Origin: Crambe crambe
Taxonomy: Eukaryota; Porifera; Demospongiae; Poecilosclerida; Crambeidae
Direction: 5' to 3'
NCBI GenBank assembly: GCA_963924555.1
Contig: OZ004588.1
Span: 5,456,001 to 5,520,000, forward strand
DNA: 64,000 nt
The notes beneath the pieces were generated by a model, which did not search any database, was not told the DNA's origin, and was given only the letters and a program-made list of their open reading frames with translations. The position numbers and the translations under genes are program-made. Shown piece after piece: positions 1-64,000 of this stretch; within the stretch, counting starts at the first letter, position 1; each line of letters begins with the position of its first letter.

Positions 1-2328
1 AGATTTCATTATTGCATGAGCCGAAATGAATCTGGAAGGAGAAATGCTGATGGAGCTCATATCTAAAGAAGATTCATTGATCAGATGCGACAAGGTCCAA
101 GGATAATGTGCATGGGGGCAGGGCATATTTCTATATAGTGCACTGCAAAAATGTTTGGCATGTACAGGCATGTAGCAAGCAGTAGGGCCATTAGGAACAT
201 TCAGTGTGCAAAGCGCACCATCTAGGGGGTCTGGGGGCACCCTTCCCCCAGAAAAAAATTTGGATTTTTGGACCTCTTAGATTCAATTTGGCGCACTCTA
301 GGAGAGACTTTAGATATGCATAAAGATTGCACTGATTTATTGAATGTGGCTAATGAATTTGTGGGTGACTCAGAGCACAGACTACGGCTGTTTGGAAAAT
401 TGAAATAACTTAATTAAAACATTGTGTAGCTGATATTTTTTTGTTATAATGTCACAAAATAATGTATTCAAAGGGTAACTTAAACCACATGCAAAATCAT
501 TAGGTTATTAAGTCCGGACACAGGGCTGAATCTACAGGCTAACACAGGGCTATGGTCAAGAAAGAAACGGTCTATGTATACACGACACATCCATTTTGGC
601 TTGCACTTTCAAGGTCACACATTAGATAACTCAGTGCACTAACTGAGACTTCCTTAACAATCACACCTGTGACCTTATATGTGTCACTTTAGGAGTATAG
701 GCAAAGGTGTGCATCATCGCTAGCTATAGCTATTACACTCAAACTGACACATGCAAGGTCACAGGTGTTCATGAAGGAAATCACAGTTAGTATGCACTGA
801 GTTATCTAATGTGTGACCTTGAAAATGAAAGCCAAAGTGCTCCAAAAGATACCTTTGCTGTCATATAATGCACACAAATATGTGCTAGGGAGATTTGGGG
901 AAAATTGATCCAATTATGAAGCAAAAATGCTAAATGCTCAAAAAGTGGTAGCCTGCAAGTGAAGCCAACATGGAGCCTCCAAATAACTTGCTCTTTCTTG
1001 CACCCTTCCCCATGGCCCAGTGTGTGTGCTCCTAGTCCTGCAACCCCACCTATCTAAATCGGCATAATTATAAGTTACTGTAATGCTCACAAAGTGGTAG
1101 GACCAGCCCTACCGCTTACTACGGGCCTGTTGTAGGTTGAAGAATGATACTGCTTTGTCTTCTGCTCTTCATACTTGAGTCTTAGCACACTGAAGGTGTT
1201 CTATCTTCAAGTTAGGAGTTGCTGACAGAAGGAGACAAAAGAAAGTACTGAGTATTAGTCCAATGGGGCAACCCGTGCCATCCCTTACTATCATACTCTC
1301 TGATACTAGTTGGCCACACCTTGAAAAATAGTCAGAAAGATCAGTGACAAATTTCGTAGATCCATGGACACATTCAGTGAGTATTTGAAGGGCCAGTATG
1401 CACCCTGAAAATACAAGAAGTGCTTTTGTAAGTATTATGAATCTAGTAAATTATTTGAAGGGTGGCGGTGAAGGGATAAAAACTTCAGTTATAGCTTGAG
1501 TGAAGATTAGCAAGTTTCAATTGTTGGGTTTGCCTGAAGCTGGTTTCAGAGAAGACGTATGCAAGGATAATAGCTATAGTTGTTCTTTTTTGACCCCCCA
1601 AAAAGATATGACTGTGAAGCAAATAAAGTACAAGCTTAAGCAGATAATTATAGCTAACTTCTTCTGTAGGTGAAAAAAATTATTAACAAAGAAGATGATT
1701 AAAGAAGTTGTAGATTTGATTATACCATGGATATATTGATGCCTGAGGTAAATTAAAATTTCAATAATACAGGCCTATAATCCTTTCTTTAATATTGCAG
1801 GTCAAGAATTGAGTCAATATCTATTGAATTAGCTATTATTACTTTGCCTTGTTGATGAACACAGTAATTCTGCCACGTAACTGGATGTCTGGCCTGTTGC
1901 TTAACTATCTGCGCAACAGAGCAATTGCATATAGCACAACGGCCCATGCATAACGGGTCAGTTATCCTGTTGCACAATGGGTCACCACTACCCTGTATAG
2001 TCTTACAAGCCAGAACGGGTCCGGCTGCCTGTCACCTCAATCACATTTGCATCCGGTTACATAACGGACGTCCCGTGTTAGCTAGGAATGCTGAATGCTT
2101 TTTGGAGAATACAGCATTTTAATTCAGAGGCTCAGAATTCTCAGCAAATCTTTTTATGAATTTATTTTGCATTTGCACTCTGATGATGAGATCACAGACT
2201 TGTTCACAGTCTATGAAATTCGAAATAGACTATTTATTTGCTGATTCAGCATTACATTATATTAGGGGGAGGGGCTGGACCTTGCTAAGTTATATCAGCT
2301 AGTTAAACAACCTTATTGCCTTAACTAC
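1..2328. other. Intergenic stretch with duplicated flank of the enzyme gene
   Basis: I see no convincing gene here. Two short stretches (about 85-170 and 1150-1290) resemble 16735-17010, the DNA just beyond the last exon of enzyme copy B. This part is therefore probably the matching downstream flank of enzyme copy A. The exons expected between that flank and exon 2 are absent. A 250-bp foldback element lies at 592-840. Confidence 0.5.
592..840. mobile_element. Foldback / MITE-like element
   Basis: Two imperfect inverted arms of about 95 bp (about 592-690 and 745-840) face each other. Both carry AAGGTCACACATTAGATAAC in opposite orientation and, further in, ACACCTGTGACCTT. There is no coding capacity. 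It is most likely a non-autonomous inverted-repeat element. I could not define a target-site duplication. Confidence 0.6.
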
Positions 2329-2723
2329 CTTATTGCCACTGAAAAGGCATCCCGTGAGGTCTTCACGTTTCACAGCTACTTCAAATCCAGGAGGTATTCC
2401 AGGTAAATTCCATTTGTGTATGGGCGTCGGCTTCAGACAAAGCTGCACTCCATAACAACACAATATCATCATATCAACTTCGCAAAGCCAGCCATAACTG
2501 CTAGTACCAAACATCTGGCTGCTGGACACTACTTTATCACTAGCAAAACAGAGCTGGACCGACAGTGATAGTTACATGATGGGCCGTGGCTACTGTACTC
2601 ATGCAGCTCAGCTATCTGATGTGATAGATCTCTCACCGTTGTTCTCCATTTCGGTTGTACCGCTAGTTCTTCAGCCCACAAAGGAGCCTCATAAGCCTCA
2701 ACCACACCTTCACTTGAGGACAT
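2329..2723 (-). pseudogene. ACC deaminase / D-cysteine desulfhydrase-like gene, copy A, exons 1-2 only
   Basis: Exon 1 (2637-2723, 29 codons starting MSSSEGVVEAYEAP) and exon 2 (2329-2442, 38 codons ending SGNK) closely match the first two exons of copies B and C, with the same phase and splice sites. Exon 2 carries the KREDLTG stretch and the lysine that binds pyridoxal phosphate in this family. Exons 3-9 are not found in the 2.3 kb down to the window edge, although copies B and C place exon 3 within 0.9 kb. The flank resembling copy B's downstream DNA starts near base 1. I infer an internal deletion leaving a fragment, but a very long intron running off the window is possible. It lies head to head with ZU5-Death gene 1. 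Confidence 0.7.
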
Positions 2724-2889
2724 AGTAGCAGAATAAAATAGCCACCCACTACTAGCAGGCCATACTGCACTGCACTGCGCATGCTTCAACGGATAATTAG
2801 AAACTAGCTGGTTGCGCGCGCGTAAACTCTACATAGCAGATGCACAAGGAGCTAGGCACAGGCTGCATTCTGGGATCTCAGGAGGAAGT
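2724..2889. promoter_or_regulatory. Probable shared divergent promoter, module 1
   Basis: Only 166 bp separates the start codon of enzyme copy A (minus) from the first ATG of ZU5-Death gene 1 (plus). The interval contains TTGCGCGCGCGTAAACTCT (2812-2830), which recurs at 30836-30854 in the matching interval of module 2. The shared motif suggests a two-way promoter, but its function is inferred only from position and conservation. Confidence 0.45.
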
Positions 2890-2904
2890 ATGAGTGAACC
2901 AAGG
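2890..2904 (+). CDS. Five-codon first exon (MSEPR), gene 1
   Basis: ATG AGT GAA CCA AGG is followed directly by the consensus donor GTAAGTAT and ends in phase 0. Gene 2 has the same arrangement at 30886-30900 (MSKPR, then GTAAGTG), at the same place relative to the divergent enzyme gene. Conservation in both modules is the main support. No other evidence of transcription is visible. Confidence 0.55.
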
Positions 2905-5900
2905 GTAAGTATATCTTTATTTGGGGTCTGGCTGGTGCATGGGTTGCCTTGGAATTTTTGGTCATGCTGAAGCATTAGTGCACACATACGTAGGCACAAA
3001 TTATTGTTAAATGTTTGTGTGTGTGAATTTTAATTTGGAGGTATTGTTGAGTCACATGCATTAAAAGATGACTAGGTAAACATATAGTGGCATAAAGTGC
3101 AGAAGCTTCAAATCAAGACTTCTGGAATTAAAATTATAAACACTGGAGAGCCAGTAGACCCTCACTTATCCGAACTCGATGGGACCAACCCAAATTTGGA
3201 TATGTGATATGTGAAGCAGTATTTGAAATTGAATTTTAACATTTTACACACACTCAAGAACTGGTGGTAAATGATAGCAATATCATTTGCTCTAGGTTTC
3301 CAAATACTATATCTTTTAGAAGCAACAAGAAAGGCCAGGTGCAGGGTAGACTAGAGAGTCTCGAGATGATATACTTATCTGGCCCTCACTTATAAAACTG
3401 CTCAGGATTAATCATGTACATGCTATAAATTTATATGCATGTTTTGCAGCATCTACATCCTGCAAACCACTGACACTGCATGTAGCTATCTGTTTACTTG
3501 GACTGAAGTTAGAGCATTCTAATGGCTGCTGAGATGTAACAGATACATAGATACACACAGATACAACTGAGTACTGTAACCCTTGTGCATTATGCATGCT
3601 GCATTGAGGGTTAATATAACTAGGGAAATGTACAGCATTTGAGCCACAGCGAGCGAGTGAGCAAGTATTCCTTCTAGGCTTTTGTGCTGATATCCATTTC
3701 CTTAGAAGATTTTGCTGTGAATTATGTATGTGGCAGGCAGCTGCATACATAGAAAGCTATAATGCTTACCTCAAAGCACTTAGATAAGCCTAGTGCCTAC
3801 AATCGGCTTAGATAAGCCTTGCCTGCTGCCCAAAAGGCTGTAGAATCAATCTTGCAATTACAATTTGAGTGTGGGGATTATGCACACACAGGGTGCTACT
3901 ATTGCACTAGGTACGCCTGGGGCATTTTGGATATACACTTATCATTATTATATATGACCTGAGAGTCAGCTTGCTCGCTGAATAATATGGCATAAAATCA
4001 ATGGTATGTCACTTATTCCCTCTGAATTATTCATGCTATACCAAGAGACCAATTTGTTTTTCATAGATGTAGGCGTAGGAAGGGGGTGCTAGAGGGGCTG
4101 GAGCCTCCCCCCCCTCCTCCACCCCAATAATTTTTATGAACCTGATTACATGTCATAAAATTATACTACTATATATGATCATGTATACAAAGTTAATGTC
4201 CAGTAGTGCCACAGGCCCTTGAATAATTTTCCTGCAGGAGGGACATGCCCCCAGACCCTAAATGGCACATTTCATGCACACTGTAGTAGTCAGCCCCCCC
4301 CCCCCCCCCAAAAAAAAAAAATAATGTATATATATATATATATACATGGCCTTTTTTGTTTGTCATTGTTTGTCATTGTTTGTTTGTTTGTTTGTTTGTT
4401 TGTTTGTTTCTTGTTGTTGTTGTTTTGCTTATTACTGAGTTATTCTTTCACGAGCAATGGAGATTTCCCCATAACCTCATGTGGTCACTCAATCTGACCA
4501 TGATCAGAGATATATAAGTGGTAACTAAAGGTTACCTCTCCATGAATGCTAGAGCAATCAGATTTTACCTCCCTCCAACCCCACAGCACACAATATTTTA
4601 ATAGCCATTAGTTAAATCTAAATGGATAGAATTGCTTCATTAGCATAATGTGCTGTGCAAGAGAGTTACATACATGCATTAATAAATTAAAACCACTCAG
4701 ATGGATCCACTATGCTGCTGATCCCTAGAATTCCAAGCATTGTGGGTGAGTGTGATGTTCCAGCTTCTTTTCATTGCCATTTGACTAAACTGAGCAGTGT
4801 ACTTGCCCCACAATGCATTCCTTTAGTATTATCAGGGATCAGCAGTGTAGTCTTAGACTTTATTGGAACCCATCAAAGAAGTTTTGATGACATACGTACA
4901 GCTTGGAATGCATCAACTGATGACCATCCTACTCCCCATGTTCAACAACTTTTTCCGTATTAATAAAGTTATATATGTATGGGGCAACTCTAGAATTTCC
5001 CCCTGACATACATACTTATACCTCTTTGCATTAGTATGAAGTGTTTTTGTTTTTTTGTATTTTCCCCCCATACACCCGATTATCAAAACCTCTCTTATGT
5101 ATCTGCACGGCTCCTTATCTCTAGCCACCTAAGGATGTAAGTTAGTTTTGCATTCATTTTCCGTTTTACTTCACTGTTATCTATATCATGTGTGATGAAT
5201 AATTACTTCAGGAAGTAAGTTATCTCTATCTAAATAATATATATGCAATTGATCTTCACCTCTTCTATTATCTCTGCAGAAAGTAAGTTCCTCTAGCTCA
5301 TATTTATACCTCATGGCGGCATAAAGCCAATTCAAACTTGGATGAAACTCTTTATTATTTCCCAATCTAATCATCAAAACTTCTCTCTTCTATGTACATG
5401 GTTTCTTATTTCTAGCCACCTAAGGATGTAAGTTGGTTTGTATACTGTCTCACCACTTTCTGTTCTACTTCCTATGCAATTTGTATGCCTTCTAACATGT
5501 GATTGACTTCAGGAAGTAAGTTACTTTCTATCCATATGCAATTGATTTCACCTCTTCTATTTTGTATCTCTGCAGAAAGTGAGTTCCTCCAACTCATATT
5601 TTGTACTTTAGCCACTTCAAACTTTGAACTCTCATTATTTGATTTTCCAACCAAATCATCAATGGCTTCTTATCTCTAGCCACCTAAGGATGTAAGTTAG
5701 TTTGTATACTGTCTCACCACTTTCTGTTCCACTTCCTATTCAATTTGTATGCCTTCTAACATGTGAATGGATTCAGGAAGTAAGTTATTTTCTATCTATT
5801 ATACACAATTGATTTCACCTCTTCTATTATCTCTGCAGGAAGTAAGTTCCTCTAACTCATAATTTGTACTTCGTAGCACACAGCCACTTCAAACTTTGAA

Positions 5901-8900
5901 CTCTTATTTGATTTTCCAATCAAATCATCAATGGCTTCTTATCTCTAGCCACAAGTTAGTTTGTATACTGTCTCATCACTTTCTATTTACTTCCTATCAT
6001 ATGCAATCCATACAATATGCCTTCTAATGTGTGATGAATGATTACCTCAGGAAGTAAGTTACTTTCTCACGTTTTCTCAGCAGGTGCGTTACTCTAACTC
6101 ATACACTTCAACATAACCTTTATCTTTATTATGTATATTCAATGTTTGCTGAATATGATTTCTCAGCTTGTAAGTTCCTAGCTCATACACTTTAACTAAA
6201 ACTCTATTTATTGTGTGTTAAATGTGATTTCTTCAGCATTATAAGATACTTTATATTTTATACTAAAATATAACTTCTATACATGCTGAAGTGGTTTCAT
6301 CAGCAAGTAAGTTACTGACTCATGCACTTCAACATAGCCTTTATTATGCATGTGCTGAATGTCATTTCCTCAGATCGTAAGTTACTCTACATTTCCTGAC
6401 TCACACTTTAACTCAACCTCTATTATGCATATTCAATGTGTGCTGAATGTGATTTCCTCAGCATGTAAGTTACTCTATATTTCCTGACTCACACTTTAAC
6501 TCGACCTCTATTATGCATATTCAATGTGTGCTGAATGTGATTTCCTCAGGATGTAAGTTACTCTATATTTCCTGACTCACACTTAACTCAACCTTTATTA
6601 TGCATATTCAATGTGTGCTGAATGTGATTTCCTCAGCGTGTAAGTTACTCTATATTTCCTGACTCACACTTTAACTCAACCTCTATTATGCATATTCAAT
6701 GTGTGCTGAATGTGATTTCCTCAGCGTGTAAGTTACTCTATATTTCCTGACTCACACTTTAACTCAACCTCTATTATGCATATTCAATGTGTGCTGAATG
6801 TGATTTCCTCAGCGTGTAAGTTACTCTATATTTCCTGACTCACAATTTAACTCGACCTCTATTATGCATATTCAATGTGTGTTGAATGTGATTTCCTCAG
6901 TCTGTAAGTTACTCTATATTTCCTGACTCACAATTTAACTCGACCTCTATTATGCATATTCAATGTGTGCTGAATGTGATTTCCTCAGTCTGTAAGTTAC
7001 TCTATATTTCCTGACTCACACCTCTTTAACTCAACCTCTATTATGCATATTCAATGTGTGCTGAATGTGATTTCCTCAGGTTGTAAGTTACTCTACATTT
7101 CCTGATTCACACTTTAACTTAACCATATTCAATGTGTGCTGAATGTGATTTTATCAGGAAGTAAGTTACTCTATATTTCCTGACTCACACTTTAACTCAA
7201 CCTCTATTATGCATATTCAATGTGTGCTGAATGTGATTTCCTCAGATTGTAAGTTACTCTATATTTCCTGACTCACACCTCTTTAACTCAACCTCTATTA
7301 TGCATATTCAATGTGTGCTGAATGTGATTTTCTCAGGTTGTAAGTTACTCCATATTTCCTGACTCACACTTTAACTCGACCTCTATTATGCATATTCAAT
7401 GTGTGCTGAATGTGATTTCCTCAGGCTGTAAGTTACTCTATATTTCCTGATTCACACTTTAACTCAACCATATTCAATGTGTGCTGAATGTGATTTCCTC
7501 AGTCTGTAAGTTACTCTATATTTCCTGACTCACAATTTAACTCGACCTCTATTATGCATATTCAATGTCTGCTGAATGTGATTTCCTCAGCATGTAAGTT
7601 ACTTTATATTTCCTGACTCACACTTTAACTCGACCTCTATTATGCATATTCAATGTGTGCTGAATGTGATTTTATCAGGAAGTAAGTTACTCTATGTTTC
7701 CTGACTCACACTTTAACTCAACCTCTATTATGCATATTTCAATGTGTGCTGAATGTGATTTCCTCAGCGCGTAAGTTATTTCCTGACTCACACTTTAACT
7801 CGACCTCTATTATGCATATTCAATGTGTGCTGAATGTGATTTCCTCAGCCTGTAAGTTACTTTATATTTCCTGACTCACACTTTAACTCGACCTCTATTA
7901 TGCATATTCAATGTGTGCTGAATGTGATTTCCTCAGCCTGTAAGTTACTTTATATTTCCTGACTCACACTTTAACTCGACCTCTATTATGCATATTCAAT
8001 GTGTGCTGAATGTGATTTCCTCAGCATGTAAGTTACTTTATATTTCCTGACTCACACTTTAACTCGACCTCTATTATGTATATTCAATGTGTGCTGAATG
8101 TGATTTCCTCAGCATGTAAGTTACTTTATATTTCCTGACTCACACTTTAACTCAACCTCTATTATGCATATTCAATGTGTGCTGAATGTGATTTCCTCAG
8201 TCTGTAAGTTACTCTATATTTCCTGACTCACACCTCTTTAACTCAACCTCTATTATGCATATTCAATGTGTGCTGAATGTGATTTCCTCAGGTTGTAAGT
8301 TACTCTACATTTCCTGATTCACACTTTAACTTAACCATATTCAATGTGTGCTGAATGTGATTTTATCAGGAAGTAAGTTACTCTATATTTCCTGACTCAC
8401 ACTTTAACTCAACCTCTATTATGCATATTCAATGTGTGCTGAATGTGATTTCCTCAGATTGTAAGTTACTCTATATTTCCTGACTCACACCTCTTTAACT
8501 CAACCTCTATTATGCATATTCAATGTGTGCTGAATGTGATTTTCTCAGGTTGTAAGTTACTCCATATTTCCTGACTCACACTTTAACTCGACCTCTATTA
8601 TGCATATTCAATGTGTGCTGAATGTGATTTCCTCAGGCTGTAAGTTACTCTATATTTCCTGATTCACACTTTAACTCAACCATATTCAATGTGTGCTGAA
8701 TGTGATTTCCTCAGTCTGTAAGTTACTCTATATTTCCTGACTCACAATTTAACTCGACCTCTATTATGCATATTCAATGTCTGCTGAATGTGATTTCCTC
8801 AGATTGTAAGTTACTCTATATTTCCTGACTCACACTTTAACTCGACCTCTATTATGCATATTCAATGTGTGCTGAATGTGATTTCCTCAGCATGTAAGTT

Positions 8901-11900
8901 ACTTTATATTTCCTGACTCACACTTTAACTCAACCTCTATTATGCATATTCAATGTGTGCTGAATGTGATTTTCTCAGGTTGTAAGTTACTCTATATTTC
9001 CTGACTCACACTTTAACTCGACCTCTATTATGCATATTCAATGTGTGCTGAATGTGATTTCCTCAGCATGTAAGTTACTTTATATTTCCTGACTCACACT
9101 TTAACTCAACCTCTATTATGCATATTCAATGTGTGCTGAATGTGATTTCCTCAGCGTGTAAGTTAGCCTGACTCATACACTTCAACTTGACCTCTATTAT
9201 GCATATAAAATGTGTGCTGAATGTGATTTCCTCAGCCTGTAAGTTACTCTATATTTCCTGATTCACATTTTAACTCAACCATATTCAATGTGTGCTGAAT
9301 GTGATTTCCTCAGTCTGTAAGTTACTCTATATTTCCTGACTCACAATTTAACTCGACCTCTATTATGCATATTCAATGTGTGCTGAATGTGATTTCCTCA
9401 GCTTGTAAGTTACTCTATATTTCCTGACTCACACTTTAACTCGACCTCTATTATGCATATTCAATGTGTGTTGAATGTGATTTCCTCAGTCTGTAAGTTA
9501 CTCTATATTTCCTGACTCACAATTAAACTCGACCTCTATTATGCATATTCAATGTGTGCTGAATGTGATTTCCTCAGTCTGTAAGTTACCCTATATTTCC
9601 TGACTCACACCTCTTTAACTCAACCTCTATTATGCATATTCAATGTGTGCTGAATGTGATTTTCTCAGGTTGTAAGTTACTCTATATTTCCTGACTCACA
9701 CTTTAACTCGACCTCTATTATGCATATTCAATGTGTGCTGAATGTGATTTCCTCAGGCTGTAAGTTACTCTATATTTCCTGATTCACACTTTAACTCAAC
9801 CATATTCAATGTGTGCTGAATGTGATTTCCTCAGTCTGTAAGTTACTCTATATTTCCTGACTCACAATTTAACTCGACCTCTATTATGCATATTCAATGT
9901 GTGCTGAATATGATTTCCTCAGCTTGTAAGTTACTCTATATTTCCTGACTCACACTTTAACTCGACCTCTATTATGCATATTCAATGTGTGCTGAATGTG
10001 ATTTCCTCAGCGTGTAAGTTACTCTATATTTCCTGACTTACACTTTAACTCGACCTCTATTATGCATATTCAATGTGTGCTGAATGTGATTTCCTCAGCA
10101 TGTAAGTTACTTTATATTTCCTGACTCACACTTTAACACAACCTCTATTATGCATATTCAATGTGTGCTGAATGTGATTTTCTCAGGTTGTAAGTTACTC
10201 TATATTTCCTGACTTACACTTTAACTCGACCTCTATTATGCATATTCAATGTGTACTGAATGTGATTTCCTCAGCGTGTAAGTTAACCTGACTCATACAC
10301 TTCAACTTGACCTCTATTATGCATATAAAATGTGTGCTGAATGTGATTTCCTCAGCCTGTAAGTTACTCTATATTTCCTGACTCACACTTAACTCAACCT
10401 TTATCATGCATATTCAATGTGTGCTGAATGTGATTTCCTCAGCGTGTAAGTTACTCTATATTTCCTGACTCACACTTTAACTCGACCTCTATTATGCATA
10501 TTCAATGTGTGCTGAATGTGATTTCCTCAGCATGTAAGTTACTTTATATTTCCTGACTCATACTTTAACACAACCTCTATTATGCATATTCAATGTGTGC
10601 TGAATGTGATTTTCTCAGGTTGTAAGTTACTCTATATTTCCTGACTTACACTTTAACTCGACCTCTATTATGCATATTCAATGTGTACTGAATGTGATTT
10701 CCTCAGCGTGTAAGTTAACCTGACTCATACACTTCAACTTGACCTCTATTATGCATATAAAATGTGTGCTGAATGTGATTTCCTCAGCCTGTAAGTTACT
10801 CTATATTTCCTGATTCACACTTTAACTCAACCATATTCAATGTGTGCTGAATGTGATTTCCTCAGTCTGTAAGTTACTCTATATTTCCTGACTCACAATT
10901 TAACTCGACCTCTATTATGCATATTCAATGTGTGCTGAATGTGATTTCCTCAGCTTGTAAGTTACTCTATATTTCCTGACTCACACTTTAACTCGACCTC
11001 TATTATGCATATTCAATGTGTGTTGAATGTGATTTCCTCAGTCTGTAAGTTACTCTATATTTCCTGACTCACAATTAAACTCGACCTCTATTATGCATAT
11101 TCAATGTGTGCTGAATGTGATTTCCTCAGTCTGTAAGTTACCCTATATTTCCTGACTCACACATCTTTAACTCAACCTCTATTATGCATATTCAATGTGT
11201 GCTGAATGTGATTTTCTCAGGTTGTAAGTTACTCTATATTTCCTGACTCACACTTTAACTCGACCTCTATTATGCATATTCGATGTGTGCTGAATGTGAT
11301 TTCCTCAGGCTGCAAGTTACTCTATATTTCCTGATTCACACTTTAACTCAACCATATTCAATGTGTGCTGAATGTGATTTCCTCAGTCTGTAAGTTACTC
11401 TATATTTCCTGACTCACAATTAAACTCGACCTCTATTATGCATATTCAATGTGTGCTGAATGTGATTTCCTCAGTCTGTAAGTTACCCTATATTTCCTGA
11501 CTCACACATCTTTAACTCAACCTCTATTATGCATATTCAATGTGTGCTGAATGTGATTTTCTCAGGTTGTAAGTTACTCTATATTTCCTGACTCACACTT
11601 TAACTCGACCTCTATTATGCATATTCAATGTGTGCTGAATGTGATTTCCTCAGGCTGTAAGTTACTCTATATTTCCTGATTCACACTTTAACTCAACCAT
11701 ATTCAATGTGTGCTGAATGTGATTTCCTCAGTCTGTAAGTTACTCTATATTTCCTGACTCACAATTTAATTGGACCTCTATTATGCATATTCCATGTGTG
11801 CTGAATGTGATTTCCTCAGCGTGTAAGTTACTCTATATTTCCTGACTCACAATTTAACTCGACCAATATTATGCATATTCAATGTGTGCTGAATGTGATT

Positions 11901-14900
11901 TCCTCAGATTGTAAGTTACTCTATATTTCCTGACTCACAATTTAATTGGACCTCTATTATGCATATTCAATGTGTGCTGAATGTGATTTCCTCAGCTTGT
12001 AAGTTACTCTATATTTCCTGACTCACAATTTAACTCGACTTCTATTATGCATATTCAATGTGTGTTGAATGTGATTTCCTCAGTCTGTAAGTTACTCTAT
12101 ATTTCCTGACTCACAATTTAACTCGACCTCTATTATGCATATTCAATGTGTGCTGAATGTGATTTCCTCAGGCTGTAAGTTACTCTATATTTCCCGATTC
12201 ACACTTTAACTCAACCATATTCAATGTGTGCTGAATGTGATTTCCTCAGTCTGTAAGTTACTCTATATTTCCTGACTCACACTTTAACTCGACCTCTATT
12301 ATGCATATTCAATGTGTGCTGAATGTGATTTCCTCAGCTTGTAAGTTACTCTATATTTCCTGACTCACACTTTAACTCGACCTCTATTATGCATATTCAA
12401 TGTGTGTTGAATGTGATTTCCTCAGCATGTAAGTTACTTTATATTTCCTGACTCACACTTTAACTCAACCTCTATTATGCATATTCAATGTGTGCTGGAT
12501 GTGATTTTCTCAGGTTGTAAGTTACTCTATATTTCCTGACTCACACTTTAACTCGACCTCTATTATGCATATTCAATGTGTGCTGAATGTGATTTCCTCA
12601 GGCTGTAAGTTACTCTATATTTCCTGATTCACATTTTAACTCAACCATATTCAATGTGTGCTGAATGTGATTTCCTCAGTCTGTAAGTTACTCTATATTT
12701 CCTGACTCACAATTTAACTCGACCTCTATTATGCATATTCAATGTGTGCTGAATGTGATTTCCTCAGTCTGTAAGTTACTCTATATTTCCTGACTCACAC
12801 TTTAACTCGACCTCTATTATGCATATTCAATGTGTGCTGAATGTGATTTCCTCAGTCTGTAAGTTACTATATATTTCCTGACTCACACCTCTTTAACTCA
12901 ACCTCTATTATGCATATTCAATGTGTGCTGAATGTGATTTTCTCAGGTTGTAAGTTACTCCATATTTCCTGACTCACACTTTAACTCGACCTCTATTATG
13001 CATATTCAATGTGTGCTGAATGTGATTTCCTCAGGCTGTAAGTTACTCTATATTTCCTGATTCACACTTTAACTCAACCATATTCAATGTGTGCTGAATG
13101 TGATTTCCTCAGTCTGTAAGTTACTCTATATTTCCTGACTCACAATTTAACTCGACCTCTATTATGCATATTCAATGTGTGCTGAATGTGATTTCCTCAG
13201 CTTGTAAGTTACTCTATATTTCCTGACTCACACTTTAACTCGACCTCTATTATGCATATTCAATGTGTGCTGAATGTGATTTCCTCAGCGTGTAAGTTAC
13301 TCTATATCTCCTGACTCACAATTTAACTCAACCTCTATTATGCATATTCAATGTGTGTTGAATATGATTTCCTCAGTCTGTAAGTTACTCTATATTTCCT
13401 GACTCACACTTTAACTCAACCTCTATTATGCATATTCAATGTGTGCTGAATGTGATTTCCTCAGTCTGTAAGTTACTCTATATTTCCTGACTCACACTTT
13501 AACTCAACCTTTATTATGTATATTCAATGTGTGCTGAATGTGATTTCCTCAGATTGTAAGTTACTCTATATTTCCTGACTCACACTTTAACTCAACCTCT
13601 ATTATGCATATTCAATATGTGCTGAATGTGATTTCCTCAGGATGTAAGTTACTCTATATTTCCTTACTCACAATTTAACTCGACCTCTGTTATACATATT
13701 CAATGTGTGCTGAATGTGATTTTATCAGGAAGTAAGTTACTCTGTTTCCTGACTCACACTTTAACTCAACCTCTATTATGCATATTTACAATGTGTGCTG
13801 AATATGATTTCCTCAGATTGTAAGTTACTCTGTTTCCTGACTCACACTTTAACTCAACCTCTATTATGCATATTCAACGTGTGCTGAATGTGATTTCCTC
13901 AGCCTGTAAGTTACTTTATCATACACTTCAACAGAACCTCTCTAGCTTTCTCTAGCTTCCTCTAGCTATTGTATGCTTTATTCTATGTTTATTTCCTCAT
14001 TCATGAACTTCAACTCGTGTGCTTATGTGATTTCTTTAGCCTGTAAGTGGCTTTCTAATTTCCAAATCAATTTAATTTCTTTAATCTATATTCCTTAGGA
14101 AATAAGTTGCTATATAATTAAACAAGCTTATAATATACATTAAATTTTAAATTTAATGTTTGTGAAATATTATTATCCTCCATACTAACTTGTGATGTCC
14201 TTATAATTATAAATTAATGCACTTTTGTCTACAGGAAGTGAGTATCTCTATAGTTCATCAACCAATGACTTTTACCTTTTCATCAATAAACTAATATGAT
14301 TGCTTTAGGAAGTAAGTTAGTATTAGCTTGTGGTATTTATTAATTAGCTGACTCATGATATCATCCACCAAATTCTAAATGGCTCAAGCAAGTAACTCAA
14401 TATTATGGATAGAGTGCAGTTAACTTTTACATAATTATAGATGCTTCCAAGAGTCTCAGAGCCTATATCTTATGGTGGGCTTGATGTTCTCGGAGAAACA
14501 TCAGTTTCTTACAAGCAAGAACCCATCACACATGTCTGGGAAGACCATGGTTTCAGGATGAGCTTTCCAGGAAACGCCTTACCTCTGGACAAGAGTAAGT
14601 GTATTTTACAAGTCAAAGCTGCTATTTCTGGTCGATTTGTATTCCCTGCTGCCACTGAGCTGATAAGTGGAGTCTACAGTATTGAGAGCTCTTCTCTTTT
14701 TGAGAAACCTGTCACTGTTGGAATAGAACACTTCTCGTCTGATGGTCACATGGATGATCTCATATTCGCTATTAATTCTGATTACAAACCTCCTTATACC
14801 TTCCGAGAAATGCAGGGTGGTATTTTTCCTGCTGGTGAAAATTTTGGGGAAATAAATGTGCAGTACTTCTCGATATTTGCTATTCTCAGAAGAAAGCTAC

Positions 14901-15992
14901 GCCTTTTACTTGTGGAAAATAGATACTGTGCTTCTCTCCATCATGGAGTTTCTTCCCCCTATAACTGGGATATCTACTTTGCAATTTTGAAAGATGCTGA
15001 ACTTTTTAAAACGGTAATTATGCAATTAGGTATAATGTGTACCACTGAAACTCTTCTCTTTTTGATTCTTTCTTTCATTGCAGCTTCTGAAGAAATACTT
15101 TTTAGATGAAGGAGTTCTGGCTACATCACTCGTTCACCAGATTGTGAAATTTTCTGGCAGAGAGATCAGACTTGGAATTCCCAATCGAAAGGTAGAAATA
15201 CAGGTTGGATGGACTTTACAACCATTAGTACATCCTGTGGTAAGTATATGTAACGTACATGAAGCTATGATTTGCTTCATTTAATTGTTTTGATCATCTC
15301 ATGATGTGTTCACTGTACTATCTCGGTCATTAGATAAAGAGAAGTGAAGTGGATGAATTTGTCGGTGGATGGCCACCTCTACGTAAACTTCATCTCAAGT
15401 GGATGGAAAGTGAAGAATCATCAGATTTAAATTATGAACTCAAGCTAATTGGAGCAAGGCAACCATGTGATTTCTTCATGATGGTTATGGATAAGCCTAA
15501 TAAAGGTCAGTCATGTTTTAGTGGAATCTCAATGTGAACTCACTTATTGTATCCCATGTAGTAGCTATTAAATTATACACATGCACTTACGGGTATACCA
15601 CTCTAATCAGTAGTCTAATGATATTTTGAGCTAACAATAGCTATAACCAACAAAAATATCATTATGCAGAAACCGCTAGTACTGGTCCAGAATCCCCTCG
15701 CACCACACCACTGGACCATGGCAAGATATGTGAGCAGTTGTATCCCCATGCATCACAATGGCAAGCCATTGGACAGTACCTTGGGTTTCTCCCCGAAGAG
15801 CTGAATGCCATACAAGTGAAGCCATTACTCCTTGCTGGAGCACCAAAGAGTTACCTTAGTGACATGCTTGCCTCTTGGCTGCAATGGGCCCCTGGAGATG
15901 CCAGGGGAAGCACATCTTATGCCACTCTACCAGCTCTCAAGTCAGCTGTGGATAAGACAGGATTGGGACGTACAGCAATTGAGTTGTCTTAA
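2890..15992 (+). CDS. ZU5-Death domain gene 1 with microexon array (whole gene model)
   Basis: The proposed gene has a five-codon first exon (2890-2904, MSEPR, then GTAAGTAT), a 2.2-kb intron, an array of about 104 microexons (5125-14311), then four ordinary exons: 14441-15013, 15084-15239, 15334-15505 and 15670-15992. Exon 1, every microexon and the first ordinary exon are all in phase 0, so the frame is open from ATG to TAA whichever microexons are kept. The body is about 407 residues. The array would add up to about 112 more between residue 5 and the ZU5 region. ZU5-Death proteins act in intracellular signalling through Death-domain assembly; a role here is inference. An alternative is that translation starts at ATG 14441 and the array is one long intron. 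Confidence 0.65.
2905..5124 (+). other. Intron 1 of ZU5-Death gene 1
   Basis: No coding exon recognised. It contains a small foldback element (about 4700-4880, inverted copies of GCTGATCCCT), a C-run/A-run and a (GTTT)n tract (4304-4420). At about 4069-4130 it holds a copy of a dispersed GC-rich sequence that recurs near 31390 and 60330. The foldback element and the GC-rich sequence also occur in intron 1 of gene 2 (31386-32115), so they predate the module duplication. Confidence 0.5.
4378..4420. repeat. (GTTT)n / (GTT)n microsatellite
   Basis: A run of GTTT units grades into GTT units within intron 1 of gene 1, just after a short (TA)n tract at about 4327-4343. The open frame across it is low-complexity and not a gene. 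Confidence 0.9.
5125..6376 (+). CDS. Microexon array 1, proximal part (12-nt and 3-nt units)
   Basis: The first units alternate in threes. A 12-nt exon CCACCTAAGGAT (PPKD) sits between TCTCTAG and GTAAGTT at 5125, 5416 and 5680. Next comes a 3-nt GAA after CTTCAG or TTCAG (5212, 5513, 5777). Then comes a 3-nt AAA or GAA after CTCTGCAG (5280, 5576, 5839). A fourth 12-nt copy near 5947 has lost its core and donor. Later 3-nt units are GAA 6051, CAG 6081 (donor GTGCGT), CTT 6167, CAA 6304 and ATC 6374. The copy near 6237 has a damaged donor (TATAAG). All lengths are multiples of three and read in phase 0. The decoded stretch is a Pro/Lys/Asp/Glu repeat. Gene 2 has the same start (32309-33566). 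Confidence 0.6.
6462..13905 (+). repeat. Microexon array 1, core: 87 mini-introns separated by single codons
   Basis: Tandem units of 88 bp, with 78-, 81- and 91-bp variants. Each has CAG, three variable bases, GTAAGTTA, about 60 conserved bases, CTGAATGTGATTTCCTCAG. First bases of the triplets: TCT 6901, 6989, 7503, 8201, 8715, 9314, 9490, 9578, 9835, 10866, 11042, 11130, 11387, 11475, 11732, 12084, 12250, 12680, 12768, 12856, 13113, 13377, 13465; GTT 7080, 7337, 8292, 8549, 8979, 9669, 10187, 10619, 11221, 11566, 12514, 12947; CGT/CGC 6637, 6725, 6813, 7768, 9155, 10011, 10275, 10443, 10707, 11820, 13289; CAT 6462, 7591, 8025, 8113, 8891, 9067, 10099, 10531, 12426; GCT 7425, 8637, 9757, 11309, 11654, 12172, 12602, 13035; CTT 9402, 9923, 10954, 11996, 12338, 13201; ATT 7246, 8458, 8803, 11908, 13553, 13817; CCT 7849, 7937, 9236, 10356, 10788, 13903; GAA 7158, 7679, 8370, 13729; GAT 6550, 13641. 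None is a stop. One donor is GCAAGT (after 11309). Confidence 0.9.
14040..14311 (+). CDS. Microexon array 1, distal units
   Basis: The last units have diverged introns but keep the plan: CCT at 14040 (acceptor CTTTAG, donor GTAAGTGG), GAA at 14235 (TCTACAG / GTGAGT) and GAA at 14309 (GCTTTAG / GTAAGTTAG). A unit at about 14100 (CCTTAG GAA) has donor ATAAGT and is probably dead; its counterpart in gene 2 (38802) has an intact GTAAGT. Survival of 3-nt spacing, acceptor and donor in units whose intron bodies no longer match the core repeat argues for selection on the exon structure. All read in phase 0 into the exon at 14441. Confidence 0.6.
14441..15992 (+). CDS. ZU5-Death body of gene 1 (four exons)
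   Basis: Exons are 14441-15013 (191 codons), 15084-15239 (52 codons), 15334-15505 (ends phase 1) and 15670-15992 (TAA), with clear GT-AG boundaries such as TTTCATTGCAG and GTAAGTAT. The first exon opens directly after an AG. Its first ATG may be an internal Met, since the same AG-ATG junction occurs in gene 2. Residues about 10-110 match a ZU5 domain (HVWEDHGFRMSFPGNALP, then ILQVKAAISGRFVFP and VTVGIEHF). The last exon encodes a Death-type helical domain (WQAIGQYLGFLPEELNAIQ, later LASWLQWAPGDA and LPALKSAVDK). No signal peptide or membrane segment is visible, so a cytoplasmic adaptor is likely. It is strongly similar to gene 2 along its whole length. Confidence 0.87.
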
Positions 15993-17141
15993 CTTTTAAT
16001 TTGGTCAGAGTTATTAATAATTTGTGATTTTTCCCCCCTTTTTGCTAACTTATCAGAGATAGCTATCTACATTAAGAAACCCTGTATTTGAGTAAGAATC
16101 ATGTATTATTCATTGAGTCTGTTGGCCAGTATTATAGCACAAGTGCAAATACAGTAACCTCAGTAGTAAGACACCTACAGCTATAATGTAGCTAGTAGGA
16201 CTGCCCAAAACTGGTCTATCAAGTTCTGAATGTATTTTAATTAGCTACTGTATTATATTAATGCAAATTATTTGGGAATAAGTATTGGTGATCTTTGTAT
16301 ATATTGAGGTGGTCCTACATTATTATTAATGAGGTGATCTCATTAGAGGTGAGCTTCCACTAGCCAACCGTGAGTGTAGCTATCAAATTTATCACAAAGA
16401 TGGCTATAGCTCTAGCTACTCTTTCTCATTACTGAGTGGTCACCCTGAGGAGGGGATGCAATAATCCAGTGAATATAATGCAGCTAGCCCAATTCCTGTT
16501 GAATTTCCATTTTATTACATTATTGTAATTATGAACACCAGGAGCATTTAATGATATAGCTATCTGTTGCTATACCATATTCATACCTACGTAAGAGAGT
16601 TTGTATGAAAAGCAGCTACAATGGAAAGTTTAGTCTGAATTATTATTTTTGAAAGTAGTCCTTTTCTCTTTGACCTATCAACCACCCTGGGTGACAGCAA
16701 ATTAAGGCAGACTATCGAGATTTGCTAGTCAGATATGAGGTCAAGGTCCAAGAACCAAAGGAGCAGGCATATTTCTATAATATTATACTGCACTGCCATT
16801 CCTGAAATAATGAAAATGAAGATGAAAGACCAGATGAAAATGCTGATTTTTAAGTTGCTGTAAATAATGACACTGCTTTGTTTTCTGCTCTTCATACCTT
16901 GAGTCCTAGCACATGCACTGAAGGTGTTCTGTCTTGCTGACATATAGAAGAGAAAAGTATTTCTGGAGTTATGAAAGAACAAGTTTTGTACTATTCCAAT
17001 GCCATCCCTTAAAATACAAGTAGCAGTAAAACTGATACTGAATATTGACCTCCCTCCCTCCCTCATGGAAATGTGTCGACCTAAATATAAAATGATCACG
17101 AATCTAATTAGTGAGTATATCACCAACAGTTATTATAGTTT
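15993..17141. other. Tail-to-tail intergenic region
   Basis: Lies between the stop of ZU5-Death gene 1 (plus) and the stop of enzyme copy B (minus). No gene or RNA recognised. A candidate poly(A) signal, AATAAT, occurs just after the gene 1 stop. Its far end resembles bases 85-1290. Confidence 0.4.
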
Positions 17142-20100
17142 CTACCACACAAAATCTGGCAGTACTTCAGAAGCTTCCTTCACATTATTATTAGTTGATG
17201 ATGCAGCCAAATCATCTATACGACCATCAAACAACCCAAATATGCCACCTGCATAACAAATTGAATAATGCTTAGTTAAACATAGCAGCTACATTAGGCC
17301 AGGCAAAATTAATTATTAGTTTCTCATCCTTCCATTTCCTCTTTTCTATGAGGCATGTAGCAATTTATAATTTACTATGTAAACCGTTTGTACTAGGACA
17401 TACTGTTGTAATGAATGAAGCAAGTACTACAGTAGTTTGCAGAACAGTTGTCATGCATAATAAGGCAGAGATAGGCAGCGGCTCTGGAGTAGCTAGTGGC
17501 TAAGAACAATAGGGCTATGAAAACATTTTATTGTTCCCCAGCCACAAATACTTCAAGGCCACCACCTATCCCTGCCTGATGCATGACAACTGTTCTGCAA
17601 ACTACTGTATACAAACTGCATTGTACAAACACCATCTTGAACCGTTTCCCACTTTTTGCTGCCTCTTTGTATCATATCATGTGATCAAGTAACGCAATCA
17701 CACTTTGACTATAGCTGGATTATAAATTATTGATGCGGGTTGAAAAATGTGGTTAGGGATGATAAACTAGTAAATAATTTTATCTGGCCTTAGCTATTTA
17801 TGTAGCTACAATGGAAAATTTTAAAGTATCATTGTAATGAATGACTCAATCAACTTGTGAATAACTCAACAGCTACTTGAAATTGACAACTATAGCTATG
17901 CATAAGAGCCCTCTCAAAAAGAGACAATCTAGAAGTATATACCTTTTGTATACATAATAGTTAGACAACGAGACCAAGGGATCTACGGTCTATTTAGAAA
18001 CCTGAGAGCCCTGGGCTGTAGCGTCCCGAGCGCAGCGAGGGCGCTACTAAGGGCCCGAAGGTTTCTAACCAGACCGTAGATCCCGTTGGTCGAGGTGTCT
18101 AACTTATTTAGACTATAGCCAATCACTGGAGTTGTTTAACTTACCTCAACACGCACTTGGAAACAATAACCATGGTTTTTAAATGCAACAAACATGAACC
18201 AGAGCGCACCTAGAAACAATAACCGTGGCCACTGCGATGCGTTGCTAGAATTAGACCAATTGGAATGACCATCTTTACCGGGTTTACCTAGGGCAAGTGA
18301 ATTCTAAGTGCTATAAGGCGTGATTCTAAGTGCCATGAGGCGTGATTCTAAGTGAATAGAATTCATCAAATGGACCAATCAGATTCCTTGATTGTGACTA
18401 GCTATAGTCTAAATCTATATAGATGATGTACATAGTCATGTCATTGCCATTTTGAGGGGCAAAAAGAACGGAACATGGTGAAGAGTTGTTGTGTAGTACC
18501 TTATGCCCATCACCAATACTAGTTATGTGCTCGTAGCATAGAAAGTCGAGCGAAGTAACACAACTTGCTTTTGCAAAACCTTAAATGTTGCATTATGAGT
18601 TGCATACCCTCTTCTCATAGAGTCTATAAGCCCTATCCCTTTCATTTCTTTTATCAAGCCTTGACCGTCTCTGTTCCGCTGATTCAGAGCTTCTTCTGGC
18701 TCTATCCTTTGCATTCCTTCGGTCTAACCTTGCTGCTCAGTTTTGGAGCAGTGCTTCACTTTCCATCATTAGCTATTTTGCGCATGCTACGCAAACTACG
18801 AGCTAACTATTCCTACTTCACTCCCTTTATACCATCTTGGCCTATCATGGGAGTGAAGTAGGAATAGTTAGCTCGTAGTTTGGTAATATTGGTGATGGGT
18901 AAGGGGTTACTTGACTGATGTTCACTCCCTTGTTGCTGAACTATTTTGAACCGCAAACAGCCATCCCTACTTCCGTTTTATCAGAGAGTGCTTCAGAGAG
19001 TGCGGTAGCACTCTCTAAGTAGGGATGGCAGGTCAAAGTCCATAGGACAGTATAAACTAAAAACTTCTTTCTCTTCTACTCTCACTCTACAGGTTCTCAG
19101 AAGGCTACAGTGAATTATTATATCTACAAAGAAGAGAGGAGAATGTTCAAAAGCCGAAAATTCATTCGCCAACATAAGAAAAAAACGAGTTCTAAAATTG
19201 ACTTTTCGTTCTTTTTCTTTATCAGAGAGTGCGCTAGCACTCTCTAAGTAGGGATGGCGGGTCAAAGGTCATAAGACTGTATAAACTAAAAACTCTTCTT
19301 TCTCTTCTACCCTTGCTCTACAGGTTCTCAGAAGGCTACAGTGAGATACTACTTCTACAAAGAAGAGAGGAGAGTGTTCAAAAATCAAAAATTCATTCGC
19401 TAACATAAGAAGAAAACGAGTTCTAAAATTGACTTTTGTTCATTTTCTTTATCAGAGAGTGCGGTAGCACTCTCTAAGTAGGGATGGCAGGTCAAAGTCC
19501 ATAGGACAGTATAAACAAAAAACTCTTCTTTCTCTTCTACCCTTACTCTACAGGTTCTCAGAAGGCTACAGTGAATTATTATATCTACAAAGAAGAGAGG
19601 AGAATGTTCAAAAGCCAAAAATTCATTCGCCAACATAAGAAAAAAACGAGTTCTAAAATTGACTTTTCGTTCTTTTTCTTTATAATAATAAGGATAATAA
19701 TAATAATAAGATCGACGTACCGACTTACTGGCTATAGTCATCAAAATTCTGCTTTGGCCATCTGTTAGAGCGGCACCTAGAGGCTGATCTTTTGCTATTA
19801 GTTTTGACTAAGGCTCTACTTCACTATTCGATAGCACTCGGAACACAGCTGCTAATCTTTCTACGCCATTTTGAAGGGGGCGGGGCTTATGGGCGGAGCC
19901 ACGTAAGCTTAAGTTTAGCTATAGCCAAGGTCTTCATTCATTATCTGATGATGTTCCAGTCACTCCTTGCTGAATTACAGTACAGATGCTCATCCTATAT
20001 AGTAGCATTATAGCCAGTACTTGGCTGTAGTGTAGTCAGCTCACTTCACCATGCCGTGTACATGTCATTTACATTGCTGTTGCTGTAAAGTTTTATATCA

Positions 20101-23100
20101 ACAAAACTTAAATAGCTAAACAAATTCTTCAACCAGAGACACTGTATGTACCTACAAAAGAGGTTTATGTAGAGCTGGCTTTGTATAGTACTGTACTGTA
20201 GCCTCCCTCATTCAACTTCAAGCACTAAGAAAAAGGATAGAAACAAGTGAGCGTAAAAAATTTCTTCAAATAAAAAGGTTAAGTAGGGATAGCCTAAAAT
20301 CTAGCTGGGCTATCTATAATGTGCTGCAGCCTCGTATGAAAAAAATCTTCGCGATATTACCTCATAAAAGGGGTGGGGCAATTAATAGCAGTTCTCCTCA
20401 TATAACACCTGCACAGGATGTGGCCATTTGATGGCATCCACTATTATGATCACTACACCAAATGCATAAACTCCCCATACTCCTCCCTCAAGCAAGACAT
20501 ACGTACCATCTCAATAATTATTTCAGTGATCACATATGTAACAATTAGCTAATGCTGTTCACTTTTTAAAATGTTCACTCCTTTCAGTACTCCATTACAC
20601 TGCAGATGATCATCCTTCAAACTCTCCTCCCTGAACAGAATGAAATACTGATCATTAAATAAATTTAGTTCAATCAAGGAAGCCTTTAGTGTCTATCAAT
20701 TTTCATAATCACAAAGAAAAAGAATGCAAACAAGTGAATGCAAAAAATTTCTTCGAAATAAAAATGTGAAGTAGGGATGCTATTATAACTGCAGCTTCAT
20801 TATGAAAACCAAGTACTGCAGCATCGAAGCAGTATGGCCCAAAAATCTAGCTGGAATATGTATTATAACTGCATGCAAGAGAGTGAACTTAGTGAAGTGA
20901 CCCTTACCCATCATCAATTACAAGATACTATTCCTACTTCACTCCCATGATCAAGGGCCAAGGGAGTGAAGTAGGAATAGTATCTCGTACTTGATGATGG
21001 GTAAGGGTCACTTCACTAAGTTCACTCTCTTGCATGCAGTTATAATACATATTCCAGCTAGATTTTTGGGCCATACTGCTTCGATGCTGCAGTACTTGGT
21101 TTTCATAATGAAGCTGCAGTTATAATAGCATCCCTACTTCACATTTTTATTTCGAAGAAATTTTTTGCATTCACTTGTAATAATAATAATAAGGATAATA
21201 AATATCAGATCAACGCCCCGACTTACTGGCTATAGTCATCAAAATCCTGCTTTGGCCATCTGTTAGAGCGGCACCTAGAGGCTGATCTTTTGCTATTAGT
21301 TTTGACTAAGGCTCTACTTCACTATTCGATAGCACTCGGCACTAGCTAATCTTTCTACGCCATTTTGAAGCGCACGTCGGTAGGGGGCGGGGCCTGTGGG
21401 CGGAGCCACGAAAACTTCAAACTGTTCAGTAGCTCTGCTAGCTAGGCTTAGGTCTTCAGTTTAATCGTTTAGCTAGCTATTTATTCTTATCTGATGATGT
21501 TCCAGTCACTCCTTACTGAATTACAGTACAGATGCTCATCCTATAGTAGTATTATAGCCAGTACTTGGCTGTAGTGTAGTCACCATGCTCATTTACATTG
21601 TTATTGCTGATATTCAATAGCTAATAGACAAAACTGAATAGCTAAACAAATTCTTTAACCAGTGACCCTACAAAAGAAAAAGATAAGGTTTATGTAGAGC
21701 TGGCTTTGTACTGTACTGTAGCTTCATCACTGCATACTCTCAGTTGAAGTGACAGTCAATGCAAGCACTAAGAAAAAGGATGGAAACAAGTGAGCACAAA
21801 AAATTTCTTCTAAATAAAAAGGTTAAGTAGGGATAGCCTAAAATCTAGCTGGGCTATGTAATGTACTGCAGCCTAGCTCGTATGAAAACAATCCCTACTT
21901 TTACAACTGCCGTAGCTAGCTATAGGTAGTGGATGTAAATGTAGGGATTGTTTTCATACGAGCTAGGCTGCAGTACATTACATAGCCCAGCTAGATTTTA
22001 GGCTATCCCTACTTAACCTTTTTATTTAGAAGAAATTTTTTGTGCTCACTTGTAATAATAATAATAATAATAATAATGTATAAGATCGACGTACCGACTT
22101 ACTGGCTATAGTCATCAAAATTCTGCTTTGGCCATCTGTTAGAGCGGCACCTAGAGGCTGATCTTTTGCTATTAGTTTTGACTAAGGCTCTACTTCACTA
22201 TTCGATAGCACTCGGAACACAGCTGCTAATCTTTCTACGCCATTTTGAAGGGGGCGGGGCTTATGGGCGGAGCCACGTAAGCTTAAGTTTAGCTATAGCC
22301 AAGGTCTTCATTCATTATCTGATGATGTTCCAGTCACTCCTTGCTGAATTACAGTACAGATGCTCATCCTATATAGTAGCATTATAGCCAGTACTTGGCT
22401 GTAGTGTAGTCAGCTCACTTCACCATGCCGTGTACATGTCATTTACATTGCTGTTGCTGTAAAGTTTTATATCAACAAAACTTAAATAGCTAAACAAATT
22501 CTTCAACCAGAGACACTGTATGTACCTACAAAAGAGGTTTATGTAGAGCTGGCTTTGTATAGTACTGTACTGTAGCCTCCCTCATTCAACTTCAAGCACT
22601 AAGAAAAAGGATAGAAACAAGTGAGCGTAAAAAATTTCTTCAAATAAAAAGGTTAAGTAGGGATAGCCTAAAATCTAGCTGGGCTATCTATAATGTGCTG
22701 CAGCCTCGTATGAAAAAAATCTTCGCGATATTACCTCATAAAAGGGGTGGGGCAATTAATAGCAGTTCTCCTCATATAACACCTGCACAGGATGTGGCCA
22801 TTTGATGGCATCCACTATTATGATCACTACACCAAATGCATAAACTCCCCATACTCCTCCCTCAAGCAAGACATACGTACCATCTCAATAATTATTTCAG
22901 TGATCACATATGTAACAATTAGCTAATGCTGTTCACTTTTTAAAATGTTCACTCCTTTCAGTACTCCATTACACTGCAGATGATCATCCTTCAAACTCTC
23001 CTCCCTGAACAGAATGAAATACTGATCATTAGTTCAATCAAGGAAGCCTTTAGTGTCTATCAATTTTCATAATCACAAAGAAAAAGAATGCAAACAAGTG

Positions 23101-26100
23101 AATGCAAAAAATTTCTTTGAAATAAAAATGTGAAGTAGGGATGCTATTATAACTGCAGCTTCATTATGAAAACCAAGTACTGCAGCATCGAAGCAGTATG
23201 GCCCAAAAATCTAGCTGGAATATGTATTATAACTGCATGCAAGAGAGTGAACTTAGTGAAGCGACCCTTACCCATCATCAAGTACAAGATACTATTCCTA
23301 CTTCACTCCATGATCAAGGGCCAAGGGAGTGAAGTAGGAATAGTATCTCATACTTGATGATGGGTAAGGGTCACTTCACTAAGTTTACTCTCTTGCATGC
23401 AGTTATAATACATATTCCAGCTAGATTTTTGGGCCATACTGCTTCGATGCTGCAGTACTTGGTTTTCATAATGAAGCTGCAGTTATAATAGCATCCCTAC
23501 TTCACATTTTTATTTCAAAGAAATTTTTTGCATTCACTTGTTTAAAATATAATTATTATGGACTAGGTGAGTTGGTCAGATGTCTGGATATTCTATCTCG
23601 ATGTCCTATGGTTTTATGGCATTAGCTAGTTAGCTAATTCTGCATGTATATTATAATTTGAGAAAGGCAGTCATACCTGTGTGAATGAAAAGGATTCTTT
23701 TGCCTTTGAATATGTGAGGTCTTTCTTTCATTTCTGTCAGCATTCCTCTAACGGCCTTCACTGTAAAGTCAGGATCCAGTGACAGTCCAGTTTTCGACAT
23801 GACTTCAATGATGAATCCTGCATGCAGTCAGATAGAGATAGAGGGAGATGGAAAGACTTTTCACTTACTTAAATCATCTTCAGTACACTTTCCATAGCTT
23901 TCTCCAATGTAATCACCTATTATATTCAGCAAGTCTCTTGCAGTAACTTTCATTCCAAACACTTCCAGTTCTCTCTGAATGACAGAATAACACGCATCAG
24001 CAGAATAGCCTATAGTAATCCCATGAATCCTAGTACAGTATAAGAGACAAAATTAATGTGGTACGTATTGTACAGTGGGAAATTTTTGGTGGATTTCGTG
24101 GCTTTGTTTTTACCCCAAGAAATTTTCCCGCTAAGAAACAATTAGCTACACAGGGATATGCAGGCTCAAGTTTCAAGGGAGGGTAGGAGAAGGGAATAAT
24201 GTGTCTGACTCTACTGCTGCCTAAAAAATTACAAGGACCAATGGCAAGATGAAGTAGAAAGTTATTCCTTTCTCCCACCCTCCCTTGAAACTTAGCCTGC
24301 ATATCCCTGTGGAATTGTTTCTTCACATTGGGTCATTGGCCACTTCTTCATAGCGTAAGCTACTAATTATCGATCAGCATCCGTTGCAGCACCTATTATC
24401 GACTACTGAGTATATGGAAAGTAAACAAATATAAACAGAGTCTAAGAAAATGGCTGCATTGAAAAGAAAACTTACAAGCTTTAGAGAGAAAACAGGACTT
24501 CAACTATCAACTCCAGTATGAAAGTAAGTTACGTACTACTAGCTCACATTACCCATCGCCATGGCTTCGGAAGATCGCTTAAAAGCTATGAAAGCTATCG
24601 ACTTAAAGTCGAATTTGGTGCTTGTTTAGTGAGGACTGTATGGATAGATTATGACTGGATTCTGTAGGAATGTGAAACACAGACCAATGAAGACTGTCTG
24701 AAAAGTATCATCTGAATCGAACGAAAAGGAGAGCTTCTGCAGCAGTTCCATTCCACTGTTAAGTTGTGAAGCAGTTTATGATAGAAATGCTTCATTCATT
24801 TTTTGTTATGATGATGTATTTTATAGCATAAAATAGTATAAAAATATCTTCTTAAGGGCCCTAACATGTAGTGGAACAAAACTGAAAGAAAGAATGGAAC
24901 GGACGATGATTTTTTCAATGGGTGGTCGATTAATGATTTTTTAATTGACATAGTAGAGTCAGCATAGCAAAATTATCTTTCTAATGGTTGTTTGAGACTT
25001 TGACGACCATCGGCGAGGGAGATATTGTGCGAGGGGTAAAGTATGGTCAATAATCGGTGGCTTACTCTACTTCATGGTTGCTAGTACAGTGGACCCTTGC
25101 TAATCCACAAATCTGAATAGCCAATTTAATGATATTCATGCCTTTTTTGAGGTGCATTTAATGGAAACTAGACAGTGTTCCATTCAAACTTTCACTCCAA
25201 ATGGGTTCTGGTCCCAAGCTATTCGGATTAGTGAGGTCCATTGTAGTAGCTTTGGGGCTGAAATTAGGTGATACCAGGGATATTTTCATCAAATTAATTT
25301 TGAGAAATGATTTTATGTTGTCTGGGATTTATAATTAACCCTCTGCGCATGTGCAAGGGTTATATAGTAGTCAGTTTGTCCTTCTGTCTATCTGTCTGTC
25401 TGTTACAACTATTCCAGAGCCAGTGGCACTTACCATGTTTCAACTTCAGTGTCAACGATGTCTAGACGATACTCTCGAGTTTTAAATTGAGCAGATTTTT
25501 CAATAAAGGCTTAGTTTCGGAGAAAATGGCAAGAATTTCTATACAATGGTGAACATTAATTAGAAAAGTGGGCAGGTAGGTATGGAAGGGCAGCCTGCCA
25601 CCTTTCAGGGAGTTTCCTACCTTGAATCTGCTAGTGTTCCAGCTGTTGCAGCAACTCTGTGTGAGCATCGTGCACTGCCTCAGGCACAAAATTAGTTCTT
25701 GCCATTAGGATTCTGTAGCTACTTTTGTTGGTGAATCAAAGTGGCTACCTCTCAGAATCAGGTCTGCATGCAGAAAATGCACAGAGGGTTTGCACTATAC
25801 AGTGCCTTTCATTAGCTACACAAGTTTTTGTTTTTGTTTTACTATTGCTAAATTTATATTTTTACCTGAGCTTGGAGCCAGTTAAATGATTGGCTATGGC
25901 CAGTCCACACACAGTCCCTTGGGAGCCAGCTGCTACCACAACATCATCATAGTCATCCAAAACTCCCTAAGATTAAATAGGGTAAAATTGAGAAGTAAAT
26001 GATCAGTCTCAGGTGGAAATTGAATATCATCCAGGTTTAATGATTACGTATGTACCTGCTCCATCATTTCCTGCCAAGCATCTATGTACCCCCACGTCCC

Positions 26101-29100
26101 AATTGCAGAGGCCCCTCCAGCTGGAATGATATAAGGACTATGATCTTCAGACCTGCCATAAGTAATTAAGCATAATATAGTTAAGTAAAAGAGTAAGAAC
26201 CGCATGCCCCAGCTAGGTAGGAATAAATAAATAAATAAAAAAGGATATTATCTCAAAAAACATGACTATAGCTAATTGTTTAATTATTTAGAGTGTAGTT
26301 ATAATAGCTCTGGGTTATGTCTATTTTGTGTTCACTTGATATGTACCTTGATCATTCACTTTAACGTTCTCAATTTTCTTAACCAAATTTCATGCTTAAA
26401 ACATCAGCAGAGAGCTGATCACCCACTCTATGAACTGGTTTTTTGAAATTTGAAGAATTGAGAAAGTTATAGCATCTATATTTGACAATAATTTAAGGGG
26501 GCTCCGACATGACTACGCGCACGCAAGTAAGGATAAGCACTAATAACAGGATCATTATTGTGGAAAACGAGCTGAAAAACCACAAAAAAGTTAGGAATGC
26601 AACTTTGTGCAGGCAGTACATGAACCATACAAGCAGGAAAAGTAATAATAGTAAATAATTCATTCAATTGCATGTAGCTATAATAGCTAGTATAGGTAGC
26701 ACTCCTGAAGAATAATAATGTAGGCTATCTATAATTATTTCCAGCGCCAGATTCAGAGCCTATTCCAGAGCCAGTGTCACCGGAAGAGTCCGGCCCGAGC
26801 GAGACTAACTCCAGAGCTAGTCTGGGCTAGCAGACCTCCGATACAAAGAGGTGTTGAGATCCAGACGAGTCCGACCCGAAATGCAGTGTTGAAGAGAGAG
26901 AGCCAGATTCTCCCGAGTCTGGCCAGGATCAGGGCCGCCTCACCGTGGGATGAGCGATCACTCGACTAACGGACAGAAAGACTCAGCATCCTACCGGATA
27001 TAGTGGGTGGGGCTGGGGTGGGGCTGTGTACGTGTATCGGTATACTTGCAGATGCCAGAAGAGTCCGTACTTGGCATGTTGTTTCCTCATGGTCTGGGGT
27101 AGACAGCTACGGATGGGATTAGGAAATCTTCAAAAACTGAAGTGATCAGCGCTTTCAGCAGTTCATTCTAAAGCTAGAAATTCGTGTATCTAGGAAGCTA
27201 GATTATAATAGACAATTCGATCCGTAGTTGTCTTATAAGCATGCAAAGGAAGGATGTGAAACTATTTTCAACATTGTACAAGTTTAGCACAAAAAAAGAA
27301 GTATTAATTTTAGTCCTTTTAGCTTCAAGCGGTGCTAGCCTCTCGGTAACTGCCTAGTTCTTGGGAGATCAGCAACCGTAGGTAAGTCCTCCACTGTGGT
27401 CTTTGTAGCTTATCTCTGCAAGTGTTGGTAGTCTCGATATCAGTCCCTAGCAACCTGCAAAACAAGCACGTGGGCGGGATGTTGGAGCCCCCTTAATAAT
27501 CAAATGAATGATCCATGTATCAAGTAATTAAACACAGATATACTTTTAAGTGAGAAATCTGGTTCAGTATCACAGCGAGGCACCAGTTACATGCATAGGT
27601 GTTCCAAGGCTTATCAGGAAGGTGCAGCATGTACCACTCAAATGCCCAAATAAAAGCTAAAAATATTACAAAGGACAACCATGAATAGCATACTTACTTC
27701 AGTTTTTCATAGAAATGGTCCAACACCTGTATCAGTTCTTTGAAAGGCTTATGATCGGGAGGAATAAGGTAAATATTAGCTCCTGACAAGCGGTGAAGCA
27801 AGTAGTTTCCTTTGCATGGCACATCCTAAAACAATAAAATTTATGTGTGAGCAGTAGCCGATGTTTGTGTGGTCAATTTTTTTTAAACCGACATACCAAG
27901 CAGAGCAGCATGCAGCGCATGTTACTTGTAACGACCATTAACCGACATACCAAGTAGAGCAGCATGCAGCGCATGTTACTTGTAATGACCATTAAGTAAG
28001 GAGCTCCAATTTTGTGTCATGAATAATTAAGTGAGTTAGTTATGATAATATCAGGGTTCACCCCAAAGGGTGTTAGAGAGGTGGGCCCATTTTTCTTTCA
28101 TGTGGTTAAAACATTAATATCCACAAGAATATCAAAATCCTTGCACCGCTCTGATCAGTTTCACTGGGGAGAACCCTGAATATAGTTAGGGTAGGATGTG
28201 AAAGTATCTTTACAGTAGGGGATGTGGTTGCAGGGGACATTGTACAATTGATAGATTAAGGTACGTATATGATTAACAATAACCTTGACTGGATGTTTCT
28301 TGGTCATTAGGAAGAGGTGAGAGTCCAACCCCAGCTGCCGAGAAGCCAAAGCAGTGACCCGTGCATGGTTTGACCCCACTCCACCAAGTGTAATCACACA
28401 GTCACACTTTTTGCTGATAGCTTCACCAAAACAGAAATCCAACTTGCGAATCTGAGAACATAAACAGTTGGTCATCACAAAATTAATATTGACTAGTGTA
28501 AATAATAAGGGTATAGATAGATAGTTTTAATCTGGGATTAATTTTGATAATGGTTGGTCATAAGAATAATTGCTCAGACATGCAGTATGCAATGGCTATA
28601 CTCCTTGAAATAGTCAGAATGACCAGTTGATAAGAGAGCAGAATAAGGGGAAATCAGATGCATCTTAGACTTAGTCTATTTATTTTGTAGCAATTACTAT
28701 TTTTCCTCCTTTCAAAGCCCTAGTATATAGCTTCTGAATGTTACCATTGTCACTCTTAGTCAAACTGAACTTGGCACTAACAAGCTCAGCTAAATACACT
28801 AATTCCATGCATGGATCCAGACATTCGTAGCCCCTCACCATGTCACCAACAACTTAACTAGCTTACTGCTAGCTGCTTTTTCAAGCATCAGCTGGACTGT
28901 TCTGCCTGCTCGATAAGAAGCTGGATTTTAACTTTTGAATCCTTCTGGAAGATGCATTATGTATGGGGAAATTCCATCATCATGTTATAATTATCAGACA
29001 AGGGTAAATGCAAAGTAAATTCATAGAAATTTCTGCAGAAAATTCTGAACTCTGAATCTGAGCCTCTGACTTAAATATGCCACAGTAAGTTTGGAAGCAT

Positions 29101-30804
29101 TCTATCTGTGAAATAGCTTCAGCGTTACGACCCCACAAGGGGGGAGGGGCTAAACCTTACTAGCCAGTTAACTACGTACCTTATTGCCACTGAAAAGGCA
29201 TCCCGTGAGGTCATCACGCTTCACAGCCACTTCAAATCCAGGAGGTATTCCAGGCAAATTCCATTTGTGTATGGGCGTCGGCTTCAGACAAAGCTGGAAC
29301 ACAATATCAAAATATTAATATTACTAGCAAAGTCAGCCATAAATAAGCAGCTGTGAGACTTTTAGCTAGTACTAAACATCTGACTGCGAGATTAGATAGA
29401 CGCCACTTTATCACTAGCAAACAGAGCTGCACTAATCATAGATAGAGGGGGAAGGGATGGAAGCTGAAGTACAAATTGCAAATGATCTGCAGATGCATTG
29501 ACATGATGTTATCGCACATGAGCGCTTATGATGTACCATCTAGCAGTTTAATGATGGCATTGATATAGAACTATGGTAATGGCTAGTGGTATTGTAAGAG
29601 GAGTGATTTCTGTTGTGTTGGAAGATGAGAAGTTAGTGCAGTTCACAAGAACTGATGCTATGACCTTCTAATTTCACATTACTGGAATCCGTGCTATTAA
29701 TCAATACGCACATCTATCCGGTGAGGTGCATCTGAATCGCATGAGCTGAGCTGATGTTACAGCTGCAACTTTTGTGTCAGAGAGAGCTAGCTATATATAT
29801 ATATAGTACCTTGGAAGCTGGAAAGACTTCCTTGACTCGGGTTAGAAGCCCTATAGTCTCAATAACCACCTGCCCTGCTTGACTTGACATGGCCTTAGGG
29901 CTGACCAGTCTATTATGCCGGCATAATTTCAGGTATAATAGGTACTCCCAAACATCAGGCATAATGGGTGCATAAGTATGCAAAGTGTTAGGATCAAGGA
30001 AGTTTAGTCGTTTCATGAACTACGAGGCGTGACGACCCCTGGTGAAAATAGGGGTCTGGTGACACCGCTATACTGAACCAGTTTTTACCCCACGATTCTG
30101 GGGGGAAGTTGCGGTATCGTGAATATCATTAGTAAAGAGCGACTTCCATGCATGGCTAAATCTTTGGAAGGTTGCTGCAATTGAGTTGGCTAGGGCACCA
30201 TAGATCTTCCATGCATGGAACCCGAGACTGAATCTTTGAAGGTTGCTACAATTGAGTCAGCTAAGCGCCTGGGATAAGACAGCCTGAACAGTTGCAGGTT
30301 TTGCAGATGCTTTCGGGATCTTGCCTATGGGGTATGGGAAGAGCCTTTACTATGCAGCTCTGGATCCCCTGAACCATCATTAATTGAAGAACAAGTATGT
30401 GCATTGCACAGGCAGCTGACCGTCCATGACCGTGATGACATCGTCAATTTGTGCTGATCACATTCCATTTAGAACTGGTCCGGTATAGTGGTGTCACCAG
30501 ACCCTTATTTTTTGTCGTGCCTCCAGACTATGGAATGCATGTAATAATGGCATTTTATCAGTGCATTATAGCTAGCTACAACACGGCTGAACAACCTTTA
30601 ATCTGAGTACATGAAGAAAACTTTGATTTCTCAGTATTAAACAATTGAGAGCATAGCTAATGGGGTGAAACACTTTTAAGGCGCGGGCATGACTACTTAC
30701 TGTACTAATTATCACACCTTTGTTCTCCATTTCGGTTGTACCGCCAGTTTTTCAGCCCACGAAGGAGCCTCATAGGCTTCAACCACACCTTCACTAGAGG
30801 ACAT
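17142..30804 (-). CDS. ACC deaminase / D-cysteine desulfhydrase-like PLP enzyme, copy B
   Basis: Nine exons, in gene order: 30718-30804, 29180-29293, 28284-28451, 27698-27825, 26056-26152, 25866-25966, 23869-24029, 23677-23817, 17142-17248. All phases agree and the product is 367 residues. Family features: KPTPIHKW and KREDLTG near the N-terminus; SGNK followed by RKLDF, whose Lys (residue 67) is the PLP Schiff-base lysine; GGVGSNHAR (substrate loop); PAGGAS; AAGSQGTVCGLA (PLP phosphate loop); final GGIFGLFDGR. These are fold type II enzymes that deaminate ACC or remove sulfide from D-cysteine; which substrate applies cannot be told here. The donors after exon 1 (GTGTGA) and exon 3 (GTTATT) are weak. 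Intron 8 is 6.4 kb because of inserted foldback elements. It sits head to head with ZU5-Death gene 2. Confidence 0.85.
17960..18103. mobile_element. Short TIR element (MITE-like)
   Basis: Inverted arms of about 50 bp, with the left arm starting GTTAGACAACGAGACCAAGG and the right arm ending in its near complement (GTTGGTCGAGGTGTCTAAC). Both arms contain GGATCTACGGTCT. The centre is GC-rich with no coding capacity. Confidence 0.7.
18792..18882. repeat. Perfect inverted repeat, 34-bp arms
   Basis: CAAACTACGAGCTAACTATT (18792 on) continues to CTCCC at 18825, is followed by a 23-bp loop, and returns as the exact complement at 18849-18882. The inner GGGAGTGAAGTAGGAATAG is shared with the centres of the large hairpins at 20730-21178 and 23094-23541, so these are relatives. 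Confidence 0.75.
18980..19681. repeat. Three tandem copies of a ~230-bp repeat
   Basis: Units begin at 18980, 19221 and 19451 with ATCAGAGAGTGC and contain the palindrome-like GAGAGTGCGNTAGCACTCTC. Each unit also holds a pyrimidine stretch ending in CTCTACAG, which resembles a splice acceptor, followed by about 100 bp of open frame. The units are strongly similar, with small indels in the first. Function unknown. Confidence 0.8.
20730..21178. repeat. Hairpin with 217-bp arms
   Basis: The left arm 20730-20946 and right arm 20962-21178 are near-perfect reverse complements around a 15-bp loop. Termini are ACAAGTGAATGC and its complement. If transcribed it would fold into a long double-stranded RNA stem. 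Confidence 0.9.
21786..22053. repeat. Hairpin with 113-bp arms
   Basis: The left arm 21786-21898 and right arm 21941-22053 are near-perfect complements with a 42-bp loop. Termini (ACAAGTGAGCAC) resemble those of the 217-bp hairpins, but the inner sequence differs. Confidence 0.88.
23094..23541. repeat. Second hairpin with 217-bp arms
   Basis: A near-identical copy of the 20730-21178 hairpin, arms about 23094-23310 and 23325-23541. It lies 136 bp before exon 8 of enzyme copy B, so a transcript of the enzyme gene would carry it. Confidence 0.88.
24030..25865 (-). other. Intron 6 of enzyme copy B
   Basis: 1.8 kb between exons 23869-24029 and 25866-25966; copy C has only 299 bp at this place. 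A segment with facing copies of AAGGGAGGGT (about 24130-24310) suggests a further small inverted element. No exon or RNA gene recognised. Confidence 0.5.
26497..27492. mobile_element. TTAA-flanked TIR element, about 1 kb, non-autonomous
   Basis: The ends are GGGGGCTCCGACAT (26497 on) and the complement of GGGGGCTCCAACAT (ending 27492), flanked on both sides by TTAA (26493-26496 and 27493-27496). TTAA duplication is the hallmark of piggyBac-type insertion; membership in that superfamily is inference. The interior is GC-richer than its surroundings, with CCAGAGCCAG-like and GAGTCCG-like words, and has no transposase frame. It lies in intron 4 of enzyme copy B and is absent from copy C. Confidence 0.65.
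30024..30523. mobile_element. TIR element (about 500 bp) in intron 1 of copy B
   Basis: Left end GAGGCGTGACGACCCC, followed by GGGGTCTGGTGACACCGCTA. The right end is the near complement (TAGTGGTGTCACCAGACCC, then GTCGTGCCTC). Arms are about 50 bp. The interior holds two related segments containing CCATGCATGG and CTTTGGAAGGTTGCTGCAAT-like words. No coding capacity. Confidence 0.7.
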
Positions 30805-30885
30805 AGCACCCTAGATCTCTGCGCAGGCTTCAAGTTTGCGCGCGCGTAAACTCTGCACATGTGCACAAGACACAGTCCAGGAAGA
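30805..30885. promoter_or_regulatory. Probable shared divergent promoter, module 2
   Basis: 81 bp between the ATG of enzyme copy B (minus) and the first ATG of ZU5-Death gene 2 (plus). It contains TTGCGCGCGCGTAAACTCT (30836-30854), identical to the motif at 2812-2830 in module 1. Enzyme copy C has no ZU5-Death partner upstream and I do not find the motif there. Confidence 0.45.
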
Positions 30886-30900
30886 ATGAGTAAACCAAGG
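30886..30900 (+). CDS. Five-codon first exon (MSKPR), gene 2
   Basis: ATG AGT AAA CCA AGG then GTAAGTG, phase 0. It differs from the gene 1 exon (2890-2904) by one codon, Glu to Lys. Position relative to the divergent enzyme start is conserved. Confidence 0.55.
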
Positions 30901-33900
30901 GTAAGTGTATTTTCTCTGGAGTGTGGTTGGTGCATGGTCTCATTTTTTGAAGCTAGCTACAATATTTAATGAAAAATACTGAAGTCTGTGCTAACCCACA
31001 CGTATTAAGGCACAGCTAATGGTTAAAAGGTCTGCAGATCTGCTGCTGCACAAGCTATAGTAGCTAGGTAATTATCAAGTCACTGGCTAAGAATGCATAC
31101 AAGTGGAGGTAGCATAATTATTGAGTCACATCACATGCATTAAAAGATGGGTTGGTAATGATCAATGAACATAATTATTACAGTGAGTGGCATAAAGTAT
31201 AGGTTGTGTAGAAGATATCAATCAAGCTTTCTGGGAGCATTCTAATGGCAGCTAGATGTAACAGATACATAGATACACACACAGAGAGAGCACATGTATG
31301 TGCACTGCACTGAGGGTTAATCATAAAATCAATGGTATCACTTATACAGTGGAATCCTTGATGCTAGTGCCAATTTCAAGTTGTTATTCATAAGCGTAGA
31401 GAAGGGGGTGCTAGAGGGGCTGGAGCCCCCCCCCCCTAATATTTTCAAGATGGGGTAGAGCACCCCAGACCCCTAAATGGCACATTGTAGTCAGCCCCTT
31501 TGTTGGTGTTTTGCTTATTACTGAGCCAGTCTTTCACAATCGCAGAGCAATGGTGATTTCCCCATAACCTCATGTGGTCACTCCATCAGACCATGATCAG
31601 AGATAACTCTCCCTATCAGTGTAATCAAGTGGTAGCTAAAAGTTACCACTACATTATAGGATGCCATGAAATGCTAGAGCAATTAGATTTCACTCCCCCC
31701 AGCACACAATAACACAGTATAAAATTAATGGTTGAACCTATACGTAATTTTAATATAAATCTAAATGACTACGTAGGTCTAATTGCAGAACTAAATAGCT
31801 ACGTAATACTCATAGTTATCTTCAGAATTGAAAATGAATTTCATTAGCATAATGTGCTGAGACAATTACATGCATTAAAAATAAGGCATTCCAAATTAAA
31901 AGCTCTTTGGTGGGTCCAATACACTGTTGATAGCTACTAGGGGAATTATTACAAAGTACTGTGGGGTGAGTGCACATGGCATGCTAACGTAATGTTGCAG
32001 CTTCTTTTCATGACAACTTTGGGTAAACTGAGCATGTGCACTTGCCTCACAATGCTTGATTTGCATTTCCCTAGGGATCAATCAGCTGTGTAGTCTTAGA
32101 CTTATTGGACCCATCAAAGAGATACTGCATCTCTCCCTAAAGTTCCTTCCTAGCCTTAAGAACATAAGATTTTGGTAACTAATAAATAATCATCCTATTC
32201 AGATTGATGCTCCTACACTATAATGTGAATTCTGGATTAATCTTTACAATTTTTTTTTTCCCCATACACCCGATCATCAAAACCTATCTCATGGCTCCTT
32301 ATCTCTAGCCACCTAAAGATGTAAGTTAGTTTTGCATATATTATTATAATACTCTCTTGTCATTTTCCATTTTTATGTACTTCTATGTTATCTACATATA
32401 TCATGTGTGATGAATAATAACTTCAGGAAGTAAGTTATCTCTATCAATTGATTTTTCACTTCTTCTATTATTATCTCTGCAGGAAGTAAGTTCCTCTAAC
32501 TCATATTTATACCTCATGGCACAATTAAAGCCACACTTCAAACTTGGATTTGCTATAAATAACCTAACATAGTTTCTTATCTCTAGCCACCTAAGGATGT
32601 AAGTTAGTTTGTATACTGTCTCACCACTTTCTGTTCCACTTCATATGCAATTTGTATGCCTTCTAACATGTGATCGACTTCAGGAAGTAAGTTACTTTCT
32701 ATCTTATTATACTCAATTGATTTCACCTCTTCTATTATCTCTGCAGAAAGTAAGTTCCTCTAACTCATGTACTTTGTGGCACACAACCACTTCAAACTTT
32801 GAACTCTCATTATTTGATTTTCTAACCAAATCATCAATGGCTTCTTATCTCTAGCCACCTAAGGATGTAAGTTAGTTTGTATACTGTCTCACCACTTTCT
32901 GTTCCACTTCCTATGCAATTTGTATGCCTTCTTATATGTTAAGGAAGTAAGTTATTATATATACGGAATTGATTTTCATCTCTCTGCAGAAAGTAAGTTC
33001 TCTAATTTTGTACTTCATGGTACAAAGGCACATCAAACTTTGATTTTCCAACCAAATTATCAATGGCTTCTAAATAATCTCTAGCCACCTAAGGATGTAA
33101 GTTAGTTATAGTATAATGTCTCACCACTTTCTGTTCTACTTCCTATGGAATTTGTATTATGTGTGTGATTCACTTCAGGAAGTAAGTTACTTTCTATCTA
33201 CAATTGATTTTCACCTCTTCAGCATTATATCTCTGCAGAAAGTAAGTTCTTCTGACTATTTATGGCATGCACACAAAGCCATTGGAATGAAACTCTTCCT
33301 AAAATTTTTTACTGCTATCATCAATCTTCTCTTACATGTGGTTTTTTTATCTCTAGCCACCTAAAGATGTAAGTTAGTTTGTATACTGTCTCACCATTTT
33401 TTATCCATACAATATGCCTTCTAATGTGTAATGAATGATTACTTCAGGAAGTAAGTTACTTTCTCACGCTTTCTCAGCAGGTACGTTACTCAAACTCATA
33501 CACTTCAACATAACCTTTATCTTTATTATGTATATTCAATGTTTGCTGAATATGATTTCTCAGCTTGTAAGTTAATCTTTATTTCCTAACTCATACACTT
33601 CAACTAAAACTATTTATTGTGTGCTAAATGTGCATTATAAGATACTTTATTCTGAAATATAACCTCTATACATGGTTTCGTCAGCGAGTAAGTTACTGAC
33701 TTATGCACTTCAACATAACCTTTATTATGCATGTGCTTAATGTGACTTTCTCATGCAGTCTGTAAGTTACTCTATATTTCTTACACTTAAATAATAATAT
33801 TCAATGTGTGCTGAATGTGATTTCCTAAGATTGTAAGTTACTCTATATTTTCTGACTTGTACACTTCCACTTGACCTCTATTATACATATTCAATGTGTG

Positions 33901-36900
33901 CTGAATGTAATTTCCTCAGGAAGTAAGTTACTCTATATTTCCTGCAACTTGATCTCTATTATGCATATTCAATGTGTACTGAATGTGATTTCATCAGTCT
34001 GTAAGTTACTCTATATTTTCTTACTCATAAACTTCAACTTGACCTCTATTATGCATATACAATGTGTGCTGAATGTGATTTCCTCAGAAAGTAAGTTACT
34101 CTATATTTCCTGATTCACACTTTAACTCAACCTCTATCATACGTACATATTCAATGTGTGCTAAATGTGATTCCCTCAGAAAGTAAGTTACTCTGTACTT
34201 CCTTACTCATACACTTCAACTTGACCTCTATTATGCATATTCAATGTGTGCTGAATGTGATTTCCTCAGCCTGTAAGTTACTGTATTTCATACACTTCAA
34301 CATAACCTCTCTATCATGCATATTCAATGTGAGCTGAATGTGATTTACTCAGCGTGTAAGTTACTTTATATCATACACTTCAACATAACCTCTCTATCAT
34401 GCATATTTAATGTGGTGCTGAATGTGATTTTCTCAGCTTGTAAGTTACACTATTATTATTTCCTGACACACTTAACTCAGCCTCTATTATGCATATATTG
34501 AATGTGATTTCCTCAGGAAGTAAGTTACTCTATATTTCCTGACTCACACTCTAATTCAACCTCTATTATGCATATTCAATGTGTGCTGAATGTGATTTCC
34601 TCAGGGAGTAAGTTACTCTATATTTCCTGATTCACACTTTAACTCGACCCTCTATTATGCATATTCAATGTGTGCTCAATGTGAATTTTCTCAGCTTGTA
34701 AGTTACATTATATTTCCTGACTCACACTTAACTCAACATCTATTATGCATATTCAATATATGCTAAATGTGATTTCCTTAGAAAGTAAGTTATTCTATAT
34801 TTCCTTACTCATACACTTCAACTTGACCTCTATTATGCATATTCAATGTGTGCTGAATGTGATTTCCTCAGCCTGTAAGTTACTCTATATTTCCTGACTC
34901 ACACTTCAACTCAATGTCTATTATGCATATTCAATGTGTGCTGAATATAATTTCCTCAGGTTGTAAGTTAATCTATATTTACTGACTCACATTTAACTCA
35001 ACCTCTTTTATGCATATTCAATGTGTGTTGAATGTGATTTCCTCAACTCTATATTTCCCAACTCAAACTTAACTCAACCTCTATTATGCATATTCAATGT
35101 GTGCTCAATGTGATTTCTTCAGTCTGTAAGTTACTCTCTACTTCCTGACTCACACTTTAACTCAACCTCTATCATGCATATTCAATGTGTGCTGAATGTG
35201 ATTTCCTCAGTTTGTAAGTTACTTTGTATTTCCTGGCACTCATACACTTCAATCTGACCTCTATTATACATATTAAATGTGTGTTGAATGTAATTTCCTC
35301 AGGGAGTAAGTTACTCTATATTTCCTGATTCACACTTTAACTCAACCTCTATTATGCATATTCAATGTGTGCTGAATGTGATTTCTCCAGTCTGTAAGTT
35401 ACTCTCTACTTCCTGACTCACACTTTAACTCAACCTCTATTATGCATATTCAATGTGTGTTGAATGTGATTCCTCAGGGAGTAAGTTACTCTTTATTTCC
35501 TGACTCACACTTCAACTCAACCTCTATTATGCATATTCAATGTGTGCTGAATATAATTTCTCAGTCTGTAAGTTACTCTATATTTCCTGACTCACACTTT
35601 AACTCAGCCTCTATTATGCATATTCGATGTGTGCTGAATGTGATTTCCTCAGCATGTAAGTTACTCTACATTCCTGACTCATACTTTAACTCAACCTCTA
35701 TTATGCAATGCGTGTTGAATGTGATTTCCTCAGGAAGTAAGTTACTCTATATTTCCAGACTCACACTTTAACTCAACCTCTATTATGCATATTCAATGTG
35801 TGCTGAATGTGATTTCTTCAGTCTGTAAGTTACTCTATACTTCCTGACTCACACTTTAACTCAGCCTCTATTATGCATATTCAATGTGTGCTGAATATAA
35901 TTTCTCAGTCTGTAAGTTACTCTATATTTCCTGACTCACATTTTAACTCAACCTCTATCATGCATATTCAATGTGTGCTGAATGTGATTTCCTCAGTTTG
36001 TAAGTTACTTTGTATTTCCTGACACTTACACTTCAATTTGACCTCTATTATGCATATTAAATGTGTATTGAATGTGATTTACTCAGGTAGTAAGTTACTC
36101 TATATTTCCTGACTCACAATTTAACTCAACCTCTATTATGCATATTCAATGTGTGCTGAATGTAATTTCTTCAGTCTGTAAGTTACTCTATACTTCGTTC
36201 CTGACTCACACTTTAATTCAATCTCTATTATGCATATTCAATGTGTGTTGAATGTGATTTCCTCAGAAAGTAGTAAGTTACTCTATATTTCCTGACTCAC
36301 ACTTTAACTCAGCCTCTATTATGCATATTCGATGTGTGCTGAATGTGATTTCCTCAGCATGTAAGTTACTCTACATTTCCTGACTCACACTTTAACTCAA
36401 CCTCTATTATGCATATTCAATGTGTGCTGAATGTGATTTCCTCAGTATGTAAGTTATTCAATATTTCCTGACTCACACTTTAACTCAACCTCTATTATGC
36501 ATATTCAATGTGTGCTGAATGTGATTTCCTCAGTTTGTAAGTTACTTTGTATTTCCTGACACTCATACACTTCAATCTGACCTCTATTATGCATATTAAA
36601 TGTGTGTTGAATGTAATTTCCTCAGGGAGTAAGTTACTCTATATTTCCTGACTCACACTTTAATTCAACCTCTATTATGCATATTCAATGTGTGCTGAAT
36701 ATAATTTCTCAGTCTGTAAGTTATTCTATATTTCCTGACTCACACTTTAACTTAACCTCTATCATGCATATTCAATGTGTGCTCAATGTGATTTCTTCAG
36801 TCTGTAAGTTACTCTCTACTTCCTAACTCACATTTTAACTCAACCTCTATCATGCATATTCAATGTGTGTTGAATGTGATTCCTCAGGGAGTAAGTTACT

Positions 36901-39900
36901 CTATATTTCCTGACTCACACTTTAACTCAACCTCTATTATGCATATTCAATGTGTGCTGAATGTGATTTCCTCAGTATGTAAGTTATTCAATATTTCCTG
37001 ACTCACACTTTAACTCAACCTCTATTATGCATATTCAATGTGTGCTGAATGTGATTTCCTCAGTTTGTAAGTTACTTTGTATTTCCTGACACTCATACAC
37101 TTCAATCTGACCTCTATTATGCATATTCAATGTGTGCTGAATATAATTTCTCAGTCTGTAAGTTACTCTATATTTCCTGACTCACACTTTAACTTAACCT
37201 CTATCATGCATATTCAATGTGTGCTCAATGTGATTTCTTCAGTCTGTAAGTTACTCTCTACTTCCTAACTCACATTTTAACTCAACCTCTATCATGCATA
37301 TTCAATGTGTGTTGAATGTGATTCCTCAGGGAGTAAGTTACTCTATATTTCCTGACTCACACTTTAACTCAACCTCTATTATGCATATTCAATGTGTGCT
37401 GAATATAATTTCTCAGTCTGTAAGTTATTCTATATTTCCTGACTCACACTTTAACTTAACCTCTATCATGCATATTCAATGTGTGCTCAATGTGATTTCT
37501 TCAGTCTGTAAGTTACTCTCTACTTCCTGACTCACATTTTATCTCAACCTCTATCATGCATATTCAATGTGTGCTGAATGTGATTTCCTCAGTTTGTAAG
37601 TTACTTTGTATTTCCTGACACTCATACACTTCAATCTGACCTCTATTATGCATATTAAATGTGTGTTGAATGTAATTTCCTCAGGGAGTAAGTTACTCTA
37701 TATTTCCTGACTCACATTTTAACTCAACCTCTATTATGCATATTCAATGTGTGCTGAATGTGATTTCCTCAGTATGTAAGTTATTCAATATTTCCTGACT
37801 CACACTTTAACTCAACCTCTATTATGCATATTCAATGTGTGCTGAATGTGATTTCCTCAGTTTGTAAGTTACTTTGTATTTCCTGACACTCATACACTTC
37901 AATCTGACCTCTATTATGCATATTAAATGTGTGTTGAATGTAATTTCCTCAGGGAGTAAGTTACTCTATATTTCCTGACTCACACTTTAACTCAACCTCT
38001 ATTATGCATATTCAATGTGTGCTGAATATAATTTCTCAGTCTGTAAGTTACTCTATATTTCCTGACTCACACTTTAACTCAACCTCTATCATGCATATTC
38101 AATGTGTGCTCAATGTGATTTCTTCAGTCTGTAAGTTACTCTCTACTTCCTGACTCACAATTTAACTCAACCTCTATTATGCATATTCAATGTGTGCTGA
38201 ATGTAATTTCTTCAGTCTGTAAGTTACTCTGGTTTGTACACTTTGACTCATGTACTGGATATGTTTCTCTGTGTATTTTACTGTGCTGAATGTAATTTCC
38301 TCAGCAGGTGAGTTACCCTATCTTCCCTCTACCCTTACACTTCACTAATGTATGTGTGTTGAATGATTTTTTAGCTGGTGAGTTATTCCCTGGTTCATAC
38401 ACTTTAACTTGACCTCTATCATGCATATATTCAAAATATTTCCTCAGCAAGTAAGTTGCTTTAATATTAATTTTCATGACTGATTCATAATCTATACTTC
38501 TCTATAATACCATATGATTTGATGTGTGCTGATGTGATTTCTTCAGCGAGTAAGTTACTTATTATTTCCTTATTCAACTCAACCCTTATGAATGTGTGCT
38601 GAATGGGATGTCACTCCAGCAAGTAAGTTACGTATAATTCATAACACTTTAAACCTTCCTCTAGCTATTGTGTGATTATTTTCTCACTCATGAACTTCAA
38701 CTTTTGTTCATTGTGTGCTTGATGTGATTTCTTTAGCCTGTAAGTGGCTTTCTAATTTCCAAATCAATTTAGATTTAATCTCTTTAATCTATATTCCTTA
38801 GGAAGTAAGTGCTATATAATTAAACAAGCTTATACATTATTTTTTTCATTTAATGTGTCATTTCTTTAGCATGTGAGTTATCCTACATACTAACTTGTGA
38901 TGTCCTTATATATAAATGCACTTTTTATACTTTATCAACCAATGACTTCACTCATTTTCATCAGCAAACTAATTTGATTTCTTTAGGAAGTAAGTTAGTA
39001 TTAGCTTGTGGTATTTATTAATTAGCTGACTCATGATAATTATCATCCACCAAATTCTAATCATTTCAAAATGGCTCAAGCAAATAACTCAATATCATGG
39101 ATAGAGTGTAGTTATTTTTACACATAGATGCTTCCAAGAGTCCCAGAGCCTATATCTTATGGTGGGCTTGATGTTCTTGGAGAAACATCAGTTCTTTATA
39201 AGCAAGAACCCATCACACATATCTGGGAAAACCATGGTTTCAGGATGAGCTTTCCAGGAAACGCTTTACCTCTGGACAGGAGTGAGTGTATTTTACAAGT
39301 CAAAGCTGCTATTTCTGGTCAATTTGTATTCCCTGCTGTTACTGAGCTGGTGAGTGGAGTCTACAGTATCAGGAGCTCTTCTTCTCACTTTGAGAAACCT
39401 GTTACAGTGGGAATAGAACACTTCTCATCTGAAGGTCACATGGATGATCTCGTATTCGCTGTTAATTCTGATTACAAACCTCCTTATACCTTCCGAGAAA
39501 TGCAGGGTGGTATTTTTCCTGCTGGCGAAAATTTTGGGGAAATTAATGTGCAGTACTTCTCGATATTTGCTATTATCAGAAGAAAGCTACGCTTTTTACT
39601 TGTGGAAAACAGATACTGTGCCTCTCTCCATCATGGAGTTTCTTTCCACTATAACTGGGATATCTACTTTGCGATTTTGAAAGATGCTGAACTATTTAAA
39701 ACGGTAATAATGCAATTATGTATAATGTGTACCACTGAAACTCTTCTCTTTTTGTGATTCTTTCTTTCATTGCAGCTTCTGAAGAAATATTTTTTAGATG
39801 AAGGAGTTTTGGCTACATCACTAGTTCACCAGATTGTGAAATTTTCTGGCAGAGAGATCAAACTTGAAATTTCCGATCAAAAGGTAGAAATACAAGCTGG

Positions 39901-40721
39901 ATGGACTTTGCAACCATTAGTACATCCTGTGGTAAGTATACGTACAGCTGCCCAGGCTAATGATGTACTTCATTGATCATCTCATGATGTGTTCACTGTA
40001 CTATCGGTCATTTCATTAGATAAAGAGAAGTGAAGTGGATGAATTTGCCAGTGGATGGCCACCTCTATGTAAACTTCGTCTCAAGTGGATGCAAAGTGAA
40101 GAATCATCAGATTTAAATTACAAACTCAAGCTCATTGGAGCAAGGCAACCACGTGATTTCTTCATAATGGTTATGGATAAGCCTAATAAAGGTCAGTACA
40201 GGATTACATAAACCTCAATGTGAACTCACTCAACAGTAAACACTTTTGTACAATGTTGTAACCTAATGGGTACACTACTCTAAATTAATCAGTACACTTT
40301 CTTCCATATCAACATTGAGGGTTTCCACTATTGATAGCTGGCTATAGTAGACTTATTAGACTTATTAACAGTAGCTATGGTTACATAACCATAGAAATGT
40401 CATTATGCAGGAACCACTAGTACTGGTCCAGAAACCCCTCCCATCACACCACTAGACCATGGCAAGATATATGAGCAGCTGAAGGACTATTCCTATGCAT
40501 GGCGAGATATTGGACAGCACCTTGGCTTTCTTCCCAAAGAGCTGAATAACATAGAAGCACACCATGCTGGACCACCACAGAGATACCTCAGCGACATGCT
40601 TGCATCTTGGCTGCAATGGGCCCCCGGGGATACCAGGGGCAGCACATCTCATGCCACTCTACCAGCTCTCAAGTCAGCTGTGGATAAGGCGGGATTTGGA
40701 CGTACAGCAAGCGAGTTATGA
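30886..40721 (+). CDS. ZU5-Death domain gene 2 with microexon array (whole gene model)
   Basis: Same architecture as gene 1: first exon 30886-30900 (MSKPR, donor GTAAGTG), a 1.4-kb intron 1, about 77 microexons (32309-38989), then exons 39128-39703, 39776-39931, 40020-40191 and 40411-40721 (TGA). Phase 0 holds from exon 1 through the array into 39128. The body is about 404 residues and close to gene 1 throughout, with the Death domain the most diverged part. The array differs from that of gene 1 in residue content (Ser/Gly/Phe/Tyr-rich). Translation from ATG 39128 is the alternative. Confidence 0.65.
32309..33566 (+). CDS. Microexon array 2, proximal part
   Basis: Five 12-nt exons encoding PPKD lie at 32309, 32587, 32855, 33085 and 33357; two use the synonymous AAA codon for Lys. 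Each has acceptor TCTCTAG and donor GTAAGTTAG. Between them are 3-nt GAA units (32427, 32483, 32684, 32944, 33179, 33448) and AAA units (32747, 32990, 33239). The GAA at 32944 has acceptor AAG and may be dead. CAG at 33478 (donor GTACGT) and CTT at 33564 close the section, as in gene 1. Gene 1 has three PPKD units plus one broken copy, so the number of units differs between paralogues while length stays a multiple of three. Confidence 0.6.
33685..38218 (+). repeat. Microexon array 2, core
   Basis: Same mini-intron repeat as gene 1 but more diverged. First bases of triplets: TCT 33759, 33998, 35123, 35391, 35565, 35822, 35909, 36175, 36713, 36801, 37155, 37243, 37417, 37505, 38040, 38128, 38216; GGA 34605, 35303, 35478, 36626, 36888, 37330, 37685, 37953; TTT 35211, 35997, 36534, 37064, 37593, 37861; TAT 36446, 36976, 37773; AAA 34088, 34180, 34782; GAA 33920, 34517, 35734; CTT 34437, 34695; CCT 34270, 34872; CAT 35653, 36358; CGA/CGT 33685, 34353; GTT/GTA 34960, 36087; ATT 33830 (acceptor AAG); six-base AAAGTA 36267. 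One unit near 35045 has lost exon and donor. No triplet is a stop. GGA, TTT and TAT are absent from array 1. Confidence 0.88.
38305..38989 (+). CDS. Microexon array 2, distal units
   Basis: Nine 3-nt units with diverged introns: CAG 38305 (donor GTGAGT), CTG 38375 (acceptor TTTTTAG, donor GTGAGT), CAA 38448, CGA 38547, CAA 38620 (acceptor CTCCAG), CCT 38737, GAA 38802, CAT 38880 (donor GTGAGT) and GAA 38987. Intron bodies here share little with the core repeat, yet acceptor, 3-nt gap and donor persist. CAG, CAA and CGA are each one substitution from a stop. The last units align with the distal units of gene 1 (CCT, GAA, GAA). Confidence 0.6.
39128..40721 (+). CDS. ZU5-Death body of gene 2 (four exons)
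   Basis: Exons 39128-39703 (192 codons, one more than gene 1 by a Ser insertion), 39776-39931, 40020-40191 (ends phase 1) and 40411-40721 (TGA). The ZU5 region carries HIWENHGFRMSFPGNALP and ILQVKAAISGQFVFP. The Death domain in the last exon carries AWRDIGQHLGFLPKELNNIE and LASWLQWAPGDT. All junctions are GT-AG and match gene 1. The frame is intact and splice sites are kept, so it appears functional. The Death domain has more substitutions than the ZU5 part, which could mean different partners. Confidence 0.87.
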
Positions 40722-42000
40722 CTTAACTTTTAATTTTGTCATCAGAGTTTATGGCATTAATTTATATTTCCCTTTTGCTAATACTTAATTATCAGAGATA
40801 GCTAGCTAGCTATATATTAAGAAACTTGTATTTGAGTAAGAATTATGTGAATCTGTTGGCCTGTATTAGCACAAGTGCAAATACAGTGGAACCTCTAGTA
40901 GCTATACCCAAAACTGGTCTATTGAGGTGGTTTCAGTTTTATAATAATGATAATTATGTGGGACTGATAGCTATCGGTGATGGGGTGCATGGTCTTAGCT
41001 ATTTCAGGTGCATAAGGTTCCACTGTAGCTGTAGCCAATCAGATGATTAGCATAGCTATTACATGTAACCAATTATTTTTAAGCTGTATAATTATTATTT
41101 TTGTCACAAAAGATATTATATAACTCTTAATAAACTCTCATTCTTTTTTTTCTACAACAATGATCTACTGATTCAGAATAGCTAGAATAATAGCTATACC
41201 TATCCTGAGAAGATGCAATAGCTAACTTGTCGCAATGAATTTCCATAGCTATAGCTACTATGAGAGAATACAATTTTCACTGTGCAAATTGTCATTGTGC
41301 TTCAGCCACTGTCTGGTGCTATTATATTATAGATACATATACAGCTACAACATAATCCTTAATTGGTAAAATTTCACACGAGATGACAAATTTCAAGCCA
41401 GGATAATTTTGGAACCAAGTTGTCATTAGATTAGATCTTGATAGCTACCATTCTGAAATTCATTATTGTATCAAAACTTGTCATCTGAGTGAAATCGTTG
41501 TTGCTTCACTAGATCATGCATAGCAATGATACCTTCACAGTTGATCTTGCATACTAGAGGGAGTCTCAACCAGGAAATTATTCTGTGCTTGGATTCCATG
41601 GATATAATGCCTCCATGGAGACTTGATACCAGGTAGCTAGCTATAGCAATCTTCTCATTTTCTTGTCAATAATTTTAGCTTTAATTAGAATGATAAGTGC
41701 ATATGCTTCTTTTTACAGTGCATGGTGACTGATCTTCATCGATGACACAGTAGCAATATAATTTTTGTTAGCAAGAAAATGCACATAATTTCATTGTTGT
41801 TGTTTTTTTCTGAATTAAGCTAGGCAGGCAGTGGCTTGCTAAGTGCTATCAATACTAATGAAATAAAAACTGATACATCACAACAATAATGAACTATTAT
41901 ATGAACCACATAGCTACAGTAACATACTGAAACAATGTCATGCCACATTAAAAAAAGTCAAACAACATGACATTGTACTCCTTTGTACTGATTATAGTTT
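40722..42000. other. Tail-to-tail intergenic region, module 2
   Basis: No gene recognised between the stop of ZU5-Death gene 2 and the stop of enzyme copy C. AT-rich with many AGCTA words. AATAAACTC (about 41130) could serve as a poly(A) signal. Confidence 0.4.
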
Positions 42001-46323
<4,323 letters not shown>

Positions 46324-47340
46324 GCTAACTACGCATGTTCTTCCCAGGGTTGATAATAACTAGGAGTCTTCCCTCGCGTGAAAAATGGTCGAGTGCTAAT
46401 TGCACTTACCTACTACGCATGCGCAGACTAGCTTCATCGAGGGTACCGGGTTGTATCTAAGTGCTTTGTGACAAGCATCACAAGTTAACATTTACATGCA
46501 GCCTGGCTAGGACCAATCAGTCCATCACTTGCAAAAGACTGAAGAGTCCCGCATTTAGCCATGACTTATACATTCATACCTAAATGGAGAGCTTTCCCAC
46601 ACATATATCCAGCTCCACTGTTTTATTATTGTAGCTAGATCTCATAATTACATAGATCATACAGAAGAGCTACTATAGCTATATGTATGAATTACTTTTT
46701 GTGTGAAAAAAATTTTTTGATTTTTTTTTCAAAATTTTTTTCTCCCAATCCAGCCTGTCACGAGAATTACTCCTCCACTGTAGTATCGTTGTGAAAGTAG
46801 CACCAGTTGTCACACGAGGAAGATGATTCGGTTTAGGGGGCCCAGCACCACAAAATTTAATATTGAATAGCTATTTTTGTTTGCCAATTTAGTTGTTTGC
46901 ATAAACTAAAATTTAGGGGGGCCCTGGCCACTGTGGCCCCCTGTTCCTACACCATACACAGGTTGTGACTACTCAATCTTGAGATCCAAAAACAGGACAT
47001 AAATAGCTATAGCTAATCACTCGCACTTTATAGGATCAGAAACCCTTGTGAAGGAGCACATTTGACAGCATGCTTGTAAATTCTCCAACAGCTTGAGTAG
47101 AATTGATTCCGCCTCTCCTTTTAGTGGGAAGTTGTGGTGGTGGTATGGGTGTATGGGGTGTGGCTTTTGGAAGGGTGTGGCCTTTATTTAGGACAGGTGG
47201 CCTTTTTTTTATGAATGGCTCTTCCTTTTATCATGACAAAAAAAGAGAAAATCAAGCTATGCATTTTCATCAAAAAGAAGAAAGGAAAAAAAAAAAGCTG
47301 CTGTTCCCAGGCGGTCATCATTAAAAATGAAAAAAAAAAA
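46324..47340. other. Intergenic region upstream of copy C
   Basis: No gene recognised. Around 46830-46960 a GC-rich segment has GGGGGGCCC-type blocks at both ends of about 90 bp of AT-rich DNA, resembling a small dispersed repeat. The proximal part should hold the copy C promoter. Confidence 0.4.
47297..47316 (-). repeat. Partial 5S rRNA fragment
   Basis: About 20 bases identical to the 3' part of the neighbouring 5S gene (GACCGCCTGGGAACAGCAG on the minus strand), followed by its own A-run on the plus strand. It looks like a truncated duplicate placed 3' of the full gene. Confidence 0.7.
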
Positions 47341-47346
47341 ATAAAA

Positions 47347-47464
47347 GCCTACAACACCTGCTGTTCCCAGGCGGTCACCCATCCAAGTACTGGGCAGGCC
47401 CGACGCTGCTTAACTTCGGTGATCGGACGAGAACCGGTGTATTCAGCGTGGTATGGCCGTAGGC
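47347..47464 (-). rRNA. 5S ribosomal RNA
   Basis: On the minus strand it starts GCCTACGGCCATACCAC and ends GGTGTTGTAGGC, 118 nt. The internal control region is typical: GTTAAGCAGCGTCGGGCC, then GTACTTGGATGGGTGACC and CGCCTGGGAA. The terminal stem (GCCTAC with GTAGGC), the GGCC/GGCC stem and a CCTGC/GCAGG stem all pair. A T-rich run follows at once (plus-strand A-run 47331-47346), as expected for RNA polymerase III termination. A 5S-derived SINE is the alternative, but the complete ends favour a true gene. Confidence 0.92.
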
Positions 47465-47550
47465 AACCGGAGTACACTGTACTGACATTTTATACCCAAC
47501 AAAGATAAATTTAGTCATCTGAGTAGCTAGCTAATCTTAAATACAGTATG

Positions 47551-48288
47551 TCAATCATCCAAATAGCATTTCTGCATTGATGGAGTATAGCACTTGTCAC
47601 CACATAGGCTCTGATAGACTCCACAAACTATCCCACCATTGTGACATCGTTGCGATGAAGGAGTGTAGCAACGTTTACCACACACACTCTGATAGGCTCC
47701 ACAAACTACCCTTCCATTGTGGCATCTCTCAGATGAAGGATCATAGCACTGGTCACCACACCTACTCTGATAGAATCCACAAACGACTCCACCACTGAGG
47801 CATCTTTGTGAAGAAGGAGTGTAACAGAGATCACAAACTACTCCTCCACTATGGCATCTATGTGTTGAAGGATTATAACACTGATTCCCACATCTTTTCT
47901 GATGGACCCCACAAACCACTCCATCACTGTAACATTTTTGTGATGAAGGAGTGTAGCACCGGTGACCACACGCGCTCTGATGAAATTCGCAGGCTACTCC
48001 TCCACCGTGACACCTTTTTAACGAAGGATCATAACACTGGTCACCACACCTGCGCTGATGAGCTCCACAAACTACTCCTCTACTGAGGCACTTTTGAGAG
48101 GGAGGACTGTAGCATCGGTTACCACATCGACTCTGATAGTGGTCACAAACCACTGCAGCAGAGCAAGTTTGTCCATATAAGGATAACATCACAGCAGACC
48201 CAATTACTAAAAGCACAAAACTTCTCATTTTGATTCTTTTGATGAAAGTGAGCAAAAAATTAGCTACATATACTAGCATGCCATGCAT
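47551..48288 (-). CDS. Secreted Cys-rich repeat protein
   Basis: A 245-codon open frame in one exon. The likelier start is the second Met (ATG at 48226-48228), which gives a clean signal peptide (MRSFVLLVIG, hydrophobic, ending near CSA). The rest is eight tandem repeats of about 26 residues with the plan C-x6-C-G-x2-C-Y-x-P-S-x3-C, four cysteines each, separated by G-G-V-V-type linkers. Repeat five lacks eight residues, including one of the four cysteines. The CG-x-x-CY-x-P core resembles the short fungal carbohydrate-binding family CBM52, but I would not assign that function. Expected to be extracellular and disulfide-rich. Two plus-strand frames overlapping it are antisense shadows. Confidence 0.8.
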   Translation of the reverse strand: MHGMLVYVANFLLTFIKRIKMRSFVLLVIGSAVMLSLYGQTCSAAVVCDHYQSRCGNRCYSPPSQKCLSRGVVCGAHQRRCGDQCYDPSLKRCHGGGVACEFHQSACGHRCYTPSSQKCYSDGVVCGVHQKRCGNQCYNPSTHRCHSGGVVCDLCYTPSSQRCLSGGVVCGFYQSRCGDQCYDPSSERCHNGRVVCGAYQSVCGKRCYTPSSQRCHNGGIVCGVYQSLCGDKCYTPSMQKCYLDD

Positions 48289-49597
48289 GGTTTTATATGT
48301 GCATGTGCATGCATGATCATCATCAATGACCTAACATGACTTGAACTCACCGTGACCAATGATCTAAGGTGACTGTATTAGTCAGCAAGAATTCTTATAT
48401 GTAATAGCATGGCTAGCTGTGGTATTAGGGATTAATAGCACGAGTATATAATGCAGGGGTAATACCGCGAGGCAAAGCTGAGTGCTATTTACTGCATTAC
48501 AAGTGCTATTAGCTATCATTGTTATAATTAGCTATTAGCTATGCACAATGATAATCTAGCTAAGCTACCTTGCTGAACTTTACCTATATATTTCTTGCTC
48601 TATATATTTTAGTCATGGAAAGGTTAACTGCTTCTAGGAAGTCAGTGCAGTTGACATTGTCATTATAACGACTTTCAGCATCCACTAGCACTTGCACCGC
48701 TGCTGAATCTGCCCTCAGGGAATATCGAATCAAAATATAAATGGATTACAGCAAATAATAAGTTAAAGGCCAATACCTAGCAATAAAATAAGTGTGAACC
48801 ACTTCGATAAGATAAACTCCTGCTTCATTGATAGTCGTCATCAACAGTACTGTTAATTCCTTAATGCGCACGCATGCGCTCTATATAGGCATGGATTACG
48901 TAACCTGCGGTACATAACCTCGCTCTTCCCTAATTATCAAGTGCTGGCACCAAATTGATACTACTGGTGTGTGTATTCTGAGTGAAGGGGATCAGTTCGC
49001 AAATTACTAGTCTCGCACAGGCCAGACTCTCACACGCAGAAGAGAGAGTCTGGTCAAACTCCTATACCGACTTTGTTCTGCTGAGTAAGCAGCAGTGCGC
49101 GCCATGCATAAAAAATCGCGTCACAAATACGTCACGAGTATGAGTCTCAAGATTTCTTGAAGCAATTCAAGAAGGTGGACGTAGGCTTGGCTATTCAATC
49201 TAAAAGTCAAACAAATAGAAGCAGTAAGCTCCTTCATGAAAGAACAATCGCTATCGATTGCATGCAGCTAGATAAATGAGGCTATGCACCCCCTATATAC
49301 ATTTGGAGACTCACTGGATTGAGGTAGTACCCTTGTGTGCTCTAGCTCCACCACATCAGTGTTAAGAACGCAAGAGGGGTGCCTATAGTCTCACTTGAAG
49401 ATAATTTGGTAACTATGATAATGATAGTTAATACCTATTTAAAATTCTTCTTTCCTCATATTTTTTCCTCAGGACTTCACAGATAACTTCAGCAGACTGA
49501 GTAGCTATGTCCAGCCTTCACACACAGAACTACTGTATAAGAATACCCAACTTGGAATTTCACCATTGTGAGGATCACGACTAATAGCTAACTACAA
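48289..49597. other. Intergenic region
   Basis: No gene recognised. Two small inverted structures are visible: near 48430-48520 (facing AATGCAG and CTGCATT) and near 49015-49060 (CAGACTCTC facing GAGAGTCTG). Confidence 0.4.
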
Positions 49598-50021
49598 TGT
49601 GTTTGACTCCAGCTTTCTTTGCTTGTGTAACAATAAAAGAACATGGAGCGACACCTTGTAAAGTTTCACTTAGACTTGCATCTCCCATTGATGCTCAGAC
49701 AACTTGCACTTGGAGATTTCAGACTGTCTCAGCCTTCTCATGATTGGGGTTTCAAACTCCAGCCCTGATCTCTACTTGGACAATAAGGCGGCAAGCAGAT
49801 CCAATTAATATTCCCAGAAATACACTGTATGAGCCACTAAGCAGGCAATTGTTGATAAAGGAGTCAATGAATGGCAGTTGATAGTGATCCTCGAGTTCTA
49901 CAAAATAATTGAGATCCAATCATTGTGGAAGCGGATTTTGGACTCTATAAGCAAATAACAGGTGAGGATCCTACAGATCTGAAGACCTGGGTGACCAAAA
50001 ATGCTGGAGGCTTCCAATAAA
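49598..50021. pseudogene. Rearranged NmrA-like pseudogene
   Basis: The segment 49598-49720 matches the neighbouring NmrA-like gene in antisense (compare the reverse strand of about 51265-51435), with an internal deletion. The segment 49827-50021 matches the 3' end of the same gene in sense (about 51828-52019), down to the stop and GAGAGAACCTGA just after it. Frameshifts and missing 5' and central parts rule out a functional product. It arose from a duplicate that was broken and partly inverted. Confidence 0.8.
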
Positions 50022-51128
50022 GAGAGAACCTGAGACCCGGTTATGAATGTTTAGCTCACTGATTTAATAATTAAGGAATATTATTTATGGTATATAGCTA
50101 AATAAAATAAATTTTTGTTTAATTTAATGGAAGTGAGTGACTGAATCAAGTTTCCCTTCCATAGTTGTGTGAAAAAAGTTTAGCTACTGCTTTCGTTTAG
50201 TCTACAGCATCTTCATTCAAATCTTCGAAACAAATGCAGTGGACACACATAAGCTGTGCTCTTCCTGTAGACCCTATAGATAGCGAAATCACCAAGGTCC
50301 TCCAGTATTCCTAGAAGAGGAAGCGGAGAAAACTCAAAAATAGTATAGGTGTGGCTAGGCTTGTCTTAGCTACGGTTTGGAATCCAGTTTTATTTTAAAT
50401 GCTTTACATTCTTCTGTTGAACTTAATCCCTTATGTTGACTTCCTTATGTAATAAAAAATAAAATAGTAGCTCTGCGCGTGCCTAATGCGCATGCTCCAA
50501 TTGGAACCACAACTTTTACGTCTCTGATAACACTGGAGCCTATCAGCTACTTTAATTACTCACTTGCTCACTGTCAAATGCTATAGTAGAAGTTGTAGAG
50601 GCTCTAAGCTTATCTAAGTGTTTTGCACTATAATTTATATGTATGCATGCAGCAGTCTGCCACTCACACAACTCACAGAAAAAATCTTACAAGGAGTTGA
50701 AGCACAAAATGAATATCAGCTCAAAAAGCCTATAGAAAAAAAAAGCTTCGCTCGCTGTGACTCAAATGTGCCCTAGTCCAATGACAGTTTGCCGACTTCA
50801 ACAGCTCATTCCAGACTAAAGTAGTCAGATTCCTTATCCAGTGTTAATTGACCTATTGACCTATCTACAGGATGTGGTTATTGATCAAACTATTAGTCAG
50901 TTTGCAGTTGCTACAAGTCAGCAAATTAACTGTCAAATTATACTGTTGTAGCTACAAGTCAGCAAACTCGAGACTCTAGATTTGTACTCAGCGCCCTCTG
51001 AATGACTTATTATAAAAGCAAGACCAGTATACAGTGTGATTCAACTTCAACTAGCTAACAACAAGCAGAAAACTATCAAGATCATCTTGTTAGCCATTTA
51101 CCTTAAACTCTGATTCTTCTGCAGGATC
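50022..51128. other. Upstream region of the NmrA-like gene
   Basis: No gene recognised. Repeated words (TACAAGTCAGCAAA at about 50912 and 50954) mark a small local duplication at about 50890-50970. TTATAAAAG (about 51010) is a candidate TATA box. CTTCTGCAG just before the ATG resembles a splice acceptor, suggesting an intron in the 5' leader. Confidence 0.4.
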
Positions 51129-52019
51129 ATGTCCAAACCAATTATTTTCATAATTGGAGCTACTGGTAGCATTGGTGCTGCAACTGTTACAGCCTTATCG
51201 TCCAAGTATGCTGACAAAGTTGACATCAGGGCTGGAGTTCGAAGTCTTGAGAAGGCTGATAAAATCAGGAATCTCCCAGGAGTTCAAGTGGTTCAAGCTA
51301 CAATGGGGGATGAAAAATTAAGTGAAACTCTACAAGGAGTTGACACTTTGTATGTGGTCACACCATCTACAAAGAATCGTGCTGAATTGACCATAGCTAC
51401 AGCTGAACAAGCAAAGAAAGCTGGAGTAAAACATATTGGTGTTGTCAGTGTTGCATCGGCTGATAAGTTTACCACTGATATCATAATAGGACACCAGTTT
51501 GTAGAAATTGAAAAAAAAGTCTCCGAGTTGGGTGTTCCATATATATTCATCCGTCTACCATCCTTTTATGAGAATTACTGGGGATTCAAAGATACTATTA
51601 AAGGTGAAGGAGCTATATACAGTCCTATTGATCCAGAAAAGCCGTTCACGGCTGTAGCAGCTGAAGATGCAGGAAAAGCATCAGCAGAGATTTTAGTCAA
51701 CCCTACAAAATACGCCAACAAGACCCTGACTATCGTGAGTGATCGGCACAGCTACAATGATGTCGTTACGGTTTTTGGAGATGTTTTGAAGAAAGAGATC
51801 AAGCATGTTCAAGTGCCATATGAAGCCACTAAGCAGGCACTGATTGGTAAAGGAGTTGAGGAATGGCAGGTGACAGTGATCCTCCAGTTCTACAAAATGA
51901 TCGATGCAGGAGATCCTGCCATTGTGGAAGCAGATTTTGGACTCTATAAGCAAATAACAGGAGAGGATCCTACAGATCTGAAGACCTGGGTGACCAAAAA
52001 TGCTGTGGGCTTCCAATAA
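51129..52019 (+). CDS. NmrA-like NAD(P)-binding protein
   Basis: Intronless 296-residue protein. Residues 5-15 (IIFIIGATGSI) form the Rossmann GxxGxxG dinucleotide loop. This is followed by an RxxE/K-type second strand (RAGVRSLEKAD), a TLYVVTPST strand, KAGVKHIGVVSVASAD and IFIRLPSFYENYW, the usual order of the atypical short-chain reductase / NmrA family. Length is normal for the family. Members act as redox sensors or reductases (NmrA, HSCARG, bacterial quinone reductase 2 type); the substrate is not readable. An acceptor-like CTTCTGCAG sits 4 bp before the ATG. A broken relative lies 1.1 kb upstream. Confidence 0.88.
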   Translation: MSKPIIFIIGATGSIGAATVTALSSKYADKVDIRAGVRSLEKADKIRNLPGVQVVQATMGDEKLSETLQGVDTLYVVTPSTKNRAELTIATAEQAKKAGVKHIGVVSVASADKFTTDIIIGHQFVEIEKKVSELGVPYIFIRLPSFYENYWGFKDTIKGEGAIYSPIDPEKPFTAVAAEDAGKASAEILVNPTKYANKTLTIVSDRHSYNDVVTVFGDVLKKEIKHVQVPYEATKQALIGKGVEEWQVTVILQFYKMIDAGDPAIVEADFGLYKQITGEDPTDLKTWVTKNAVGFQ

Positions 52020-54061
52020 AGAGAGAACCTGATTTAGCTCATAATAAACACAACAATGAAAAATTTGTATACAGTCATAAAAATAATGTGTGATTACAAG
52101 TATAAGCTGTAGCAACAAAAATGAAATAGCTATATATAATAGTTGTCTGCTAAAAGTTTTATTGTCTTGAGGGAGGAGAGTATGATGGTCAATAGCTACA
52201 TTAACAGTAGGACACCATGGATACATAACTAGTAAGGGCAATATGTAGCATCTGACAGCAAGCAAGCAAGAAGCAAGTAGCTATATAGTGCTTAGAGCTG
52301 ATAGGCTCTAGCTACCATAATTTATTTTGTAGCTAGCTAGCTAATAAGCCTAAGTGCAGGGCAATCAGGATCTGTCAGTCATGGTTGTTATGGCTATCAT
52401 TGACATTGAACATAGTGTCATTTTAATGGTCCAATGCTTTGCATTGTATGATTAATTTTTGTCCAACAAAGTAAATCGACGGCAGATTGTCCAATTTTTT
52501 ATATTTTTGGGTGTTACTTTATGTAGCTACATGGTGAAAAGTAAATAATATTATGCAGGCTCAATATGGCCTCCCGGGATCCCACGGGTCAGGATGATAC
52601 TATATTTGTAATTTACCAGTAGCTAGCTATACGTACCTGTTTCTTCCTTTAAAAAATTTGTACTGAGGAACACAATTTTGGTCAAATTTTACTGAAACAA
52701 GTTCTAGAGTCTTATTAACAGCTGACCATGCATTAATGAAGCATTATTGCTAATGTATAATGGTTGTGGTATACAGCTAGTGCACAATCTCTTCCCCACC
52801 TCTGTATAATAATGGAGTCATATCAGCCTATGTACATGGACATGCACACACCTCCAAGGGTTAATTATAACTACATTAGCTATGTAGCTAGCTAGCTATG
52901 TGTCATGGAAATAAAATAATTAGGTAAATGTGGATAAAACCGTAACTATAGCTAGATAGGCACAACACATAATTATTACAATTATTATAGCTAGTGCCAT
53001 GAAATTAAGCTTATTACAGTGGCATGAAATAAATTATATTCAACAGCTCACAAGAAAGATCAAACACATACATTACTGATAATATGAATTAAGAATTAGC
53101 TATGTCTGGCAAAAAAGTATAGCAAAATCCCCCCCAAAAATAATGTTTAAGGGCAAAAAAATTAAAGTATTGATCATTATGCTGCCATGAGCTATCACTG
53201 AAGGTTTGGGATTCACTTTTTTTTAAAATTAGCTGATTATTCCATATAGACTTCTCAGTGACTAGCTAATATAGTGGAAACTAGAAAGTTGAAGTAAATT
53301 GGATGTTCAGTATAATTTTCATGGTAAGTATTAATGCTGTATGACATACCAACTATTATTCCTTATTAAATTGAAGCCAATCAAAGGTTACTCTAGCAGT
53401 CTAGCTTTTGTGGAAGCTATACAGTGATGCCAATTAACCTTTAGGTGCAGCAATCACCTGTAGCTATGTCATGGGCTTCACTATTCTACGGATAATTGAA
53501 GCCAATCAAAGGTTACTCTAGCAGTCTAGCTTTTGTGGAAGCTATACAGTGATGCCAATTAACCTTTAGGTGCAGCAATCACCTGCTTCACTATTCTACG
53601 GAAGGACCCTATCACGGATCGGAACGGAATCTCACTGCGCATGCGCATGAAACCCCCTAATTAGTAGCGCCTGCGTGTGCATATGTGTACTGTACATGTA
53701 CTGGAGCTTAAGATTTATTGTTGATTTTTCACGTTGCAGACCCTATTGCTTTTACAAGGAGGTAACAATTACTATATTTTGCATGCATGATATTCAACTT
53801 GATGATCTACAATAGTGACTTCTCATCTGCATAGAAAGTACTAACTATTAACTAAATACCAGGAAACATGAGTAATAGGTACCTAGCATGAGAATCCAAG
53901 AATACAAGCATAGCCTAATCATTAGCATCTCAATACAACACTTATAATTAAATTTTTGGTCATTAGCTATATAATAGCTATTATTTTAATTTGTACATGA
54001 ATCTTCTGAGAAGATATTCCACTTGTTCATCTCAGAGAGAAAGAGCACATAATTTAACTAA
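52020..54061. other. Intergenic region with a 125-bp direct duplication
   Basis: No gene recognised. A segment starting AATTGAAGCCAATCAAAGG occurs at 53369-53490 and again at 53494-53600 with few differences apart from a short deletion in the second copy. The tract at 53600-53690 is GC-rich and contains GCGCATGCGCAT. Confidence 0.5.
53369..53600. repeat. Tandem direct duplication, 125-bp offset
   Basis: Two copies of a segment running from AATTGAAGCCAATC through TTAGGTGCAGCAATCACCTG, each followed by CTTCACTATTCTACGG. High identity indicates a recent event. Confidence 0.85.
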
Positions 54062-54550
54062 ATGGCAAGAAGATCAGCTATGACAGGCATTACACATTTT
54101 TACCATCCTAGGAACCCTGAGTTCAACTGCTGCAAAGATCAAGAAACATACAAAATGGTATTTCTCTTGCTGCTAGGGATACAGTCCGGTGTCACAATAC
54201 TGCTGACTACTTGGGACTTGAAACCCCCCCAGACTAAGAGGAAGCAATCGAGTACTGTTGGTGGGCTTCATTTGGAAGTGAAGGAAATTGTTCAAATGGA
54301 TCTAAAAAGGTCTCCAAGCAGACTAACAAAAGCCCATCTGATGGAGCAAGTAGCTAAGCACAAGAAGCAGACCTCCAAGGTTGAGTGCCCTGTTTGTGAA
54401 GAGATCATTGATGACTCGAATCTCGAGAAGGAGACTGTGGTAAAGTGGCAACACAGAAAATGTGCTGGCCTGAGCAAGACTGCCTTTGAGAATGCAAGGA
54501 CATCCCCTACTGCTTTCTGTTGTCCAGCAATAGGAAGAGGCCCACTTTGA
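54062..54550 (+). pseudogene. Fragment with PHD-like zinc finger, probably transposon-derived
   Basis: A 162-codon frame. Its C-terminal third reads VECPVCEEIID, then QHRKCAGLSKTAFENARTS and FCCP, the Cys/His pattern of a PHD-like finger as found in ORF1 proteins of some non-LTR retrotransposons. The spacing between CPVC and HRKC is shorter than a full finger, which suggests an internal deletion. The upstream 100 residues are not recognised. Probably a decayed element copy. Confidence 0.45.
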
Positions 54551-55283
54551 GCATTCAATCACCAAGTCAGTTTTCGAATTTGATTTCCAGTCCTAGATCC
54601 CATCCACCTGCAGCAAAACGTAGTAGTTTGTTTCCAGGTGATACCACTGAGATTACATGCAGGTACATATGCAATGGTTTCTCCACTGAAGGAGCCTGTA
54701 CTACTTGTTATATACGTAGAATGAGAGTCATTTTTGCCACATGGCTATAATCATATGTAACCACACCATACCACAGACTCTCAGGTGTCAAAACAAAATT
54801 TACCCACAATAAAGATAATGCTTTATGCTAATGATCACAAAGGGAAACAATGATGGGTGTACACTTCTTGCTATTAAACATCCAGCAACCCAATACAGGT
54901 ATATTACAATAGTTTGCTTCATACACATAATCATCCTGTTAAACAAATCAGCAAGGAACACTGTTGACCCTAGTACTCCTCTTGCCAACATCTCCAACAG
55001 CCTGCAGAGATCAGCAGGTAGAGTTTGAAGGCTTCAGGCATTCAATAATATGATTCTCTGCAGAATAGGACCAGAAATCTCAGACCCTACACTAGAGGTC
55101 CAGAAATCTGTTGAGGTATCACAAGCATGCTTGGATATGACAATACATACACTTATTACAGATTACAATACATTCATCATCCCATACTAGTCCCTACTTG
55201 TCCACACTAAGTGGAGGTCTGGAAAAAGGTGATCTTTAGCAAAAGCTGTTTTTGCAAATGAGGAATTCAGGAAATATATTTTG

Positions 55284-55660
55284 ATGAAATTCCTTGATTT
55301 GATAAATGAGGAATGTAGTGAACTTTGTCAAAAAAATCCCGATAATATTTCACCCTTTCGGAAGATTGCCATTGATAAACTTCCTGAATTTACCTGGGAT
55401 AAATTGGCAGATGACCTGAAATTGAAACCACCTACTATGTTTAAGATCTTCTCACTTGTAGTCAGTCACAGTGACCACCGAAATGAGTTCAAAAAAGGTG
55501 CCTTATGTCACATGTCGAGCATATGTATGGCTATTGCTATTTTATTGAAGGAACGAAACAGAGAAATGTGTGGGGTCAGTCACTCATTTCCATTGCACTA
55601 GCTATATGCATCTCGGGTCCAGAAAAAAGTATGTGTGTGTGTGTGTTGACCATTGTGGCA
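55284..55660 (+). pseudogene. Fragment of an unrecognised multicopy-type gene, frameshifted
   Basis: The frame starting ATGAAATTCCTTG reads LCQKNPDNISPFRKIAIDK and FTWDKLADDLKLKPPTMFKI, ending near LLKERNREMCG. The continuation (QSLISIALAI) lies in another frame from about 55572, so a one-base change has broken it. The upstream CTTTAGCAAAAGC stretch could hold an acceptor. I do not recognise a domain. Its position behind the PHD-like fragment suggests a mobile or repeated family. Confidence 0.4.
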
Positions 55661-56480
55661 GCACTACAATTAGCTACTGAGGGGCATGAATGGTATTTGG
55701 AAACATATGACCCCAGGTTCCCAGCTCAATATCATGTCAGCAGCTTACTTTGCATGTATATACTGTTACACTTGCAGGTTGTAACTCAACTCAATCATCT
55801 TAATAATTAGCTATTTAGCTAACATGCACAATAATTTTGATGGGAGCTCAGTGGCTGTTAGATGAGCATTGGTAGCACATTTGAAGTGTGGATATAGTTT
55901 AATTTGAGTCTCTATTTATGACAGTTTGCTGACTTCTATAGCTACTAGCATAGACTCTAAGGACATTAATTTTTGCTGACTTGTATAACTAGCAGTCAGC
56001 ATATTAACTGTAGACATACACAAAGTATTATAGTCTCCACCAATGACTGCCAGCTGTATAATAGTAGCTTTGTAGAGAGTTGGTCACCTATTTTATAAAG
56101 CAAGAAAAGATTATCATACATATGCAGTGTCATTAAATTTCAACTCTTCAATTCTCATAGCAAACAGTGACTAGCAAGATCATTCAGCAGAATCACAGTC
56201 TACGCTAAGACCACGGTATTGGGCTGACCACTTCCGATTGATATGCAGCGGCTTCAAGGAGGCAAAACTGAGGCTCTTTTTTTCTTCTTTGTATTATGAC
56301 AGTTATAAATAATTTAACATTTATAGAGAATAATAAACACAGTTTCCTTTACAATAAACCAATCTAGTCTAGCGCCAACTGGGGGGCTAGGAGAGAGGTC
56401 TCATAATAACAGGTCACAATTCCAGTACTCATAGGTTCCAACTTTCTGAAATGAAAATTAGTGACATGCTTGGATTAATA

Positions 56481-56886
56481 CCGTATACGAGTTAAATTTG
56501 GCGGTGTATTAAATTTGACAGTTTGGCGGTCTGTCTTGGAACCGCCAATAATAATGTCCACCAATAGCTATGGGGGGGTGGGGCTCGAGTGTATCTTGTG
56601 CGCACAGCAAGTAATGAGCTGCACGCTCAAGATCACTTGATTAGCTAGCTAGTTTCATTTCCAGCTGTTTTGTGATTGTGATGGCTCTTTGAAAGTTCTT
56701 GAAGATGGAGGAAAGGAAAGGGAGTGTTTCCTTGATGGAAGCTCAGTTAAAAGAGATAGATCGTGAAGTGAGGAGGACTGAGCAAATTAGCGAAGCAGCG
56801 TGCGCAATAATGCGCCGCCGCCAATAATAATGTCTGCCAAAAGCCTTCTTTGGTACAAACGCCAAATAAAACTAACTCATATACGG
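56481..56886. mobile_element. TA-flanked TIR element (MITE)
   Basis: Left end CCGTATACGAGTTAAATTTG; right end is the complement of CCGTATATGAGTTAG. Each is flanked by TA (56479-56480 and 56887-56888), the target duplication typical of Tc1/mariner-like elements. TTTGGCGG/CGCCAAA and CCGCCAATAATAATGTC words occur near both ends. It carries one short open frame, listed separately. Confidence 0.72.
56705..56827 (+). CDS. 40-residue frame inside the TIR element
   Basis: ATG at 56705 to TAA at 56825-56827. The peptide is charged and helix-prone (MEERKGSVSLMEAQLKEID at the start, CAIMRRRQ at the end). It looks like a captured first exon rather than random DNA, because the composition is amphipathic and its end coincides with the CCGCCAATAATAATG terminal motif. 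No family recognised; low confidence that it is expressed. Confidence 0.25.
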   Translation: MEERKGSVSLMEAQLKEIDREVRRTEQISEAACAIMRRRQ

Positions 56887-57149
56887 TACGCGCGCGTGAA
56901 AATTGTTGAAACCACGCCCATTTCTGGTTAGCCACACCCTCTTTCTTAAGCAAGATAGCCGAGTGTCTGTGGCTTAGTGGCTGCTAGTCTGGCGTAGCGG
57001 TGACCCTTACCAACCCAAGGGAAGGAAAAAGGGTCTGGGGACATTAGCATCAACGACTTGTGTCTCACGTCAAGATTTTGACGCCACCAATCAGATCGCT
57101 TGATGGATAAAAATTGCATTTTTGTGACATACACGTGACGTATAATACG

Positions 57150-57210
57150 CTACCCTACCCTGATTGATAGCTAGTCTCGCGCGAGACCAATTGATAGCAG
57201 GGTAGGGTAG
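57150..57210. repeat. Perfect palindromes
   Basis: CTACCCTACCCTG (57150-57162) returns as CAGGGTAGGGTAG (57198-57210), with an inner GTCTCGCGCGAGAC palindrome (57173-57186). Probably the end or remnant of an inverted element. Confidence 0.85.
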
Positions 57211-58383
57211 AGTAGGTTGGATACTATTGAGTACTGCTGAGAAGCTAAGCTGTTGAGAAGCTACTGCAGTGGTTACAGTCTAGCCTTGCACCACTGTGCA
57301 AGAGCCTGAGGCTTGAAAACCCCCCACCTTAGTGGCTCCTAATCTCCTGCTCGGCCGGTGGCTTTCGGGAGTGTGCAATACTACTGTAGTGGTTAATGGG
57401 ACTGTAATCCCTCTCACGCTTGATGGAATCAATTGCTGTTGCCCATTTTCTGATCAAAAGGCATGTAAACTTTAGCTACATGGAATAGTAATGTTGGTTT
57501 TTGTATTAGCTGACATAATTATATTGTCTCTAGCATTTGCAAGTGGTGTTAAAACTGTAATCCCTCTCCCAAGAAATAGATTAACAATATTGAAACTGTA
57601 TTAGTTATTTCAGGGAAAGGATAGAACAGTAAATGGAATTGGTGCATTCGTTTTCTATACAATAGTCATCCTATGGAGATGGCAAGCTTACTATATTTCC
57701 CCCCTAATATCCATAGGGTCCACAGGACAGCTGACTGAGCCGAATTCTTGAGGTGGATGGTGTCAAAACCCAACAGCCAAAAGCTGGAAGTATTGCAATG
57801 ATGTTGATGAGGGAGAACTGAGCAGAAACTGGCGGATAACTTTGGGGCAAAATTATCTAGCTATAATAATAATGAATTTATGTCTAATTTTAATACCAAA
57901 GTCATTCTGGCCTTTCTTTCAAATCAATCACATTGTATAATGAGCAATGATAGGTACTCATAGTTATAATTACAAGGAAAAAAATTATGAATAATTAAAA
58001 ACTTCCTTCCTCAGACTCTCCAACTTCAACTCTCTGACTCTTCACTTCTTCAATACCTTCCCCTTAGCTTACTTGTACTATTCTGTGAGCTGTAGGGGCA
58101 GAATATCACTTTAACTGCCTTGAAAGGAGTGAATATTGATCTCTTTTCACAACGATTAATAATTATAATTAATGCTGCATGCGCGTGCGCATCTGTCAAC
58201 GCGCCACGGTTGTGCAGTTCATTGGGCGTTTCCAATCCCGTAAAACCTCCTATATCTATGCACGCACGTACGACCTCTGTTCCTACTGCACATGTGCAGT
58301 GCAAAAGGGAATTTCCAGCAATTCGCAATTTAGTATTAGTCAGTATAGACTATGCTTCCTATAGTTAAGTATTGATTGGAGAC

Positions 58384-59829
58384 ATGAATCCACAAAAAGC
58401 CTTCTTTCTCCTGCTCTGTCTCATCACGACCGTACTCATCAGTTTATACTCGTACAAATCTTCACCAACTGTTTCAGTTGTGATGAATGTGGAGAAGACA
58501 GAGTTTATATCAAGGTTGACCACTTCTGTAGTTCCCCTGCAATCCCAATCACGAAGTACAATAAACAAACACAGTATTGGAGGTAAGGATGGAACTGCTA
58601 TATCAACGAATGTGACAGTCAAGGGTGCAGATGATAAATCCAGTGATAAAATCGAGCTCACTAAGCTTCATTGGACTAAGCTTCATTGGACCTCACTCTA
58701 TGGCAAAGGTGAGGAGGATAGCTATCACTTTTTTGCTGCTTACTATGATGGTCGAGCATCAGTTCCTGATAGACCAGTTGTGATTGTGCTTGGTTATGTC
58801 AGGAGAAATGTCGCTGCTATAAAATTGTATTGTCTCTTCAAATTTACAAATGGAAGTGAAATTTGTTTAAAGCAACCTGCAGAAGAAAAGAATCTACACT
58901 GCCATATTCGTAATGCAGCTCCAAGGCAATACTTTTGTAAGATACGCAATACTGAAGAGCCTCCAATTTCCATAAGAATGAGCACTAAGAGCAGTTGTAA
59001 GCTAGTGTCCAATTCAGGGGAGATACCAGTACAGAATCGTCTTAGTGGCGCAAATGTAAAGGTGAAGAAATTTGGGGTGTGTGTAGAAGGACCAGTGGTG
59101 CAAAAGGATTATACTACTCTCCAAAAACTTGTCCAATTCATTGAAATGAACCGAGTCCTAGGTGCTGAAGTGATTTACTTCTACATCAATCTGATGCAGA
59201 TGCGCTCTGATGATCTGAGGTATATACTGGAACACTACTCTGATATAGTCCGTGTGATTGAGTGGAAGAAGTTTAACAAGTGGGTTCCTTTATATTACTA
59301 CGGCCAGCTCCTAATAATGAATGACTGTTTGCTGAGAAATATGTACGAAATTGAGCACTTAGTAATAAATGACCTTGACGAGATTATCCTGCCTGTAGAG
59401 CATGATAATTGGACAGAGATGTTAAATTTCAATGGCAGCTGGAGATATGCTAGTTACACATTTCAAAATAGATTTTTAGTAGAGAATACACGTCCTTCAA
59501 CACCTCTTCAGTTATCGAATAACTGTACAGCTGGTCTACAGGTTCCAATGTATTTTACAAGAAGAACAGTGCATCCATGCAATAAATTTACTGGTTACCG
59601 TGCTAAATTCATAGTGAAACCTCGAATTGCATTACTACCTTCAGTACATGGCATGTGCATGAGCATTGGTGGTTACATCACGGCTTATAACGCTCCTGCA
59701 CACTTGGGTATCAATGCACACTATCGAGATCATATCCCCTGGGTATGTCCAAAACGAACTGGAAACTTCCAAGTGAATGCAGCAATGAAATTTGCCAGCA
59801 GAGTTATCAGGAATATGTGTGCTCACTAG
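58384..59829 (+). CDS. Glycosyltransferase family 92 (DUF23) type II membrane protein
   Basis: Intronless, 481 residues from ATG 58384 (the upstream in-frame TTG is not needed). A short cytoplasmic tail is followed by a single membrane segment (residues about 6-24, FFLLLCLITTVLISLY), then a stem with a small WTKLHWT duplication. The catalytic region begins near residue 229 with FGVCVEGPVV, followed by LVQFIEMNRVLGAEVIYFY, the YYGQLLIMNDCLLRN stretch and VINDLDEIILP (residues about 327-337), the acidic DxD-like motif of GT92. In animals GT92 enzymes include galactosyltransferases acting on core fucose of N-glycans in the Golgi; the exact substrate is not readable. Several Cys and N-x-S/T sites fit a lumenal domain. 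Confidence 0.88.
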   Translation: MNPQKAFFLLLCLITTVLISLYSYKSSPTVSVVMNVEKTEFISRLTTSVVPLQSQSRSTINKHSIGGKDGTAISTNVTVKGADDKSSDKIELTKLHWTKLHWTSLYGKGEEDSYHFFAAYYDGRASVPDRPVVIVLGYVRRNVAAIKLYCLFKFTNGSEICLKQPAEEKNLHCHIRNAAPRQYFCKIRNTEEPPISIRMSTKSSCKLVSNSGEIPVQNRLSGANVKVKKFGVCVEGPVVQKDYTTLQKLVQFIEMNRVLGAEVIYFYINLMQMRSDDLRYILEHYSDIVRVIEWKKFNKWVPLYYYGQLLIMNDCLLRNMYEIEHLVINDLDEIILPVEHDNWTEMLNFNGSWRYASYTFQNRFLVENTRPSTPLQLSNNCTAGLQVPMYFTRRTVHPCNKFTGYRAKFIVKPRIALLPSVHGMCMSIGGYITAYNAPAHLGINAHYRDHIPWVCPKRTGNFQVNAAMKFASRVIRNMCAH

Positions 59830-62376
59830 CTTTATAGTTTACATGTGACATGCAAACTAGAATTTTTGAACATAGCTGATAAATTATGGCAGTGACTACA
59901 GTTCAGCAGCGCTTTAATTTTACTGCAGTTCTGGTTGCTGCACTTGGAAATTTTTCAAAGATTGAAAATTTGAAAGAAGAAAAAGAAGCAGCAATTTCGA
60001 ATTACTTTTTCTTTTTATAATACATCCAGCTTTGCTGGCCTATGTATTTATAATATTAGACTGCCGGACCTATAGTCCTAGCTAGGGTCTGGCTGCCGGA
60101 ACTATAGCACTACGTAAATTATACCAGGGTTGCATGGCTCATGAGGGGGCCATGGGGGTTTGGGTGATAGGTAAGTGTTAACTTAACTCACTTGTTTTTA
60201 AGTTTTACTGCATGAGGTAAGGCTAGATTTAGGACAGATAACCACATGATTGTATTCAACCAAAAACCAGTATAATTATACTAGCTACGTATGTACTACC
60301 TCAGAGCCGAAGCCAGCCGAGTGGTACGCATAGGCGTAGGAGAGGGGGGGCTGAGGGGGCTGGAGCCCCCCTCCCCCCAATGTTTATCAAGGGGGGCAGA
60401 GCCCCCCTATATTTTGACAACAATTCTTTAATCAGTGTTGATGAAGCTAGATTAAAGGTCACTCATGTGATGTGTTAAAACACTCCACCACATTAATTAG
60501 TTTCATGTCAACTGCTACTCCCTAAATCACATAAAAACATAAAATCTACAACTGGTATGTTCTACCAGCCCCCCAATAATTATGCCACTCATACACCTAT
60601 GATGTCACTACGGCCATGCATAGCTACCATCTGGCCTCCAGTAAAATTTAATGTTATTGATTTGATTTCAATCTGGTATGATCTAGGTAACGCCATGTAA
60701 CTTATAAATTGCAATACACACACATGTACGCACACAAAAAAACAACAAAAAAACAACAACTCTGAATGGTGCCGTACCAGCTGTAGCAGTACCTCCGGCC
60801 ATGTACCTTGCCCACTATCAGAGTAGGATCACAGAAGCCATAAAACCTCAGAAGTCTAGCAGACCTCACCATAGAGTGTATAGATTACATAACCCTCGCC
60901 CACTATCAGAGTAGGATCAAAGGTCATAAAGAGGAGGAAGTATATTATTATGGCTAGCAGACCTTGCTCACTACAGTTATTTAATACAGCTATAATACAC
61001 TCAACACACTGAATATCAGTATACATTTTGTTGCTATTGCTAATAATTATACATTTTTTTCTGATCTTATTGCTGCTGTGCTGAGACTATTATTAAACAT
61101 AATTATTATTATTATACACTCCAAACGCAAATTAAACCAAACCAAAAATTCAGTAGCTATTTCTTACTACAAGATTAGTTCAGATACTTTGCTCAAAATA
61201 GATCACTGGTTTAACAGATTTCCTTGCCCTATTTTGTATATCATAATTATACTGCTTTGTATACTAGAATCCCAATACTGCTGTTAATCTTTGTATACTA
61301 GAACACATGACCCATACAAACTCAGAGATGCCATTACGGATAGTATACTAAAAGGTATACAGTTTATGTTTTGTCCTCCCTGCATCCCTATGAGAAGGGA
61401 GAAAAAATACATAATTAAGTTTGGAATTGCCAAATATTCCTTACCAGAAACAATAGAAATCAGCAATGAATGATAATAATGTAGACAGAGCTAATATCAG
61501 CAGTTAATAATAATCAACATAGCAGTGAATAATGCAGTACTCGATTCTCAGGAAGAAGTTTCTTGCAAGCACTATTTCAAAGAGTTTGACATGACTTAGA
61601 AAGTGAGAGTCTCAAAGTTGCTTGATATACCGGACTTTCTCTTGGCTCAAAATACTATTTTGAGAGTGTTTCACGTCCAAATATTGCATATTTTAAGCTG
61701 GCAAGTCCTTACCAGGGTAATTCTTCAATACCTGCTGCACAGAACACAATTTTGGGGGTGTATCAAACGGTGGTTGGCTGAACTATTTCTTCTCTCGAAG
61801 CCAACATACTATTAGCTGGTGACTGAACTGTGACCTCTGAAACAGTCGAGGCTGGAGCCCACATCATGATTAGCTGGTGGTTGAAATGTGACCTCTGCTC
61901 TTTCTATGGGTTGAGCTATAATGTACGATCAGCTGATGTGATCCCAGAACTGTATAGCTATAGCTACTATCAGTATTGTCTGTATCCCATGTCATGTAAT
62001 CAGAGTCCTTTCCTGCAGTATCATCCCACGAAAATTCATCCAGCACGATGCAGTCACCTTGTTTTTGTGAAACATTGGATGAGGTTCCACCTCCCACACA
62101 GGAAGTGCCTTCAGAAGATATTTCTTAATGATGTGAAGAAGAGGAAGATCGGTCAGATAATGTTGGAGAGAAGGGTTGAGGTGACTGAAATTGCTGGGTA
62201 ACACCACCGGAAGGATGAGGAGTTGCTGGATGCGAAAACCGGTGAGACAGCAGCTTAAAAGATGATTGCTGAGCTGATGGCTGCATGTGAGTTGATGACA
62301 GCTGAACTGATAACAACTGGGTATTGGAGTGGTATAAGTTGATGGCTGGAAGTTGTCCGTTGAATCAGACTGGAAA
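59830..62376. other. Intergenic region
   Basis: No gene recognised with confidence. It contains a GC-rich repeat copy at about 60330-60410 (see dispersed repeat), a local duplication (about 60805 and 60897, CCCACTATCAGAGTAGGATC) and AT-rich DNA. A minus-strand frame at 61870-62316 (Ser/Pro-rich, then GGGTSSNVSQKQGD) is open except for one TAA at 62125-62127 and might be decayed coding DNA of the neighbouring gene. Confidence 0.4.
60328..60410. repeat. Dispersed GC-rich repeat (third copy)
   Basis: TAGGCGTAGGAGAGGG through GGGGCTGGAGCCCCCC and into a second GGGGGGCAGAGCCCCCC block. Related copies lie at about 4069-4130 and 31386-31480, each with the order CGTAG, GGGGCTGGAGCC, C-run, AT-rich spacer, GGGG..CCCC. 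Probably a mobile-element end. Confidence 0.65.
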
Positions 62377-63790
62377 TTATGAGAAGGTTGGGAATAGGTT
62401 GGACTGAACGGCTGAATGTTTAGTCGAGATGACTGTGAGTGGACTGCATGGGTATTGAGTCGAGATGTTTGGGAAGAGACTGCTGTCACCCTGAGATTGC
62501 TGTGAATAAACTGGAGTTAGTTCATTGTGTAATAGAGATGATTGGGATGAAAGAACAGACTGGAGGAGCTGAGTTGAAGGCCTGAGAATACCAGACATTT
62601 GCTGGCTGAGAATTAAGCTGAGACTTAGTTGCTGTAGGAATGAGTGAGGCTTGGGAACAAAGATTGAAGGGCAGTTGCTGTAAAAGTTGCTGAAACAAAC
62701 CTGGAGAAGATGAAAAGTTGGGCAACTGATATGACTGAGTCTGAGGCTGAAGTGGCAACTATGATTGTGATTGGTGAAGAAATTGGAGTCATTGTTGAGG
62801 TGAATTAAGTTAATGGGAGATTGATATTGAGAGAGAAGAGCGGTAGCTTGTGATTGCTGTTGTAAAACCATACTTGTCAATAGAGTCAATAGTTGACCTT
62901 GCTGTTCAAGAAGCCGAGAAACTATGGAGAGAGAAAAAAAGATGCATAGCAATCTCCAAATGAGACATCACATACGTACAACTTAGTCACCATGGATCTT
63001 CACAAATGCCTTTGGAGCATATCCACTTAACTTCCCCCAAAATAAGCTCCAAAATCAATAATTTATCCTAGATATGCATGCTTACTGAATATGTTGTCAC
63101 CTCCAGGAATGCCAACTGTGTTGTCACCTGCAGGAATGCTTGATGTGTTATCACCTAGAGAAACTGTTGGCTGTTCCACAGTTGCTCCTGCATACGAAAC
63201 ATTGTAATACTATATTGGCCAAGAAATCCCTGCACAGAATACAGTGAATTGCAAGTTGGTGTCCAAATGTAAAGCACAAATTGACTGCAATAAAAACTTG
63301 CACCTATTGAGGAAAAGCCACACATCTATTCAGGAACAGCCTCAAGTTTACACAGCTCCTTTAGATTTTGCATCTTTTGGACAACCAACTTGCAATTCAC
63401 TGTAAGGTAGTACTGTAGATTTCAGGATGGTTGTCCATAAGGAATGAGAAATAGGTAGTGGCTTACAAGGACCTAAGAAACCTGATCCTTTTATGTCCTA
63501 TTCAATCCATACAGTTGTGTAAACCATAGGACAAATTGTATCCACCTATTCCCCAAACCTTCCTGACAACCAACCTGCAATGGACAGTAGTGCTCTCACA
63601 ATTATATACACAGTATAGACATCAAAGGTCTGGCATGCAATGACTAAAACAACAGCGGTGAGACATAGCTTTAGCTCTCATGCATGCACTCACAACTTAG
63701 CACACTCATGCAATGGCTTCATTATGCATGCATGTATGATGTATGGTCAACAACCTTTCCTTTTCTTCTGATGAGCAATACTCCCTGAAG
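62377..63790 (-). CDS. 3' part of a Gln/Ser-rich spliced gene
   Basis: Three exons fit together on the minus strand: 63755-63790 (phase 2 in, 1 base out; encodes HQKKRK, a basic NLS-like patch), 63086-63187 (GATVEQPTVSLGDN, then a repeated SIPAGDN/GIPGGDN motif) and 62377-62921 (SRLLEQQGQLLTLLTSMVLQ, then Gln/Ser/Leu-rich sequence to a stop). Junctions are TATGCAG and CTCCATAG acceptors with GTAAGCAT and a weaker GTTGTT donor, and only one phase is open across all three. Upstream exons lie beyond the window or are unseen. Another frame in the last exon is also Gln-rich (PLQPQTQSYQ), so a frameshift or alternative splice is possible. No family recognised. Confidence 0.5.
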
Positions 63791-63935
63791 CTAAAAATTA
63801 GAGAGCAAAGATATAATTATAGGTCATCTTGGCATAATGTCAACAAAACCCACCCAATTCCCACAACTTGACTACCACAAAGGCAGAGCTAGAGAATATA
63901 TTATACATTAATTAGAGGTCAATTATGCTTCAGTC

Positions 63936-63940
<5 letters not shown>

Positions 63941-64000
<60 letters not shown>
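63941..64000. repeat. (GA)n microsatellite at the window end
   Basis: Uninterrupted GA dinucleotides running to the last base. The true length is cut by the window edge. Confidence 0.95.

Follow-up and report, generated by a model that had tools for sequence, protein, structure and literature searches.

The window analysed here, a 64,000-nt stretch of the Crambe crambe genome, carries two related genes on the forward strand, each with an array of very small candidate exons between a short first coding exon and a larger body. The first coding exon of gene 1 (2890–2904, ATGAGTGAACCAAGG, encoding MSEPR) is in phase 0 and ends at a GTAAGT donor. Array 1 (5125–14311) contains 102 clean units, defined as [CT]AG-exon-GT[AG]AG, of which 99 have single-codon exons and three have the 12-nt exon CCACCTAAGGAT (PPKD; 5125–5136, recurring at 5416–5427 and 5680–5691), each PPKD exon being followed by two GAA/AAA single-codon exons. 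Two further units are in register with other donors (exon CAG before GTGCGT and exon GCT before GCAAGT), which together with the clean units gives the "about 104" units of the initial annotation. The body of gene 1 consists of a ZU5-like exon (14441–15013, phase 0), a second exon (15084–15239, phase 0, with its splice sites and frame assigned by eye), a third (15334–15505, also read by eye) and a last, Death-like exon that includes the stop (15670–15992; Pfam Death E 0.061, below the cut-off). Gene 2 comprises a first coding exon (30886–30900, MSKPR, donor GTAAGT), array 2 (32309–38989; 73 clean units, with 68 single-codon exons and five of 12 nt), a ZU5-like body exon 1 (39128–39703, 91% identity to gene 1) and a Death-like last body region (40395–40721). 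Array 2 and the arrays elsewhere in the genome lie beyond the initial annotation, which concerned array 1.

The repeat had been described as a complete intron in itself, and donor, CTGAAT word, pyrimidine tract and AG are indeed all present. Introns of array 1 are 85 nt long in 57 of 84 measured cases, with introns shorter by 10 nt common; the homogeneous 88-bp part (6351–13919), where introns are near-identical and codon variation is highest, was found independently by TRF. When all GTAAGT words within nine array regions of cluster C11 were taken, with no spacing assumed, the nearest upstream CAG or TAG lay at exactly 3 nt in 481/529 and at exactly 12 nt in 19/529, and a repeat using overlapping matches and one added stretch gave 496/545 and 20/545. 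Because the 3-nt spacing emerged in 481 cases without being assumed, chance is excluded as the source of the unit form; outside the array regions of the window, 3 of 20 GTAAGT on both strands have this spacing.

Single-codon arrays occur at 15 or more gene loci tied to cell-death/immune-type signalling proteins, the largest with up to 137 clean single-codon exons, and the predicted segment spelled one residue per exon reaches about 140 amino acids. Elsewhere in the genome, arrays built on other intron repeats precede bodies of the Roc-COR GTPase and ZU5/Death types. Two ZU5 loci, one each on C3 and C6, and a Roc locus on C17 were examined and rejected as arrays. CAG-NNN-GTAAGT has a raw genome-wide count of 8,926, from which an excess of approximately 7,500 exons was derived; this figure is too high, as part of it comes from a fixed CAGCATGTAAGT that the 115-bp C1 repeat carries on its other strand (2,781 longer exact matches), as observed in those C1 arrays that were read, and the number of single-codon exons was accordingly lowered to an estimated 4,400–4,700. 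Searches of the viral contigs and genome contigs collections with the exact array patterns gave no match.

Variation within the units is concentrated in the codons. In g1, variability at the three codon positions is 0.71, 0.71, and 0.13, while intron columns average 0.041, and in g1 and g5 the median column of the whole intron shows little or no variation. A profile search without a motif requirement (11 arrays, with the mis-registered g7 and two apparent TAG codons in it dropped) put both codon positions 1 and 2 among the top four columns by variability in 10/10 correctly registered arrays, and as the leading pair in 7/10. Between units with near-identical flanks (at most one mismatch over the 61 nt of flank), the codon differences in 13 arrays comprise 1739 nonsynonymous and 14 synonymous changes, against an expected synonymous share of 18–32% for random single changes; since units of an array are kin by duplication, such pair counts and their p values overstate independence. 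The excess is also uneven, with C1b contributing 9 synonymous changes among 45 differences, and g2 showing no codon difference in 13 pairs with identical flanks.

Stop codons are strongly depleted. Among 762 one-codon motif matches from 15 arrays, several covered only in part, there is one stop where pooled position frequencies predict 48.5 (overlapping matches were used; non-overlapping ones would hide TAA or TGA after CAG). The lone stop, a TAA at position 39 of L045 reversed, lies 1.6 kb before the g9 first exon and outside the g9 array; like ATG (g7, 841) and CCT (g9, 465), which also precede first exons, it is probably not an array member. Counted as distinct (array, codon) types, 215 in all, 9.8 stops would be expected, and none of 2000 permutations was free of stops; pooled over all arrays into 49 sense codon types, the lack is non-significant (11% of permutations have none). 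Genome-wide, TTCAG-TRR-GTAAGTTA has 87 matches, 78 of them TGG and nine stops, and the same context with TTA, TTG, TCA, or TCG has 883; six of the nine stops lie on C1 among arrays, so that stops in this context are rare, not absent.

Donors are near-invariant in 9/10 correctly registered arrays, and less so in C1a. Codons ending in AG precede weak donors in 8/11 contexts versus 27/734 perfect donors (a twelfth weak context, g8 at 2254, was left out as it lies before the first exon), whereas GTAAGC (+6) variants do not follow such codons. Ten phase-0 first exons were found (nine plus that of gene 2), the gene 1 exon being the same or nearly so in g4, g7, g8, g9, and gene 2; those of g3, g5, and g6 were not found in the stretches searched. 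Judged by eye, the first exons (MSEPR, MAEKRQE, MSDKKKKKEKERKKEV...) seem unlike signal peptides. Where gene 1 has ATG at the start of the body exon, four of nine paralogues (g3, g4, g5, and g6) have GTG; a transcript start at the body exon is possible, since in the other five this exon begins with ATG.

The assignment of the window genes to the ZU5/Death type is tentative, with support from a predicted fold and from profile matches behind another array. The gene 1 ZU5 match (Pfam E 0.17) is, like its Death match, below the cut-off; among relatives, 18/18 match ZU5 at E ≤ 1 (best E 3.8e-4), and L053, behind another array, has both ZU5 (E 4.2e-7) and Death (E 9.3e-6) above the cut-off. The fold comparison with the PDB, made for the weak model of the ZU5-like body (mean pLDDT 51), gave as top match the ankyrin-B ZU5-ZU5-UPA-DD structure (E 1.2e-3); the AlphaFold model of the gene 1 Death-like domain is poor (mean pLDDT 50). 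Against PDB sequences the ZU5 profile found no match at E ≤ 1, and the Death profile two (E 0.24 and E 0.38), which were regarded as chance hits. Behind a C1 array (L047), the body matches Roc (E 2.9e-9) and COR-A (E 8.1e-16). Some bodies appear damaged: the ZU5 matches of g4 and g6 contain in-frame stops, and g8 seems to be frameshifted, yet the arrays of all three are still without stops.

Judged from the nucleotide sequence, the single-codon exons are very probably coding, and it is highly likely that the arrays encode an N-terminal segment, one residue per exon, joined in frame to an intracellular signalling body. The initial annotation had proposed that a linker is assembled residue by residue ahead of such a body; its coding part is supported by the lack of stops, the nonsynonymous variation and the phase-0 flanks, but "linker" may be the wrong name, as in two related loci examined the ZU5 exon is preceded by ankyrin-like repeats in the array's place. 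Under the coding interpretation, each repeat would comprise one complete intron plus one codon, and the codons, spliced in and translated, would form a fast-diversifying N-terminal segment. Splicing would probably be stepwise, since 3 nt leave no room for simultaneous binding at the two splice sites of an exon, with each step placing a perfect GTAAGT donor one codon onward. Arrays may grow and shuffle through unequal exchange of unit blocks, and codon diversification may be driven by selection on the encoded residues.

How much of an array enters one mRNA is a separate matter. Skipping an exon of 3 or 12 nt leaves the frame intact, so that isoforms could be very numerous, and near-identical splice sites across units must compete; it is therefore conceivable, at somewhat under even odds, that each mRNA takes only some of the single-codon exons and each gene yields a large peptide family, much as Dscam makes many products from one gene via exons larger than single codons. 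Against this, the long ordered E/R/K/M-rich peptide of g5 and the threefold LERLPRQHSLL of C1a (both read from clean units only) look as if meant for whole inclusion. Acceptor and donor stand almost back to back, resembling recursive splice sites, at which the two adjoin at zero nucleotides, and the repeats might thus be ratchets or decoys that remove a long intron stepwise, the codon being irrelevant or usually skipped. This is very unlikely: an irrelevant codon would drift, include stops and vary at position 3, none of which is seen in gene 1, and the gap is 3 or 12 nt, not 0.

Constraint on donors and acceptors is evident, and the introns could be alike because tiny exons demand it while the codons drift neutrally. 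We regard this as equally improbable, given that in g1 and g5 whole introns are near-invariant in the median column, that introns shorter by 10 nt are common in g1, and that neutral codons would bring stops and synonymous changes. The arrays are tandem repeats, and one 111-bp array holds open frames of 372 and 705 residues on the reverse strand, as would suit a satellite, or opposite-strand coding, that is merely exon-like. However, 48% of shuffled units of 111-bp length give a reverse-strand open frame, no open frame within the 115-bp array of L053 exceeds 180 residues, and the same acceptor-codon-donor core recurs in repeats of 75, 88–90, 108–111, and 115 bp, leaving this explanation with hardly any probability.

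For the coding segment we tentatively propose, at rather less than an even chance, a fast-evolving recognition or assembly role in immune or self/non-self signalling proteins, because ankyrin-like repeats hold its place in the two related loci; the whole basis for recognition is the position of the segment and the kind of body. A broader scheme, doubtful at present, would be a germline diversity system without somatic recombination, in which intracellular signalling genes by the dozen have N-terminal "codon libraries" with a separate exon for every amino acid, rewritten one codon after another by selection and unequal exchange. If true, alternative skipping would let a single gene produce a great many peptides for recognition in immunity or between self and non-self. 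If the codons are spliced in and translated, the arrays would represent an undescribed way of making protein diversity, with exon size and number pushed to the limit (about 140 residues, one codon per exon, at many loci), and pose the question of how the spliceosome handles a hundred consecutive 3-nt exons. With an intron paired to a putatively selected codon every 75–115 bp, diversifying selection on single residues becomes measurable, and single codons swapped as cassettes are a suggested route to sequence diversity, one likely to escape standard gene prediction and read mapping.

Searches of an open-access library turned up no description of arrays of single-codon exons, although several known systems share features with them. 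Brown-algal ROCO genes, proposed immune receptors with alternative splicing, have a ROC-COR GTPase body, as do C1 arrays here, and tandem in-phase exons with diversifying selection on exon-encoded residues (excerpts of PMC11378527). Their exon, as given there, is 72 bp, in phase 2, and encodes one LRR, whereas here the exons are of 3 or 12 nt, typically one codon in phase 0 with no known domain; the likeness is limited further in that the window genes carry ZU5/Death-like bodies, not ROC-COR. Schistosome micro-exon genes combine many short exons, mostly multiples of three (3–81 bp according to the abstract of the source, 6–81 bp according to its text), with rapid diversification, but are described as having 10–20 exons, typically 15 bp long, with long introns and secreted products (PMC10526429, in part). 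The arrays likewise consist of many very short exons, mostly multiples of three (3 and 12 nt, and one of 6). In aphid bicycle and megacycle genes, the small exons are tens of bases long. One megacycle gene has more than 100 microexons, and sequence divergence is extreme, but the small exons are in phase 2, in contrast to single codons in a tandem intron repeat (from sections of PMC9168663). Isolated ultra-short exons indicate that exons of 1–3 nt can be spliced. Drosophila homothorax reportedly contains a 3-bp exon. Stepwise removal has been proposed for the 1-nt exon of Arabidopsis APC11 (PMC4674806, in part), and GTRAGT donors lie alongside the 1-nt exons of plant VPS55 (PMC8831610, in part). 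Such exons are single and conserved, whereas those described here number up to 137 per array and are hypervariable. Dscam is said to derive variety from tandem duplicated exons, with a role in immunity; its exons are mutually exclusive and encode parts of, or whole, Ig domains.

The array claimed for gene 1 by the initial annotation, some 104 units of mostly 3-nt exons at 5125-14311 of the window (C11:5456001-5520000; genome of 143 Mb in 119 contigs), is present as described. A consensus search identified 102 units across this interval, the exon being 3 nt long in 99 of them and 12 nt in the remaining three, and two further in-register units have donors that differ from the consensus. The 12-nt exon, CCACCTAAGGAT (encoding PPKD), occurs in three repeats early in the array, each followed by two GAA/AAA codons, and an 88-bp tandem repeat extends from 6351 to 13919. 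The array of gene 2 (73 units, 32309 to 38989) has the same design. In nine array regions, the distance from GTAAGT to the nearest upstream CAG or TAG is exactly 3 nt in 481/529 cases and exactly 12 nt in 19/529 (496/545 and 20/545, respectively, in a recount with overlapping matches and one added stretch); in the remainder of the window, on both strands, it is 3 nt for 3 of 20 GTAAGT. Because the distance was taken for every GTAAGT with no spacing assumed, the 3-nt spacing is not created by the search method.

The first two codon positions stand out from the introns by their variability. A profile search independent of the motif correctly registered 10 of the 11 arrays tried, and in each of these, which have 75-114 columns, codon positions 1 and 2 both rank among the top four for variability; in seven they are the top two. 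In gene 1, the introns average a heterozygosity of 0.041, compared with 0.71, 0.71, and 0.13 at the successive codon columns. Where two units share identical 61-nt flanks, their codons are unlike in 50% of 177 pairs for gene 1, in 55% of 661 and 36% of 11 pairs in its C11 relatives g5 and g3, in 17% of 54 and 20% of 50 pairs in arrays C1a and C1b, and in none of 13 pairs in gene 2. With up to one flank mismatch allowed, 13 arrays yield 1739 nonsynonymous versus 14 synonymous codon differences, most of them supplied by g1 and g5; since unit pairs are not independent, such pair counts are descriptive and are not probabilities. Synonymous changes make up 9 of the 45 codon differences in C1b. Hypermutation alone might be proposed as the cause of the codon variation in gene 1, but it would hit position 3 too, and position 3 is spared; selection on the encoded amino acid would spare position 3, as in gene 1.

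The codon content bears on the same question of coding. Among 762 one-codon matches from 15 arrays, several of them partly read, there is one stop, compared with 48.5 expected from pooled position frequencies; this TAA lies 1.6 kb upstream of the g9 first exon, outside the g9 array. When every distinct sense codon was entered a single time for each array (215 types), permutation gave a mean of 9.8 stops and no zero-stop trial in 2000, and pooling over arrays to 49 codon types made the test powerless (11% of permutations without a stop). Single codons cover all 20 amino acids. Genome-wide, one acceptor/donor context encloses nine stops (six on C1 among arrays), 78 TGG, and 883 TTA/TTG/TCA/TCG.

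The predicted reading frame would be continuous with exons on either side. At nine loci there is a phase-0 first exon: five genes of C11 encode MSEPR, MTEPR, or MSEPTR there, the loci with 108/111-bp arrays encode MAEKRQE, MAEKRQG, or MAERRQEKKL ahead of them, and on C1 the exon encodes MSDKKKKKEKERKKEVTSSRAAPFF. Gene 2 adds a tenth, MSKPR (30886). For g3, g5, and g6, the stretches searched yielded no such exon. In gene 1, the body exon begins in phase 0 (14441). The ATG of this exon is replaced by GTG in g3, g4, g5, and g6 and retained in the other five of the nine genes, so the four proteins with GTG need an upstream start. Counting against a coding reading, the bodies of g4, g6, and g8 look damaged; those of the window genes match Pfam below the cut-off. 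The regions upstream of genes 1 and 2 (2631-2725 and 30712-30806) have a third copy at 46222-46320, downstream of which tandem-repeat and GTAAGT-spacing searches found no array in the window. The window also contains a 230-bp tandem repeat (18993-19683, three copies, 90% matches) and, on the minus strand at 47551-48330, a 259-residue open frame with a repeated cysteine-rich motif and period-78 tandem repeats, whose predicted product is possibly secreted.

The predicted peptides, taken from clean units only, contrast strongly between genes: PPKDEK repeats followed by mixed residues in g1, an E/R/K/M-rich run of ~120 residues in g5, a G/A/Y/R-rich segment in array C11h, and LERLPRQHSLL three times in C1a. 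Consecutive TGG exons occur in runs on C1; eight single-codon TGG exons spaced 105-115 bp apart are found at each of C1:8232127-8232900 and C1:8380684-8381457 (minus strand), and each series would give eight consecutive tryptophans.

The window genes are two of nine close relatives at C11:5.30-5.50 Mb, all nine with arrays upstream. Six further places were read in which the arrays have different intron repeats. On C1, 115-bp units lead to a Roc-COR GTPase exon (L047), follow a first exon (L048), or precede ZU5 and Death frames, with ZU5 1.8 kb past the array (L053). On C11, units of 108 bp occur with a Roc exon (L052) and in L051, where no body exon was found within the stretch read, and units of 111 bp occur in L054, for which the next downstream Roc match is at 7149162-7149770, beyond the stretch read. 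Across the L054 array (plus strand, 1-3506), the reverse strand has open frames of 372, 705, and 124 residues with a repeat of ~37 residues; 48% of shuffled equal-length units yield one such frame. Among the 150 candidates scored out of 291, a Roc query matched at least ~23 loci at C1:8.14-9.36 Mb, at least four at C11:5.83-5.89, and at least 15 at C11:7.08-7.28, arrays having been read beside few of these; array-pattern matches are scattered across C1:8.14-9.38 Mb and C11:7.13-7.27 Mb. On C3 and on C6, a ZU5 locus has upstream tandem repeats that, translated by eye, read as ankyrin repeats; with no arrays in that stretch, both loci were rejected as array loci, as was a Roc locus on C17 that has no array. 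On C20 (~3829.6-3829.7 kb), CCT and TGG stand ~104 bp apart as two possible exons of 3 nt (L056 8628 and 8732), shortly upstream of a Roc GTPase match, possibly a minimal or ancestral array.

CAG-NNN-GTAAGT matches 8,926 times genome-wide, compared with 1,458 for a control with a 4-nt gap. The 115-bp C1 unit has a CAGCATGTAAGTAA word on the strand opposite to the exons (L047, L048, and L053), so naive counts of splice-like motifs are inflated. This word accounts for at least 2,781 of the matches (~2,800 exact copies genome-wide), a total scaled to ~3,090 from the three C1 arrays read (140 words per 126 exact). Subtracting control and words from 8,926 gives an estimate, not a census, of ~4,400 to 4,700 putative single-codon exons.

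Donor columns are almost invariant in nine of the 10 correctly registered arrays, the exception being C1a, which varies at +4 and +6. Exonic AG is part of the donor consensus and could compensate U1 pairing. For donors inside arrays that deviate at +2 to +5, the preceding codon has a terminal AG in eight of the 11 distinct contexts, versus 27/734 for perfect donors (p ~1.6e-9), although shared ancestry of related arrays makes the independent cases fewer than 11; donor variants at +6 (GTAAGC) lack this association. At two places (L040 5588 and L045 3458, reversed), CAG-GAACATCAG-GAA-GTAAGT allows either a 12-nt or a 3-nt exon in the same frame, an ambiguous acceptor pair.

Beyond the observed anatomy, frame, and pattern of variation, we propose that splicing would be stepwise, every step setting a new GTAAGT one codon further. 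Arrays may have grown by unequal exchange, as suggested by repeated blocks, one of them 1,379 bp long in C1a, and the place of the segment, together with the Death and Roc-COR bodies, suggests that it might act in recognition. Among the matches listed from 5.39 million open-access papers (no preprints, few subscription papers), mostly judged from title and opening of the abstract, no gene with single-codon exon arrays was found. The closest parallel appears to be the ROCO genes of brown algae, which, as described in PMC11378527, have in-phase 72-bp LRR exons with alternative splicing and positive selection.
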